NCBI GenBank assembly: GCA_004402895.1
Contig: SORT01000007.1
Span: 1-64,000, forward strand
Reading direction: 5' to 3'
Length of the DNA: 64,000 nucleotides
Source of the DNA: Fidelibacterota bacterium MT.SAG.3
GTDB lineage: Bacteria > Fidelibacterota > SORT01
This document shows, one piece after another, positions 1 through 64,000 of the stretch (position 1 is its first letter; each line of letters opens with the position of its first letter). The translations under genes were made by a program, and so were the position numbers. The notes beneath the pieces were generated by a model, which worked only from the letters and a program-made list of their open reading frames with translations, searched no databases and was not told the DNA's origin.

Positions 1-150
1 TATTAAATGAGTCCGATTATAATCAAACTAATCTTTATAGAAGCAAAACTAAATAAGAGTAAAGGTATAAACAACTTATTTGTTTGTGATTTCCTTAAAT
101 CCCTGAGTATATTTTTGTCATCGATAAAAATATAACAATCAAGGGACAAG

Positions 151-552
151 ATGTATAAAGTAATAAAAGCGATCGAATTTTGTTACGGCCACCGATTATT
201 GAATTATGAAGGGAAGTGCAGACACCTCCATGGTCATAACGCCAAAGCGGAAATTGAGCTTAGCTCTGAAGAACTCGATGAGAGGGGAATGGTCTATGAT
301 TTTTCAGAGATAAAGCAATCGGTCAAAAAGTGGATCGACGAAAATATTGATCATGTGATGCTGCTGAACAAAGACGATGAAATCATTCCTATTCTTGAGG
401 AGTTGAAAGAGAGATTTTTAGCGGTTGATGGAAATCCGACCGCGGAATTCATCGCAAAAATGATATTCGACCAGGTCGATTCACTCGGGTTTCCCGTAAC
501 GAGTGTGAGGGTGTGGGAAACGCCGAACTCTAACGCGGTGTATAACAGATAG
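151..552 (+). CDS. queD: 6-carboxytetrahydropterin synthase / 6-pyruvoyl-tetrahydropterin synthase family (QueD)
   Basis: 133 aa ORF with CRHLHGHNAKAEIEL zinc-binding motif and C-terminal VRVWETPNSNAVY typical of QueD/PTPS. Confidence 0.9.
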   Translation: MYKVIKAIEFCYGHRLLNYEGKCRHLHGHNAKAEIELSSEELDERGMVYDFSEIKQSVKKWIDENIDHVMLLNKDDEIIPILEELKERFLAVDGNPTAEFIAKMIFDQVDSLGFPVTSVRVWETPNSNAVYNR

Positions 553-556
553 CCGA

Positions 557-1744
557 ATGAAACGCAATGAAGTATTTTTAGCCGGCGCTGTTCGGACTCC
601 TATAGGAGCCTATGGCGGAGTATTCAAAGAGATTAAAGCGGTAGAGCTTGGCAAAACAGCTGTCAAGGAGACATTGACCCGAACGAAGATCCCTTATGAT
701 GCTGTGGATGAACTCATATTCGGGCTCAGCAGGCAGGCAGGGAATAGACCTAATCCTGCGCGACAGGTAGTTCGTTTATCGGGATTACCGGATGAGGTGC
801 CTGCATGGACACTGAATCAAGCATGCGCCTCCGGGTTAAGGAGCATTGTAGCAGCCGCGCAAGCAATAGCTCTGGGTGACGGCAACGCTCTGATTGCCGG
901 GGGGATGGAATCGATGAGCACAACTCCATATCTACTTATGAAGGCGCGGTGGGGTTATAGGTTGGGCCACAGCGAAATCCTGGACGCTCAATATTGGGAT
1001 GGTTTCATCTGTCCACTTTGCAGTCAATTGATGGGAGAGACAGCAGAGAACCTTGTAGAAAAATACGGTATTACGCGTGAAGAGCAGGACGAATACGCGG
1101 CTCTTAGTCAACAGAAATGTGAGTCAGCGATCAATGAAGGGAAGTTTGAAACCGAAATTGCTGCTGTCGAATTAAGCGATAACAAAGGGAATTTAACTCG
1201 AATAGACAAAGACGAGAATCCGCGAAAAGGCCTGACGGTCGAATCACTCTCTAAGCTTAAACCTCTGTTTAAAGAAGAAGGTATTGTCCACGCGGGAGCA
1301 TCTTCGGGAATTTCGGATGGCGCGGCGTCAATGCTTGTTATGTCAGAAGAATGCGCTAAAGAAAACAGTATAGAACCGATGGCGCGGCTTGTCGGTTATT
1401 CAATAGTTGGGTTGGATCCAAAACAGATGGGACTGGGACCGGTACCTGCTCTGCGAAAATTGGAAGAGAAAACAGGGGTGAAAATTGAGAATGTCGATCT
1501 CATAGAGATCAACGAAGCTTTTGCGGCTCAAGTGATAGCATGTCAACGGGAGTTGAATATTGACGAAGAAAAGCTTAATGTAAACGGTGGAGCGATAGCG
1601 CTCGGTCATCCGATTGGGTGCACCGGCGCCCGGATAACCGTGACCTTACTGCATGAAATGCAGAGGAGAAAGAGCAAATACGGCATAACAACATTATGCG
1701 TTTCGGGGGGCATGGGAATCGCCGCGTTGTTTGAGAGAGTATAA
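557..1744 (+). CDS. Acetyl-CoA acetyltransferase (thiolase)
   Basis: 395 aa; NQACASGLRSI active-site Cys, GGMESMS, INEAFA, NVNGGAIALGHPIGCTGAR and CVSGGMGIA thiolase motifs. Confidence 0.95.
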   Translation: MKRNEVFLAGAVRTPIGAYGGVFKEIKAVELGKTAVKETLTRTKIPYDAVDELIFGLSRQAGNRPNPARQVVRLSGLPDEVPAWTLNQACASGLRSIVAAAQAIALGDGNALIAGGMESMSTTPYLLMKARWGYRLGHSEILDAQYWDGFICPLCSQLMGETAENLVEKYGITREEQDEYAALSQQKCESAINEGKFETEIAAVELSDNKGNLTRIDKDENPRKGLTVESLSKLKPLFKEEGIVHAGASSGISDGAASMLVMSEECAKENSIEPMARLVGYSIVGLDPKQMGLGPVPALRKLEEKTGVKIENVDLIEINEAFAAQVIACQRELNIDEEKLNVNGGAIALGHPIGCTGARITVTLLHEMQRRKSKYGITTLCVSGGMGIAALFERV

Positions 1745-1762
1745 ACATAATGAGGAATTCAA

Positions 1763-2131
1763 ATGGCTAAGGGAATATCTGATGAACCTGATTACAAAGC
1801 GATAATCAACTCACTCTACGAAAAAACTCGTAAGGGTAAGATCGCCTGGGAAAAGAGCGGAGAATCGACGAGGTATCGAGCCACAGTCGGCGATTCACTC
1901 TCTTTTGTGGTATTTCTGTACATCACAAATCCGGATGAACAGGAAGCAGCGCATATTCTGCGAATGCACGGCCCTGATGATGAACCGATTTTTGCGGTTA
2001 GCACGACTACTCCGGAATTGGAAGAAGAGGAGCATGAAAAGATCTCCGAGATTTACCGACTCGCCGGTCGGATTGCGGACAACGTGGATGACCAGATAAC
2101 GCAAGCACTAAAGGTTTTGAAAAAAGCATAG
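1763..2131 (+). CDS. Hypothetical protein
   Basis: 122 aa ORF in tight co-directional array with flanking genes. Confidence 0.75.
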   Translation: MAKGISDEPDYKAIINSLYEKTRKGKIAWEKSGESTRYRATVGDSLSFVVFLYITNPDEQEAAHILRMHGPDDEPIFAVSTTTPELEEEEHEKISEIYRLAGRIADNVDDQITQALKVLKKA

Positions 2132-2143
2132 CTTAACAGACCG

Positions 2144-2914
2144 ATGGAATATAAAAATATTATCTTTGGAATATCTGATCAGGTAGCGACAATTACTTTG
2201 AACCGTCCTCCTTATAACGTGATAGACATTGCTACGATGGATGAGATAACTGATGCTCTTGCGGAAGTGGAAAAAGAACCGGATCTGCATTTTATTGTCT
2301 TCAGAGGTGCCGGGGATAAGATGTTTTCAGCAGGTGTGGACATTTTAGATCATACTGAAGAGAGAGTAGAGGAGATGCTGTCAAAATTTCATGATATTTT
2401 CAGGCTTTTGTATAAATGGGATAAAATTTCTATTTCTGTTGTACAAGCGCCTGCGATAGGCGGTGGCTGTGAGTTAGCAACGTTTTGCGATTTTGTTATT
2501 GCGGCTGAATCGAGCTATTTTTCTCAACCTGAAATAGATGTCGGATGTTATCCTCCCATTGCCGCAGCTGCTTTTCCAAGAATAGTCGGACCTAAAATAG
2601 CCATGGATATTGTTTTAACTGGAAGAAAATTATCAGCTACTGAAGCAAAAGAAGTCGGATTGATAACGCGAGTGGTTCCCGACGACGAACTTGAAGAGTC
2701 CCTGACAGAACTCCTTACAACTCTGAATGGAAAGAGCCGGACGGTTCTATCTCTTGCCAAAAAGGCGTTGAGAGCAGGAACGGAATGGGAGTTCAATTTA
2801 GCGCTGACAAAGGCAGAAGATATATATTTTGATGAGCTTTTAAAAACAGAAGACGTGATGGAAGGATTAAACGCGTTCTCTGAAAAACGCAAACCGGATT
2901 GGAAGCACAAATGA
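2144..2914 (+). CDS. Enoyl-CoA hydratase/isomerase family protein (possibly cyclohexa-1,5-dienecarbonyl-CoA hydratase-like)
   Basis: 256 aa crotonase fold: FSAGVDILDH, APAIGGGCELATFCDFVIAAESSYFSQPEIDVGCYPP. Confidence 0.88.
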   Translation: MEYKNIIFGISDQVATITLNRPPYNVIDIATMDEITDALAEVEKEPDLHFIVFRGAGDKMFSAGVDILDHTEERVEEMLSKFHDIFRLLYKWDKISISVVQAPAIGGGCELATFCDFVIAAESSYFSQPEIDVGCYPPIAAAAFPRIVGPKIAMDIVLTGRKLSATEAKEVGLITRVVPDDELEESLTELLTTLNGKSRTVLSLAKKALRAGTEWEFNLALTKAEDIYFDELLKTEDVMEGLNAFSEKRKPDWKHK

Positions 2915-3504
2915 ATATTGATCCAAATGATATAGACAGAAAAGAAGCATATAATTTATTCACGAGTGTAATAGTTCCACGTCCTATCGCATGGGTGACA
3001 ACTCTAAATGATGACGGTTCCACGAATGCCGCGCCGTTCAGTTTTTTTATGGGAGTGACCAGCTATCCGCCTCGATTGGCTTTTTCGGTTTCTTCGAGAA
3101 GGGGCGCGCCGAAAGACACAGCGAAAAATATAATGAGGACTGAAGAATTTGTTGTTAATCTCGTTACGAAATCCAATGTGGAAGCGATGTTCATTACTTC
3201 AGGAGACTATGAATACGGCATTGATGAGCTGCGGCAAGCGAAACTATCGACCGGTGAGTCGGAAAAGATCTCAGCGCCGTATATAAAAGAATCACCCGTA
3301 AATATGGAATGTAAGTTAGAAAAAATAGTCGAGATCGGAGAGCCGACAAATTATATGATCATAGGAGAGGTAATACTCTTTCACATAGATGAAGCGATAT
3401 ATTCCGAGGGAGTGGTCGATCCGCACAAATTGCAATCGGTTGGAAGAATGGGAAATCCCCTTTACAGCAATGTGAATGATATTTTCAAAATGGAACGTCC
3501 CTGA
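2911..3504 (+). CDS. Flavin reductase family protein (FMN-binding split barrel)
   Basis: AYNLFTSVIVPRPIAWVTTLNDDGSTNAAPFSFF motif; start chosen at ATG 2911 (ORF track opens 2899). Confidence 0.85.
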   Translation: MNIDPNDIDRKEAYNLFTSVIVPRPIAWVTTLNDDGSTNAAPFSFFMGVTSYPPRLAFSVSSRRGAPKDTAKNIMRTEEFVVNLVTKSNVEAMFITSGDYEYGIDELRQAKLSTGESEKISAPYIKESPVNMECKLEKIVEIGEPTNYMIIGEVILFHIDEAIYSEGVVDPHKLQSVGRMGNPLYSNVNDIFKMERP

Positions 3505-3548
3505 TTTTGGAGCGCAGATCGTATTAAAAAGCTGATGGACGAAAAAAT

Positions 3549-4586
3549 TTGAGTAAAACGATGCAAGCTGCCTTTCTCATTGAGCCGGGTAAGATCGAAT
3601 TGAGGGAGATTCCGATTCCGGAACCGGGAAAAGGAGAAATTATCGCAAAGGTACATACTGCCCTCACATGCGGTACAGATCTGAAAACTTACCGGAGAGG
3701 GCATCCGAAAGTCACTCTTCCCTCTCCATTCGGGCATGAATTTTCGGGAACAGTATATGATGTAGGGCAAGATGTGAACGGTTTTAAGGAAGGTGATAAT
3801 CTTATGACTGTCTTCTCCGCGCCTTGCGGTAATTGCTATTTTTGTAAGAGAGGCGATGAACACCTTTGCGCTGAGCTGAAGAACTCTTTGATGTTCGGCG
3901 CCTATGCGGAGTATATCCGCATTCCTGAACCGATAGTTTCAAAGAATTTGTTCAGTAAGCCGCACTCACTTTCGTTCCGGCAGGCAGCGCTTCTTGAACC
4001 ACTCTCATGCGTTATGCACGGTATAGATGAAGCTTCTCCGTCAGAGGACGACACAGTTTTGCTGATAGGCGCGGGAACCATCGGATTGCTTTTCACAGCG
4101 GTGTTAAAAACCTTTCATCCTAAAAAATTGATCGTGGCTGCTCGAGGAGAGGAGCGCATCGCGATAGCTGAGAAATTCGGAGCGGACATTGTTATTGATG
4201 CTGCAAAAGGAGACATTCTTAAAGAGGTTCATAATCTCACCGATGGGATGGGAGCCAATGTAGTGATAGAGTCGACCGGCTCGAAGGAAGTATGGGAAAA
4301 GTCAATTGAATATAGTTCTAAGAACGGCAAACTGATTCTATTTGGGGGACTACCTGAAGGTTCTTCGGTAACTTACGATGCGGAACGCATACATTATGAC
4401 CATATAAGACTTCAAGGAGTTTTTCATTATCGCAGAAAAGATGTAACGGCTGCCCGCGAGCTCCTAATAAATGGTGGGATACATTTGGAACCATTGATAA
4501 CAGATGAGTATTCGTTAGGAGATCTGAAAAAAGTATTCCGGTTTTTGGACGATAAACAGGGTATAAAGTATGCTATACTGCCTTGA
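3549..4586 (+). CDS. Zinc-dependent medium-chain alcohol/polyol dehydrogenase
   Basis: 345 aa; CGTDLKTYRRG, GHEFSGTV, CGNCYFCKRGDEHLC structural Zn site, GAGTIGLL Rossmann motif. Confidence 0.9.
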   Translation: MSKTMQAAFLIEPGKIELREIPIPEPGKGEIIAKVHTALTCGTDLKTYRRGHPKVTLPSPFGHEFSGTVYDVGQDVNGFKEGDNLMTVFSAPCGNCYFCKRGDEHLCAELKNSLMFGAYAEYIRIPEPIVSKNLFSKPHSLSFRQAALLEPLSCVMHGIDEASPSEDDTVLLIGAGTIGLLFTAVLKTFHPKKLIVAARGEERIAIAEKFGADIVIDAAKGDILKEVHNLTDGMGANVVIESTGSKEVWEKSIEYSSKNGKLILFGGLPEGSSVTYDAERIHYDHIRLQGVFHYRRKDVTAARELLINGGIHLEPLITDEYSLGDLKKVFRFLDDKQGIKYAILP

Positions 4587-4644
4587 TAGAGAGTTTCGAA
4601 TTTATATTGAGCAGAGGAGCTTTTGGTTTTTATAGGCAGACGAA

Positions 4645-5262
4645 ATGGATATTCACGGAATAATATTAGCGGCAGGTGGCTCGACCAGAATGGATGATAA
4701 ATTTCCAAAACTTACGCTGCCATTCAGACGGAAGCCGCTACTCTGGTGGTCCTTACAGGCAGCATTAGATTCCAATTTAAAAAGTGTCACGCTAATAGTT
4801 GGAGCAAATAAGAACAAAGTCCTTTATGCTGTTAAAAATATTGGTGGAGGGGAGAGATTCAAAATCCACGTAAATTCAAAATGGAAAGAAGGTCGTTCGA
4901 CTTCAGTTGCAAAAGGAATAAAATCGTTAAAAGATAAAGCTGAGCATATTATGTTTATACAGGGCGATCAACCCTTAATGACGTCTAAACTAATAAATTC
5001 AGTGCTCTCTTTAGCGGAAGAATATCCGAGTTCCCCTATGGTATATCCTGTTTATAATGGGGAAAAAGCAAATCCGGTTCTGTATTCATCAAATGGTATT
5101 AAAGAACTACTGAAAATCGGTGGAGACGTTTCGGGTTACATTTTGACAGAGCTGTTTAAAGACGATGTAGAAACGTTTGAGATTGAGGATGATTCATCCC
5201 AATTCAACGTGAATACGAATGGTGATTATAGAAAGCTGATAGAAGAATATGAGAAAGAGTAA
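4645..5262 (+). CDS. Molybdenum cofactor cytidylyltransferase-like NTP transferase (MocA/MobA family)
   Basis: 205 aa; GIILAAGGSTRMDDKFPKLTLPFRRKPLL and IQGDQPLM motifs; followed by XdhC and YqeB-like genes. Confidence 0.82.
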   Translation: MDIHGIILAAGGSTRMDDKFPKLTLPFRRKPLLWWSLQAALDSNLKSVTLIVGANKNKVLYAVKNIGGGERFKIHVNSKWKEGRSTSVAKGIKSLKDKAEHIMFIQGDQPLMTSKLINSVLSLAEEYPSSPMVYPVYNGEKANPVLYSSNGIKELLKIGGDVSGYILTELFKDDVETFEIEDDSSQFNVNTNGDYRKLIEEYEKE

Positions 5263-6031
5263 AGTTTTCAAACGGATCTCGGAGCTGCTGAACGAAGGAA
5301 AGTCGTTTGCAGTAGGAACACTTTTAGAGGTAAAGGGTTCGGTGCCTCAAAAGGTGGGAGCAAAAATAATAATCTATCCCGATTCTTCTATCGAGTTTAC
5401 AATAGGTGGCGGGCCGTTTGAAGCACAAGTTATCCATGATTCTCTCGAACTGATGAAAAATGGCGGGAGTAATGATATAAAGAAGTATGAACTGACGGAG
5501 GATTCGCTTGGAATGTTCTGTCAGGGAGTATCCAAGGTTTTGATAGAGAGTTTTCGACCGGAAGCGAATCTCGTAATTTTCGGTGCGGGGCATGTTGGAT
5601 ATGCATTTGCAAATCTGGCTTCACAGCTGGGAATTTTTAATATCACCGTAGCGGATGACAGACCTGAATTCGCGGATGCTGACCGATTCAACGGCAGCAT
5701 GAATGTGGTTTTAACCGACAGAGATTACGAAGATAATCTTCCTAAGGTGGATGAAAATTCGTTGGTAGTGATAGTCACACGCTGTCATCCAACAGATAAG
5801 GCGCTTGTGAAACGGTACGCAGGGTCAGAGGCAGCATATGTCGGAATGATAGGAAGCAAATCGAAGCGGAAAAAATTATTCGGAGAATTAGAAAAAGAAG
5901 GTGTACCAAAAGAAGAGCTCGATAAGGTTCACTCTCCTATCGGTATTCAGATCGGTGGAAAGGAGCCCATGGAGATCGCCGTCAGCATTCTTGCTGAAAT
6001 AGTGAAAGTTAAAAATGAGCTATTCGAATAA
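5249..6031 (+). CDS. XdhC/CoxI family molybdenum-hydroxylase maturation protein
   Basis: 260 aa; VIFGAGHVGYAFANLASQLGIFNITVADDRPEFA, AAYVGMIGSKSKRKKLF, HSPIGIQIGGKEPMEIAVSILAEIV. Confidence 0.92.
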   Translation: MRKSKVFKRISELLNEGKSFAVGTLLEVKGSVPQKVGAKIIIYPDSSIEFTIGGGPFEAQVIHDSLELMKNGGSNDIKKYELTEDSLGMFCQGVSKVLIESFRPEANLVIFGAGHVGYAFANLASQLGIFNITVADDRPEFADADRFNGSMNVVLTDRDYEDNLPKVDENSLVVIVTRCHPTDKALVKRYAGSEAAYVGMIGSKSKRKKLFGELEKEGVPKEELDKVHSPIGIQIGGKEPMEIAVSILAEIVKVKNELFE

Positions 6032-6812
6032 TCTGGTAGTTTTTCGCGGCGCCGGTGAACTTGCGTCGGGCGCTATTCGCAGACTAATACTCGCAGGATT
6101 TCCTGTTATTGCCCTTGAAACAGAGAAACCGTTGTGTATCCGAAGAACGGTTTCCTTCGCCACAGCTGTGTATGAGAGCGAGGCAGAAGTGGAGGGTGTT
6201 AGAGGAAAATATTTTAAAGAGAGAGTTGATGCTCTGAATGGAGCAAAAGATGGAATCGCCGCTATCATCATTGATCCTGATGGAGCTGCGATCCGTGAGC
6301 TTTCTCCGTCTGTTTTGGTTGACGCACGTATGCTGAAAAAGAATTCGGATATTTCAAGAGAATCGGCTCCCGTTGTAATAGCGTTAGGCCCCGGATATAG
6401 GGCATCTGAAGATGTCCATTATGTAGTTGAAACATCTCGTGGACACGATCTCGGCAGAGTGATCTCGGAGGGTGCGGCATTGCCCGATACAGGAGTTCCG
6501 GGAGAGTTGGGCGGTGAAACGGCGAAACGTGTTTTGCGCGCTCCGGTCAGTGGGGAATTTATTCCTACCATGAAATTGGGTGATATGGTCTCAGCCGGAG
6601 ATGTTGTCGGGGAAGTGAACGGAGCTGAAATCAAGTCAGAGCTTAATGGATTACTTCGAGGTCTGCTCTATGATGGAGTAATGGTTTCAGAAGGGATGAA
6701 GATAGGAGACGTTGACCCTCGTGGAAACAGAGATTTCCTGCATAGCGTCTCTGACAAAGCGAACTCGATTGCCGGTGGAGTGATGGAAGCCGTTTTTAGG
6801 GGAATAGGCTAA
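6015..6812 (+). CDS. YqeB/EF2563-like selenium-dependent molybdenum hydroxylase system protein
   Basis: 265 aa; FRGAGELASGAIRRLILAGFPVIALETEKPLCIRRTVSFATAVYE is characteristic of the family; operonic with MocA and XdhC. Confidence 0.82.
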   Translation: MSYSNNLVVFRGAGELASGAIRRLILAGFPVIALETEKPLCIRRTVSFATAVYESEAEVEGVRGKYFKERVDALNGAKDGIAAIIIDPDGAAIRELSPSVLVDARMLKKNSDISRESAPVVIALGPGYRASEDVHYVVETSRGHDLGRVISEGAALPDTGVPGELGGETAKRVLRAPVSGEFIPTMKLGDMVSAGDVVGEVNGAEIKSELNGLLRGLLYDGVMVSEGMKIGDVDPRGNRDFLHSVSDKANSIAGGVMEAVFRGIG

Positions 6813-6908
6813 TGCAAAGAATACTCTTTCATCGGCCTCTCGTTACTATTAAGTTTGATAGCAATTATGCTTAAATAATTAAAATTTTGATTTGAAAGGA
6901 ACAGACAG

Positions 6909-8174
6909 ATGGGGATGACACTCACAGAAAAAATACTCGCAAATAAATCGGGGAACTCTACAGTAAAACCCGGGGATATAATATTTGCTCAAGTCGATTT
7001 CTCAATGGCGACAGATATCGCTTCGCCGATAACTATACAGGTATTTGAGCAATTGAACAGAGATAAGGTTTTTGACCCGGACAAGATAGCATTGGTAAAC
7101 GATCATCTGACTCCGGCAAAGGATATTGCTGCCGCCGGTTTCAGTAAAATGATGAGAGAATTCGCGAAGAAGTATGGTATCAAACATTATTATGAAGTTG
7201 GTCGTTCTGGTATCTCTCATGTGATCCTCCCTGAAGACGGATTGGTTGCGCCTGGGGATATAATCGTAGGCGCTGATTCGCATTCGACTACATACGGGGC
7301 ATTTGGTGCTTTCGGTACCGGGATGGGGGCGACCGATATCGCCTGCGCATGGGCTGAGGGTGAAGTATGGCTTCGTGTTCCCGAGACGATAAAGATAGAA
7401 TTCAAGGGGACGATGCCAAAATATGTTATCGGCAAAGATCTTGTTCTGCTTGTATGTCGCGACCTCGGGATGGAAGGAGGAACTTACAAAGCCCTTGAAT
7501 ATTGTGGCGAGACAGTTGAAAATATGACGATGGAAGACAGGCTGACACTGACCAATATGGCTATAGAAGCGGGCGCTAAGAACGGCGTTATAAAAGCCGA
7601 TGAGACTACGATGAAATATTTGGAGGGCAGGCTGCAGAGAGATGATTATAAAATTTTTGAATCCGACGAAGACGCGGTGTATCATAGTCTCTTGGAGTAT
7701 GACGTGTCTGATATGGAACCGCAAGTCGCTCTGCCGTTTCTTCCAAGTAACGTAAAACCGATATCGGAAGTAGAACCGAGAAAGGTCGATCAGGTTATGA
7801 TAGGATCATGCACGAACGGTCGTTACTCCGATTTTGAGCTGGTGGCTGAAGTTCTCGGCGACAGGAAGTTTTCAAAAGACATAAGGACGCTTATTTCACC
7901 TGCTACAACCGAGATATACAATAAAATGATTAAATCAGGGCTATCTTTGAAATTCTCGGAAGCGGGAGCCGCTATAACTACACCTGGATGCGGAGCGTGT
8001 ATCGGCGCTCATCTTGGCGTTATGGGTGAAAATGAAGTGGGCGTTTTCACTACAAATAGGAATTTCCCCGGCAGAACAGGAGCAAGGAGTGCGGAAATCT
8101 ATCTGACGAACCCTGCAGTCGCCGCCGCGACCGCGATTATGGGTCGAATAACCGATCCAAGAGAGTTAGATTAA
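6909..8174 (+). CDS. leuC: 3-isopropylmalate dehydratase / homoaconitase family large subunit
   Basis: 421 aa; VNDHLTPAKD, GADSHSTTYGAFGAFGTGMGATD, IGSCTNGRYSD, PGCGACIGAHLGV, NRNFPGRTG. Confidence 0.9.
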   Translation: MGMTLTEKILANKSGNSTVKPGDIIFAQVDFSMATDIASPITIQVFEQLNRDKVFDPDKIALVNDHLTPAKDIAAAGFSKMMREFAKKYGIKHYYEVGRSGISHVILPEDGLVAPGDIIVGADSHSTTYGAFGAFGTGMGATDIACAWAEGEVWLRVPETIKIEFKGTMPKYVIGKDLVLLVCRDLGMEGGTYKALEYCGETVENMTMEDRLTLTNMAIEAGAKNGVIKADETTMKYLEGRLQRDDYKIFESDEDAVYHSLLEYDVSDMEPQVALPFLPSNVKPISEVEPRKVDQVMIGSCTNGRYSDFELVAEVLGDRKFSKDIRTLISPATTEIYNKMIKSGLSLKFSEAGAAITTPGCGACIGAHLGVMGENEVGVFTTNRNFPGRTGARSAEIYLTNPAVAAATAIMGRITDPRELD

Positions 8175-8207
8175 AACCTGTATAAGTGGTGCTATTATTA
8201 GTTTATG

Positions 8208-8231
8208 AATTCTGACCAGCGGGTCGGAATT
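8208..8231. terminator. Hairpin between convergent genes (possible bidirectional terminator)
   Basis: AATTCTGACC-AGCG-GGTCGGAATT, 10-bp stem with one G-T wobble, between leuC-like and deacetylase stop codons. Confidence 0.55.
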
Positions 8232-8235
8232 GAAT

Positions 8236-9009
8236 CTATCTCCCGTTCAATCCTATTAGTTCACGAACCGTAAGAAACCGGTAACCTCGCTCTCTAAGCC
8301 GGTCAATTATAATAGAAACCGCGGCAATTGTCTGGCTGCGATCTACCGTTCCGAATGTGCCGCTGTCGTGCAGTATAATGATAGAACCGGGTTTGATGCG
8401 GCTCAGTACTCGTTCTACAATCTTGTCTATCCCCGGTTTGTATGGATCTCTGGGATATACTTCTCCTACCACTGTCCTCATACCACTTTCGCCGATCGCA
8501 TCCAACATAGAAGGAGTGAAAAGTCCCATCGGAGGTCTAAAATAAATAGGCATAGTGCCGACAGTTTTTTCAATCAAGGCAGAAGTAGATTCAATCTGAC
8601 GCTTGACATAGCTCTTACTGTAAAGAGGGAGGAAAGAATGTTTGAACGAATGGTTTCCTATTTCATGTCCCTCCGAGTGAATACGTTTAACAATTTCGGG
8701 ATACTTCTCCACATGCTTGCCGAGCAGGAAAAACGTTGCCTTGGCTTCTTTGCGCGCAAGAATGTCAAGTAACTGAGGAGTATATGTTTCGTTCGGACCG
8801 TCATCGAAAGTGAAAGCGACAACTTTTTCATCTGTGTCAACGGACCAGACGACGCGATCAGAAATTAGATGCCCGTACTTTTCAAACATTATTATGTCCG
8901 TATAATATGACAGAGCGTAAAAAGTTGTTGGAAAAGCAACTATCGCGGAGATCAGAAATAAAGTTCTGATTTTCCACCTCTTCCAATTTTGAAATGGTAT
9001 CAGACGCAT
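8236..9009 (-). CDS. Polysaccharide deacetylase (NodB homology domain)
   Basis: 257 aa; VAFTFDDGPNETYTPQLLDIL, EGHEIGNHSFKH, YFRPPMG, IILHDSG motifs with N-terminal TM. Confidence 0.92.
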   Translation of the reverse strand: MRLIPFQNWKRWKIRTLFLISAIVAFPTTFYALSYYTDIIMFEKYGHLISDRVVWSVDTDEKVVAFTFDDGPNETYTPQLLDILARKEAKATFFLLGKHVEKYPEIVKRIHSEGHEIGNHSFKHSFLPLYSKSYVKRQIESTSALIEKTVGTMPIYFRPPMGLFTPSMLDAIGESGMRTVVGEVYPRDPYKPGIDKIVERVLSRIKPGSIIILHDSGTFGTVDRSQTIAAVSIIIDRLRERGYRFLTVRELIGLNGR

Positions 9010-9012
9010 TTT

Positions 9013-10389
9013 TCAACCCGATTGATTAATCACTTTCAGATAGTCTTCCTTAAAGAGGTCCAAACGTCTGATGATACTCCTCCGTTCAAGTTGCAGTTTT
9101 TTAACAATATGCTTATTCGTAAGAAGCGTAAGAGATAAATTCCACATCCGCCAGCGGTATCTCAACTTTTTCATGTAAGCAAGTGACGCAAACCCTATAA
9201 ACGGGAGTGTAAGGAGGAACGAAAGAGCTATGAATGGGGTGAAATACGCATAAACGAGGAAGGTTTCGATTGAGTAGTAGAGCAAAAATCCAATTCCGCC
9301 TCCTATCATAAGTGCGGATGAAGTTTTTGTTTCATCGTAGCCGACTTTCTTACCGATATACTCGGCGAATTTGTACGGAATATAGTTAGTCAGCATACCT
9401 ATGACCCAAATAGGGAAACCGATGATACTCCAAAAAATAATCTTCCAACTTCGTCTGCCTACATTGGCCTTTTTCAGATTGCGCTGAAGTTGTGAATCAT
9501 GCAAATTAAGATTGTCTATTTTTAGTATATAATTTTTTACATCTTTCATGAGAGCATTAACGCCGTCAGGGTTTTTCTCCATATAATAAGTCACTGCATC
9601 AGCGAGTTGCTGACTAAGAAACATATCTTTAAAGATATCGCTTTTTGACTGAAGTTGCTCATCCTCATCAAGATCCACTTTTAAATTTGCCTTATAAATT
9701 TTTTCAAGATCAGTTACAAAGTCATTATATTCACTCTTTTTTACGTTAACAGTGAGTTTAACAAGTTCATCGGATATCCTGTCAGTTAGCTTATGAACGC
9801 CCTCATACTCGTCTTTTTCATAGATATCCTTAAATTCGGAAATAGGAATCGCTCTGCCGAAATTAAGCAATACTTTGCTCCTGAAGCGGTGACGGGCTGT
9901 GAAGTAAAGTCCGAGGGGAATGATGGAGAGATCAAGATTGAAATCATTTTGTTTTTCAGCGCCGAGTGCGATACGGGCAGTCCCGGTTTTCAGTTTGAGT
10001 ACCTTTCGATCGGTCTGACTCGTGCCTTCGGGGAAGATCCCGATACATTTACCCTCTTCCAAGATTTTATACGCCGCCCGGAACATATCTTCATTATTTT
10101 CCATCTTTTCGGGATTGTCCTCGCGCCGATAAACAGGAATAATTCCCATCGCAAATAGGAATTTCGATTTTATGCTGTTTGAGAAAAGGCCCGAATGACC
10201 GATATAATGTATCTTGCGAGGCGTTTTTACCGCAACGACCAAGGCGTCCATGATACTCGATGGATGGTTTGCCGCAATTATCAGAGGACCTTCCTTTGGA
10301 ATATACTCATCACGATGAACTTCCACTTCGTCAAAGAACAATTCGATGGCGAATTTGATTATAAGTTTTATGAGATTGTAAAATATCAT
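9013..10389 (-). CDS. Lysophospholipid acyltransferase family protein (PlsC-like)
   Basis: 458 aa; LIIAANHPSSIMDAL (NHxxxxD-type), GIFPEGTS, C-terminal TM segments. Confidence 0.88.
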   Translation of the reverse strand: MIFYNLIKLIIKFAIELFFDEVEVHRDEYIPKEGPLIIAANHPSSIMDALVVAVKTPRKIHYIGHSGLFSNSIKSKFLFAMGIIPVYRREDNPEKMENNEDMFRAAYKILEEGKCIGIFPEGTSQTDRKVLKLKTGTARIALGAEKQNDFNLDLSIIPLGLYFTARHRFRSKVLLNFGRAIPISEFKDIYEKDEYEGVHKLTDRISDELVKLTVNVKKSEYNDFVTDLEKIYKANLKVDLDEDEQLQSKSDIFKDMFLSQQLADAVTYYMEKNPDGVNALMKDVKNYILKIDNLNLHDSQLQRNLKKANVGRRSWKIIFWSIIGFPIWVIGMLTNYIPYKFAEYIGKKVGYDETKTSSALMIGGGIGFLLYYSIETFLVYAYFTPFIALSFLLTLPFIGFASLAYMKKLRYRWRMWNLSLTLLTNKHIVKKLQLERRSIIRRLDLFKEDYLKVINQSG

Positions 10390-10739
10390 CTTCTAAAATG
10401 GTGTAGCGTGAATATAAGCAGGGGGCGGAGTATTTCAAAACGCATTTAAATAATTAATATTAAACGATAAGGAACACATAAAAAATATCGAATCACAAAA
10501 GTATTGACACTTTTCGGCTTGGGTTATACTTTTACGGCGTTCTGATGTAATAAAGGTGATGAAAAAGGATGGAGAGACATATAAAATATCGGATAGGAAA
10601 CACGCTTGAGAAAAGCTACGCAGCTGTATTTATAGGAATAAAGAAGATAAACAGTGTTAGACATTTCAGGATTGCCTCACGCAGTCTATAATCAGGAAAC
10701 TATTACAACATTAATTAGTAAAAGAAGAGTAGTTTAAGG

Positions 10740-11333
10740 ATGAAACTCGTTATAGCTACCAGAAACGAAGATAAACTTATAGAAATTAAGGAAATATTTG
10801 AAGGGAGCAGTTTTGAACTCAGTTCGTTGAGCGAGTTTCCTCAAGCGCCTGAAGTTGAAGAAACCGGTGATACTTTATTAGAGAATGCCTTATTGAAAGC
10901 AGAAAGTGCCGCGAAGGCAACGGGGCTACCGGCATTAGCGGATGATACGGGTCTTTTCGTTGAAGCGTTGGATGGAGAGCCGGGTGTGCGGTCTTCACGT
11001 TATGCGGGAGAAAATGTATCATACGAAGAAAACCGCGAATTGCTTTTGGAGAACTTGAATAACGTCCCAAAAGCAGAGCGTACGGCGAAGTTTGTAACGG
11101 TTGCAGTATTTGTAGATGAGATTGGACATATAAAAGCAGAGGGAGAAGTGGTGGGATTGATAACAAGCGAACCGAGGGGGACCAACGGGTTCGGCTATGA
11201 TCCCCTCTTCCAATCAATATATTCGGAGAAGACGTTCGGAGAATTGTCGCGATCAGAAAAAAGAGCATTTAGCCACAGGGGAAAAGCATTCGAGGAGATG
11301 CTGCGAATATTGGATACCAAGTTTATAAAATAA
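10740..11333 (+). CDS. rdgB: XTP/dITP diphosphatase (RdgB/HAM1 family)
   Basis: 197 aa; VIATRNEDKLIEIKEIF, ALADDTGLFVEALDGEPGVRSSRYAG, GTNGFGYDPLF, SHRGKAFEEM. Confidence 0.95.
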   Translation: MKLVIATRNEDKLIEIKEIFEGSSFELSSLSEFPQAPEVEETGDTLLENALLKAESAAKATGLPALADDTGLFVEALDGEPGVRSSRYAGENVSYEENRELLLENLNNVPKAERTAKFVTVAVFVDEIGHIKAEGEVVGLITSEPRGTNGFGYDPLFQSIYSEKTFGELSRSEKRAFSHRGKAFEEMLRILDTKFIK

Positions 11334-11399
11334 GAATAGGAGGGACTATAGAGAAATAATGATACGATGAGTGCGACATAAAAGCCGCATTCAAAAAAA

Positions 11400-14300
11400 A
11401 TGAATAAAAATATTAAAAACAACAACAAAAGCGGCAAACGGAGATTCTTTACTGAGTGTCGCTGTTATATAATACTGTTGGTTCTGTCCATGCTTCAGGT
11501 TCCGGCGCTTCTTGCACAGGAAAATGAACAGTTATCAATCTATCCTATCCCCGGATTTGTTCCGCTGTTCAAAGAGAGTTTTCAAGCGCTATACTGGTCT
11601 CCTCACGATTCTAATATTGTGATCGATGGCGCTATACTGCCTTTAAAATCACCCTTGATCAAATCGACAGTAAAGATGGATTCTTCCGGAACATATTTTA
11701 TATTTCGAAGAACGTATCGGGGGAAAGATATTCAGGCTCCGACCATCATAAGCCGATCGGATTATTATTTGCTCGCCAAGGATCATACTTTTTTAGAATT
11801 TTGGACGGAAAGATTAGAGGAAGTGATAAGACGAGAGAGAGAAGCGGGACGTGGAGGGGCTATCGAAATCGTCGGCGGAACGATTGCGGGACAGGACGTA
11901 GCGCTGCGGGTGACCGGTAATATCAATATAAAAGGTGGTATTCGAAACGAAAGCAGGAGTACGGTCGCCCTGAATTTTGCAGAGAACCAGAACACTTCCT
12001 TTAAGCTTGACCAAAAGCAACAATTCAACATTGAAGGAACAATTGGTGATAAGATAAGCTTGCTTGTCGACCAGGATTCCGAAAGGGATTTTGAGTTTGA
12101 AAACGCATTAAAAATTCATTACGTAGGAAATGAAGATGAAATCATTAAACGAATAGACGCAGGCAACATCGATCTCTCTCTTCCGGGAACTCAATTTGCC
12201 GTATCGGGTGGGCGCAATCAAGGCTTATTCGGGTTAAAATCACTAATGAAGATCGGTGGTATGGAAATTACATCAATTGCGAGCGTTGAAAGAGGAAAAA
12301 AACAAAAGCTGACATTGGATGGCGGAGCGACTTCACAGGTGAAAAGGATAGACGATTATGGTTATATGAGAAACACATATTTCTTTCTCGATTATTTCTA
12401 TAGAAATAGTTTCTATCCAACTATAGAAACTTTATTCCGCGCTAAACCTGCGAACAGGAGAATTCAAAATATAGAGGTTTATCTGACTGCCGGAGGCACT
12501 GAAACAGGAAGCTTCGAGGCGATAGCCGTACCCGATCCGAATTCCCCAGAGCAAATTGAAAATTTTGAAGATTTCGGAGGTATAAAGCAGCGATTCAAAC
12601 GATTGATAAAAAATATAGATTACGAAGTAAGCGAAAATCACGGCTTCATCAGAATGAATTCATATATGAGCAAGGATGATGTTCTTGCGGTAAGCTATAT
12701 CGATTTTGGAGGAGATGTCTACGGTGGACAAAGTGTGACTCTTGAAGGAGACACTGCCGAATTGGCTGTATTGAAACTCATAAAGGGTCGGAATCCATTC
12801 CCTTCAGATACAACATGGAATTTGGAATTCAAAAATATCTATTATCTCGGAGCAACAAATATAAACAATGAGGGATTCGAATTAAAAATCGTCGATGACC
12901 GTTCCTCAGGAGAGCCGCAAGAGAGAAATTCAGAGGGCATAAATTTTCTTCAGTTATTCGGTCTTGACTCCCTTGATGTTAACGGTAAATCACAACCAGA
13001 CGAAATTTTCGATATAGACAGTGACGCTATAATCAATTTACAACGAGGAGAGTTATGGTTTCCGGCTCTGAGACCGTTTTATACTCCAAAGGCATTAGAC
13101 TCGAGTTTTTACAGTCAGGCTATTTATGACAAGACCATACCGACAGAACGGCAAGCCGCAAGCAAATTTAAAATTATTGTCTCTTATAAAAATCGCTCAT
13201 CTACAATAAGCCTCGGTTTAAACTTTATTGAGGGAAGCGAAGAGGTTACATTGGACGGTGTAGTGCTCAATAGAGGATCAGACTATACTATAGAAACTTT
13301 CACGGGGCAGTTGACCCTTCTAAAGGAAGGCGCCACCGATCCGGGAGCCAACTTGGAAATAAAATACGAAAATAATCAGCTCTTTCAATTGGACAAGAAA
13401 TCACTTTTGGGAACGAGGGCGGAGTATCGCTTTGGGGAGAATTCATTTTTCGGTGGAACATTTCTTTATTACAGCAAGAGTACAATAGACCGGAAGGTGA
13501 GAGTCGGTGAAGAACCGATACGAAATATGCTGTGGGATTTTAATGGTAAATATTCGGCGAAACCTAATTTTATCTCAAGGGGCGTGAATGCTCTTCCCTT
13601 AATTAAAACCAATCAACCTTCTTCGTTCAGCATGGAAGGCGAGATCGCAAGGATAATTCCGAATCCTAACACACTGAACAGTTCTGAAACGGGTGACAAT
13701 CAGGGAGTAGCATATTTAGATGATTTTGAAGCAAGTAAGAGAATCACATCTCTGACTATAACGCGAAAACATTGGTATAAAGCATCTCCTCCGGATTTTA
13801 AGACGGATGATGAGAGAGCATACACCTACTGGTACAATCCATTTGACCGTGTGTTAACCACAGATATTTGGAAGGACAGGGATACCGGAAATCAGGCGGG
13901 AAATCTGTTCACTGACGTACTGAACATAGTCATCGATACAGAAAAAAACCAGAGAGATGTAGCAGATAGCACCATTGCTCAAGAGCAACGATGGGGAGGC
14001 GTTATGAGAGCGCTCCCCGCGAGTTTTTTCGACCAAACCCAGACCAAATTTATTGAGATATGGATTAGAGGTAGCAATGGACAGGTCAATTTGGATATCG
14101 GCCATATTAGCGAAGATGCAAATGATGACAACATATACAATACGGAAGATATACCTGTGGCCGGAACTATCGGTAACAATATAGTTGATGAAGGTGAGGA
14201 TACAGGACTCGACGGATTGGCTGACGAGGATGAGGAGGGCTATGATCCGGACTCTAATCCGGATCCAAATGCGGATAATTGGATTTTTGATTCCAACATC

Positions 14301-17300
14301 AGACCGCTCGATTATCGTAGAATAAACGGAACAGAGGGAAACCAGAATGATGAAGGAGGGAGAATCCCTGACAGTGAGGACCTCAACAGGAACACATTTC
14401 TTGACACGAGAAGCGATTATTTTGAGTACTCGTTCTGGCTTGATGGCAGAGACGATCATCTCGTTGCAGGAGGGGATAAAAAAAACTGGCGCCTTTTCCG
14501 GCTACCGATAAATTCATACAATTATAAATCAGGCGCAAACGTTAATTTTCAAAATATACAATACGTTAGAGTTTGGGTAACAGGTCTAACAGGTGAGAAA
14601 CTTGTTCAGATAGCGACTATTGAAATGGTCGCGAATGAGTGGCAGGAGTTAGGAGTAAAACGTAAAGGTTTTTCCGAGTTTGACAAGGAAGATTCCGCCT
14701 TTGCAATTACGGTGGTGAATACGGAAGATAACAGCGATATCTATGACGGAAAGAGAGCGAATGGAGACCCGAGTCTCCAACCTCCTCCTGGAGTTGAGGG
14801 AGTTGAAGACCGGATAACAAGGGTAAGAGCGAAAGAACAATCGTTAGTTCTAAAATTTGATGATCTACCTCCGGGAGCTATCGGAGCAGCAAGGAAGGTA
14901 TTTTTCAACGAGCAGGATATAATAAGATACGGAAAGCTCAAGATGTTTGTTCACGGTGATAAACATTTCGGCAAAGACAGCTCTTCGGTAGAGTTTTTCA
15001 TGAGGTTAGGGCGAAATGATGACAGTTACTATGAGATATCGGAACCGGTTTATCCAGGGTGGGACGAACGGAATTTTATCGAGATCGACTTGGATCTGTT
15101 GACGCGGCTGAAACTGCAAGAAGGAGACTCATTCAACATCGGGCAAGGGAAAAAGGTACGAATAGTAAATTCTCCATCCTTAACGAGACTTCGACAGATT
15201 GTAGTCGGAATAAGGAATAAACATAAGGTGGCGCCGATATCAGGTCAGATCTGGCTTGATGAACTTCGTGTGTCTGAAATCAGCAGAGAAGGAGGAATCG
15301 CGGCGCGCGGAAGCGCAACACTCAAAATTGCCGACATTGGAAACGTGAGTTTTAGTGTAACAAAGCAAGATGCCGATTTTCATCGAATCCAAGAAAAAAT
15401 CGGTAAGGCGGGTGGAAGAGTGGAAAATTTTTCGTATAGGTTCAACAATACATTTCAATCGAACAAACTCCTGCCTTCTCGATGGGGACTTGCAATTCCG
15501 ATATCCTTTAACATAAGCCGTTCTGTTAAGACTCCCAAATACCTTCCGGGGACAGATATTAGGGTACAGGGAGCTGCTCCCGATTCTATTAAAAATCTTA
15601 ATCTCCAAAAGACCTTTAAAATATCGTTCAAGAAGAACAGCAAATCACGCTCAAAGCTCATAAAATACAGCTTGGATAAATCTTCGGCCAATTTAAATAT
15701 TGTAAATAAAAACGGGAGCAGCAACCAAATTGCAAAGAAATTTTCAACTGGATACAATGGAGGATATGCTTATAATTTACCTATAAAGCGTAAATCAAAA
15801 ATAAAGCCATTTTTCTGGGTTAGACCCCTTCCCTGGCTTGGTAAGAAAATAGGAGATGAAAAATTTAATTATTATCCGAATTCGCTTAACTGGAATATAA
15901 AAGCGACCGAATCGAAGAGTAATAATGTTCCACGTCGCGGAGTTCCAACAGAATCCTATAAATTTAACATGGTAAGGGGCTTCAAAACGGGCTTTCCTAT
16001 ATTTAAATCGGTAACTCTCAATTATGGAAGGGGATGGACAAACGATCTAAGTGAATTGAGACAGAGAAAATCTGATCTGTTTTCAGGGGATTTCGGAATT
16101 CTCACGAATGGAAATGAAAATTTCTCGACAAAGTGGAATCCCAAAATTTTCGACTTTATGTCAACAAGCTTTGGCTACAGTAGTACGTATCGACTTCAGA
16201 TTCAGAGGGTAGACACATTGAGTAGAAACAATGTGAGCAGTCAAAATCAGTTTAACGCGAATTTAAATTTTAATCTGAAGAAATTCATGTCAATATTCGC
16301 CAAAGAGGATACTAAGCCTAAAAAAGGAAAGAGTAAAAAACGGTCAAGCCGGCGCTCGACGAGAGGTAGAGGGAAGAAATCCCAAAAAGACGAAACAAGC
16401 AAAAAGCAAAAAAATAATCCAACTATCGGCGAACTCTTGACATCACTTTCGAAAAAATTACAACCGGTGAATTTTACTTATTCTAAAAACAAAAACATAT
16501 CAAACCCCGCCTTGTTAGGAGAACCGGGATATGCTTATAAATTAGGTTTCACCGAGGATCCAAATGTAGAAAGAGATCCACGTGTTGTTGCTGAAGACCG
16601 GAAGGGAGAAACAACTAATTTTTCTACTCGAAGCGGACTGAATATAAGCCGGAATTTTACAGTCAATTTATCCTACAGTCAAAACGAACGAAGAAATCGA
16701 ACTTCTTCAAGTAATTTGAATATAACGAAGACGAGAGATTTTTTCCCGATAGGCGTAACAGGAAGAGACGGTTTCCCTTTTCCAAACTGGAACTTTCGAT
16801 TGTCGGGTCTTGAGAAACTACCGATATTTACTAAGTTTACTAAAAGCGTGAGCCTTGAGCATGGGTTCGGAGGGAAGGAAAATAAAAAGGGATTGGAGAC
16901 CATCAGATTTATACAAGAAACAAATACGGATTCTATATCAATGGAGATAACGGGTGTGGATTATTCTAAATCATGGCAACCGCTTGTAGGTATGACCTTT
17001 AATTTCAAAAAGAATATTTCTGCTACATTCAGGTATAACAAATCATCATCAATATCAAATTATTTCGGTGGAATAAGAGAAGGCACTCAACTTCAAAATA
17101 CATCTAATATTTCTTTAACCGCAAACTACTCCAGACGTGGAGGGCTCAATATTCCTCTTGTTTTCTTAAAGGATTTAAAACTCGATAACCAGGTATCGTT
17201 CTCCCTGACCTATGATAACGGTAAGAGTGAAACGCTTACGAGAACAGGTTCAACTGAAGGAGAATTCGCTCCTATTAATCTCTCCAGAAGATGGAGCTTA

Positions 17301-17438
17301 AATCCGCAAATGACTTACTCTTTCAGCTCTAAATTGAATGGAGGTGTATTCTTTGAATTCGGAAAGACAGAGACAATACAGGGCTCTACAAGTTTTAGGG
17401 ATTTTGGCGTCACGGTGAACATTGCTATCAGGGGGTAA
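11400..17438 (+). CDS. sprA: Cell surface protein SprA / type IX secretion outer-membrane translocon
   Basis: 2012 aa exported protein; VAYLDDFEASKR, DEGEDTGLDGLADEDEEGYD, IWLDELRVSEISREGG and long C-terminal beta-rich barrel typical of SprA. Confidence 0.92.
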   Translation: MNKNIKNNNKSGKRRFFTECRCYIILLVLSMLQVPALLAQENEQLSIYPIPGFVPLFKESFQALYWSPHDSNIVIDGAILPLKSPLIKSTVKMDSSGTYFIFRRTYRGKDIQAPTIISRSDYYLLAKDHTFLEFWTERLEEVIRREREAGRGGAIEIVGGTIAGQDVALRVTGNINIKGGIRNESRSTVALNFAENQNTSFKLDQKQQFNIEGTIGDKISLLVDQDSERDFEFENALKIHYVGNEDEIIKRIDAGNIDLSLPGTQFAVSGGRNQGLFGLKSLMKIGGMEITSIASVERGKKQKLTLDGGATSQVKRIDDYGYMRNTYFFLDYFYRNSFYPTIETLFRAKPANRRIQNIEVYLTAGGTETGSFEAIAVPDPNSPEQIENFEDFGGIKQRFKRLIKNIDYEVSENHGFIRMNSYMSKDDVLAVSYIDFGGDVYGGQSVTLEGDTAELAVLKLIKGRNPFPSDTTWNLEFKNIYYLGATNINNEGFELKIVDDRSSGEPQERNSEGINFLQLFGLDSLDVNGKSQPDEIFDIDSDAIINLQRGELWFPALRPFYTPKALDSSFYSQAIYDKTIPTERQAASKFKIIVSYKNRSSTISLGLNFIEGSEEVTLDGVVLNRGSDYTIETFTGQLTLLKEGATDPGANLEIKYENNQLFQLDKKSLLGTRAEYRFGENSFFGGTFLYYSKSTIDRKVRVGEEPIRNMLWDFNGKYSAKPNFISRGVNALPLIKTNQPSSFSMEGEIARIIPNPNTLNSSETGDNQGVAYLDDFEASKRITSLTITRKHWYKASPPDFKTDDERAYTYWYNPFDRVLTTDIWKDRDTGNQAGNLFTDVLNIVIDTEKNQRDVADSTIAQEQRWGGVMRALPASFFDQTQTKFIEIWIRGSNGQVNLDIGHISEDANDDNIYNTEDIPVAGTIGNNIVDEGEDTGLDGLADEDEEGYDPDSNPDPNADNWIFDSNIRPLDYRRINGTEGNQNDEGGRIPDSEDLNRNTFLDTRSDYFEYSFWLDGRDDHLVAGGDKKNWRLFRLPINSYNYKSGANVNFQNIQYVRVWVTGLTGEKLVQIATIEMVANEWQELGVKRKGFSEFDKEDSAFAITVVNTEDNSDIYDGKRANGDPSLQPPPGVEGVEDRITRVRAKEQSLVLKFDDLPPGAIGAARKVFFNEQDIIRYGKLKMFVHGDKHFGKDSSSVEFFMRLGRNDDSYYEISEPVYPGWDERNFIEIDLDLLTRLKLQEGDSFNIGQGKKVRIVNSPSLTRLRQIVVGIRNKHKVAPISGQIWLDELRVSEISREGGIAARGSATLKIADIGNVSFSVTKQDADFHRIQEKIGKAGGRVENFSYRFNNTFQSNKLLPSRWGLAIPISFNISRSVKTPKYLPGTDIRVQGAAPDSIKNLNLQKTFKISFKKNSKSRSKLIKYSLDKSSANLNIVNKNGSSNQIAKKFSTGYNGGYAYNLPIKRKSKIKPFFWVRPLPWLGKKIGDEKFNYYPNSLNWNIKATESKSNNVPRRGVPTESYKFNMVRGFKTGFPIFKSVTLNYGRGWTNDLSELRQRKSDLFSGDFGILTNGNENFSTKWNPKIFDFMSTSFGYSSTYRLQIQRVDTLSRNNVSSQNQFNANLNFNLKKFMSIFAKEDTKPKKGKSKKRSSRRSTRGRGKKSQKDETSKKQKNNPTIGELLTSLSKKLQPVNFTYSKNKNISNPALLGEPGYAYKLGFTEDPNVERDPRVVAEDRKGETTNFSTRSGLNISRNFTVNLSYSQNERRNRTSSSNLNITKTRDFFPIGVTGRDGFPFPNWNFRLSGLEKLPIFTKFTKSVSLEHGFGGKENKKGLETIRFIQETNTDSISMEITGVDYSKSWQPLVGMTFNFKKNISATFRYNKSSSISNYFGGIREGTQLQNTSNISLTANYSRRGGLNIPLVFLKDLKLDNQVSFSLTYDNGKSETLTRTGSTEGEFAPINLSRRWSLNPQMTYSFSSKLNGGVFFEFGKTETIQGSTSFRDFGVTVNIAIRG

Positions 17439-17442
17439 TTAT

Positions 17443-18357
17443 TTGAAGTTATCAGTCTCAGCAATGCTTAGTTTTCTATTTGTTCTGATCCTGTTTTCCT
17501 GCGGCGGAAATAAACCGGATTTTGATGGAGACAGCGCATTTGGCTATCTCGTAAAACAGTGTGATTTCGGTCCTCGAAATCCTGGTTCGAGGGGTCATAA
17601 AAATACGCTTAATTATTTGTTAACTGAAATGAGAACTTTTGCGGACAGTGTAAAGGTTCAAAAATTCACCCATTTTGATAACGGAACGGGTGAATCGCTT
17701 GAATTGACAAATATCATCGCATCATTTGGAGTTTATGATGCTAATCGGGTTTTGTTAGCGGCTCATTGGGATACAAGACCACGTTCGGATCAGGATATAG
17801 TTCCCTCGAAAAGAAATCAGCCGCTACTTGGCGCAAACGACGGTGCAAGCGGAGTAGCTGTGTTATTAGAGCTGGCGAAAGTATTTAGTGAAAACCCTCC
17901 TCCTATCGGTGTCGATCTGATTCTCTTTGATGGCGAAGATTTCGGAGAAGAGGGCGACTTAGACAGGTACTTTCTCGGTTCGAGACATTTCGCAAAGAAC
18001 TTCACGGGGCAAAAACCAAAGTGGGCGATTATTATAGATATGGTCGGGGACGCTGAACTCGAGCTGCCGATAGAACGGTATTCTTTTGAGCGAAATAAGA
18101 AATTGGTCGAAAAAGTGTGGGATGCGGCAGAGAGAGCAGGAGCGTCACAGTTCAAGCGAAGATTGGGAAGCTATGTTCAAGATGATCATCTTATGCTATA
18201 CGAATATGCCGGTATCGCAGCGATAGATATTATTGATTTTGATTATGTCCGCGGCGGTATAAATCTCTGGCACACATCCCTTGATACCCCGGAGATGTGC
18301 AGTCCTGCAAGCCTCGCCGCGGTCGGAAGGACGCTGATAGAGCTTATTTATGAATAG
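17443..18357 (+). CDS. M28-family glutaminyl-peptide cyclotransferase-like lipoprotein
   Basis: AAHWDTRPRSDQD, LLGANDGASGVAVLLELA, LILFDGEDFGEEG, QDDHLMLYEYAGIAAIDIIDFDY, LWHTSLDTPEMCSPASL; lipobox LFSC-GG; start TTG 17443 after a GGGGG tract preferred over 17422. Confidence 0.85.
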   Translation: MKLSVSAMLSFLFVLILFSCGGNKPDFDGDSAFGYLVKQCDFGPRNPGSRGHKNTLNYLLTEMRTFADSVKVQKFTHFDNGTGESLELTNIIASFGVYDANRVLLAAHWDTRPRSDQDIVPSKRNQPLLGANDGASGVAVLLELAKVFSENPPPIGVDLILFDGEDFGEEGDLDRYFLGSRHFAKNFTGQKPKWAIIIDMVGDAELELPIERYSFERNKKLVEKVWDAAERAGASQFKRRLGSYVQDDHLMLYEYAGIAAIDIIDFDYVRGGINLWHTSLDTPEMCSPASLAAVGRTLIELIYE

Positions 18358-18441
18358 CCGACTAATCATCATAATTTCATCTGAACAAATAAATCAGTAT
18401 ATTACCGCTTGTTGATTTATTAAAATTGAATATTAAAACAG

Positions 18442-19023
18442 ATGTCATTGAGAGAAGATATAGCAGGTTATGCGCTCACTAAATTTTCCCGTAACAAGGG
18501 GAAGAAGAGATCTCAACTCTCTATCGGCAGAAGCATAGAGAAGAGTTCAGGCGTTTTACTCTGCCTGCCGGAAGATCATAACCAATTCAGGATTGCAAGG
18601 TATGTATTCAAAGGGGTGCTGGAGTCCCCCGTTTCAAAACGTATAACCGTGCTAATGCATGAAAGTGTTGAAGCGGATTATCGAATAAAAAGTAACGCTC
18701 GTAAAATCGTGATAAGAGAGACCGATCTCGGATTTTGGAAAATCCCCAAACCTTCATGGATAATTGAACAGGGGTTTTCTACCTATGACTTGATAGTGGA
18801 CCTTAACACAAATTATCATTTATACGCAGCATATCTGTCGATGAAATTGGGAGACGGACTGATCATAGGCTTTGCATGGGAAGGCGCGGATGAGTTTTAT
18901 AATGTGCTGCTTGAAATGAAAGAAACCAATTCGAGTTTAGAGAATACTTACAGAACCATAAGGGATGAATATACTAACCTGATACCGCTTGAAAATCTGA
19001 AACTCTCAAGCAGGGCGAAATAG
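18442..19023 (+). CDS. Hypothetical protein (possibly DUF6913-like)
   Basis: 193 aa ORF between the cyclase-like gene and glmU-like gene; family assignment tentative. Confidence 0.7.
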   Translation: MSLREDIAGYALTKFSRNKGKKRSQLSIGRSIEKSSGVLLCLPEDHNQFRIARYVFKGVLESPVSKRITVLMHESVEADYRIKSNARKIVIRETDLGFWKIPKPSWIIEQGFSTYDLIVDLNTNYHLYAAYLSMKLGDGLIIGFAWEGADEFYNVLLEMKETNSSLENTYRTIRDEYTNLIPLENLKLSSRAK

Positions 19024-19067
19024 TTGAACGGATACACTAACCCGGCAAAGGAGCTATTGGGAATCCT

Positions 19068-20300
19068 ATGATATTGGCGCTGTTCGAAGATGAATTTGCA
19101 AGGAACTTGGACCCTTTGGTGCATCTACGCCCTGTCTACGATTTGAAGTTCGGGATTCGTTCGATCAGGGAAAAATATCAGCGGATTTTTGGAGATGAGT
19201 TCACAGCTTTGCACTGTCGCGCTGAATTAGCTTTGGTGATGGCGGACCGAAATCCAAAAGCCGAAATAAATACTTATTCAGCAGATAAATACATTTTCAT
19301 TAACGGACGTTCTGTTATTGCGGAAAAAGAGTTAGAAAAAATCAGTTCCGATGAAGACTTGCTTTATACTAATAACGGGAAGATCGCGGCAGCCGTTTTG
19401 ACCGGCGATAATCTTAAAAAAATCAGAGCAGCGGGAGGCAAATTACTAAGCAGAGAAGATTTTCCAGATCTAAATGAAAAGGCAATAAAATGCTTATGGC
19501 TGGATTATCCATGGGAGCTGTTTCTCGGAAATGGAAATGAGATAGAAAGAGAATTCGAAGGTCCGAAGATGAAGGGTAATCTATACGACGGTGCAGTTGT
19601 TTTAAACAGCGACATGATATCGGTCGGTGAGGGAGTTAAAATTAAACCTGGAACCGTTCTCGATGCCGAGGAGGGACCGATCATAATTGCTCCGGGTGTT
19701 CATATCATGTCGAATTCCGTTATACAGGGACCTGTCTATATCGGGGAGAACAGTGTTATAAAAGCGGGGGCGAGAATTTACGGAAGCACGTCTATCGGCG
19801 AGGAGTGTAAGGTCGGCGGGGAAGTCAGTAATTCAATAATTCACTCCTACTCGAATAAGCAGCATGATGGCTATTTGGGAAATTCTTATATAGGCAAGTG
19901 GGTTAACTTGGGCGCCGACAGCAACAACAGCGATCTTAAGAATAATTATCGGAAAGTAAAATTTTATGTCGATGGAAAAATCATAGACACGGGTACAATA
20001 CATTGCGGACTGGTCATGGGAGATCATACCAAAGTAGGGATCAACACCATGTTCAACACGGGAACTAACGTTGGAACTGCGTGTAATATTTATGGAGGAG
20101 GATTCCCGCCTAAGTTTATTCCTTCATTTTCTTGGGGAGGCGCTGACGGTATGACAGAGCATATCTTGGAGAAAGCAGTCGATACGGCAGCGCGGGTGAT
20201 GGATAGGCGAGAAATCAGGTTGGCTTCAGCAGAGCTCGATTTACTTAATAGCCTGTTTGATAGAACTGCGGCGGAACGCAATAAGGCATTTTCAGCCTAA
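19068..20300 (+). CDS. Putative sugar nucleotidyltransferase, alternative GlmU-like (left-handed beta-helix)
   Basis: 410 aa; hexapeptide-rich C-terminus (IIIAPGVHIMSNSVIQGPVYIGENSVIKAGARIYGSTSIGEECKVGGE) with HDGYLGNSYIGKWVNLGADSNNSDLKNNY. Confidence 0.85.
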   Translation: MILALFEDEFARNLDPLVHLRPVYDLKFGIRSIREKYQRIFGDEFTALHCRAELALVMADRNPKAEINTYSADKYIFINGRSVIAEKELEKISSDEDLLYTNNGKIAAAVLTGDNLKKIRAAGGKLLSREDFPDLNEKAIKCLWLDYPWELFLGNGNEIEREFEGPKMKGNLYDGAVVLNSDMISVGEGVKIKPGTVLDAEEGPIIIAPGVHIMSNSVIQGPVYIGENSVIKAGARIYGSTSIGEECKVGGEVSNSIIHSYSNKQHDGYLGNSYIGKWVNLGADSNNSDLKNNYRKVKFYVDGKIIDTGTIHCGLVMGDHTKVGINTMFNTGTNVGTACNIYGGGFPPKFIPSFSWGGADGMTEHILEKAVDTAARVMDRREIRLASAELDLLNSLFDRTAAERNKAFSA

Positions 20301-20956
20301 TGGAGTTACCTGACGCAGGCATAGTCCTTATAGCATCGGCATCTGCTACAGCGTTTTTGCATGCCGTAATTCCGGATCATTGGCTGCCCTTCGTACTCGT
20401 CGGCAAGGCGCAAGGTTGGTCTAAGGGAAAGACTCTTTCCTATTCTGCTTTATCTGCCACCTTGCATGTAGTAGTATCGATCGCATTGGGCACATTAGGT
20501 TATATAATCGGAATAGCGTCGGCTTCGTCAATTGGAGAAAATATAGAATCGGTCATAGGTATAAGTCTTTTATTATTCGGAATATTATATTCCGCATGGG
20601 GATTGAAGTCACAAGGGGGATCTCTTCACATCGGGCATTCACACGGACCACACTCGCATGAAGACGACCTGAAGGGAAAGAAAGGAAATATAACCGGTTG
20701 GGGATTGGCATTGGTCATGGGTCTTAATCCATGTGTTGTGGCGCTGCCTGTGATCTCTGCTACAGTGTCTAAAGGATTAATCGTAATGTTGCTCGCTTCA
20801 GCGGCGTTTGCCATAACAACAATTCTTCTGCTTGTCGGGCTGACCTCTCTGGGGCTTCTGACTTCTTACAAATTTAAATTTAAATTCCTTGAGAAATACG
20901 GAGAGGTTCTGTCCGGGATAATTCTATCTCTTACTGGCATTGCGTTTTTAATCTGA
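20300..20956 (+). CDS. Multipass membrane transporter, NicO/TauE/UreH-like with His-rich loop
   Basis: 218 aa; HAVIPDHWLPFVLVGKAQGW, GLNPCVVALPVISATV, cytosolic HIGHSHGPHSHEDD segment. Confidence 0.72.
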   Translation: MELPDAGIVLIASASATAFLHAVIPDHWLPFVLVGKAQGWSKGKTLSYSALSATLHVVVSIALGTLGYIIGIASASSIGENIESVIGISLLLFGILYSAWGLKSQGGSLHIGHSHGPHSHEDDLKGKKGNITGWGLALVMGLNPCVVALPVISATVSKGLIVMLLASAAFAITTILLLVGLTSLGLLTSYKFKFKFLEKYGEVLSGIILSLTGIAFLI

Positions 20957-21069
20957 TGGAAATCAATGCTATATCGTAGAACAGTATATGAACTAACTAT
21001 CTGAATTTGTAATAAAATAAGTCAAAACATTTATTCGGAAATTTCGTAATTATTAAAGTTGTGTAAATT

Positions 21070-23388
21070 ATGGTGAAAGTATTAATGAAATCTGTCGATG
21101 ATGGCGGAGTTACCAAGAGAATTGCTTCAGCTCTATTAAAAGCAAATATCCCTCTATTGCTGTCAATGATGCTGTCATCATTCGCTTTTGGGAACAATCC
21201 TGTAGAATCCACAACCGTGCATGGTACAATTACAGACGCTTCTACGGGTGAATATGTCTATGGTGCAAATATATTTTTGAGAGGAACTACAATAGGTACG
21301 GTAAGTAACATTGAAGGGTTCTATTCGATGCCTAATATACTGCCGGGGGAATATACGCTTATAGTTACCTTCATAGGATTTTCCAAACATGAGGAGAGTT
21401 TTGAGCTTAGAAAAGGAAAATCTTTACGCATGGACGTCGATCTCTCCCCAGTAGATTTAGAGGGTGAAACTGTAATTGTGACAGACGAGCTCTCCGAATT
21501 CGAACATAATATTAATATATCAACAATTTCGATTAGTCCGAGGCAGATAAAATCGCTTCCCAGTATTGGAGAGGTCGACCTGTTCAGGGCGCTGCAATTT
21601 CTGCCCGGCGTTGCGGCACAAAACGATTATTCATCAGGATTGATAGTGAGAGGCGGAAACACCGATCAGAATCTGATTTTGTTGGATGGAATAACAGTAT
21701 ACAATCCTTCTCACTTGGGCGGGTTTTTCTCGACATTCATCACGGAGGGGCTTCGTGAAGCGGAACTGATGAAGGGAGGTTATTCTGCGGAATACGGGGG
21801 CAGGCTATCATCTGTGCTCGATATCAAAACGAAGGACGGTAATAATAAACGGTTTGCCGGCTCTGCCGAAATTAGTCTTGTTTCTTCAAAGTTATTGCTT
21901 GAAGCGCCGATAGGAAATGGAGGTTGGCTATTCGCGGGCAGGAGAACTTATATAGATAAGGCATTGGACGCATCACGAAAGCTGGGGATAAGTGATTTCG
22001 AATTTCCTTATTATTTTTATGATCTACAGGCAAATATTTATCAAGATCTATCGCCAAACGACCGGTTACGGATATCCGCGTATTATGGAAATGATGTGCT
22101 TGATTGGGAGGAAGCAACGGCAAATATTGATTGGGGAAACAGAACGATCTCCACACGATGGAGACATCTGTTCAGCGACCGGTTGTTTTCAACATTTATG
22201 ATAGCCCGAAGTAAGTTTTCCGCTCACTTCAATCTTGGGGGAGAAGATGCTTTCCGCGGGGTCGACAGAGTTCGGGACTGGACTGCAAAGGGCGACTTAA
22301 CATATTTTAGAACTGAGGATCATGAGATAAGCTTCGGCACAGAACTCAAAGATCTGAAAGTTGAATTTTTTCAGAGTTTTGACCATTTAGAGGTTGTACG
22401 AATAGACCAAAGTCCTAAATTCTTTGCGTTTTATGTAAATTCAAGATTGTCTCTTCCGGGTTGGGTGATACAAACAGGGTTAAGGTCAACCTACTACAAT
22501 GATTCAACCGATAAATTGACATTCTCTCCGCGAGTCTCAATAAAAAAAGTTATAAGCAATTTTAATGCGTTCAATTTTTCTGTAGGCAGGTATTATCAAT
22601 ATATCTATACATTCAACGATGAATTTTCATTCCAGATAATCGACCAATGGTTTGCGATAGATAAGTCGGTGCCCAATCAGTATGCAGACCAGATAATGTT
22701 CGGCTATGAGACTACTTTTTCCGGCTTTGACCGGGTAACGATAGAATCGTATTATAAGAAAATGAACAATCTGTTGGTAGGAAGACCGGTATTTGCGGCA
22801 TTTGATGAACGATTGATCAATCCTTCCGTGGCAGATGTGTTCGAAGTAACCGAAGCAGATGCATTTGGTTTCGAACTGTTTTTTGAAAAAAGGGTGGGCG
22901 CGATAAACGGAAATTTCTCATATGCTCATTCTTATGTCATTAAGCAGATTGCAGACGAACCAAGGTATTGGGCGAATTGGGACAGAAGGCATACACTTAA
23001 GGGAGTAATGAATTATCACAAATCCAAATCGACTCAGTTTGGATTTAGCTGGGTTTACACCACAGGATTTCCGTTTACTCAACAGTTGGGAACTTACGCA
23101 TACTGGGAACCTGAATACCGGCAACCTGATTATGACCTGATACCGGGATCGAGAAATAACTCGCGGCTGCCGTATAATAACAGAATCGACTTCAGTATTA
23201 CTAAGCATAAAAAAATTAAGGGAGCTAAGGTAGATTATTATCTTCAGATAATTAATGTATTAAATAGGAAAAACATATTCGCGGTCAGCTGGGAAATAGA
23301 AGATACAGAGGATGGACAGATTGCTGAAAGAAATGATTTTAGGGGTATCCCATTGTTTCCCACTATTGGAATTAGGATGGAATTTTGA
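21070..23388 (+). CDS. TonB-dependent receptor with N-terminal carboxypeptidase-regulatory-like domain
   Basis: 772 aa; TVHGTITDASTGEYVYGANIFLRGTTIGTVSNIEGFYSMPNILPGEYTLIVTFIGF, plug GLIVRGGNTDQNLILLDGITVYNPSHLGGFFSTF, C-terminal GIRMEF. Confidence 0.93.
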   Translation: MVKVLMKSVDDGGVTKRIASALLKANIPLLLSMMLSSFAFGNNPVESTTVHGTITDASTGEYVYGANIFLRGTTIGTVSNIEGFYSMPNILPGEYTLIVTFIGFSKHEESFELRKGKSLRMDVDLSPVDLEGETVIVTDELSEFEHNINISTISISPRQIKSLPSIGEVDLFRALQFLPGVAAQNDYSSGLIVRGGNTDQNLILLDGITVYNPSHLGGFFSTFITEGLREAELMKGGYSAEYGGRLSSVLDIKTKDGNNKRFAGSAEISLVSSKLLLEAPIGNGGWLFAGRRTYIDKALDASRKLGISDFEFPYYFYDLQANIYQDLSPNDRLRISAYYGNDVLDWEEATANIDWGNRTISTRWRHLFSDRLFSTFMIARSKFSAHFNLGGEDAFRGVDRVRDWTAKGDLTYFRTEDHEISFGTELKDLKVEFFQSFDHLEVVRIDQSPKFFAFYVNSRLSLPGWVIQTGLRSTYYNDSTDKLTFSPRVSIKKVISNFNAFNFSVGRYYQYIYTFNDEFSFQIIDQWFAIDKSVPNQYADQIMFGYETTFSGFDRVTIESYYKKMNNLLVGRPVFAAFDERLINPSVADVFEVTEADAFGFELFFEKRVGAINGNFSYAHSYVIKQIADEPRYWANWDRRHTLKGVMNYHKSKSTQFGFSWVYTTGFPFTQQLGTYAYWEPEYRQPDYDLIPGSRNNSRLPYNNRIDFSITKHKKIKGAKVDYYLQIINVLNRKNIFAVSWEIEDTEDGQIAERNDFRGIPLFPTIGIRMEF

Positions 23389-24317
23389 GTAGAAAGAATA
23401 TAATGGTTCTGATAATTTTATTGACCAGTTCAATCGGTCTGCTCTCATGTGAATCGATAATTGACTTGCCCGATCCGGTGAAGTTTGAAGAGAAGATCGT
23501 TTTAAACGGTAATCTCGTCTTAGGGAGCTCAAATGTTCTTATCCGATTGGATGTTGCTACCGCGATTGAAGAAAATTTTGATTCGCTAAGCACGGCGCTG
23601 AGTGGCGCGATCGTGATATTAAAGTACGATTCTACCGAGCTGACGCTTGCCGAGACCACACCGGGCAAGTATGAATATTCGGATAACTCCTTCCGAATAA
23701 CACCCGGAAAGTCATACACGATTGAAGCATCATATAACGATCTCACTACTATTTCAGCGACTACCATAGTCCCTTATCCTATTAAGATAATAGAGATGTC
23801 GCCAATAATAAATTCAGGCGATTCTCTTACTTATATACCGGCAAGCGACACGGCGCAATTTCTCGATCCTTACCTCTTTTCCTTTAAGGTAAAGTCAACA
23901 GTTGACGGAGAATTTCCATCGATAATACGACTCGTGAACAGGGCATTAGAACCAAGTAAGGAAACTATGATAACCGAAGACAATGAATTGAAAGCATTTC
24001 TTTTCAAATGGAACGGCATCGGAGATGACAGCGATGAAGATATTAACAGAAGAATACATACTCGAAACAGAATAATCTTCAACAGTGTTGATCCCGACGC
24101 GGAATATAAGATGGGCTGGATCTATTACACCTTTTATGGTTGGCAGTCTTTTGAAGTCTATGCCCTCGACCGGGCATACTATAATTATCATATCAGGAAC
24201 ATAGAGGATGCTCCTACCGATCCTAACTATCTTCCGGAAAGTAACGTCATCGGCGGATATGGGCTACTGTTTTCTTCCTATCGGGTAAAAATCGACTTTT
24301 TTCTTAAACGTCCGTAA
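23385..24317 (+). CDS. DUF4249-like lipoprotein
   Basis: 310 aa; lipobox LLSC-ESIIDL; overlaps the TonB receptor stop codon by 4 nt; ITPGKSYTIEASYNDLTTISATTIVP. Confidence 0.78.
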   Translation: MSRKNIMVLIILLTSSIGLLSCESIIDLPDPVKFEEKIVLNGNLVLGSSNVLIRLDVATAIEENFDSLSTALSGAIVILKYDSTELTLAETTPGKYEYSDNSFRITPGKSYTIEASYNDLTTISATTIVPYPIKIIEMSPIINSGDSLTYIPASDTAQFLDPYLFSFKVKSTVDGEFPSIIRLVNRALEPSKETMITEDNELKAFLFKWNGIGDDSDEDINRRIHTRNRIIFNSVDPDAEYKMGWIYYTFYGWQSFEVYALDRAYYNYHIRNIEDAPTDPNYLPESNVIGGYGLLFSSYRVKIDFFLKRP

Positions 24318-24379
24318 AACAGTCACAGCTGGCATGCTACTCGAAAAACATTAACAAAAGTATCTAAACTTTTAAAACT

Positions 24380-24408
24380 GCCTAAAATAGCCGTATTTAG
24401 GGGCTTTT
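24380..24408 (+). terminator. Probable Rho-independent terminator after DUF4249 gene
   Basis: GCCTAAAATA-GCCG-TATTTAGGGGC followed by TTTT. Confidence 0.5.
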
Positions 24409-24507
24409 AACGCTAATTGGGCGCTATTTCTTATCAATTTGAGGCAGTCTCCTCATTAATGTTCAGTTTAATTCCAGCTGTCCGATAATTTACTATGAAG
24501 GGAATAA

Positions 24508-24777
24508 ATGAATAAAATGACGAAAAACAAAAACATAATGATATTGATGGCAAACCCGGAGGGCGAGGAGTTTCCATTGATTATCGAGGATCTGATTCCC
24601 CTACATAATTCATCAATGAAGATAAAAAATGAGATTGAAGAACCGAGCCGGGAGGATTTTGATAGGGCTGTTGCATTGATTTGGATGGCTCTGATAGAGG
24701 ATTCGGAGAACTCAGCAGTGGATACAGCTACAAATTCGATTAATATATGGGAACCAAAACAGGTATCAGATGCATGA
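24508..24777 (+). CDS. Small hypothetical protein (89 aa)
   Basis: Isolated ORF with gaaggga RBS-like sequence, flanked by two hairpin terminators. Confidence 0.6.
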   Translation: MNKMTKNKNIMILMANPEGEEFPLIIEDLIPLHNSSMKIKNEIEEPSREDFDRAVALIWMALIEDSENSAVDTATNSINIWEPKQVSDA

Positions 24778-24826
24778 GGGTACCAAAAGGATTTGTTACC
24801 TTTACCATGTTTTGGGGCCCTCACTA

Positions 24827-24868
24827 AGCGCTCTCATTGAAAATATTCAATGGGAGCGTTGCCCTTTT
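24827..24868 (+). terminator. Hairpin terminator after small ORF
   Basis: AGCGCTCTCATTGAA-AATA-TTCAATGGGAGCGTT followed by GCCCTTTTAT. Confidence 0.7.
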
Positions 24869-24997
24869 ATTGAACGCTATTCCGCTGCTCACTTATAAAA
24901 TACAACAGTATTCTGAGCTTGCATTTCACTGAGCTCAAAGAGTAATTTCAACCCGAATTTTTAAGTTACAGAAGTATGAAAATCTATGGAGAGATAG

Positions 24998-25750
24998 TTG
25001 AATATAGTAGTGTGCATGAAATCCGTTCCAAGTAGCGAAACAAAGGTCAAGATCAATTCTGACGGAGTAACCATAGAGCAGACAGATGTTGTGTTTGAGA
25101 TAAATCCGTATGACGAATATGCTATAGAGGAGGCAATAAGAGCGAAAGAAGCCCACGGTGGGAAGGTGACCATTCTAACTTTGGGAGCAGCTACGGCAAC
25201 GCAGAATATAAGAAAAGCTCTCGCAATGGGCGCTGACGAGGCGCTGCATCTTATCTGTGAAAATACGGAATTAGCGGATTCTTCGGCAATCGCCGAGCTA
25301 TTATATTCAGCTATCAAGGAAATAGAATTTGATGTAATTTTCTGTGGTAAGAAAGCCATAGACTGCGATAATCATCAGCTGCCTAACAGGCTGGCGCAGC
25401 TCTTGGATATTCCCGCCGTAACGGCAATTTCAAACCTTGAATTGACTACAGAAAGCGGAAGCGCTAAAAGGAATATAGAAGGGGGAACAGAACTGATCAG
25501 TGTGAATCTTCCTGCACTTTTCTCTGCTGAAAAAGGGTTGAACGAACCGAGATATGCATCACTTCCCGGGATTATGGCTGCTAAAAAGAAACCGCTCGAA
25601 GAACGGCAAGTTTCTCTGAGCAATGAAAAATCAACAGTCCTGTCTCTTGAACTTCCACCGCCAAAACCGAAAGGAAGAATAGTCGGCGAAGGACCGGAAG
25701 CCGCAGGCGAATTAGTGCGTATTTTAAGGGAAGAAGCAAAAGTTATCTGA
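24998..25750 (+). CDS. etfB: Electron transfer flavoprotein subunit beta
   Basis: 250 aa, TTG start; MNIVVCMKSVPSSETKVKI, NPYDEYAIEEAIR, GKKAIDCDNHQLPNRLAQLLDIPAVT. Confidence 0.95.
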   Translation: MNIVVCMKSVPSSETKVKINSDGVTIEQTDVVFEINPYDEYAIEEAIRAKEAHGGKVTILTLGAATATQNIRKALAMGADEALHLICENTELADSSAIAELLYSAIKEIEFDVIFCGKKAIDCDNHQLPNRLAQLLDIPAVTAISNLELTTESGSAKRNIEGGTELISVNLPALFSAEKGLNEPRYASLPGIMAAKKKPLEERQVSLSNEKSTVLSLELPPPKPKGRIVGEGPEAAGELVRILREEAKVI

Positions 25751-25764
25751 TAAGGAGTGGTAAG

Positions 25765-26739
25765 TTGGCACAAGGAGTACTCATATTTGCCGAACAAAGA
25801 GAAGGGGTCTTAAAACCTTCCTCATTAGAAGCGGCTACACTTGGAAGAGAACTAAAAAAACAAATCGGTGGAGAGCTAAGTGTTGCCATTATCGGTGCAA
25901 ACAGTTCAAGCTTATCTTCTGAATTCAAACAATATGGTGTTGATAAAGTGTACCTTGCCGATAGTGAGGAGCTGAATCAGTATGACGGCGAACGGTATAC
26001 GGCTCTCTTAGCGGAAGCTGTTTCAAAGGCAGAACCTTCCGTACTGATCATTGTTGCTTCTGCAATGGGAAAGGATATCGCTCCAAGGGTGGCATCATCT
26101 CTTGACGCAGGGTTGGCAACAGATTGTACGGATGTGGAAGTTATAGACGGAAAAATAATTATTACGCGACCGGTGTATGCGGGAAAGGCGTTCATAAAGT
26201 TAAGAATTGACTCCGATATTCAAATTCTTTCAATAAGACCTAATGTGTTTCCAAAAAAAGTGGAGGGTGATACAGATCCGGAAGTTATTGATTTACAAAT
26301 CGGTGAGAAGAAATATCCTGTATCAGAGGTGCAGCATGTTAAAAGCGAGAGACCGGAACTCACTGAAGCTTCAATAATAGTTTCCGGCGGGCGGGGAATG
26401 GGCGGACCGGAAAATTTTCATGTGACGGAAGAGTTAGCCGATGTGCTCGGCGCAGCAGTCGGGGCGAGTAGGGCGGTGGTTGACGCAGGGTGGAGACCTC
26501 ATACAGAGCAAGTAGGTCAAACCGGTAAGACCGTATCGCCTAATCTGTATATCGCTTGCGGTATTTCCGGCGCTATACAACACTTAGCGGGGATGTCTTC
26601 TTCAAAGGTGATAGTAGCCATTAATAAAGATGCCGAGGCTCCAATTTTCAAAGTTGCTACATATGGTATTGTTGGAGACCTATTTGAAGTGGTACCCAAA
26701 ATGATCGAATCAATCAAATCACTTAATGAAACATCATGA
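25765..26739 (+). CDS. etfA: Electron transfer flavoprotein subunit alpha
   Basis: 324 aa, TTG start; [82 protein letters not shown]. Confidence 0.96.
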
Positions 26740-26763
26740 AATCTGAACCCGGGACATATCGAT

Positions 26764-27102
26764 ATGAAATATAGCCATGATCAAGTAGGCGATACTCTGA
26801 TTTTCAGAATAGAAGAACACAGACTTCACACTGCGTTGTCAGTTGAGGTAAAGGAAAAGTTAGATGAGCTACTTCAAAATAAAGAAGTAAAAAATCTGCT
26901 GTTCAATTTATCGATGGTAAAATCAATAGACAGCAGCGGATTAAGTTCTTTACTTTTTGGCAGAAGGTTGATCGCCGACCGGGAAGGTAAATGTCTTATA
27001 ATAAATCCCCAGCCTAAGGTAACCTCACTTATGCGAATCGCTCGGCTCGATACAGTTTTCATTATTCACGATGACGAAGGCAGCGCATTGAAGTCACTTT
27101 AA
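26764..27102 (+). CDS. STAS-domain anti-anti-sigma-factor-like protein
   Basis: 112 aa; [26 protein letters not shown] phosphoacceptor-Ser motif. Confidence 0.85.
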
Positions 27103-27124
27103 GAAGAGTCAGTAGTTTGAAATA

Positions 27125-27160
27125 AAGAAGCCTTCTTTTATAAGAAGGCTTCTTTCGTTT
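27125..27160. terminator. Rho-independent terminator after STAS gene
   Basis: Perfect 13-bp stem AAGAAGCCTTCTT / AAGAAGGCTTCTT followed by TCGTTT. Confidence 0.85.
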
Positions 27161-27337
27161 CAAAGGGGGCAGGAGCACGTATAGAAATAAGTGTGGGGGA
27201 AACACATATTTCACGTTACCCCTGCTGTAAATAACTGTATTGGTAGCAAATATATACGCACTCTTTTCGTATGTCAAGAAGTTTTTTGCTGACCATTTAA
27301 TCCAATAAAACAGCCATTATCATCAAATATTTTTATT

Positions 27338-28618
27338 TTAATATTCTGTATAGCCTATCTTTTTGAAAAAATCTTCTTTAGATATTCGTCCTGAATTGTA
27401 TCTGTTAACGTCTCTTTTTAAGACTTTCATGATAAGAGCGTTATTTCGTCCTGAATTGTGATCATGTCTATTCAAATTTTGCCAGTTAGTCAAAACTCCT
27501 ATCCATTCGGTGTCGTTCACTAATCGAAGGGTATGTCCGTAGTTTCCGATGAGTGTAGAAAATCTTAATTTGTATTCCTCTATAGATTTTCTATACTCTT
27601 CCATCTCTTTTTGCATAGCTTTTTTTCGAGCTGATATTCTATCCTTTTTTCTCACCGAGACTATCGCCTTAGCAGCCTTTTTATCGGAATATAAATCACG
27701 GTCAGAGTTAAATAAATCAAGATCTTCTATTCTTGCGAGCTGTTCATTGGCATAACTTAATTGAGACTCGATGACATAAAAATTACTTCCAGATGAAATT
27801 TGATGTCTGTTTACTATGAACAATGCTCCGAAACCGTCAAGATAGAGACCGTTAACGCCATTATCGGACATTCGGAAGTTATACGCGCCGGATTTTGAAG
27901 CGTTCAATGATGTATTCAAGACGTAAGCCATTATATCGATTTGAGATCTCATATCATCGTTTTTTAACAGCGACGAGTATTTTATCCGTTTTTTAAAAGT
28001 TTTCGATTTAATCTTGCCCGATCTAAACTCGATTATATCTTTCTTCAGTACGTAGAAAAGATGTTCCGGCGATTGATTTGATGAGTTAAAAAGATAGATA
28101 GCTATCTTATCTCTCTCGTTCAACTGCCCGATCGCATCCGCATAAATTCCGAGAAAATCCCTGACTTTGGATGAAATTCGTTCGAGCTCCTTTTTCTCCT
28201 TTTCTTCTATTCTTTTAGTTCGTTCCTTATCTTCTTCGCTTTCATCAAAACCAAAGGAAATTCTAAAAGAGTCATCATTTCCGTCATCATGCCCTGAAGC
28301 CCTTGGGACACGTAAAACTCGAGCAACCCTTGGCAATACAAAAAGAGATTCCGAGAACGGTTTTGAAACGGGAACTGCGAATATTACACCATAATCAGGC
28401 AAATAAAAACCCTGGCTGCCACTCTCGGATGAAAAAAAGGTATTTCCGGATGGGGTAAGGAGTTTGTCTATTATTCCTTCCATAATTCGAATGTCGTTTA
28501 CCAATCGCTCTTGATCCAATTCGCGATTTTTTTGCGCTCTTATAGAATTGAATGAAATACCCAAAACAATCGATAATAAAACCATATAAAATATTTTTCT
28601 CATAATTCCCTCTTTCAT
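27338..28618 (-). CDS. Exported hypothetical protein of an ECF sigma operon
   Basis: 426 aa with signal peptide (cleavage SIRA|QKN), charged coiled-coil-like region; abuts anti-sigma gene; start probably MRKIFY at 28603. Confidence 0.8.
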   Translation of the reverse strand: MKEGIMRKIFYMVLLSIVLGISFNSIRAQKNRELDQERLVNDIRIMEGIIDKLLTPSGNTFFSSESGSQGFYLPDYGVIFAVPVSKPFSESLFVLPRVARVLRVPRASGHDDGNDDSFRISFGFDESEEDKERTKRIEEKEKKELERISSKVRDFLGIYADAIGQLNERDKIAIYLFNSSNQSPEHLFYVLKKDIIEFRSGKIKSKTFKKRIKYSSLLKNDDMRSQIDIMAYVLNTSLNASKSGAYNFRMSDNGVNGLYLDGFGALFIVNRHQISSGSNFYVIESQLSYANEQLARIEDLDLFNSDRDLYSDKKAAKAIVSVRKKDRISARKKAMQKEMEEYRKSIEEYKLRFSTLIGNYGHTLRLVNDTEWIGVLTNWQNLNRHDHNSGRNNALIMKVLKRDVNRYNSGRISKEDFFKKIGYTEY

Positions 28619-29319
28619 TTTCCTTCGATACTTCTTGTACCGCTTGATCCTCCCGGTTGATAAGCGGAGAGCCTATAAAGGCCGTCAAGGAGTTGATTTG
28701 TTCTGACGTAACGTCCTTCACTACGTTGTGACATCTCGTTGATAGACCGTCCTATAAGAGTAAGATCCTGTCTCCTCAACAGCGCAAACTGATTAGCCAG
28801 GTCATTTACCACGGCAATATTTTCGTTTCTAATACGCTCTTCGCTTGCAAGAAGAAGTCGATTCGTAAATACGAGATTTTCCTGCTGCAATCGTTTGATA
28901 TCGGCGATCAGTGTGCTCTCTTCCATTTGGTTTTCCATCTTAGCGCTGCTGCCGAATGAAATATACCAGGAGCCGTTACGATAAATCGCTTCAGTTCGCA
29001 ATATGCCGGTAAACAGAACTACAAGAAGAAGCGTAGTGATCATTCCAAATACAAGTTGTCTTGGACTGATTCCGATCAGATCGAGTTTTCCGAAGAGTCT
29101 CTCAAAGAAGGGTACTTTTTCTTCAATGAAAATCAAATTCATCTCTGCATCCTCTTCTTTCCACCTGCCGAGAGCTGCGGATGTTTCCCGCAGGTTTTTA
29201 TATTTGACTTCGCATGATTTGCACGTAGATATATGCTCAAGCGCAAATTCCTTCTCCTCTTCTTTCAGCTCATTGTAAAGTAGATCGGCAAACAGTAACT
29301 CCATTTTATCACAGTTCAT
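28615..29319 (-). CDS. Zinc-finger anti-sigma factor
   Basis: zf-HC2/ZAS-type HISTCKSC motif, central TM (LVFGMITTLLLVVLFTGIL); adjacent to ECF sigma; start likely MNCDKMELL at 29319. Confidence 0.85.
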   Translation of the reverse strand: MNCDKMELLFADLLYNELKEEEKEFALEHISTCKSCEVKYKNLRETSAALGRWKEEDAEMNLIFIEEKVPFFERLFGKLDLIGISPRQLVFGMITTLLLVVLFTGILRTEAIYRNGSWYISFGSSAKMENQMEESTLIADIKRLQQENLVFTNRLLLASEERIRNENIAVVNDLANQFALLRRQDLTLIGRSINEMSQRSEGRYVRTNQLLDGLYRLSAYQPGGSSGTRSIEGK

Positions 29320-29911
29320 ATTGAAATACCTCCTTATCGATCTCAAGCTCTGCCAATGCTTTCCTGAGAGCGTTTAATCCATAATACATTCTTGACTTAA
29401 TAGTGTTGAGCGGTTCTTGTAGTATATCAGAAATTTCTCTGAACTTTAACCCTTGATATTCCTTCATTATAATAACTATTCGCTGCTCCTCAGGTATCAT
29501 TTTCAGACCCTTACGAATTATTTCCACTACTTCCCCCTGAAAAAGCTCGTCGGCTATATCGGTTGAACCGTCAGAGAGAAAATCTTTCAGTTCCATCTCC
29601 TCTCCGGTGCTGGTTCTGATCTTTTCATGTATGGAAATAGTCGGCGAGCGTTTATTTTTTCTTATTTCGTCACGACAAAGGTTCATCGCAATTTGATGGA
29701 TCCATGCCGAAAATTTCTGCTTGTCTTTTAGCTTCCTCAAATTTTTATAAACTTTTATAAACGTTTTTTGTGTAACATCTTTTGCGTCTTCTCTCTTGCC
29801 AAGTACTTTAAAAACAAAGTTATAGATTCTGTTCTGCCAACGGTTCACCAAGACGTTGAACGCCTGAACGTCTCCGTCAATGAACTTCAGTATAAGTTGG
29901 TTATCTTCCAT
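29309..29911 (-). CDS. ECF-type RNA polymerase sigma factor
   Basis: 200 aa; sigma-70 region 2 (NRIYNFVFKVLGKREDAKDVTQKTFIKVYKNL) and region 4 (EEQRIVIIMKEYQGLKFREISDILQEPLNTIKSRMYYGLNALR). Confidence 0.95.
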   Translation of the reverse strand: MEDNQLILKFIDGDVQAFNVLVNRWQNRIYNFVFKVLGKREDAKDVTQKTFIKVYKNLRKLKDKQKFSAWIHQIAMNLCRDEIRKNKRSPTISIHEKIRTSTGEEMELKDFLSDGSTDIADELFQGEVVEIIRKGLKMIPEEQRIVIIMKEYQGLKFREISDILQEPLNTIKSRMYYGLNALRKALAELEIDKEVFQYEL

Positions 29912-30076
29912 ATCTTCCTATTCTACACTATTAATGACTCATTTCCCGCTTGTAAAGTTGTAATTATAAACAAGATATTCTATTTAATCATAAACGAGCA
30001 AGAATTATTGGATAGTTGTTTTTTAAAGAATCAACAGGTCGAGTGGAAAACAATGTTCCCAAAGCTCTTTCGTGGC

Positions 30077-30158
30077 AGTCAGGACTCGTCCTGACGCTTT
30101 TGGAAAGGGGTTTCACGGTCAGGATCCACCGCCGATGGCGGGATCGAGAAAATCCTGA
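30077..30158. repeat. Nested palindromic intergenic element
   Basis: GTCAGGA-CTCG-TCCTGAC hairpin followed by GTCAGGAT...ATCCTGAC enclosing CCGCC-GAT-GGCGG. Confidence 0.6.
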
Positions 30159-30290
30159 CTCGCACACCAAAAAAATAATTGAAAACAATATTATGGTTTT
30201 TAATGTCTTATACATTGAAACAACTTTTATAGAAAGAACGTAAATAGTGAAAAAGGGAGCTTGAATTAGATATGCCAATGGAGGCAAAAA

Positions 30291-30706
30291 ATGAAAAGCG
30301 CAACGTTAACAACACTGATTTCAGCCGTTTTAACGGCAGGATTGATAGTGGGAGCGGTCAACCTTGCGACGGCAGAAAAAACAATACAAAAAATCTCATC
30401 AAGGCGCTGATGTCCGATAACATCGGATGGAGAGTCAGCGCAGCACAAATTCTCGGCGACAATCAGGAAGAAAGAGCGGTGAAACCGCTTATTAGAATGT
30501 TGAACAATGATATATCTTATGCTGCACGGATATCAGCGGCAGTAGCTCTTGCGAAAATAGGGGATAAAAAAGCGTTAAGAGCGTTGAAAAAAGTATCGAA
30601 ACATGATAGAAATCAAACAGTTAGGACCGTTGCTTTAGGAGCTTATTCGGTGTTAGAGGAGAGCGGAGCTCAGCTCAGCTTGCTTCGGAAAAATAGTCTA
30701 AAATAA
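30291..30706 (+). CDS. HEAT-repeat protein, signal peptide and body in different frames (apparent frameshift)
   Basis: GGAGG RBS then ATG 30291 gives MKSATLTTLISAVLTAGLIVGAVNLATAEK; body NNTKNLIKALMSDNIGWRVSAAQILGDNQEERAVKPLIRML... is in the 30272 frame. Confidence 0.65.
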
Positions 30707-30714
30707 AAAGTCAG

Positions 30715-30755
30715 TCAGCCCGTTTTCTTTTCTGAGCGGGCTGAATTAGTTCTTT
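30715..30755 (+). terminator. Rho-independent terminator after HEAT gene
   Basis: TCAGCCCG / CGGGCTGA stem followed by ATTAGTTCTTTT. Confidence 0.65.
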
Positions 30756-30790
30756 TGATTGAGTTTCGGATTCCATAATATTTCCCGATC

Positions 30791-31219
30791 ATGGAATCAG
30801 GTAAATTCTATAACAAAGAAAACAAATCTGATTTCTCCGAGAGCTCGGAGACGTTGAATCGGTGGGCGATTTTCGATTTCTCTGTCTTAACGATAGTTAC
30901 GCTGCTGGTTCTCGCATTTCTGTATCCGGACAATTCTGATGTTTTTTTCTTGCTCTCCCTGCCGTATTTGATTTCGGCAATACTCTCAAAGTCTGATAAC
31001 AGCGCAGTTTATCCTGTCACATTAGTTATAGCTGTTATTTCAATCTTATTCGGTTTATTGAACGGATATTTCCTGATTTCTCTAAAAGAATGGGTCATGT
31101 TCTTCACTAAAGGCTACAGCCTCCGCTTCTTGGAATTATCGTATTTGATTTTAATCACGGGCTATATAGGCATGGGATACTTTTCAGTGAGGAAATATTT
31201 CTCTAAGCAATTAGTTTGA
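30791..31219 (+). CDS. Hypothetical membrane protein
   Basis: 142 aa with about four predicted TM segments. Confidence 0.65.
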   Translation: MESGKFYNKENKSDFSESSETLNRWAIFDFSVLTIVTLLVLAFLYPDNSDVFFLLSLPYLISAILSKSDNSAVYPVTLVIAVISILFGLLNGYFLISLKEWVMFFTKGYSLRFLELSYLILITGYIGMGYFSVRKYFSKQLV

Positions 31220-31220
31220 T

Positions 31221-32126
31221 TCAGATACCTATCCCGAAACTAATCTGGTGCGTATCGCCGAGGTTGAAGTCGAAGGGGAGGTAGGCATAATCAAACGAGT
31301 AACGCTTTAGTCTGATGCCGATACCAGCCGTGATACCGGAAGAGTTTTCGGAGTTGCGTCTGTAACCGCCCCGCAGACTGAGCATATCGTTGTGAATCAA
31401 TTCTCCGCCAAGCCGGACAAATGAATCGGATTCTAAATATTTACCGGCATCAAACGCCCAATTCAATGAAAGAGAAGTTGTCGGATCGAAACCGCTGCTC
31501 AGACCACCCGTAATTCGTGTCGGTAGCGATGTTGATTCGTTACTCAGTGTTGACATGTTTCCGATGTCTTTTAGAACTAATGCGGATTTGAGATTAAAAA
31601 AATCGAAATTTTTAATCAGACCGAGGTCAAGAGCGAATCCGGTTGCGGAGTAAATATGAATTTTTTCGTAGAGGAACTTTGCAGTAACTCCGATCTTCAA
31701 ATTACCATTCAGAGCTGTTGCGGTACTGAATGCCATTGCCAATGAATTCGAGCTGAAATAACCTAACGGTTCAACAGTGGGACCATCCCGCTTTTCGATA
31801 TCGCCTACACCGGATAGAGCGATACTAAGCCCGAAGTTCAGCTTATCTGAAGGAATATTTATGCCGAGAAATTGATTGTTGGAACCGGCAAGCCACTCTT
31901 GATTAGAAAAGATGACGTTAATCTCGTCGGAAACGGCTATTCCGGCGGGATTCCAGTACGCAGCGGATGCGTTTGAAGCGTTGGCGACCGCTGCCCCGCC
32001 CATCGCTGAAGAGGCTGCATCCACACCGATTTTAAGAAACGACATACCGGTTGCAGAGCCGTCTCCGGCATAGAGGAAAGTTTGGAACAGCAAAAAGGCA
32101 GCCGAAATGTGAATAAAATTTCTCAT
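31221..32126 (-). CDS. PorV/PorQ-family outer membrane protein
   Basis: 301 aa; MSFLKIGVDAASSAMGGAAVANASNASAAYWNPAGIA, C-terminal HQISFGIGI. Confidence 0.82.
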   Translation of the reverse strand: MRNFIHISAAFLLFQTFLYAGDGSATGMSFLKIGVDAASSAMGGAAVANASNASAAYWNPAGIAVSDEINVIFSNQEWLAGSNNQFLGINIPSDKLNFGLSIALSGVGDIEKRDGPTVEPLGYFSSNSLAMAFSTATALNGNLKIGVTAKFLYEKIHIYSATGFALDLGLIKNFDFFNLKSALVLKDIGNMSTLSNESTSLPTRITGGLSSGFDPTTSLSLNWAFDAGKYLESDSFVRLGGELIHNDMLSLRGGYRRNSENSSGITAGIGIRLKRYSFDYAYLPFDFNLGDTHQISFGIGI

Positions 32127-33050
32127 TTAGAATATAAACTCCCAACTGAACAAATGAGTTCCCCCTTCACCGACAAATTCCGGCTGGAAAGCATAATCTA
32201 TGTTTGTATAAATCCCTTCGGAAACAAAATAATATAGCCCTCCTCCAAATGAGAGAGCTGTGTCATCCGCCCCGATTCTCACCGAATAGAGTTCATCTCG
32301 TTGATACTCGACGCCGAAACGGAAACGTTCCTCTTGTTCTTGATTAAATTCGAAAGATGATGCGATCAATAACCAGCTATCAAGCAAGTACGAACCGCCG
32401 ATGTGGACGCTGTAGGGGATCTCATCGGTTGATTTAGTTCCGAAATCAAAAATCTTTTGGGTGTCCCATATCAGCCCGCCATTATAATCTTTTAAGGTCA
32501 CGCCCAAGCGCAGTGCGTCGAATGGAATAACCATTACGCCGAAATCGAAAGCCAAGTCGTTTGCATCAAGTTTATCATCAACCAGGTCAAGTGATTGAGA
32601 CAGAATTTTCATCGTCAAGCCGAGAGCAAACTTTTCGTGAAATTTATTCGAGAATGATATTCCAAACGCGTTCATGGTCTCGCTGTAGTCGGACGTATGA
32701 TTCCCCGAAAGGTCCCGCCCATCAATATTATCCGTGCCTGCGCCAAGCCAATATATAGAAAGCCCCGCAGTCGGTTTCAGGTTCTGTGAGTAAGAAATAA
32801 AATGGAATTGCCTGTCGAGTGTTAGGAACGAGTAGGTCGTGACAAAATGTCTCTTGGTTAAGAATGGCAGTCCCGCCGGATTGTAGTATGCCGCGAATCC
32901 GTCGTCAGCCACTGCCGTATGCGCTCCGCCCATCGATATTCCTCTCGCGCCGAGACCCATTCTCAGGAACGGAGCGGCAAACCCGCTGTCACCCTGAGCG
33001 AAAAGGGTTGCGGGCAGAAGAAGCAAAAATAGTGAAAATGTTTTTGTCAT
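32127..33050 (-). CDS. PorV/PorQ-family outer membrane protein
   Basis: 307 aa; FLRMGLGARGISMGGAHTAVADDGFAAYYNPAGLPF; abuts 31221 gene. Confidence 0.85.
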   Translation of the reverse strand: MTKTFSLFLLLLPATLFAQGDSGFAAPFLRMGLGARGISMGGAHTAVADDGFAAYYNPAGLPFLTKRHFVTTYSFLTLDRQFHFISYSQNLKPTAGLSIYWLGAGTDNIDGRDLSGNHTSDYSETMNAFGISFSNKFHEKFALGLTMKILSQSLDLVDDKLDANDLAFDFGVMVIPFDALRLGVTLKDYNGGLIWDTQKIFDFGTKSTDEIPYSVHIGGSYLLDSWLLIASSFEFNQEQEERFRFGVEYQRDELYSVRIGADDTALSFGGGLYYFVSEGIYTNIDYAFQPEFVGEGGTHLFSWEFIF

Positions 33051-33051
33051 A

Positions 33052-34650
33052 TTATTCGATCACCATGACTTTTCCCCAAAGCGCTTCCTCTCTGCCGGAG
33101 ACGCCTCTGATGGATATTTTGTAAAAATAAGTTCCGTTGGCAACGATATTCCCGAATCCGTTCCTGCCTGTCCATGTTTCACCATCCCTCTCGCCAGCAT
33201 TGCGCAGGACTCCGTTCACTGGTGCAGCTACCAATGTCATGGAAAAATCATATACACTGATGGAGACAGTAGATTCCTCGGAAAGTGAGTAATGAAATCT
33301 TATGTGTCCTTCCCCGTTAAAGACGTTGTGCCTTGCGGGAGAAAACGGATTAGGATATGAATATGTGCGTATACTTCCAGGTTCAGATGTAGATTGTACA
33401 GCCCGAAGAACGGTCCAGGTAAAACCGTCATTATTAGTGAAAATGAGTCCGTCCGCGGTTCCAGCCCATAATCTTTTGTCCGGCATTACGATTGCGGAAT
33501 ATACCGTTCGAGTATATAGAGGAGTATCCGTTTCCTGATCTGTTATATCCGAGAATGATGCCCATGTGATACCGCCATCAACAGACTTGAAGAGGCCGCT
33601 GTCCGCCGCTGCATACAGAACAGAATCATCCGAGGCGAAATTCCAAACCCTTTGACCACGCAAAACAGTTCGCCATGATATTCCTCCGTCTTTGGTGAGA
33701 GAGACACCGAGAAATTCACCGGCGACCGTAGGTCGGGTTGCCGCAAGAATCGTCTCTTCACCATTCCATTGGTGTCGATGAAGAGAAACTACCCAATCTC
33801 CGCTAATGCCGCTTCTGTTTCGGCTGGTGAATTTGTACCATGAAACGCCACCATCGGTAGAGCGATTGATACCCCCCGCCGTTCCTACTATAACGGTATC
33901 GCCCCATGCGATGATAGAAAAGGGACGATGATTAAAACTGCCTGTAACGCCGAAAAATGTGTTATTGACGGGGCTGAGGTCGAAGTCGTGATTCGAAGAG
34001 TCGGTCAGCATGTCTTCCTCGTCAGGAGGAAGCACGATACGTTTCCATGTAACACCGAGGTCGGTTGAGGAACGGACTCCACCTGCGAAGGAAGTAATAT
34101 AAATCGTAGAGTCTTCCGTGATCGCTATGTCAAATGTGATGTTATCAACGTCAATGACGATAGGGAGCGCGTCGATCGTATCACCGAATATAATTTCAAA
34201 CAGTGCGTCATCGGCATCTTTAGGTTGATCGATATGAGTCCAGCTGAAGCCGTTGTCCATAGAAATGGTCAAACCGCTTCCGGTGCCGTTAGATTCTTCG
34301 ACATCAGGATCGTTAAACGCGTTCGCGACTATCACTATATCTCCCATAACAGCGAGAGCTGAAACTCCTCCCTTTCCAATGTCAAGTTCATCACTTGAAA
34401 TATATTCTTCAAATGTGGTTCCGTTGTCTGATGTAAAATTCAGACCTTTACCCGTCCCGACCCATAATTGATTGAGGTCGTTCATTTTCAGATCGGTTAC
34501 CGAGTTGCCGAGCAAACGTGCGCTTTTGTGGAGAGTCGAACGACCATCTAAATTAAAGTTCCTTATCTGTTGGGCTGAAAGGTCGTTGAGTCCAATAAGA
34601 AGAGAAAGGATTAGAAGCGCTATTTGTAATAATATCTTGATCATAGTCAA
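33052..34650 (-). CDS. Exported BNR/YCF48-like repeat protein with C-terminal FlgD-like/T9SS type A sorting domain
   Basis: 532 aa; repeats such as STDGGVSWYKF, KSVDGGITWASF, TNNDGFTWTVL; C-term YSYPNPFSPARH...VSISVYDFSM...GNIVANGTYFYKISI. Confidence 0.82.
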   Translation of the reverse strand: MTMIKILLQIALLILSLLIGLNDLSAQQIRNFNLDGRSTLHKSARLLGNSVTDLKMNDLNQLWVGTGKGLNFTSDNGTTFEEYISSDELDIGKGGVSALAVMGDIVIVANAFNDPDVEESNGTGSGLTISMDNGFSWTHIDQPKDADDALFEIIFGDTIDALPIVIDVDNITFDIAITEDSTIYITSFAGGVRSSTDLGVTWKRIVLPPDEEDMLTDSSNHDFDLSPVNNTFFGVTGSFNHRPFSIIAWGDTVIVGTAGGINRSTDGGVSWYKFTSRNRSGISGDWVVSLHRHQWNGEETILAATRPTVAGEFLGVSLTKDGGISWRTVLRGQRVWNFASDDSVLYAAADSGLFKSVDGGITWASFSDITDQETDTPLYTRTVYSAIVMPDKRLWAGTADGLIFTNNDGFTWTVLRAVQSTSEPGSIRTYSYPNPFSPARHNVFNGEGHIRFHYSLSEESTVSISVYDFSMTLVAAPVNGVLRNAGERDGETWTGRNGFGNIVANGTYFYKISIRGVSGREEALWGKVMVIE

Positions 34651-35462
34651 TTGGTTATAACGATAGGCACATGGATCGTGTCGCTTTTTACTCCAGAGAA
34701 ATCTTCAGCCTTTATGAAAAATGTCCATATTCCAATTCTGACTGTGGATGTAGTTGGCTGTTTCACGGAGTAAATACCATCTCCGGCAGTTCGATCACCC
34801 GATAAGCCATCGTCCCGAAAAAAGAAGGATGGGCTTTGAACCAGCTCCGAGTCAGGCGCGAGAGCATCGTACGTCACTTTCCGAATATCGGCAAGCCCAT
34901 TAGAGTCGGAGACAGACATTTCTATAAAGATGGTATCACCCGCAGCTATAGTATCGGTAGAGGATAAAAAACTTAGTTGAGGCCGATAGTTCGTGATATC
35001 CAACAGCAGTTCGAAATTATCAGCAGCATTAGAATCAAAATCATACGCGGAAATCAGAAACCGGAAACTTCCAAGCCCGGAATCAGTGAGTGAATGGGAG
35101 AGAAGAGCTGAAAATCTCCCGTCTCCGCGGATAATGTCGCCGTTGATCCCACTGTCATTCAGCGCGCCGGTGAGAGAATCGTTTCGTCCAGTTTTGAACG
35201 CTTTATATGTTACCGAGGCAACAGTTGACAGACCCTGTGGGTCCGATAAAAGAGCTTCTAAGAAAAAACGCTGCGTGATATCATTATATTCAGCCCGAAC
35301 ACTGTCAATAGACGGCGAAACGGATAGAGTGTCGGTGTCGTCTGTTTCGATAGGGAAATTCTCTTCGCAGGAACTGACCAACACAAAAAGTGAAATCAGC
35401 ACGACGAGTGTTCGCACCTGAGTATAAAAATATGTTTTATTCATCGTAAAAATTTCGGGCAA
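34647..35462 (-). CDS. Exported lipoprotein with Ig/cadherin-like repeats
   Basis: 271 aa; lipobox LVSSC-EE; repeated DPQGLSTVASVTYKAF / DSNGLADIRKVTYDAL and GDGRFSALL / GDGIYSVKQ motifs; overlaps 33052 gene. Confidence 0.72.
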   Translation of the reverse strand: MPEIFTMNKTYFYTQVRTLVVLISLFVLVSSCEENFPIETDDTDTLSVSPSIDSVRAEYNDITQRFFLEALLSDPQGLSTVASVTYKAFKTGRNDSLTGALNDSGINGDIIRGDGRFSALLSHSLTDSGLGSFRFLISAYDFDSNAADNFELLLDITNYRPQLSFLSSTDTIAAGDTIFIEMSVSDSNGLADIRKVTYDALAPDSELVQSPSFFFRDDGLSGDRTAGDGIYSVKQPTTSTVRIGIWTFFIKAEDFSGVKSDTIHVPIVITN

Positions 35463-35614
35463 ATATACATGGAGTTAATGGAATTGTCAAGCCGAATAAG
35501 AATTGCAAATGGATTGTCCCTCAAATAGCTTGAATAATCCCGATTTCATTAAAGCTTGCGAAATGCAACCTAAAGGTTTAAACTCTCGTAACTGGTTTTA
35601 TAAAATTGTTAATA

Positions 35615-35932
35615 ATGAAAAATATTATGCACATACTTCTTATTCTGATAATCACCGCAATGGGCGCATTGCAGTTTCTCGACCATCATTCACTATGGGG
35701 GAATAATGAGCTTACGCTCTCCTCATGTGAAGAAGAAGAGCATAGTCATTCCAACAGCGTGAGAGACCATGTTTGCTTGTCAGCAAGAAGACATCAATCA
35801 GACGCAATTCTCATTTCGGAACAATTTACGCATCGGCACGCTGAATTATCTCAACCGGTCTATTCAGAAAATCTGATCCTGAACGACCGATATTTTGCAT
35901 CTCTCTTTGTTGAGAGAGCTCCCCCAGCTTAG
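35615..35932 (+). CDS. Small His-rich membrane/exported protein
   Basis: MKNIMHILLILIITAMGALQFLDHHSLW... with HSHSNSVRDH and HRHAE; upstream of Zn-uptake genes. Confidence 0.5.
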   Translation: MKNIMHILLILIITAMGALQFLDHHSLWGNNELTLSSCEEEEHSHSNSVRDHVCLSARRHQSDAILISEQFTHRHAELSQPVYSENLILNDRYFASLFVERAPPA

Positions 35933-36013
35933 AACTACTCTAATATCTTCCGAATAAATAATTGATTTTCTAATTGTCCGCATGATGCATCGCGGATCAA
36001 ACGGAGTAATATT

Positions 36014-37216
36014 TTGAAACTATTATCTTTGATTTTATTAATACTCAGCCTGAGCTCTACAACGCTGTATGCTCAGCAAAACGAAGCTGAAAGTTCCGCA
36101 GCTGACAGCGCAGATGCCGCCTTAGAAGCGGAATTAGCTAAAATGATGCTGCAGGAGAAAAGTTCATCAAAGCCGGCTTTGCAATCAGTCGTGCAGTTTC
36201 CAACCACGGCCGGTGGAGGGATAAGCAATATGAACCCGAATATCGGGCTGATCAGTAAATTCAGCGGAGATGCTTTGGCAAATGGTGAAGCAGAGATCGG
36301 CGAAGGAGAGCGATCCCCTGAAGGGTTTAACTTTCACGAAGTCGAGCTCTCTTTTCAGATGGTAATTGACCCCTACGCCCGCGCGGATTTCTTTATAGCG
36401 TTTCTTCCCGAAGAAGGAGAGGTGGAACTGGAGGAGGCGTTTATCACGGTTTTTTCTCTGCCGTTTGACCTGAGAGCAAAGGCGGGAATAATTCGGACGA
36501 AGTTTGGCAGATTGAATCCGATCCATCCGCCTGAAGTAGTCTTTGTAGACTATCCGCTGCCGTTGGAAATGTATTTCGGCGGAGAAGGATTGGTCGGCAC
36601 GGGAGTTTCCATGAGCTACCTCATACCTAATAAATGGGACCTCTTTTGGGAGGCGACATTTGAGGTGACAAACGGCGACAACGATATGATATTCAACGGG
36701 AATTCAACGAACGATATGGCGTATAACGGACATTTCAGTTCTTTCTTCAATTTAGGCGATAACTCCGCATTACTGCTCGGCGGCACTGCCATGACCGGCA
36801 TTAATGATGATTTAGGGCTGTATAGAACGAATGTTTACGGGATAGACCTCACCTACAAATGGAAACCGCTGCGGAGACAGCTTTACAAGTCTTTTACCTG
36901 GCAGACAGAATTCTTTTTCCTGAACAGGGAGGAAGCAGCACCTGAAAGCATAAAAGCAACCGGTTTTTATTCGTATATGGAATATCAACTCGGAATACGA
37001 TGGTTTGTTCTCGGACGGTATGACAGGGCTGAATTAACGGATAACTCGGGAAATGCCGATGAGAAATATGTAGCGGCATTAACCTACTTCCCGAGCAATT
37101 TTCAAACTATTAGATTACAATCCACTACAAGCAAAGATTTTACCGGAGAGAGCAGCACACTTGTGTCTCTGCAGTGGAATTTCGTAATCGGCGCTCACGG
37201 CGCACATATATATTAA
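36014..37216 (+). CDS. Outer-membrane beta-barrel (porin-like), linked to metal-uptake genes
   Basis: 400 aa, TTG start, signal peptide TLYA|QQN, amphipathic beta-strand pattern; directly upstream of znuA-like. Confidence 0.72.
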   Translation: MKLLSLILLILSLSSTTLYAQQNEAESSAADSADAALEAELAKMMLQEKSSSKPALQSVVQFPTTAGGGISNMNPNIGLISKFSGDALANGEAEIGEGERSPEGFNFHEVELSFQMVIDPYARADFFIAFLPEEGEVELEEAFITVFSLPFDLRAKAGIIRTKFGRLNPIHPPEVVFVDYPLPLEMYFGGEGLVGTGVSMSYLIPNKWDLFWEATFEVTNGDNDMIFNGNSTNDMAYNGHFSSFFNLGDNSALLLGGTAMTGINDDLGLYRTNVYGIDLTYKWKPLRRQLYKSFTWQTEFFFLNREEAAPESIKATGFYSYMEYQLGIRWFVLGRYDRAELTDNSGNADEKYVAALTYFPSNFQTIRLQSTTSKDFTGESSTLVSLQWNFVIGAHGAHIY

Positions 37217-37227
37217 ACGGAGTATTA

Positions 37228-38163
37228 ATGATGAATAGAATTAAAAAATTACTGTTTTCAATTATCCTGCTGATGACAGTTTCAAATGTAGAAGCAAAGA
37301 TACGCGTAGTCTCCACTTTGCCGAACTTCAGCGCGATAGCCAAAGAGATAGGCGGTGATAAAATAGAGGTGACAACTATTGCAAAAGGGTATCAAAATCC
37401 TCACTTTATTGATCCGAAGCCAAGTTTCATAATTAAGATGAAAAAAGCTGATATATTGGTATGGGCCGGTTTGGACCTCGAAATATATTGGCTGACGCCG
37501 CTGCTTGAAAACTCCCGTAATTCGAATATTATGTGGGGTGCGCCGGGAAATGTTGATGCCTCAAAGGGTGTGTCCCTTCTTGAAGTACCCAACATCCCTG
37601 CCGCGCAACTCAGAGCAGGCGGCGACATACATGTTTATGGAAATCCTCATTATTGGCATGATCCGCAGAACGGAAAGATTATTGCACGGAATATTTATGA
37701 TGCTTTCGTAAATGCATCTCCAAAGGATGCGGAATATTTTAAACGGAATTTAGAGGATTTCAACTCGAGATTGGACAGATCCATCAAAAAATGGCTGAAA
37801 TTGATGGAACCGTTTAAGGGATGGAAAATAATTGCCTACCACAATTCGTGGCCATATTTGGAAGCTCGGTTCGGTTTTGTGATCGTCGATTTCGTAGAGC
37901 CGAAACCTGGAATACCCCCAAGTCCGAATCATTTAGTGAAAGTAATTAAAAAGATGCGAAATCAGAATATTAAAATAATTATCATCTCACCGTATTTCAG
38001 TAATAAGCCGGCGAAGGTTCTTGCCGACAAAGTGGATGGACAAGTTGTTTTGGTAGCCCCAAGTGTCGGTGCATTTGAAGGCGTGGATAGCTACTTTGAT
38101 CTGTTTGATTATAATTTAGGATCATTGGTGGACGCCTTCAAGTCTATCGATTCGGAAAATTAA
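37228..38163 (+). CDS. znuA: Metal (Zn/Mn) ABC transporter substrate-binding protein
   Basis: IRVVSTLPNFSAIAKEIGGDKIEVTTIAKGYQNPHFIDPKPSFI, GNPHYWHDPQNGKIIA, AYHNSWPYLEARFGF; start ATGATGAATAG preferred over 37174. Confidence 0.88.
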   Translation: MMNRIKKLLFSIILLMTVSNVEAKIRVVSTLPNFSAIAKEIGGDKIEVTTIAKGYQNPHFIDPKPSFIIKMKKADILVWAGLDLEIYWLTPLLENSRNSNIMWGAPGNVDASKGVSLLEVPNIPAAQLRAGGDIHVYGNPHYWHDPQNGKIIARNIYDAFVNASPKDAEYFKRNLEDFNSRLDRSIKKWLKLMEPFKGWKIIAYHNSWPYLEARFGFVIVDFVEPKPGIPPSPNHLVKVIKKMRNQNIKIIIISPYFSNKPAKVLADKVDGQVVLVAPSVGAFEGVDSYFDLFDYNLGSLVDAFKSIDSEN

Positions 38164-38209
38164 ACAGTCGTATTATAACCTGAAACAGCTTTAAATAGGA
38201 GATAAAAAG

Positions 38210-39034
38210 GTGCTCGAACTAATTTCATTACCATTATTAGCCGGATTTATTCTGGTTGCCATTCACTCATATCTCGGAATTCATATCGTTGAGCGAAAAG
38301 TAATATTCGTGGATCTTGCGCTCGCCCAAATCGCAGCAGCCGGTGCTGGTATCGGTGTGCTGTTAGGCTATGAATTAGGCGGAATAGAGACCTTTTTTAC
38401 GGCTCTGTTTTTCACATTCATCGGAGCGGGGATATTCGCTGCAACCAGAATGCGCAAGGAAGTGGTACCGCAGGAAGCGATAATAGGGATAGTATATGCC
38501 GTTTCAGCAGCGGCTTTCATTTTACTGATGGACAGAGCCCCGAATGGGGCAGAGGAAGTGAAAGGAATGCTTGTCGGCTATATTCTTCTCGTAAACTGGG
38601 ATGATATAATCAGATTGGCTTCTCTTTATACCGTGATAGGAGTATTCCATTATTTTGTTCGCAATCGAATGATAAAAATATCACAAGATCCTGAAGGCGC
38701 TTTCAAAGAAGGTATTAACGTCCGATTATGGGATTTTATATTTTACATTTCGTTCGGTTTTGTGGTAACAACTGCCGTGCAGGTTGCCGGAGTATTGCTC
38801 GTTTTCGCCTATTTGGTCGTTCCCGCAGTTAGCGCGATGTTGTTTACAGGCGATTTCAAGAAACGACTTATCATCGGATGGTCGCTCGGATTATTGGGAA
38901 ATTTTCTCGGTATGTTTTTTTCGGTGCAGTTTGATCTGCCGACCGGTGCGGCGATTGTGACCACATTCGGGCTGATAATAGCGGCAGCGGGGTTGTTCAA
39001 GTATTTGAGAGATCGGTTTTTGTTGAAGATGTGA
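38210..39034 (+). CDS. znuB: Metal ABC transporter permease (ZnuB/MntB family)
   Basis: 274 aa, GTG start; HSYLGIHIVERKVIFVDLALAQIAAAG, VPQEAIIGIVYAVSAAAFILLMDRAPNGAEEVKGMLVG. Confidence 0.9.
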   Translation: MLELISLPLLAGFILVAIHSYLGIHIVERKVIFVDLALAQIAAAGAGIGVLLGYELGGIETFFTALFFTFIGAGIFAATRMRKEVVPQEAIIGIVYAVSAAAFILLMDRAPNGAEEVKGMLVGYILLVNWDDIIRLASLYTVIGVFHYFVRNRMIKISQDPEGAFKEGINVRLWDFIFYISFGFVVTTAVQVAGVLLVFAYLVVPAVSAMLFTGDFKKRLIIGWSLGLLGNFLGMFFSVQFDLPTGAAIVTTFGLIIAAAGLFKYLRDRFLLKM

Positions 39035-39110
39035 CAGGAAGGTTTAAAAATATAAAAGGGTAATGCTGAATCCATTACCACTTGATGTTATGTGACTTCG
39101 GCTCTTAAGT

Positions 39111-39569
39111 TTGAAGCTAATGAACTTTCAGCTGATTAGATCAAAATTGTTTTCACATCGATTTTTTAAGTTCAGCGCTGTTGGGTTTTCAGGTCTTATA
39201 GTTAACATGTCTTTACTCTGGTTTTTTACAGAACTGATCGGTTTGTATTATCTATTTGCGTCCCTGCTTTCAATAGAGTTGTCGGTAATAAATAACTTCA
39301 TCTGGAACGATCTGTGGACTTGGGGCGATAGACCAAAATCGGGGGGCTGGGGATACTTTAAACGATTGCTGAAGTATAATCTTTCTGCGAGCGTTGCAGC
39401 TGTTATCGGGAATTTATTAGTTCTTGCGGTTCTTAAGGAGCAGTTCGGCTGGAATTATTTACTGGCTAATTTGGTAGGAATAGCCGTAGCTGTAATGATA
39501 AATTATTACATTAATGATCGCTGGACCTTCCGTGATAAGCAGGAAGAGATAGAAGCAGAAAATTTCTGA
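39111..39569 (+). CDS. GtrA family membrane protein
   Basis: 152 aa; FFKFSAVGFSGLIVNMSLLW, NNFIWNDLWTW, NYYINDRWTFRD. Confidence 0.85.
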   Translation: MKLMNFQLIRSKLFSHRFFKFSAVGFSGLIVNMSLLWFFTELIGLYYLFASLLSIELSVINNFIWNDLWTWGDRPKSGGWGYFKRLLKYNLSASVAAVIGNLLVLAVLKEQFGWNYLLANLVGIAVAVMINYYINDRWTFRDKQEEIEAENF

Positions 39570-39615
39570 GAATAAAACTTAGTATCGCAAATTTTTAATA
39601 TGAGGAAACAATTTT

Positions 39616-40767
39616 ATGGATTTTAGATTACCCGAAGAAGTCGAGATGCTCAGAGAGATGGCTAAGAAATTTACCGACAAAGAAATTCGTCCTTTAGCGG
39701 ATCAGATCGACCGTGAAGAAAAGATTCCGAAAGAGTTGATAAAGAAACTAAGCAAAACAGGATTAATGAGCGTTATCATTCCACCGGAATACGGGGGAGG
39801 GGGATTCGGTGAACTCGGTTATTGCGCCATGCAGGAGGAGATCGCCCAAGGATGCGCCTCTACGGCTACTTTCCTCGGAGCGCATCTGTCAATTGGAGCT
39901 CAGACTCTGATCCTGTTCGGCTCAGAAGAAATAAAGAAAAAATATCTGCCGAGCCTTGCGACAGGCGAGTTTATTGCGGCTTATTCTCTTACTGAAGCGG
40001 GTTCCGGTTCAGACGCGGCAGCTATGAAGTCAAAGGCGATTTTCGACGGCAGCGATTGGGTTTTGAACGGTACGAAGATTTGGGTGACCAATGGGACTAT
40101 TGCCGACGTCATAGTCGTTTATGCTAAAATGGAAAAAGATGGAGAGGATTTGGGACCGGGCGCATTCGTGATAGAGACGAGTAAAGAAGGATTTAAGGTA
40201 GACAAGAAGGAAGAGAAGATGGGGATAAGGGGATCGGAAACCGCAGCCATAAGCTTCCACGATTACCATATCCCAAAGCAAAATCTTTTAGGTGAACCGG
40301 GGCAGGGCTTTAAGATAGCTCTTTCCATTCTTGATGTCGGCAGGCTCGGGTTAGGAGCTACGACCCTCGGACAGGCTAAGGAAGCGCTGAGGCTGAGTAC
40401 GGAATACGCGAAACAACGTGAACAATTCGGTCAGCCGATAGCAGAATTTCAGGCTATACAATGGAAATTAGCGGATATGACAACCGACATATATGCTATG
40501 GAAAGTATGCTCTACCGGACTGCTGCCGACTATGACGCCGGAAAAAGAGTTACGAGAGAAGCTTCGATAGTTAAACTGTATTGCTCTGAGGCGCTCGACA
40601 GGATAGTTGACCATGCGGTTCAGATACACGGTGGTATGGGTTACTCGCGCGAGCTGAAAATAGAGCGGATGTATCGTGATGCCCGTATCAATAAGATATT
40701 TGAAGGTACCAACGAGATACAACGTATAGTCATCGCCCGCGAGACGCTTAAAAAGGGTGGGTATTAG
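39616..40767 (+). CDS. Acyl-CoA dehydrogenase
   Basis: 383 aa; AAYSLTEAGSGSDAAAMKSKA, VDHAVQIHGGMGYSRELKIERMYRDARINKIFEGTNEIQRIVIAR. Confidence 0.96.
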   Translation: MDFRLPEEVEMLREMAKKFTDKEIRPLADQIDREEKIPKELIKKLSKTGLMSVIIPPEYGGGGFGELGYCAMQEEIAQGCASTATFLGAHLSIGAQTLILFGSEEIKKKYLPSLATGEFIAAYSLTEAGSGSDAAAMKSKAIFDGSDWVLNGTKIWVTNGTIADVIVVYAKMEKDGEDLGPGAFVIETSKEGFKVDKKEEKMGIRGSETAAISFHDYHIPKQNLLGEPGQGFKIALSILDVGRLGLGATTLGQAKEALRLSTEYAKQREQFGQPIAEFQAIQWKLADMTTDIYAMESMLYRTAADYDAGKRVTREASIVKLYCSEALDRIVDHAVQIHGGMGYSRELKIERMYRDARINKIFEGTNEIQRIVIARETLKKGGY

Positions 40768-40824
40768 GGCTTTGTAGGGCTGGGCGTCAGGGCTCCAAAG
40801 GAGTGTTTTCGACACAAGCCCTAA
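40764..40824. repeat. Nested palindromic element overlapping acyl-CoA dehydrogenase stop codon
   Basis: TTAGGGCTT ... AAGCCCTAA terminal inverted arms with internal CTCC-AAA-GGAG. Confidence 0.55.
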
Positions 40825-40845
40825 CTACCACGGAATTTAACAGTT

Positions 40846-40879
40846 GAGATTGGCACGTCACTTCGTTCCTCGCAATGAC
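40846..40879 (-). repeat. REP-like dispersed repeat GTCATTGCGAGGAACGAAGTGACGTGCCAATCTC
   Basis: Minus-strand sequence recognised as a palindromic motif seen in many bacterial genomes. Confidence 0.7.
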
Positions 40880-40911
40880 GATGTATCAGCGATTTGATCT
40901 TCTCTTCTGAA

Positions 40912-41442
40912 TTATCTTGAAAAAGTTCCCATTAGCAGCGCTTCGGCGAGAATATGTCCTTGCATCGCGTTTTCGAGAGTACTTTTGTTAACGTCGTCCG
41001 TGAGTGTCAGCATCGTGTCGAGTGCGTAAAGTTTGAAGAAGTAACGATGCGGGTCTCCGGGCGGCGGGCACGGACCGCCGTAGCTTTTTTTCTCCCACGA
41101 GTTAAGCCCTTGTTTTGAACCGTCGGTCAGTGACTCGTCGGTCGGAACAGCTTCGGATAATCCTTCGGAGTCCGCCGGTATGTTATAGATTAGCCAATGA
41201 TCCCACGTACCCATAGGCGCATCGGGGTCGTCGCAGATGAGGGCAAAGCTCTTTGTTCCTTCGGGCGTGTCGCTCCAGCTGAGCGGTGGCGAGATATCCT
41301 CACCCTCGCAGGTGTAAATATCGGGAATTCTCTCTCCCTCGGTAAAGGCTGTGCTTGAAATTGTAAGACTCATTGTTTTATCCTCCGAATAGTTGTTCCA
41401 ACTGAATATACATATAAGAAATATAAATAATTGGAAATTCAT
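40912..41442 (-). CDS. YbhB/YbcL family Raf-kinase-inhibitor-like protein
   Basis: 176 aa; YTCEGEDISPPLSWSDTPEGTKSFALICDDPDAPMGTWDHWLIYNIP, GGPCPPPGDPHRYFFKLYAL; start may be internal MSLTISST. Confidence 0.93.
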   Translation of the reverse strand: MNFQLFIFLICIFSWNNYSEDKTMSLTISSTAFTEGERIPDIYTCEGEDISPPLSWSDTPEGTKSFALICDDPDAPMGTWDHWLIYNIPADSEGLSEAVPTDESLTDGSKQGLNSWEKKSYGGPCPPPGDPHRYFFKLYALDTMLTLTDDVNKSTLENAMQGHILAEALLMGTFSR

Positions 41443-41499
41443 ATATTAGTGTGAGCCGGATTCGTTGACATTCGGCGGTTACTTATGTAAGTTTTAACG

Positions 41500-42111
41500 A
41501 TGAAAAAGCTCTTTTGCTTATTAATACCACTACTACTAACGGGTTGCGATGCTATTTTCGGAACGAGGGAACCTGAGGATCCGAAAGATGATATCAGCAG
41601 AAGTTTATGGCAGCAACCGACCTCGCCGGGAATCGTATTGGAAAATCTTAAGAACGCATTTTCAGAACGGAACGAGGAGAACTATCTGCGTTCTCTTGCC
41701 GATTCAACGAGTTCCGAGAGGGTGTTCCTATTTATTCCGAGCCAGGAAGCAGCGGTAAACAATCCGGGCGCTTTTCAAGGTTGGGGGTTAAACGAAGAAA
41801 GAGTATATATCAATCTGCTTTTTTCCGAATCCTCTCTTCCGGAGGGAGTAATATCGTCGTTGGAATTCACCCGCTTTGAAGAGCCTTCCATACCGTCGGA
41901 CAGCGCTCTGTTTGAAGAGATCTATGAACTCGAACTTGAGCATACTCTGGAAAACGTTCCTCCTAAGATGATGGGAATTGCCAAGTTCAGAATGGCGCGA
42001 GCCAATGACGGTAATTGGTCTATATACAGATGGGAGGATCTTACATTCAGTAGTGAAAATGACACGCTAAACCTTCCTTCCTGGAGTGAACTGAAGGCTC
42101 GTGTACAGTGA
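41500..42111 (+). CDS. Hypothetical lipoprotein
   Basis: 203 aa; lipobox LLTGC; distant tandem paralogue of next gene. Confidence 0.75.
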   Translation: MKKLFCLLIPLLLTGCDAIFGTREPEDPKDDISRSLWQQPTSPGIVLENLKNAFSERNEENYLRSLADSTSSERVFLFIPSQEAAVNNPGAFQGWGLNEERVYINLLFSESSLPEGVISSLEFTRFEEPSIPSDSALFEEIYELELEHTLENVPPKMMGIAKFRMARANDGNWSIYRWEDLTFSSENDTLNLPSWSELKARVQ

Positions 42112-42659
42112 AACACCTTTTTTTATTTGGAATTACGTTCCTCTCTCTAACCTATGGATGCGCAAATCCCTTTGCTCCCCAATTAGGTGAAGTGGAAAAG
42201 GGAACCTCAGCCATATTAACAGAACGTCTCAGCCCGAACGAGGTCTTGGAAAACTTTAGATTCGCTTACATATTCGGCGATTCTCTTGTTTACAGCGAGT
42301 TAATAGATACGGGATTTGTATTCCTTTACTTCGACCCAAATGTGGAGGGCACAGGCAGATTCGACAGTTGGGGAAGGGATATAGAATTGAGGGCAACCGG
42401 CGGTCTATTCCGGGCTGTCCGCAATATCAGTCTTGAATGGAACAGCACGATCGAAGAGAAGTATTGGTCACCCGCTCCCGATTCGGTCTTTGGGAGCGTA
42501 GAATTTGAAGGAGCGATAAGCGCGAAAATATCCAAAGGATTCCAACTGAAACTCGGCTCTGAAATACAGCTCGCCGGGACGGCGGTTTTTTCCTTTGAAA
42601 AGGAAAAGAGGGGAGATGGTTGGAGGATTGTTAGGTGGGTCGATGAATCGATTTTCTAA
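42108..42659 (+). CDS. Hypothetical lipoprotein
   Basis: 183 aa, GTG start; lipobox TYGC; ends WRIVRW. Confidence 0.75.
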   Translation: MKHLFLFGITFLSLTYGCANPFAPQLGEVEKGTSAILTERLSPNEVLENFRFAYIFGDSLVYSELIDTGFVFLYFDPNVEGTGRFDSWGRDIELRATGGLFRAVRNISLEWNSTIEEKYWSPAPDSVFGSVEFEGAISAKISKGFQLKLGSEIQLAGTAVFSFEKEKRGDGWRIVRWVDESIF

Positions 42660-43698
42660 AAAGAGAACAGTTATCCTGGTAGTTCTGTTTTTGATTATAG
42701 ATGCAGCCATTATTTTTCACATATTTTTTAGAGAAGAGACTTCTCCTCTCAGAGGTTTTGCAAATTTTGATAGTTATCTGCAAGGGGAATTCAGCTCGTC
42801 ATTAAAGGAGAAGGGTCTAATTATCAATCAAGAAGTAACCAATGGAAAACTTAACATAAGATACAGAAAAGGTTACGGAAAATATTGGTTGGAAAGGGTG
42901 ATCAGACAATCGTTGTCATCTTCAGAATTCAGATCGGAATTTGATTGGAATGTAATTAACGGGTTTAACGTTATATTGACCCATCCTATAGATGGAAATC
43001 GAACTCTGAAATTCAGAGAGGATGAAAGAATAAAAGGCGGTTTAATTTGTATAATCATTGATGATTTCGGATATTTTTGGGATGAGCGCGTTGATGAACT
43101 GATGAGTTTTGATATTCCGATGGCATTTGCTGTGATTCCCGGCCATGAATACTCGGAACGGATAGCAAAAAGCGCTGATTCAAACGGAAAAGAGCTGCTG
43201 CTGCATCTTCCGATGGAGGCGTTCGAGCATCAAGGCGGTGAGGACGAATATATAATTAAGTATAATATGGATATCGAGGAGATAGAATCGCGCGTTTCAA
43301 AGGCATTAAAAACAGTCCCCGGCGCATCAGGAATAAATAATCATCAAGGTTCGAGAGTGACGGCAGATTCTGAAACATTTCAGAGATTTCTTGCCGTAAT
43401 AAGTCCATATAACTTATATTTTATCGACAGCGTGACCCACTCTTCAAGTGTGGCATTCAGGGATGCGCAATATGCGGGCGTGCCTGCAGGAAGACGGACT
43501 GTTTTTTTAGATGATTCAGAGGATGAAAAGACAATCGATTATAGAATCGAGCAATTAAAAAATAGAGCTCACGAAAATGGTAATGCCATCGGTATCGGTC
43601 ATATTAATAGTGAGACCATCATGGCATTGAAAAACCGAATTCCATTATTGATTGAAGAAGGATATCTGTTTGTATATCCTTCACAATTGGTGAATTAA
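42643..43698 (+). CDS. Divergent polysaccharide deacetylase family protein
   Basis: ICIIIDDFGYFWDERVDELMSFDIPMAFAVIPGHEYSERIA, LLHLPMEAF, INNHQGSRVT, GIGHINSETI; start MNRFSKKRTV preferred over 42595. Confidence 0.88.
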   Translation: MNRFSKKRTVILVVLFLIIDAAIIFHIFFREETSPLRGFANFDSYLQGEFSSSLKEKGLIINQEVTNGKLNIRYRKGYGKYWLERVIRQSLSSSEFRSEFDWNVINGFNVILTHPIDGNRTLKFREDERIKGGLICIIIDDFGYFWDERVDELMSFDIPMAFAVIPGHEYSERIAKSADSNGKELLLHLPMEAFEHQGGEDEYIIKYNMDIEEIESRVSKALKTVPGASGINNHQGSRVTADSETFQRFLAVISPYNLYFIDSVTHSSSVAFRDAQYAGVPAGRRTVFLDDSEDEKTIDYRIEQLKNRAHENGNAIGIGHINSETIMALKNRIPLLIEEGYLFVYPSQLVN

Positions 43699-43719
43699 CA
43701 GATCCATTAGAGGTATAAT

Positions 43720-44409
43720 ATGGCATTATTAGAGGTAAGGTTGGATGCAGTGGCGGCGATGAGGGACCTGATAGGCGACTCGATCGACCCGGTAAAATCG
43801 GCTGTGGTTGCCGAACTCGCGGGCGCCGACGGGGTGGGGATAAAACTCACCGATGATAGAGAAGAAGAACGGATGAGAGATCTTTCTCTGTTACAGGAAA
43901 TAGTGAATTCACGGCTGAATTTAATTATAAATTCATCGAAGAGACAGGTAGATAAAGCCCTTGCCGTTTCATCTGCCATGGTCACCCTATACGACGATGT
44001 AGGCTTGGCGGATTCTAAGGTCATCGCCTCTATGAAAGAAGCAATATCGGTATTGAAAAATAACAAGAATCTTGCTATATCGATCAAGATCAATCCTGAA
44101 GTCACGGAGGCAAAAACGGCATCCCGGTTAGGCGCGGATTATGTTGAAATAGATACATCAAGATTCGCGTTGACCAAAGATTATCATGACAGAACGATGG
44201 AGCTGGAACGGATCGCCGCAGTCGCACGAGCCGCCTTTAAATTTGATCTTATGGTCTCCGCCGGAGGGGATCTTTCATATCAAAACGCCGCTTATATAGC
44301 TGAGATTGAACAGGTTGACAGCGTTTCAATTGGAAAAGCTATTATCAGTCGAGGTTTGCTTGTCGGATTGGAAAATGCCGTCCGGGATGCTCTTGATCTC
44401 GTGAAATGA
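43720..44409 (+). CDS. PdxJ-family TIM-barrel protein with degenerate active site
   Basis: 229 aa; alignable to PdxJ (AELAGADGVGIKL, RLNLIIN, GADYVEIDTSRFA, SIGKAIISRGLLVGLENAVRD) but catalytic residues substituted. Confidence 0.78.
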   Translation: MALLEVRLDAVAAMRDLIGDSIDPVKSAVVAELAGADGVGIKLTDDREEERMRDLSLLQEIVNSRLNLIINSSKRQVDKALAVSSAMVTLYDDVGLADSKVIASMKEAISVLKNNKNLAISIKINPEVTEAKTASRLGADYVEIDTSRFALTKDYHDRTMELERIAAVARAAFKFDLMVSAGGDLSYQNAAYIAEIEQVDSVSIGKAIISRGLLVGLENAVRDALDLVK

Positions 44410-44425
44410 GATAGGTAAAAAATTC

Positions 44426-45400
44426 CTGTCGAAGAGTAATCCTATCCTGACCATTAATGTATATCGCAATGATGTAGTGGAGAGTAGTCACTCCGCAAGC
44501 GCGGTGATTATCGATCCAAGCGGTGAGATCCTTGCGGAGTACGGCGATAGTAAGATGCGTACATATATTCGGTCAGCCGCAAAGCCATTCCAGATCATGC
44601 CGGCGCTTGAATTAGGTCTCCAATCTAAATTCGGTTTGAGTGATGATGAGATAGCCGTTTGTTGCTCTTCGCATTCCGGGGAAACTGTCCACATAGAGAG
44701 AGTGCAGAGTGTTCTGCAAAAAACGGAAATAGACGCCTCTTCACTCAGATGCGGTATTCATCCTCCTTTGGGAGTGGAAGTGAGGCGAATGTTAAGAGTT
44801 TCCGGTGAGACTCCTACCGTGCTTCATAACAATTGCTCCGGCAAGCACTCGGCAATGCTTGCGACCGCAAAGATCAAAGGAGAGTCCCTTGAAGATTATC
44901 TGAATCCTGATCATCCTGTTCAACAGAGGATACTCAAAGTAATTGAAGAATTTTCAGAGGAAGAGAGCATACATGTAGGAGTTGATGGATGTTCAGCGCC
45001 CGTATATTATCTTCAAATTAAAAGTATTGCGATGATGTATCAAAAATTAGCTTCGGATAATGATAATGCGACCGTGAGCGATGTATGGGAGAAGATGACA
45101 TCAAACCCGCTTATGATAGCGGGAAGCGGACGGTTCGACAGCGTACTGATGGAGGACGGGAAGGGAACTTTGCTGTCCAAGATGGGAGCTGAGGGAGTTC
45201 AGTGCATGTCTTTTAAAACTCCGGCGGGTCCGGTAGGCTTGGCAGTGAAGGTGCATGACGGTACTCGCAGGGCCGTTCTTCCGGCTGTGTTATACTTATT
45301 GGATAAATTCGGTTTGACGCCTGATGGAGACTATGACAGAATTAGAAAGCCTGAACTAAAAAACCATATGGGAATCGTAGTAGGCAGGATAGAAGTCTGA
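44426..45400 (+). CDS. Asparaginase (L-asparaginase II / AnsA-like family)
   Basis: YIRSAAKPFQIMPALELGL, CCSSHSGETVHIE, LHNNCSGKHSAML, HPVQQRIL; N-terminus appears to extend upstream of ORF start 44477. Confidence 0.85.
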   Translation: MSKSNPILTINVYRNDVVESSHSASAVIIDPSGEILAEYGDSKMRTYIRSAAKPFQIMPALELGLQSKFGLSDDEIAVCCSSHSGETVHIERVQSVLQKTEIDASSLRCGIHPPLGVEVRRMLRVSGETPTVLHNNCSGKHSAMLATAKIKGESLEDYLNPDHPVQQRILKVIEEFSEEESIHVGVDGCSAPVYYLQIKSIAMMYQKLASDNDNATVSDVWEKMTSNPLMIAGSGRFDSVLMEDGKGTLLSKMGAEGVQCMSFKTPAGPVGLAVKVHDGTRRAVLPAVLYLLDKFGLTPDGDYDRIRKPELKNHMGIVVGRIEV

Positions 45401-45402
45401 CC

Positions 45403-45649
45403 TGCTCCCCGAAAACTGGACCATTTATAATGCGAGTTTTCTCATTAACTTGCATAATGAAGGAGATACCAGAGGATTTGACAAAGCAGATTTACACAGG
45501 AGCAGATCGTAGCGATCTTAAACCAGTCGGAGAACGGGATATCGATTGGTGATCTCACAAGGAAGCTGGGCATCAGTGAAGAGACATTTTACCGATGGAA
45601 GAAGAAGTACAGCGGTATGGGAATAGCGGAGCTGCGATACCGGTTATAG
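45403..45649 (+). mobile_element. IS3-family left-end remnant (terminal sequence plus truncated orfA)
   Basis: TGCTCCCCGAAAACTGGACCA end then frame SRFTQEQIVAILNQSENGISIGDLTRKLGISEETFYRWKKKYSGMGIAELRYRL*. Confidence 0.75.
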
Positions 45650-45945
45650 TGTCAGTCACCGATGAAGATAATTCTCTCCCGATGGGGTTCACACTTTCGC
45701 AGAACTATCCGAATCCATTTAATCCGGTTACCACCGTTAACTATTCACTTTCTATCTCGGGATTTGTGAACCTTTCGATCTATAATATAAGAGGTGAGTT
45801 AGTCTCGACAGTAGTTAATGAGTTTCAGAAACCCGGAGAATATAGAGCCGATTGGAATGCAGACAACATCGCTTCGGGAATCTACTTTTACCGTCTGCAA
45901 ATCGGCAGCGCTTCGATCAGCAAGAAGATGCTGTTATTGAAATAG
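45595..45945 (+). pseudogene. Orphan T9SS type A sorting domain (3' end of a truncated surface-protein gene)
   Basis: SLPMGFTLSQNYPNPFNPVTTVNYSLSISGFVNLSIYNIRGELVSTVVNEFQKPGEYRADWNADNIASGIYFYRLQIGSASISKKMLLLK; no upstream body. Confidence 0.75.
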
Positions 45946-46101
45946 TTATCAGCTTTTGTCTGGTAAATTTCTCTTATTAAATAATTTCATATTTTCGGGA
46001 CCCCCAAAACCATATGGGCGTATAAAGAGGGTCTCTTTTTCTTGTATTTCTGAGAGATGCTTGTTTATATTAAGTTTAATTCATCTTAGGAGCACTGAAT
46101 T

Positions 46102-46857
46102 ATGTATGGAAAGATGAGAGTCTTACTAACGTTATTGGCTTTACCCGCAGCACTGTATGCTCAGGATATAGCAATTTCTGAGCAAAGAACGCTTATAAAC
46201 AGACCGACAGCAGGATCTCTCGAAAGAGGAAGCTACGACATCGAGTTGCGTATGTATCCCGGCGGCGGGCTGCTCGGCGGAATAGCCGTCGGATTAACCG
46301 AAAGAATAACTTTCGGCACTTCTTTCGGCGGATTGAATATTATAGGCGAGGGGGAGGTGATTTGGAATCCTAAACCTGAGGCGAATATTAAATACAGGTT
46401 GATGGAGGAATCCTATACGGCTCCGGCGCTATCGATCGGTTATAGCGGACAGGGATTCGGTAAATGGGACGAAGAATTGAAACGTTATCAAATTAAATCA
46501 GCGGGTGTATATGCCGCGCTGAGTAAAAATTACAGTATGGTCGGAAATCTCGGCTTTCATGCCGGTGTTAATCTAAGTTTAGAAAAAGATGACGGCGACG
46601 AAGACATCAATTTATGGATAGGATTTGATAAAAGTATCAATGAAGAAATATCGTTCCTCGGCGAGTATGATTTCGCTCTGAACGATAACAGCTCCAAGAG
46701 TCTCGGCTCGGGAGACGGATATTTGAACGCAGCATTGCGTTGGGCATTCGTAGAAGAATTAATAATTGAATTAAATGTCAATAATCTGCTGGGCAACCGT
46801 GAAGATACAGACGCATCAAGCAGAGAGTTGAAAATTATTTACGTAGAGTTTTTCTAA
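46102..46857 (+). CDS. Outer-membrane beta-barrel hypothetical protein
   Basis: 251 aa; signal peptide AALYA|QDI; alternating beta-barrel pattern. Confidence 0.7.
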   Translation: MYGKMRVLLTLLALPAALYAQDIAISEQRTLINRPTAGSLERGSYDIELRMYPGGGLLGGIAVGLTERITFGTSFGGLNIIGEGEVIWNPKPEANIKYRLMEESYTAPALSIGYSGQGFGKWDEELKRYQIKSAGVYAALSKNYSMVGNLGFHAGVNLSLEKDDGDEDINLWIGFDKSINEEISFLGEYDFALNDNSSKSLGSGDGYLNAALRWAFVEELIIELNVNNLLGNREDTDASSRELKIIYVEFF

Positions 46858-46875
46858 ACAACAGGAGTATAAATT

Positions 46876-47706
46876 ATGCTGGGACAAACAATATTTGCAC
46901 TGATCATAGGAATGTTAATCATGCCTATGGCAGCAATAGCTCAGGACATGGGGGAGAGCGATTCTTCGATGATGGAGAGTGATACTTCCATGCACGATAT
47001 GGCGATGGAAATGAGCGCTGCTTTAATGTATGAGGCAGAGGGAGATTCATTGCATTCAGCATTTGACACAGACGGAGCATTAGAAGCGTATTTAGAGGCG
47101 AACGAAGAGGATCCGGAAAATACGACTTACATCTGGAAAATAGTGCGTGAATACGCCGACAAAGGAATATTTGCCGACGATGACGATGAGATGGAAGCTG
47201 CATATATTGAAGGCGAGACATGGGCAAGAAAGTGTGTGGCTATGGCTCCGGAAGACGGCAATTGTCATCTATACCTCGCTATAGCCGTCGGTAGGATAGC
47301 AGAATCAAAAAGTGGCAAAACCAAAGTAAGACTTTCAAGAGAAGTTAATGAAGAAGCCGCCAAATCAATTGAGCTCAACCCTAATCTTGATGGCGCATAT
47401 CATGTGCTCGGGCGTTGGAACAGAGAAGTTGTTGCGCTTCCATGGTACCTGAAAGCCGCTGTAAGCATGTTTTTAGGAGGACTGCCATCTGCAACGAATG
47501 ACGAAGCCGTAAAGAATTTCAATATGGCGATCGATCTTCGACCGGATCGGATGCTGCATTATTTTGAGTTAGGTGTTACTTATAAATACATGGGCGAAAA
47601 AGAGAAAGCCAAAATTAAATTTGAAAAAACGCTTTCAATGGACTTAGTAGAACGCAAAGATGAAAGCAGGCACGAAGAAGCGAGAAAATATTTATCTAAG
47701 CTCTGA
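46876..47706 (+). CDS. Exported TPR-like protein
   Basis: 276 aa; signal peptide AAIA|QDM; LEAYLEANEEDPENTTY and AVKNFNMAIDLRPDRMLHYFELGVTYKYMGEKEKAKIKFEKTL TPR units. Confidence 0.8.
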   Translation: MLGQTIFALIIGMLIMPMAAIAQDMGESDSSMMESDTSMHDMAMEMSAALMYEAEGDSLHSAFDTDGALEAYLEANEEDPENTTYIWKIVREYADKGIFADDDDEMEAAYIEGETWARKCVAMAPEDGNCHLYLAIAVGRIAESKSGKTKVRLSREVNEEAAKSIELNPNLDGAYHVLGRWNREVVALPWYLKAAVSMFLGGLPSATNDEAVKNFNMAIDLRPDRMLHYFELGVTYKYMGEKEKAKIKFEKTLSMDLVERKDESRHEEARKYLSKL

Positions 47707-47785
47707 TCAGCTTGCTGCAATTTAGCAAATTGACATAAATAATAGATCGATTCCGAGTAAATTTTTATAAGGGAGTTAGAATCGC

Positions 47786-49372
47786 ATGAATATATGCAAG
47801 TATCTTTGCATCAGCGTTGTAATACTGATGTGGACAGGGAATATATTAGCTCAAAGAATTAGAATTGTTGAATTGACCCCTTTTGATCCAAATAGATCAT
47901 CTGCTACAATAATTTACTTACCGAGTAATTCTGAAAGTTATAACTCATTGAGATTGTCTTCGATGGGAAGCGGATTAAACGGCATAGTCAGCGATGGAAT
48001 TTCTGATTATTTCAGAAATCCTGCAGATCTGAATATGGATTAGCAAAGAGCTTATTACCTTGATTTCGATAATAAAGGTGCTTCAAATGATTTGCGAATC
48101 AGTTTGTTCTCGCCTTTGTTAAACGGGCAATTTGGTCTATCATTTAGTGGAAATACATCTGAAAACATTACGACGAACAATAGGACAGATCCTGAGTTAG
48201 ACTTATTTGAAGAGAATGTAACTGCTATTTCCAGTAATCGCAAAACATCAAATAGCAGTTACAATATTCATCTATGGTGGGCAAATAATCTATCCAAAAA
48301 CTTTCAGTACGGGTTTAATTATATAAAAAAAAGCTCTGATTTCAACTCTAGCCGAGTTAACACATCCTCAAGAACAACTGCGAGGACAGATATTTTTAAT
48401 GAATCAACTACTGTAAGCAGCAGAGTTGATAGCAGATTGACTGATAACGATAGAGAAGTGAATGTAAACACAATCAGAGTCGGTTTAATATTCGGATCAT
48501 TACCCGGTGTTGTCGTTGATATGGTTTTAAAAGCTGAATTTAATGATATCAACTCTGACGCTCTTGCCAACAGAATGACCAATAATAGTTATTCATATAT
48601 ACGACCAAATTATTCCAGCACGTCGGAATTTACCGACGTCACCTTAAACGTAATTGATAGTAAAGGTAATAATTCTGTATACGGATTGAAAATTAATGTC
48701 AAGAAAGAGATAAACGAGAATGTCATACAAAGCTATTTTCTTTCTTATGATAGGATCAATTTTGATTTTTCAGTGAATGAGATGAAAAGTGATTCTATGA
48801 CTTCCTATCAAAAAAGAGATTCGATATTCTCAAATACAAATAATTCCTTTTTATCTGAACAGAATTCAAACTATGATATTACGGCAGCGTATGTATTAGG
48901 AATTGGCTTTGGAAGAGAGATCAGACTTGAGAAAGCTCTCGTCGGCATAGGCGCAATTGCAAAAATATCTAAGGCAAATTGGGATGATGAATTAAGCGGT
49001 TCGTCCACGCGATTAACAGATATATCGAACAATGACACCACATATCAACAAAGCTCATCTGCCGAATTGGCATCAGTGAATAAAAGTGACGTTAGTGCAG
49101 TTTTAATCAGTTTCCCTTTAGGAGGAGAAGTCAATGTTTCGAAAAAAGTCAGTCTCAGATTGGGAGTAGAATTCAACGTCATTTTTTCTAAGAACAAAAT
49201 AACTTCCTCATCGGGCAGTCTATTATCAAATTCAGAAAACAGATCACTGCGGGATATTAAAAGTTTCGGAATCGGCTACAAACACTCTGAGAAGTTTAGT
49301 ATTGACTTGATGGCGATAGGTAATTTAGCACAAATTTCCACATGGAGGGTTTCTATTCGGTACGGCTTATAG
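47786..49372 (+). pseudogene. Exported beta-rich protein interrupted by one in-frame TAG (48041-48043)
   Basis: ORFs 47786-48043 and 48092-49372 share one frame; reading through gives ...FRNPADLNMD*QRAYYLDFDNKGASNDLRISLFSPLLNG... Confidence 0.7.
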
Positions 49373-49482
49373 CAGCATCCCGTAGAACTACTCTTAATAT
49401 CCGAGTTAGTCTAAAGCAACGTTTCAAATTAAAACATTCCCCCTAAATCACTGATAAATAGGGAAAATTCGTTAAATAACAC

Positions 49483-49511
49483 TTGAAATCGCCTCATATT
49501 TATCGTATATT
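49483..49511 (+). promoter_or_regulatory. Putative sigma70-like promoter of uvrA
   Basis: TTGAAA - 17 bp - TATATT, 26 bp upstream of the GTG start. Confidence 0.45.
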
Positions 49512-49537
49512 CTTTGCTCGGTAAATAACGGAGAACG

Positions 49538-52372
49538 GTGGCAGCTAAGAAGATAATAGTACGCGGAGCGAAGGAACATAACCTTCAAAATATAAATATT
49601 GATATACCCAGGGAGAAGTTGGTTGTAATTACGGGGCTTTCCGGTTCAGGTAAATCCTCACTCGCTTTCGACACGATATACGCAGAAGGACAACGGCGGT
49701 ACGTCGAATCTCTATCATCATATGCGCGTCAATTTCTCGGGCTTATGGAGAAACCGGATGTGGAGTACATCGAGGGTCTTTCACCTGCTATTTCGATAGA
49801 ACAAAAAGGCACATCCAAGAATCCACGTTCCACAGTCGGTACGGTAACTGAAATCTATGACTATCTCCGGTTGCTGTTTGCGCGTATTGGGATTCCCTAT
49901 TGCTATAATTGCGGAAAACGGGTGGAGAAACAAACGGTTCAGCAAATTGTGGATGCAATCCTTCATCTTCCGGAAGGAAAGCGGATACATATTCTCTCTC
50001 CGATTGTCAGGGGTCGAAAAGGAGAATATCGGGAGTCATTGAAGGAGATTCAGAAAAAAGGATTTGTACGCGTTCGTATTGACGGAACTGTCGCCGATTT
50101 GGATAAGCTCCCGAAACTTGAGAAAAATAAAAAACATAATATAGAGATTGTTGTAGACAGGCTCGTAGTAAAGCCTGAGATAAAGGATCGACTGACAGAT
50201 TCGGTCGAGACGGCGTTGCACCTCAGTAACGGATTGATTTATATCGATGTTGTCGGAGGTGAAATGCAGACATTCAGTGAGCAATTTGCCTGTGTTGATT
50301 GCGAAATATCCTATGAGGAACTTACTCCGAGGATGTTTTCTTTCAATAGTCCGTATGGAGCGTGCCATCATTGTCATGGTCTTGGAACACAGATGGATAT
50401 CGATCCTGAAATGGTCATACCTGATAAATCAAAATCTCTCGCACAGGGCGCTATGGAGCCGATAGGCGGTCAACCGCGCGGTAATTGGTTCTCATCCATA
50501 CTGAAGAGCGTTGCCGCTGAATATGATTTTGATTTTGTTACTCCGTGGCGGGAGCTTTCCGAAGAGGCGCAGGAGATATTACTTTACGGCTCGGGGGATA
50601 GAGAGATAAACGTAAAATACGTTCACAGCAACGGAAAAGCCAAAGGAGAGTATCAGACAAAATTTGAGGGAGTTATACCTAATCTCAAGAGAAGGTATAA
50701 TCAAACAGGCTCTGCCGGTATCAGGCAGTGGATCGAAAAATTCATGTCCATTAAAGCATGTCCGATATGCCTTGGAAGTAAGCTGAAAAAAGAGAGCCTT
50801 GCAGTCAGGATAGGGGATTTGAATATACAGGACGTTACTTCGATGTCGATAAAAGACTCATACGATTTTATTCGTTCATTGAAGCTGGGTAAGACCGATA
50901 CAGAGATAGCAAACCAGATAATCGGAGAGGTCAAGGGACGGTTGAAGTTTCTTATCAATGTCGGGCTCGACTATCTCTCTCTCAACAGACGTTCAAGCAC
51001 TCTATCCGGCGGGGAATCGCAGAGAATTCGTCTCGCAACTCAGATCGGTTCTCAACTTATGGGCGTTTTATATATACTTGACGAGCCTTCGATCGGTCTT
51101 CATCAGCGGGATAATCTGCGACTTATCAATGCCTTGAAGAAACTCAGAGATATGGGGAATACGGTATTAGTGGTCGAACACGACCGGGAGATCATTGAAG
51201 CGGCTGATTGGGTGGTAGATATGGGACCAGGGGCGGGTAAGAACGGTGGGTTTGTGGTGGCAAAGGGAACACCCGCGTCTCTAAAGCGGTCCGCCAAGTC
51301 TATTACAGGAAAATATCTTTCGGGTAAAAAGAAGATAGTCATACCTAAAAAGAGACGTAAACACAACGGAAGAGTCCTTCATTTGAAGGGCGCAAGCGGG
51401 CATAATTTAAAAAAAATAGATATCATGATTCCGTTAGGGACCTTCACGGCGGTAACCGGTGTATCGGGTTCAGGCAAGAGCACATTGATAAATGAAACCC
51501 TCTATCCGGCGCTGATGAGGGAGATCTATTCGACAAAAGCTCATCCTCTCTCTCACACCTCGATTGAAGGGATGAAGTATGTAGATAAAGTGGTGGATAT
51601 TGATCAGTCTCCCATAGGAAGAACGCCACGCTCGAATCCCGCTACTTACACGGGCACATTTACATATATCAGAGATCTATTCAGCAACCTTCCTGAATCT
51701 AAAATTGCGGGATATAAACCGGGTCGCTTCAGTTTCAATGTAAAAGGAGGAAGGTGCGAGTCCTGTGAAGGTGACGGGGTAATAAAGATAGAAATGCATT
51801 TCTTATCCGATGTTTACGTTCAATGCGAAGTGTGTGAGGGAAAGCGCTACAACAGGGAAACGCTCGGAATTCGCTATAAAGGAATGAATATATCAGATAT
51901 TCTTGAAATGACGGTGAGCGATGCGCTTCAATTCTTTGATAAAATACCTCGAATTAAAAAGAGGCTTCAAACATTATATGACGTAGGACTAAGTTATATC
52001 CATCTTGGTCAGCAAGCTACGACCCTTTCCGGCGGAGAGGCTCAAAGAGTTAAGCTTGCCACAGAGTTAAGTAAATTAGACACCGGTAATACGATATATA
52101 TTCTTGATGAACCGACTACGGGATTGCACTTCGAAGATATTAAAATGCTTCTCAAAGTATTGAACCGACTTGTAGATCTTGGGAACACGGTTCTGATCAT
52201 AGAACACAATCTTGACGTCATCAAAGTTGCGGACTATCTGATCGATTTAGGACCTGAAGGGGGAGATGCCGGCGGAATGGTGGTAGCCTCCGGAACACCT
52301 GAAGAGGTTGCCAAGGTGAAAGGCTCTTATACGGGACAATTTTTGAAGGAAGTGTTGAATGGACGGACGTAA
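49538..52372 (+). CDS. uvrA: Excinuclease ABC subunit UvrA
   Basis: 944 aa; two Walker A ([28 protein letters not shown]), zinc-finger CxxC modules, [17 protein letters not shown]. Confidence 0.98.
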
Positions 52373-52434
52373 AAATCACTTGGAATTGAGGCTATTATTT
52401 CTTATATTACAATAACTTATAGCAATTATTATTT

Positions 52435-53286
52435 ATGAATCCTCACCATTTTGATATAGATACTTTGACCTTTACAGCCAAAGAGATCAGAGGCGATATT
52501 CTACGTATGCTTGAAAAAGCAGGCTCGGGTCATCCGGGAGGATCACTCGGAATGGCTGACATTTTCACGGCGCTATATTTTAACATTCTCAATCATAGTC
52601 CCGAAGATCCTTTATGGTCGGAGAGGGATAGAGTCGTACTGTCGAATGGGCATATTTGTCCGGTACTTTATGCAACTTTGGCAAGATCGGGATATTTTGA
52701 TTTGGAGGAGTTGAAAACTCTGAGAGTGCTTGGTTCGCGCTTACAAGGGCATCCAAGCAGACTCGATCTTCCGGGTATTGAAACAAGTGCCGCATCATTG
52801 GGTCAAGGTCTTAGTATCTCTGTAGGCATGGCTCTGGCTGCTCGTTTGGATAAAGAGAAGCATAAGATATTCGCTTTACTAAGCGACGGTGAGTTACAGG
52901 AAGGCTCAAGCTGGGAAGCAGCCAATGCAGCAGCGAAATGGCAATTGGATAACCTGATAGCCGTTGTAGACAGGAACAACATCCAGATAGACGGAAATAC
53001 GGAGGATATTTTTCCGCTCGAACCGCTGAGGGATAAGTTCGAGGCATTCAATTGGATAGTATTAGAGATAAACGGAAACGACATGGAACAAATTCTTCAA
53101 GTGTTTGAAAGCGCTATAAAAATGAAAGGGCAGCCGGTTTGTATCATTGCGCATACTACGCCGGGAAAAGGTGTCTCCTTCATGGAGAATAAGTATGAGT
53201 GGCATGGTATTGCGCCGAGCAGAATAGAAATGATGGAGGGCTTGGCGGAGTTGAGGCTTGAAGAGGTTGCGTATGAAAGGAATTAG
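52435..53286 (+). CDS. Transketolase N-terminal subunit
   Basis: 283 aa; GSGHPGGSLGMADIFTALYF, LSDGELQEGSSWEAANAAAKWQLDNLIAVVDRNNIQIDG. Confidence 0.95.
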   Translation: MNPHHFDIDTLTFTAKEIRGDILRMLEKAGSGHPGGSLGMADIFTALYFNILNHSPEDPLWSERDRVVLSNGHICPVLYATLARSGYFDLEELKTLRVLGSRLQGHPSRLDLPGIETSAASLGQGLSISVGMALAARLDKEKHKIFALLSDGELQEGSSWEAANAAAKWQLDNLIAVVDRNNIQIDGNTEDIFPLEPLRDKFEAFNWIVLEINGNDMEQILQVFESAIKMKGQPVCIIAHTTPGKGVSFMENKYEWHGIAPSRIEMMEGLAELRLEEVAYERN

Positions 53287-54259
53287 GGCAGAGATGAAGT
53301 TAGCGCCCAATTTATTCAAGAATCCGGAGCTCAAAGCAACCAGGGCAGGATTTGGGTCCGCTATGACCGCTCTTGGAGAATCAGACGAAAATGTCGTCGC
53401 TCTCTGCGCCGATCTTTCGGGCAGCCTGAAGTTGGGAGATTTCATTAGTAAATGGCCTGACAGGTTTTTTCAGAGTGGTGTCGCCGAGCAAAATATGGTA
53501 AACATGGCAGTCGGATTGGCTCTTTCCGGGAAAATCCCGTTTGCTACAAGTTTCGGTGTTTTTATGCCGATGAGGACCTTAGATCAGATACGTATCTCTG
53601 TTTGTTACAATAATGCAAACGTTAAACTTGCCGCCTCGCATACAGGAATCACTGTCGGACCTGATGGCGCAACGCACCAAGTTTTGGAAGATATAGCAGT
53701 AATGCGTGTATTGCCCAAAATGAAGGTAATAGTTCCTGCAGATGCTGTTGAGACCGAGAAGGCTACGATAAGCGCGGCAAAGATAGACGGACCTGTTTAT
53801 CTACGCTTCGGAAGACAAAACGCCCCTGTATATACTACCAAAGATACTCCGTTTGAGATAGGCAAAATAAACAAATTGAGAGATGGAAAAGATGTGGCGA
53901 TAGTTGCATGCGGAGTTATGGTATATATATCCCTTCTTGCCGCGGAAGAATTGTCAAAGAACGGAATTGAGGCAAGTGTGCTGAACTGCCATACGATCAA
54001 ACCGATAGATTCCGAAGCATTGATAAAAGCCGCAAAAGAGTGTGGCGCGGTCGTAACTGCGGAAGAACATCAAAAAAGCGGCGGATTGGGCAGCGCGGTA
54101 GCAGAAGTTCTTGTGGAATCGGAGAGTGTTCCGATGGAGATAATAGGAATCGAAGACCGGTTTGGCGAATCAGGGGAATCGGACGAGTTGATGGAAAAAT
54201 ACGGTTTGACTTCGACAAATATCGTTAAGGCAGTTAAAAACGTTCTCAAGAGAAAATGA
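53258..54259 (+). CDS. Transketolase C-terminal subunit
   Basis: 333 aa; [54 protein letters not shown]; overlaps N-terminal subunit gene. Confidence 0.95.
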
Positions 54260-55299
54260 CAGAAAAAGAAAATTTAAGAGTTGATATTTCAAATCCCGGC
54301 GGGATCAAAGAAGAGCACGAACTTGAGATGTCATTACGTCCGCAGTTCTTCAATGATTTTATCGGGCAGGAGAAGGTTGTTGACAACCTGAAATTATATA
54401 TCAAGGCTGCTCTCGGAAGAAACGAACCGCTTGATCATGTGTTGTTATTCGGTCCCCCGGGGCTTGGAAAAACTACAGTCGCAAATATCATTGCGAAAGA
54501 GCTTGATGTGAATATTACCATGACATCAGGTCCCACACTTGATAAAGCGGGAGATCTCGCAGGAATTCTAACAAAATTATCTGAGCGGGACGTCTTGTTC
54601 ATAGATGAGGTGCACAGGTTGAGTTCAAATGTGGAAGAATATTTATATTCGGCTATGGAAGATTATCATATCGATATAATGATAGATAAGGGACCTAATG
54701 CGAGGAGTGTGCAGCTCAATCTTCCCGGATTCACATTGATAGGAGCAACCACAAGGGCAGGATTACTAACGTCGCCCTTGAGAGCGCGCTTCGGAGTAGT
54801 GGAACGGCTTGATTTTTATGAGATTGAAAATTTGCGGGATGTTATCAATCGTTCGGCGAAGATACTTCAAGTCGAGATCGAGGAAAAAGCATCTTGGGAA
54901 ATTGCAAGAAGATCCAGAGGCACTCCACGGATAGCCAACAGGTTATTAAGGAGAGTCAGGGATTTCGCGCAAGTGGATGGGTCGGGAGTCATTACTCTTG
55001 AATTGTCTAAAGGAGCATTGAAAAAACTCCAGGTTGACGAGATAGGGTTAGATGATATGGACAAAAGAATAATATCGACAATAATAGAAAAGTTCAATGG
55101 AGGTCCTGTCGGTTTAAGCAGCCTTGCTGTGGCAGTAGGTGAAGAAGGCAATACCATCGAAGAGGTTTATGAGCCTTTTCTGATCAAAGAAGGCTTTCTT
55201 CAGCGCACACAAAGAGGCAGGGAAGCAACAGACCATGCATATAAACATTTTGGTTTGGATAAGCCAGTGAAAAAGCAGGGAACATTATTTACAGATTAG
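54256..55299 (+). CDS. ruvB: Holliday junction DNA helicase RuvB
   Basis: 347 aa; [74 protein letters not shown]. Confidence 0.98.
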
Positions 55300-55312
55300 G
55301 AGAAAGATAACT

Positions 55313-56350
55313 ATGGGGATGAGATTAGTAGAATTCCAATATAATTTGCCGGAGAGATTTATTGCGCAAAAACCTCTTAAAAGGAGAGACGCATCTAAAT
55401 TGATGGTTCTTCATAAGGATACGGGGAAAATTGAGCATAGAAAATTTACAAATATAGTGGACTACCTGGACAAAGATGATACTTTAGTCATAAATGAGAC
55501 AAAAGTATTTCCTGCGAGAGTACAGGCGATAAAAGAAAAAACGAATGCCAAAGTAGAACTTTTCTTGCTAAGAGAATTAGAGAGCAACATGTGGGAAGTA
55601 TTGGTAAAGCCCGCTCGTAAAGTGAGAATAGGAAACAAATTGAAAATTACCAGAGATGTATCTTGTGATGTCATCGATAATACTATATCGGGCGGCAGAG
55701 TCGTACGATTTTCTTGTAACGGTGATGATGTATATAAGATAATAGACAAGGTCGGCGCGGCTCCCCTACCTCCATACATCAAACGTAAAGCAACCGCTAC
55801 AGATAAAAAACGCTATCAGACGGTCTATGCGCGGCATACCGGAGCAGTTGCGGCTCCGACGGCCGGGTTACACTTTACAAAACCGCTATTAGAAAAAATT
55901 AAGAAGAAGGGCGTAAATGTTGTCCCAATTGTTCTTAACGTCGGTCTTGGAACCTTCAAACCGGTTCAAGTCGAAGACCTGTCAAGGCACAGAATGGACT
56001 CGGAATATTTTGAAATACCGATAAGCGCAGCAGACATAGTTAATAAAACGATGGAAGACGGTAAGAAGATAATGGGAGTCGGAACAACATCAGCCAGAGC
56101 TATGGAATCGGTATTTATTACTGAGAATAGAATTAATCCCGGTATGGGCTGGACGGATAAATTCATTTTTCCGCCGTATGATTTTAAAGTTATAAACAAA
56201 TTGATAACGAACTTTCATATGCCCGGGTCTACCTTACTGATGCTTGTCTCCGCCTTTGCTACAAGAGATATGATATTTCACGCTTACGAAGTAGCTAAAA
56301 GGCATAAGTATCGCTTCTATAGTTACGGCGATGCGATGTTGATCCTTTAG
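55313..56350 (+). CDS. queA: S-adenosylmethionine:tRNA ribosyltransferase-isomerase
   Basis: 345 aa; LPERFIAQKPLKRRDASKLMVL, VAAPTAGLHFT, NVGLGTFKPVQVEDL, NFHMPGSTLLMLVSAF. Confidence 0.97.
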   Translation: MGMRLVEFQYNLPERFIAQKPLKRRDASKLMVLHKDTGKIEHRKFTNIVDYLDKDDTLVINETKVFPARVQAIKEKTNAKVELFLLRELESNMWEVLVKPARKVRIGNKLKITRDVSCDVIDNTISGGRVVRFSCNGDDVYKIIDKVGAAPLPPYIKRKATATDKKRYQTVYARHTGAVAAPTAGLHFTKPLLEKIKKKGVNVVPIVLNVGLGTFKPVQVEDLSRHRMDSEYFEIPISAADIVNKTMEDGKKIMGVGTTSARAMESVFITENRINPGMGWTDKFIFPPYDFKVINKLITNFHMPGSTLLMLVSAFATRDMIFHAYEVAKRHKYRFYSYGDAMLIL

Positions 56351-56359
56351 GTTGAAACA

Positions 56360-57052
56360 GTGTCGGTCTCTGCCGTAATCGTAGCTGCGGGCAATTCTAA
56401 AAGAATGAACGACGGGGTAGATAAGCTTGCAGTCGAGCTAAGCGGTAAACCGTTACTTGCTTGGACGATCTCCCGGTTTGAATCTACAGAAATTATCGAC
56501 GAGATAATCGTAGTGACGAGAGAGGATGAGGTCGAAAAAGTAAAAGAAATGACAAAATCGGAAGGGTTCCGGAAAGTCAGCTCGATCGTAAAGGGCGGAG
56601 CATTTCGTCAGGAATCAACACAGAATGGATTGAATGCAACTTCCAACGATTCAACAGTAGTGTTAGTTCACGACGGTGCAAGACCTTTAGTTAGAACTTC
56701 AGATATAAAGAGAATTGTGGAAAGCGCAGAAGAAAACGGAGCTGCGCTGTTGGCTCTGCCGAGTAAGGAGAGTGTCAAAGAAGTTCAAGACGGGAGAGTC
56801 ACGAAAACTCTACCGCGAGAATCGATTTGGCTTGCGCAGACACCTCAAGGATTCAGAAAAGAGCTGTTGCAAAAAGCTCTTTCGGCCGCTGAAAAAGAAG
56901 GATATATCGGAACCGATGAAGCTTCATTAGTGGAGAGAATTGGAGAAGAGGTAGCGGTTATCGAGGGTCATAGTAGCAATATCAAGGTAACTATCAGTTC
57001 AGATATTGGAATAGTGCGATCGTTACTCGAGGGAGAAGAAGAGAGTGCTTAG
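56360..57052 (+). CDS. ispD: 2-C-methyl-D-erythritol 4-phosphate cytidylyltransferase
   Basis: 230 aa, GTG start; VIVAAGNSKRMNDGVDK, LVHDGARPLV, WLAQTPQGFRKELL. Confidence 0.95.
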   Translation: MSVSAVIVAAGNSKRMNDGVDKLAVELSGKPLLAWTISRFESTEIIDEIIVVTREDEVEKVKEMTKSEGFRKVSSIVKGGAFRQESTQNGLNATSNDSTVVLVHDGARPLVRTSDIKRIVESAEENGAALLALPSKESVKEVQDGRVTKTLPRESIWLAQTPQGFRKELLQKALSAAEKEGYIGTDEASLVERIGEEVAVIEGHSSNIKVTISSDIGIVRSLLEGEEESA

Positions 57053-57530
57053 AGTCGGAATAGGTTATGATGTGCATCCGCTTGAAGAGGGTATTCCATT
57101 AATATTAGGCGGTGTGAAAATTCAGTACCCGCTTGGTTTAAGAGGTCATTCGGACGCAGATGTGATATGTCATTCGATCATCGATGCCCTTTTAGGCGCG
57201 GCGAATATCGGAGACATAGGAGAGCATTTTCCCGATACGGATGAGCGATATAAGGGTATTTCATCACTCAAACTTCTCAGTGAATCTGTACTCCTTCTCA
57301 AAGAGAATAGCTGGGAAGTCGTGAATATAGATGTTTCGGTGGTCGCAGAGGAACCGAAAATAAATCCGTATAAGAAAGAGATGATAGAAAATATCTCTAA
57401 TGCCATGAATTGCGATGCAAATTCCGTTTCCATTAAGGCAACCACGAATGAAAAATTGGGTCCAATCGGCAGAGGTGAAGGAATTGCCGCCTTTTCTGTG
57501 GCGATGTTAACAGAGATCGAGAAAAAATAA
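57045..57530 (+). CDS. ispF: 2-C-methyl-D-erythritol 2,4-cyclodiphosphate synthase
   Basis: 161 aa; RVGIGYDVHPLEEG, GHSDADVICHSIIDALLGAANIGDIGEHFPDTD, GEGIAAFSVAML. Confidence 0.97.
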   Translation: MLRVGIGYDVHPLEEGIPLILGGVKIQYPLGLRGHSDADVICHSIIDALLGAANIGDIGEHFPDTDERYKGISSLKLLSESVLLLKENSWEVVNIDVSVVAEEPKINPYKKEMIENISNAMNCDANSVSIKATTNEKLGPIGRGEGIAAFSVAMLTEIEKK

Positions 57531-58153
57531 TGTTCGAAGAATTTATCAACAGTGTCGGCGAAATGGATACGGCTTGGCTTTACGGAATGCTTCTGTTGGC
57601 TGCCTATATGGAAAATGTAATTCCTCCAATCCCCGGAGACAGTGTGGTAATATTCGGCGCATATTTAGTTGGATTGGGTAAAATCGAATTCTTCCCGAGT
57701 CTAATGATCACTACCGTTGGAAGCGTAGCGGGTTTTATGACCTTTTACGTTATCGGCAGATATGGCGGGCGGGAATATTTTAAAGCAAAAAATTTTAAAT
57801 GGTTTGATGCGGGCAGAATGAACAAGGTTGAGGGTTGGATTCAGAAAAGAGGGCTTTTGATCATCCTTGCGAACCGGTTCCTTGCAGGAACGAGGTCGGT
57901 TATTTCGATCTTTGCGGGTTTTGCACGATTAGGCTGGCTGAAGGTTACCGTGTTGGCATTTATATCAAGTCTTGTATGGAATGGAATTCTCATAACTGCA
58001 GGATACTATGCCGGTAAAAATTGGAAATACGTAGAGAGTCTTGTTGAAAATTACAGCATAATTATTTCGGTGCTGATTGTATTGACAATAGTTGTTGGAT
58101 TAGTGCTGTATAAGAGAAGAAACAACACTGTTCAAACATCTGGGGGAAGCTGA
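57530..58153 (+). CDS. DedA/VTT-domain family membrane protein
   Basis: 207 aa; MENVIPPIPGDSVVIFGAYL, GRYGGREYF, NRFLAGTRSVISIFAGFARL. Confidence 0.9.
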   Translation: MFEEFINSVGEMDTAWLYGMLLLAAYMENVIPPIPGDSVVIFGAYLVGLGKIEFFPSLMITTVGSVAGFMTFYVIGRYGGREYFKAKNFKWFDAGRMNKVEGWIQKRGLLIILANRFLAGTRSVISIFAGFARLGWLKVTVLAFISSLVWNGILITAGYYAGKNWKYVESLVENYSIIISVLIVLTIVVGLVLYKRRNNTVQTSGGS

Positions 58154-58155
58154 TC

Positions 58156-59592
58156 TTGCCCGGAGTAAGAGTGAGATTTGCCCCGAGTCCGACCGGTAAT
58201 CTACACGCCGGGAACGTCCGTACGGCGCTGTTGAACTGGATATTCGCAAAACAGCAGAACGGAGTATTGATCCTCAGGATAGAAGATACCGACCAGGTCA
58301 GGCATGTGATCGGTTCAGAGGAGGGGATAGCAACAGATCTGAATTGGCTGGGAATCGAATGGAGCGAAGGTCCTGATGTCGGGGGGGAATTCGGGCCTTA
58401 TCGCCAATCGGATAGGTTAAAGATTCACGAAGAATACGCAGAGCGTTTATTAAGGGAAGGCAGCGCTTACAAGTGTTATTGCAGTGAGGAAGAGCTGCAA
58501 ATGGAGCGTGAGAAAGCTTTGGCAAACAGATTGCCTCCAAGATATAACGGTAAGTGTAGAGACCTTTCTGCCGAAGAAGAGAAGAAAAAGATCTCAGAGG
58601 AAATCAAACCGGTTTTACGATTCAAAGTCAGAGAAGGAGAAGTTAGTTTTGTTGATCTTATTAAAGGGGAGATCAGTTGGAAATTAGATAATATCGGAGA
58701 TTTTGTAATTCTGAGATCAAATGGAATGCCGTCATATAATTTCGCGGTAGTGATAGATGATGCGCTGATGAAGATCAGCCATGTTATAAGAGGTGAAGGG
58801 CACGTATCAAATACTCCGAGACAACTTTTAATTTATGAAGCGCTGGGTTTTAAGATTCCGAAGTTTGCGCATACTCCAACGATATTGAATAAAGAGAAGA
58901 AAACATTGTCCAAGAGACATGGAGCTCTTTCGATAAAGCGATATCGTGAAGAGGGTTATATTCCGGATGCTCTTGTCAACTACCTAAGTTTACTTTCATG
59001 GTCGTCAGAGAGCGGAGATGATATACTCAGTAGGGAGAGGATAGTAGATGAATTCAGTTTTAGCCGCATGTCCTCATCATCAGCCGTCTTCGACGATGAC
59101 AAACTCTTATGGATGAACGGTCAATATATACGAGCATTAAAAAGCGAAGATCTGCTGAATTTGTCGCTCCCGATTCTTGAGAATTCCGGATACACGACAC
59201 AAAACTTAGAGTCTACTGCGAAGATATTGGAAGCCGTGAAGGGAAACTTAACCAAAATGTCGGACCTTCCGCAATATGTCGAGCTTTTTTATAAATCGGA
59301 AGTCGAACCGGATGGAGCCGCCGAAAGGGAACTGATAGAGAAAGAAGAGTCAAAGCAAGTTTTTAACAACTTTATCAATGGCGTTGAAAAGTACAATGAG
59401 ATCAGCGCAGATGATTTCAAAGAGATAATGAAGCAAGTTCAAAATGATACGGGAATTAAGGGTAAAAACCTCTGGATGCCCGTAAGAATAGCGCTGACGG
59501 GTCAGAGTCATGGTCCTGAACTACCGATGTTAATAGAGTTTTTCGGAAAAGAGGAAGTAGTCAGCCGGATAAAAAAAGTGATGGGCAGCTGA
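58156..59592 (+). CDS. gltX: Glutamate--tRNA ligase
   Basis: 478 aa, TTG start; VRFAPSPTGNLHAGNVRTALLNWIFA, LRIEDTDQ, KKTLSKRHGALSI. Confidence 0.97.
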   Translation: MPGVRVRFAPSPTGNLHAGNVRTALLNWIFAKQQNGVLILRIEDTDQVRHVIGSEEGIATDLNWLGIEWSEGPDVGGEFGPYRQSDRLKIHEEYAERLLREGSAYKCYCSEEELQMEREKALANRLPPRYNGKCRDLSAEEEKKKISEEIKPVLRFKVREGEVSFVDLIKGEISWKLDNIGDFVILRSNGMPSYNFAVVIDDALMKISHVIRGEGHVSNTPRQLLIYEALGFKIPKFAHTPTILNKEKKTLSKRHGALSIKRYREEGYIPDALVNYLSLLSWSSESGDDILSRERIVDEFSFSRMSSSSAVFDDDKLLWMNGQYIRALKSEDLLNLSLPILENSGYTTQNLESTAKILEAVKGNLTKMSDLPQYVELFYKSEVEPDGAAERELIEKEESKQVFNNFINGVEKYNEISADDFKEIMKQVQNDTGIKGKNLWMPVRIALTGQSHGPELPMLIEFFGKEEVVSRIKKVMGS

Positions 59593-60455
59593 TGCAAAGA
59601 GTCAGCTTGAAAGCTTACGCCAAAGTGAACATAGGTCTGCGAATTGACGGCAGAAGGAATGACGGCTACCATACGTTGAAAACTCTTTTTCAGACCATCA
59701 GTATTCACGATAACCTGATTTTGGAATTACAAGATGAACAGGGAATCGGTTTTTACACGACCGGTTTAAAGGTTCCAACAGGTGAAGATAATATTTGTGT
59801 CAAAGCCGCGCAGAAAGTATTAGAGCGTGAAAACCGGAAGAGCGGCATAAATATCAGACTCGAAAAATATATATCGGTGGGTTCCGGTCTCGGTGGAGGC
59901 AGCAGCGATGCGGCAGCAGTGATTCGCGGGTTAAATAAATTACTGAAACTCGATCTCGATAACTCTGAAATGGAAGCTGTCGCACTCGAATTAGGCGCGG
60001 ACATCCCCTTTTTCATTCGAGGAGGTTGTCAATATGCAGAAGGAATAGGAGAGCTCTTGAGTCCCGGAGAAATTGAGGACAATTTCATAGTACTATTGGT
60101 GATTCCTGACATCAGTATTACCACAAGCTGGGCATATAAAAATCTTGACTATTTAAGCTTGACAAGCGATACGGAAGACGTTAATTTAGCCCGTTTCCCA
60201 CGTAATGGGGAAACAAATAAGAGAAGATATTTCAGGAATGATTTCGAAAATTTAGTGTTTTCGGAATACCCTGAAATAGGAGAAATAAAAAGACAAATAT
60301 CGGAATCCGGAGCTGTTTACGCTTCACTTTCAGGCAGCGGTTCGGGGGTGTTTGGGCTTTATGATTCAAAGGATGAGGCGGAGAACGGAAAAGAAAAGCT
60401 TGGTAAAGATTACGATAGTTATATTTTGAAACTAATTCCGGGGTTCAAGGATTGA
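59592..60455 (+). CDS. ispE: 4-diphosphocytidyl-2-C-methyl-D-erythritol kinase
   Basis: 287 aa; KAYAKVNIGLRIDGRRNDGYHTLKTLFQTI, VGSGLGGGSSDAAAVIRGLNKL, LSGSGSGVFGLY. Confidence 0.96.
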   Translation: MQRVSLKAYAKVNIGLRIDGRRNDGYHTLKTLFQTISIHDNLILELQDEQGIGFYTTGLKVPTGEDNICVKAAQKVLERENRKSGINIRLEKYISVGSGLGGGSSDAAAVIRGLNKLLKLDLDNSEMEAVALELGADIPFFIRGGCQYAEGIGELLSPGEIEDNFIVLLVIPDISITTSWAYKNLDYLSLTSDTEDVNLARFPRNGETNKRRYFRNDFENLVFSEYPEIGEIKRQISESGAVYASLSGSGSGVFGLYDSKDEAENGKEKLGKDYDSYILKLIPGFKD

Positions 60456-60459
60456 AATT

Positions 60460-60531
60460 TGGGGTGTCGCCAAGTGGCAAGGCACAGGACTTTGATTCCT
60501 GCATTCGGAGGTTCGAATCCTCCCACCCCAG
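60460..60531 (+). tRNA. tRNA-Gln (anticodon TTG)
   Basis: TGGGGTG...CACCCCA acceptor stem, GGTTCGAATCC T-arm, anticodon loop CTTTGAT; CCA not encoded. Confidence 0.93.
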
Positions 60532-60547
60532 CAAAATATAGGATAAT

Positions 60548-61498
60548 ATGGGAAGTACTTTAAAAATATTCAGCGGTAGGTCGAACATGCCATTAGCCGA
60601 AGGTATTGCTAACTCTCTCGGTCAGCCCTTAGGAAAGCTTGAGATAGTTGAATTCAAAGACGGCGAACTTTATGTAAAGTATGAGGAAAATATACGTGGA
60701 TGCGACGTTTTTATCATACAATCCACGAATCCGCCCGCAAAAAACTTTCTTGAACTATTTCTGATGATAGATGCGGCAAGAAGAGCTTCAGCTAAGCGAA
60801 TAACGGCGGTAATACCCTATTACGGCTATGCAAGACAGGACAGAAAAAACACGCCGCGAGTTGCGCTTTCTGCCAAATTATTTGCTAACATGATAATTGT
60901 AGCCGGAGCCGACAGGGTAATGGCGATGGACCTGCATTCGCCTCAGATACAGGGATTTTTTGATGTCCCGTTCGATCATTTATATTCATCAATGGTATTG
61001 ATAGAGCATCTGTCGAAGATGGATTTTATTGAGAATGCAATTATAATGGCTCCTGACATAGGTGGAATAAAAATGGCAAGAGCATATGCCCGCCGTCTCG
61101 ACCTTGATCTTGCGGTAATTGATAAAAGAAGAGAGAAAGCCAATAAATCCGAGGTTATGAATATCATCGGCGAGATCGAAGGTAAAAACGTCATACTGCT
61201 TGACGATCTGGTCGATACAGCAGGGACTCTTATCAACGCCGCGGATGCGGCTCTTGAAAAGGGGGCAATAAATGTTTACACAGCGGCAGCGCATCCGGTT
61301 CTTTCGGGTGATTCAATTGAACGGCTGAGAAAATCAGCGATAAAAAAACTCATTGTTACCGACACCATACCATTACCTGATAACGGGAATTCCGATATAT
61401 TGGAAGTTGTGTCGGTTGCAGAAATTTTTGGTAAGGCTATCATGGCTATACATGAAGAACGATCTATCAGCACCTTGTTTGATAGTCAGGATTATTGA
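60548..61498 (+). CDS. prs: Ribose-phosphate pyrophosphokinase
   Basis: 316 aa; FSGRSNMPLAEGIANSLGQPLGKLEIVEFKDGE, YYGYARQDRK, VILLDDLVDTAGTLINAA. Confidence 0.98.
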   Translation: MGSTLKIFSGRSNMPLAEGIANSLGQPLGKLEIVEFKDGELYVKYEENIRGCDVFIIQSTNPPAKNFLELFLMIDAARRASAKRITAVIPYYGYARQDRKNTPRVALSAKLFANMIIVAGADRVMAMDLHSPQIQGFFDVPFDHLYSSMVLIEHLSKMDFIENAIIMAPDIGGIKMARAYARRLDLDLAVIDKRREKANKSEVMNIIGEIEGKNVILLDDLVDTAGTLINAADAALEKGAINVYTAAAHPVLSGDSIERLRKSAIKKLIVTDTIPLPDNGNSDILEVVSVAEIFGKAIMAIHEERSISTLFDSQDY

Positions 61499-61518
61499 TT
61501 TTATAAAGGAGTAAGGAA

Positions 61519-62220
61519 ATGGCAAATGATGTACTTAATGTGCAAACACGAATAACTGAACGGAAAAGTGATCTCAGCACTGCAAGAAGAAACGGGATAA
61601 TACCGGGTATTTACTATACAGTGGGGAAAGAACCTATTTCTCTAAATGTTAATGAAAGAGAGTTAATGGCTATCATTGCATCCGGTAATGTAATTATCGA
61701 TATGAAAGTGGATGATACAGACTCACAGAAAATTATCATCAAGGATATGCAAATTCATCCGGTTACGGATAAAATTGTTCACGTGGACCTTATGGGGATT
61801 CGGATGGATAAGGAGATAGAAATTTCGATTCCTATTCATTTCGAGGGAGTTCCTGAAGGAGTGAAATTAGGCGGATTGCAGCAGTCTATTTTGAGGGAGC
61901 TTCTTCTTAAAGGCTTACCGGCTGATATTCCTGAGGTTATTAATTTGGAAATCGAGCAACTCGATATCGGTGATTCCATACATGTGCACGAAATAAATAT
62001 TCCGAAAGTCACAATTGTCACTGAAGCTGAATTAGCTATTGTTTCTGTCGTGACACCGAAGATCGTTGAAGAGGAAGTTGTAGAAGAAGAATTGGAAGGT
62101 GTTGAGGGAGAAGAAGGTGAAGAGGCTGTTGAGGGCGAAGGTGAAGGCGAAGGAAAAGAGGGTGAGGGAGAAGCTAAAGCCCCGGAAGATGCAGGTGACA
62201 CTCCATCGCACAAAAAATAA
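61519..62220 (+). CDS. rplY: 50S ribosomal protein L25/general stress protein Ctc
   Basis: 233 aa; ARRNGIIPGIYYTVGKEPISLNVN, HPVTDKIVHVDLMGI; acidic Glu/Gly-rich C-terminal tail. Confidence 0.93.
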   Translation: MANDVLNVQTRITERKSDLSTARRNGIIPGIYYTVGKEPISLNVNERELMAIIASGNVIIDMKVDDTDSQKIIIKDMQIHPVTDKIVHVDLMGIRMDKEIEISIPIHFEGVPEGVKLGGLQQSILRELLLKGLPADIPEVINLEIEQLDIGDSIHVHEINIPKVTIVTEAELAIVSVVTPKIVEEEVVEEELEGVEGEEGEEAVEGEGEGEGKEGEGEAKAPEDAGDTPSHKK

Positions 62221-62238
62221 CCTGCATTTCAATTCATC

Positions 62239-62826
62239 TTGAAATGTTTGATAGGATTAGGAAACCCGGGATCGGAATACGAAGGCACGAGGCACAACTT
62301 AGGATATATGGTTGTGGACAGAGTTGCCAAACTTAAGAAAATGGAATTCAAGCCCGGGAAAGGAAAATATTGGGAATCAAAAGACAGAAGCGGTTCATTA
62401 TTGCTTATGAAACCCACAACCTTTATGAATGACAGCGGATTAGCGGTTAACGAGGTAATGGAACGGTATGGTTTTCCTGCATCGAAACTGATGGTAATAT
62501 ATGATGACCTTGACCTGCCCTTAGGCAGCGTTCGCATAAGAAAAAGAGGAGGCGCCGGCGGTCATCATGGAATGGAATCGATCATATACCATCTCAACAG
62601 TGAGGATATTCCCCGAATAAGGTTAGGTATCGATGATGATAATCGTTCTGATGATGTAGATTTTGTATTGTCCCGATTCGAAGAATCTCAATTAGATGAG
62701 GTGGAAAAGACAGTAAATTATGCAGCTGAAGGCGCGTTAGAATTTATTTATAATGATATCAGTAAAAGCATGAATAAATATAATAAACGTGAAAATAATA
62801 ACACAATGAACAGGGAGAAAAATTAG
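62239..62826 (+). CDS. pth: Aminoacyl-tRNA hydrolase (peptidyl-tRNA hydrolase)
   Basis: 195 aa, TTG start; LIGLGNPGSEYEGTRHNLGYMVVD, KPTTFMNDSGLAV, YDDLDLPLGSVRIRKRGGAGGHHGMESI. Confidence 0.97.
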   Translation: MKCLIGLGNPGSEYEGTRHNLGYMVVDRVAKLKKMEFKPGKGKYWESKDRSGSLLLMKPTTFMNDSGLAVNEVMERYGFPASKLMVIYDDLDLPLGSVRIRKRGGAGGHHGMESIIYHLNSEDIPRIRLGIDDDNRSDDVDFVLSRFEESQLDEVEKTVNYAAEGALEFIYNDISKSMNKYNKRENNNTMNREKN

Positions 62827-62828
62827 AA

Positions 62829-64000
62829 TTGGAAATTCCGGGTTTTGTAAAGTTGGCGCCGTGGTTTGGAATAGGGGGAATGGTCGTAGCGTTCTTCATT
62901 TACCTTTATATCTCGAAGCAGGATGAAGGAAATGAGAAGATGAAGGAGCTCGCCAAATTGATTCACGACGGTGCGATGGTGTTTTTAAAAAGAGAATACA
63001 CTATTCTCTTGGGATTTATAATTATTGTGACAGGTTTTCTATACATGTTAGCGCCGCAAACTGCTCTTGCTTACGTTGCGGGCGCATTGTGTTCGATGCT
63101 TGCGGGCTTTTTTGGGATGAAAGGAGCTACTAAAGCAAACGTAAGAACTGCTCAAGCAGCGTTAACCGATGGTGAAGCGAAAGCTCTCTCAGTTTCTTTC
63201 TTTGGCGGATCTGTAATGGGACTTTCAGTCGCGAGTCTCGGCTTACTCGGTGTAGGCGTTTTTTTCCTTCTGTTCGGGCAATCTGTCGATACAGCGCATT
63301 ATATTAGCGGATTTGCAATGGGAGCAAGCTCCATAGCGTTATTTGCGAGAGTAGGCGGAGGTATCTTCACCAAAACAGCCGACATAGGAGCCGATCTGGT
63401 AGGTAAGATCGAAGCAGGGATACCGGAAGATGATCCTCGAAATCCGGGAGTGATTGCAGACATGGTTGGCGATAATGTCGGTGATACCGCCGGAATGGGC
63501 GCCGATATCTTTGAGTCTTATGTCGGCTCAATAATAGCCACTATAGCGATCGGGGCAACATCCGCAATGACTCAATCAATGCCGATAAAGTTTATGGCGC
63601 TGCCTCTGATCTTGGCAATGCTCGGTTTGGTTGCTTCCTTGTTCGGAATAGCAACTATTAAATTTTTGAGTAAGGGAAGCCCGGCAGGAGCGCTACGATA
63701 TTCAACAATGATCGCCGCAGGTCTATTTCTCGTAGCCACTTATTATGCGACGGAGATGCTCGGTTTCAGGGGAAGTCTGAGCGAGATGGATGTAACGGGA
63801 ATTTCTTTGTTCTGGTCAGTTGTTGCCGGAACTCTTGCCGGAATTTTCATAGGATTGGCAACGGAATATTATACCGGAGCGGGTCCCGTAATGAGAATAG
63901 CGGAATCATCCAAAACAGGACCAGCAACGAACGCTATTACAGGATTGGCTGTAGGATTCGAAAGCACAACAGTGCCGATTCTGATAATTTGCGCCACGAT
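62829..64000 (+). CDS. hppA: Membrane-bound H+/Na+-translocating pyrophosphatase (partial, runs off window)
   Basis: TTG start MEIPGFVKLAPWFGIGGMVVAF; GGGIFTKTADIGADLVGKIEAGIPEDDPRNPGVIADMVGDNVGDTAGMGADIFESY; absent from ORF track because open at the window edge. Confidence 0.95.
   Translation, partial: MEIPGFVKLAPWFGIGGMVVAFFIYLYISKQDEGNEKMKELAKLIHDGAMVFLKREYTILLGFIIIVTGFLYMLAPQTALAYVAGALCSMLAGFFGMKGATKANVRTAQAALTDGEAKALSVSFFGGSVMGLSVASLGLLGVGVFFLLFGQSVDTAHYISGFAMGASSIALFARVGGGIFTKTADIGADLVGKIEAGIPEDDPRNPGVIADMVGDNVGDTAGMGADIFESYVGSIIATIAIGATSAMTQSMPIKFMALPLILAMLGLVASLFGIATIKFLSKGSPAGALRYSTMIAAGLFLVATYYATEMLGFRGSLSEMDVTGISLFWSVVAGTLAGIFIGLATEYYTGAGPVMRIAESSKTGPATNAITGLAVGFESTTVPILIICAT

What the first reader, a model, noticed from the sequence alone, without database searches (positions are those of the whole stretch)
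11400..18357. Gln at +1 of many predicted signal-peptidase-I exports, with a glutaminyl-cyclase-like lipoprotein directly after sprA
At least eight predicted exported proteins in this window have a predicted cleavage site followed immediately by Gln: SprA (PALLA|QENEQ), 27338 (SIRA|QKN), 32127 (TLFA|QGD), 33052 (DLSA|QQI), 36014 (TLYA|QQN), 46102 (ALYA|QDI), 46876 (AAIA|QDM), 47786 (NILA|QRI). The gene after sprA encodes an M28 glutaminyl-cyclase-like lipoprotein (HWDTRP, GANDGASG, DGEDFGEEG). This is the pattern described for Bacteroidetes as the Q-rule (N-terminal pyroglutamate on exported proteins). Here it appears in what may be a non-Bacteroidetes FCB genome, with the cyclase physically linked to the T9SS translocon.
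Basis: partly seen in the sequence, partly recalled or inferred. Interest (0 to 1): 0.75.

Follow-up and report, generated by a model that had tools for sequence, protein, structure and literature searches.

The report
Q-rule cyclase inside T9SS operon
A marine bacterium outside the Bacteroidetes marks about half of its exported proteins with an N-terminal glutamine, and it carries the enzyme expected to cap that glutamine right next to its type IX secretion pore gene; this 'Q-rule' had been reported as exclusive to Bacteroidetes.

Summary
The window lies in Fidelibacterota (Candidatus Neomarinimicrobiota), a non-Bacteroidota FCB phylum. In 1.24 Mb of this genome, Gln follows the learned signal-peptidase-I site in 48% of 129 signal-peptide candidates, against 4% (maximum 6%) after shuffling and a 2.5% proteome background; E. 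coli run the same way shows no enrichment. The gene after sprA is a type II glutaminyl cyclase of the Bacteroides/Porphyromonas kind: best fold match BtQC (TM 0.88/0.91), with the bacteroidal zinc ligands and catalytic acids present in all 107 homologues. sprA-qc adjacency held in every named Neomarinimicrobiota locus that reaches far enough, and also occurs in KSB1, Zixibacteria and Calditrichota. In most Neomarinimicrobiota families qc sits inside a contiguous T9SS operon (rdgB-sprA-qc-lipoprotein-BNR/CTD-porV-porV'). One genome (G205) keeps sprA and porV on one contig without qc and shows no Gln enrichment (1-2 of 20 proteins). So the Q-rule appears to operate outside Bacteroidetes, contrary to the 2023 claim of exclusivity, with a T9SS-linked cyclase: a known kind of system in a new phylum and a new gene context. 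Cyclisation itself is inferred, not shown.

The parts
11400..17438 (+). sprA: T9SS outer-membrane translocon SprA/Sov, 2012 aa; predicted SPI cut PALLA|QENEQ with Gln at 11517-11519
   Evidence: TIGR04189 843.7 bits, cut-off 200; PF14349; cleavage site
17443..18357 (+). qc: type II (M28-fold) glutaminyl cyclase lipoprotein, 304 aa from the TTG at 17443; lipobox LFS|C with Cys codon 17500-17502, then Gly-Gly; zinc ligands D133, D166, H277; catalytic E165, D199
   Evidence: Solved-structure matches, residue conservation, model and fold search, start
10740..11333 (+). rdgB-like gene, conserved upstream neighbour of sprA across the phylum (outside the Q-rule itself)
34647..35462 (-). lipoprotein gene; in other families it lies directly after qc
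33052..34650 (-). BNR/CTD-like protein with Gln at +1 (DLSA|QQI); in other families part of the sprA-qc operon
32127..33050 (-). PorV/PorQ-family protein with Gln at +1 (TLFA|QGD)
   Evidence: NF033709 98 bits, cut-off 90
31221..32126 (-). second PorV/PorQ-family protein (LYA|GDG, no Gln at +1)
   Evidence: NF033709 151.5 bits
27338..28618 (-). predicted export with Gln at +1 (SIRA|QKN)
36014..37216 (+). predicted outer-membrane protein with Gln at +1 (TLYA|QQN)
46102..46857 (+). predicted export with Gln at +1 (ALYA|QDI)
46876..47706 (+). predicted export with Gln at +1 (AAIA|QDM); leader without K/R, so rejected by the filters used here
   Evidence: sequence; TPR/RMD1-3 match
47786..49372 (+). 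predicted outer-membrane protein with Gln at +1 (NILA|QRI), interrupted by TAG at 48041
45595..45945 (+). T9SS type A sorting domain (CTD) reading frame
   Evidence: TIGR04183 43.5 bits, cut-off 23

Best explanation
This Fidelibacterota (Neomarinimicrobiota) organism follows the Q-rule. About half or more of its Sec/SPI exports carry Gln directly after the SPI site (shown by sequence statistics). Signal peptidase I exposes that Gln at the outer face of the inner membrane (inferred). The lipoprotein glutaminyl cyclase encoded after sprA, probably kept in the inner membrane by its Cys-Gly-Gly start (inferred), converts it to pyroglutamate, using one zinc ion bound by D133/D166/H277 and the acids E165/D199 (residues shown, activity inferred). 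The cap is expected to protect periplasmic, outer-membrane and T9SS-exported proteins from aminopeptidases, as proposed from experiments in Porphyromonas gingivalis. The gene belongs to a T9SS operon widespread in this phylum, and the sprA-qc pair is shared with KSB1, Zixibacteria and Calditrichota, probably because T9SS components and cargo are major clients of the cap (inferred).
For: Gln at +1 48% vs 3.9% shuffled, other tests p=4e-22 and 6e-23, E. coli control at background. Cyclase: closest solved structures are bacteroidal cyclases, E 1e-46 to 1e-54; fold match to BtQC, TM 0.88/0.91; zinc ligands and catalytic acids invariant in 107 of 107 homologues, Gly150 and Trp298 of cyclase type in the window protein (roles from PMC7948796). 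No type I cyclase found. sprA-qc adjacency and T9SS operon. PorU 763 bits and 34 CTD matches. G205 lacks qc between sprA and porV and lacks the Gln enrichment.
Against: No biochemistry or N-terminal proteomics. The signal-peptide caller is home-made and admits membrane anchors. Two pocket aromatics of PgQC are not kept (Trp193 is Tyr, Phe294 is Gly in the alignment). Q-value in another family of the phylum with qc (G003) is only 16% of 19, and several SAR406 SprA proteins lack Gln at +1. G205 is one genome and 20 proteins. The own genome is 69% complete.
Confidence: 0.85

Rival explanations
1. The M28 protein is an ordinary two-zinc aminopeptidase and not a cyclase; the Gln bias has another cause.
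For: General family match is M28 peptidase, and NCBIfam gives only weak aminopeptidase/DapE matches far below cut-off. Superfamily members share active-site residues, so activity cannot be proven from them (PMC5837995). Trp193 and Phe294 are not kept.
Against: Bacteroidal-specific zinc ligand Asp183, Gly150 (Asn/Asp in aminopeptidases) and Trp298 (Tyr in aminopeptidases) are all present. All top structural matches are cyclases or proteins re-annotated as cyclases. The +1 Gln enrichment fits a cyclase.
Confidence: 0.06
2. Gln at +1 is only a preference of signal peptidase I or an inherited sequence habit; cyclisation is spontaneous or absent and the cyclase serves a few substrates.
For: Homologues exist in Cloacimonadota and Armatimonadota without clear Gln enrichment, so enzyme and rule can be separated. 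Gln can cyclise spontaneously (PMC5837995).
Against: A conserved bacteroidal-type cyclase is kept in 92 of 94 high-quality genomes of the phylum. Where it is lost (G205) the enrichment is also absent.
Confidence: 0.08
3. The cyclase is dedicated to the T9SS: it modifies SprA, PorV-family proteins and CTD cargo and is needed for secretion itself, and the wider Gln enrichment is secondary.
For: Conserved position between sprA and the porV module in most families, and sprA-qc pairing in three other phyla.
Against: Gln at +1 is not confined to recognisable CTD proteins: 3 of 5 CTD-proxy proteins and 60 of 124 others have it (small sample). In P. gingivalis pyroglutamate is not a general sorting signal (PMC5837995). 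G205 keeps sprA and porV without qc.
Confidence: 0.15
4. The pattern is an artefact of prediction, composition or mis-binning of Bacteroidota DNA.
For: Crude signal-peptide caller; genome 69% complete in 116 contigs.
Against: Enrichment is confined to +1, vanishes on shuffling, is spread over 61 sampled stretches and is absent from E. coli. The locus is in MT.SAG.2 at 95% identity and across the phylum. QC sequences of the phylum mostly group together rather than with the Bacteroidota ones.
Confidence: 0.02

Closest known systems
Bacteroidetes Q-rule with PgQC (PG2157) of Porphyromonas gingivalis (PMC5837995, PMC10653852)
   Same: Gln at +1 of many SPI exports, a single-zinc type II cyclase lipoprotein with Gly after the lipid-bearing Cys, and a T9SS in the same cell.
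   Different: Different phylum; qc is fused into the T9SS gene cluster next to sprA, while PgQC lies in an operon with PG_2158 and hemG (PMC10653852). The measured Q-value (48%, probably an underestimate) is below the 71% Bacteroidetes average (PMC5837995).
Bacteroidal type II glutaminyl cyclases of known structure: BtQC (7d1d, 4fuu), TfQC (6qro), PgQC (6qql)
   Same: Fold (TM 0.88/0.91 to BtQC), Asp/Asp/His zinc site, catalytic Glu and Asp, Gly150, Trp298, RP..D loop.
   Different: 36-39% identity; Tyr in place of Trp193 and no Phe294 at the aligned position.
Ignavibacterium album (Q-value 77%), Chloroherpeton thalassium (55%)
   Same: High Q-values outside classical Bacteroidetes, noted in PMC5837995 without an explanation.
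   Different: Belong to the Bacteroidetes/Chlorobi/Ignavibacteria lineage (GTDB places them in Bacteroidota, from my own knowledge); Fidelibacterota is a separate FCB phylum and was not named in that paper.

Membership tests
Q-rule organism (Bochtler et al. 2018) | Gln directly after the SPI site in a large share of SPI exports, far above background | tested here: met
   48% learned, 28% strict, background 2.5%, shuffles 3.9%. It reaches the lower end of the Bacteroidetes range (332 of 334 species above 48%) with a cruder predictor.
Q-rule organism (Bochtler et al. 2018) | Exposed Gln converted to pyroglutamate in the cell | not testable with these tools
   Needs N-terminal mass spectrometry.
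Bacteroidal type II glutaminyl cyclase | Zinc ligands Asp149, Asp183, His299 and acids Glu182 and the HsAsp248 counterpart (PgQC numbering) | tested here: met
   All present in the window protein and in 107 of 107 homologues.
Bacteroidal type II glutaminyl cyclase | Gly150 and Trp298 instead of aminopeptidase Asn/Asp and Tyr | tested here: met
   Both present in the window protein; Gly150 in 103 of 107 and Trp298 in 103 of 107 homologues.
Bacteroidal type II glutaminyl cyclase | Pocket aromatics Trp193 and Phe294 | tested here: not met
   Tyr and Gly in the window protein; position 294 is poorly aligned outside the phylum. These line the pocket and are not the metal or acid-base residues.
Bacteroidal type II glutaminyl cyclase | Fold | tested here: met
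   Model pLDDT 93.5; top structural matches are the bacteroidal cyclases.
Bacteroidal type II glutaminyl cyclase | Glutaminyl cyclase activity | not testable with these tools
   Needs an enzyme assay.
Bacteroidal type II glutaminyl cyclase | Inner-membrane lipoprotein | tested here: inconclusive
   Lipobox LFSC followed by Gly-Gly in the sequence; location not tested.
Type IX secretion system | SprA, PorU sortase, PorV family, CTD cargo | tested here: met
   SprA 843.7 bits, PorU 763 bits over cut-off 420, PorV family, 34 CTD matches. PorK/L/M/N were not searched.

The most novel reading that the evidence does not exclude
The glutaminyl cyclase is an original part of the type IX secretion gene set of FCB bacteria: the Q-rule arose together with the T9SS before the FCB phyla split, and the unlinked cyclase of Bacteroidota and the unmarked exports of some phyla are later losses of that link.
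Probability: 0.3. Interest if true: 0.7.

Novelty: new variant of a known kind. Interest (0 to 1): 0.52.

Why it matters
The 2023 paper states that the Q-rule is exclusive to Bacteroidetes and suggests their high proteolytic pressure as the reason; a marine FCB phylum that follows it calls both into question. The conserved sprA-qc pair gives a genetic link between pyroglutamate capping and the T9SS, which in 2018 was only suspected from co-occurrence. Lineages that have lost qc, such as G205, let one test directly whether Gln at +1 is kept up by the enzyme.

Tried and rejected
A first cleavage predictor misplaced many sites and was replaced by a model that learns the +1 column. Pooled loci around qc hold many orthologues of the same few genes, so their raw figures were redone on non-redundant sets. 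A type I (beta-propeller) cyclase as the enzyme: none found in the genome. A possible Glu-at-+1 pattern in Cloacimonadota (37% in one genome) fell to 15% without redundancy and is not significant. Literature searches for glutaminyl cyclase with Marinimicrobia or with sprA and operon gave nothing relevant.

Full report
Identity of the genome. The window is contig C7 of a 1.75 Mb, 116-contig, 69% complete genome. The cyclase of the closest named relative is 95% identical and lies on contig SORU01000001 of Candidatus Marinimicrobia bacterium MT.SAG.2. NCBI now calls the phylum Fidelibacterota (formerly Candidatus Neomarinimicrobiota); it is in the FCB group and separate from Bacteroidota.

Gln at +1. 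No SignalP was available. I took 1.24 Mb of the genome, called open frames and kept N-termini with a charged n-region and a hydrophobic core, leaving out lipoproteins and multi-span proteins. A predictor that never looks past the cut gave Gln at +1 in 28% and 0-8% at every other position from -3 to +7, against 2.5% Gln in the proteome. A mixture model whose +1 column starts flat and is learned from the data gave 48% Gln in 129 candidates; the next residue was Gly at 11%, and 100 shuffles of the c-region gave 3.9% (sd 1.1%, maximum 6.0%). The simplest test, the residue after [..]xA in the c-region, gives 28.1% Gln against 2.3% after the same tripeptide in mature parts, p=4e-22. E. coli through the same pipelines gives only its own background. 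Because membrane anchors dilute the set, the true Q-value is probably higher than 48% (inference).

The enzyme. Sequence search against solved structures ranks the P. distasonis, B. thetaiotaomicron, B. vulgatus, T. forsythia and P. gingivalis enzymes first at E 1e-46 to 1e-54; the best aminopeptidase of another type (YwaD) is at 4e-6. The AlphaFold model (pLDDT 93.5) matches B. thetaiotaomicron cyclase with TM 0.88/0.91, and the top 50 matches are cyclases or proteins that PMC7948796 re-assigns as cyclases. With the residue roles of PMC7948796, the three zinc ligands, including the Asp that replaces the animal Glu, and both catalytic acids are invariant in 107 homologues. The residues that separate cyclase from aminopeptidase (Gly150, Trp298) are cyclase-type in the window protein. 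Two pocket aromatics differ (Trp193 to Tyr, Phe294 to Gly). No type I cyclase was found in the genome. The protein starts with lipobox LFSC followed by Gly-Gly; Gly after the lipid-bearing Cys is linked to inner-membrane retention in P. gingivalis (PMC10653852).

Gene context. qc starts 4 nt after the sprA stop. SprA is directly upstream in 28 of 28 short loci of the phylum that carry upstream DNA (these are the best-scoring hits) and in the larger named loci of the phylum that reach that far. The pair also occurs in KSB1 (L070, L072), Zixibacteria (L071, L073, L076, L100, L111), Calditrichota (L069, L080) and two unnamed bins (L079, L086), with gaps from -29 to 68 nt. It is absent at the Bacteroidetes-labelled, Cloacimonadota and Armatimonadota loci examined. 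In most families of the phylum the order is rdgB-sprA-qc-lipoprotein-BNR/CTD protein-porV-porV', often with overlapping ends. By coordinates, qc and the best porV match lie within 4 kb on one strand in at least 20 of 30 family representatives. In the window's own family the last four genes lie about 13 kb away on the other strand (31221-35462; also G198 and G195). PorU and 34 CTD matches confirm a T9SS.

Other lineages. On non-redundant sets, Gln at +1 by the learned model is 47% in KSB1 (n=21), 58% in Calditrichota (n=12), 38% in a Bacteroidetes-labelled set (n=18), 26% in Zixibacteria (n=34), 16% in Neomarinimicrobiota G003 (n=19), 12% in Cloacimonadota (n=26), 18% in Armatimonadota (n=17) and 9% in E. 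coli (n=22); the tripeptide test is not significant for the last three. The samples are small: KSB1 and Calditrichota are clear (p=3e-4 and 2e-3), the middle values are not settled. G205, a 94% complete genome, has sprA and porV on one contig (C86:31158-37136 and 40685-41590) but no cyclase between them or elsewhere; its best M28 match scores 65 bits in a 1123-codon frame, against 345-437 bits for true cyclases. Its Gln share is 1-2 of 20, against 49 of 106 in the window's genome (p=0.0003 to 0.002). This is what one expects if the enzyme maintains the rule, but it is one genome and 20 proteins, and G003, which has qc, is also low.

History. In a quick tree of the homologues, most cyclases of the phylum group together and apart from the Bacteroidota ones. 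That argues against a recent transfer, although the window's own family falls in a separate small clade with one Bacteroidetes-labelled sequence at modest support.

Literature. The 2018 paper describes the rule as a Bacteroidetes feature not shared by the whole FCB group, while noting high values in Ignavibacterium and Chloroherpeton with no obvious pattern. The 2023 paper calls it exclusive to Bacteroidetes and offers proteolytic pressure as the reason. No paper in the held library joins glutaminyl cyclase with Marinimicrobia, and the only one joining it with sprA and operon concerns an unrelated clostridial protein. Subscription papers and preprints could not be searched.

Judgement. Shown: Gln enrichment, cyclase residues and fold, T9SS, operon linkage. 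Inferred: cyclisation, protection from aminopeptidases, and the reason for the linkage. This is a known kind of system in a phylum where it was said not to occur, with a conserved gene arrangement that I did not find described.

Noticed in passing
window 47786-49372: Outer-membrane-like gene with a signal peptide is interrupted by an in-frame TAG at 48041; the relative G197 has an uninterrupted 530-codon frame. Real nonsense mutation or assembly error not decided.
   Followed up: partly
window 31221-35462: The lipoprotein-BNR/CTD-porV-porV' module, which follows qc directly in most families of the phylum, lies about 13 kb away on the opposite strand here and in G198 and G195: a rearrangement specific to this family.
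   Followed up: yes
L035, L038, L040, L047, L054, L056, L057, L058, L064: In streamlined pelagic SAR406-type genomes SprA itself has Asn, Ser or Gly at +1, although other exports there still have Gln and qc still follows sprA.
   Followed up: partly
G205 contig C86:31158-41590: Family f28 genome with sprA and porV together but no cyclase, and no Gln enrichment at +1 in a sample of 20 proteins: a possible natural loss experiment.
   Followed up: partly
L214-L223 (Cloacimonadota G262): Glu appears often at +1 of signal-peptide candidates (37% in the raw set) in a genome with a cyclase homologue; 15% and not significant on a pooled non-redundant set. Three of seven Cloacimonadota homologues have Ala in place of Gly150.
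   Followed up: partly
L067, L090, L093, L095, L106, L108: Armatimonadota carry close homologues of the cyclase with all catalytic residues, but no SprA over the family cut-off in their genomes and no clear Gln rule: the role of the enzyme there is unexplained.
   Followed up: no
window 35606-39034: Small exported His/Glu-containing protein, outer-membrane protein, ZnuA-like binding protein and ABC permease in a row; possibly a metal uptake group, from reading the sequences only.
   Followed up: no
window 4645-6812: Three adjacent genes that read like MobA/MocA-type nucleotidyltransferase, XdhC/CoxI-type and YqeB-type proteins, as in molybdenum-hydroxylase maturation; from reading the sequences only.
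   Followed up: no
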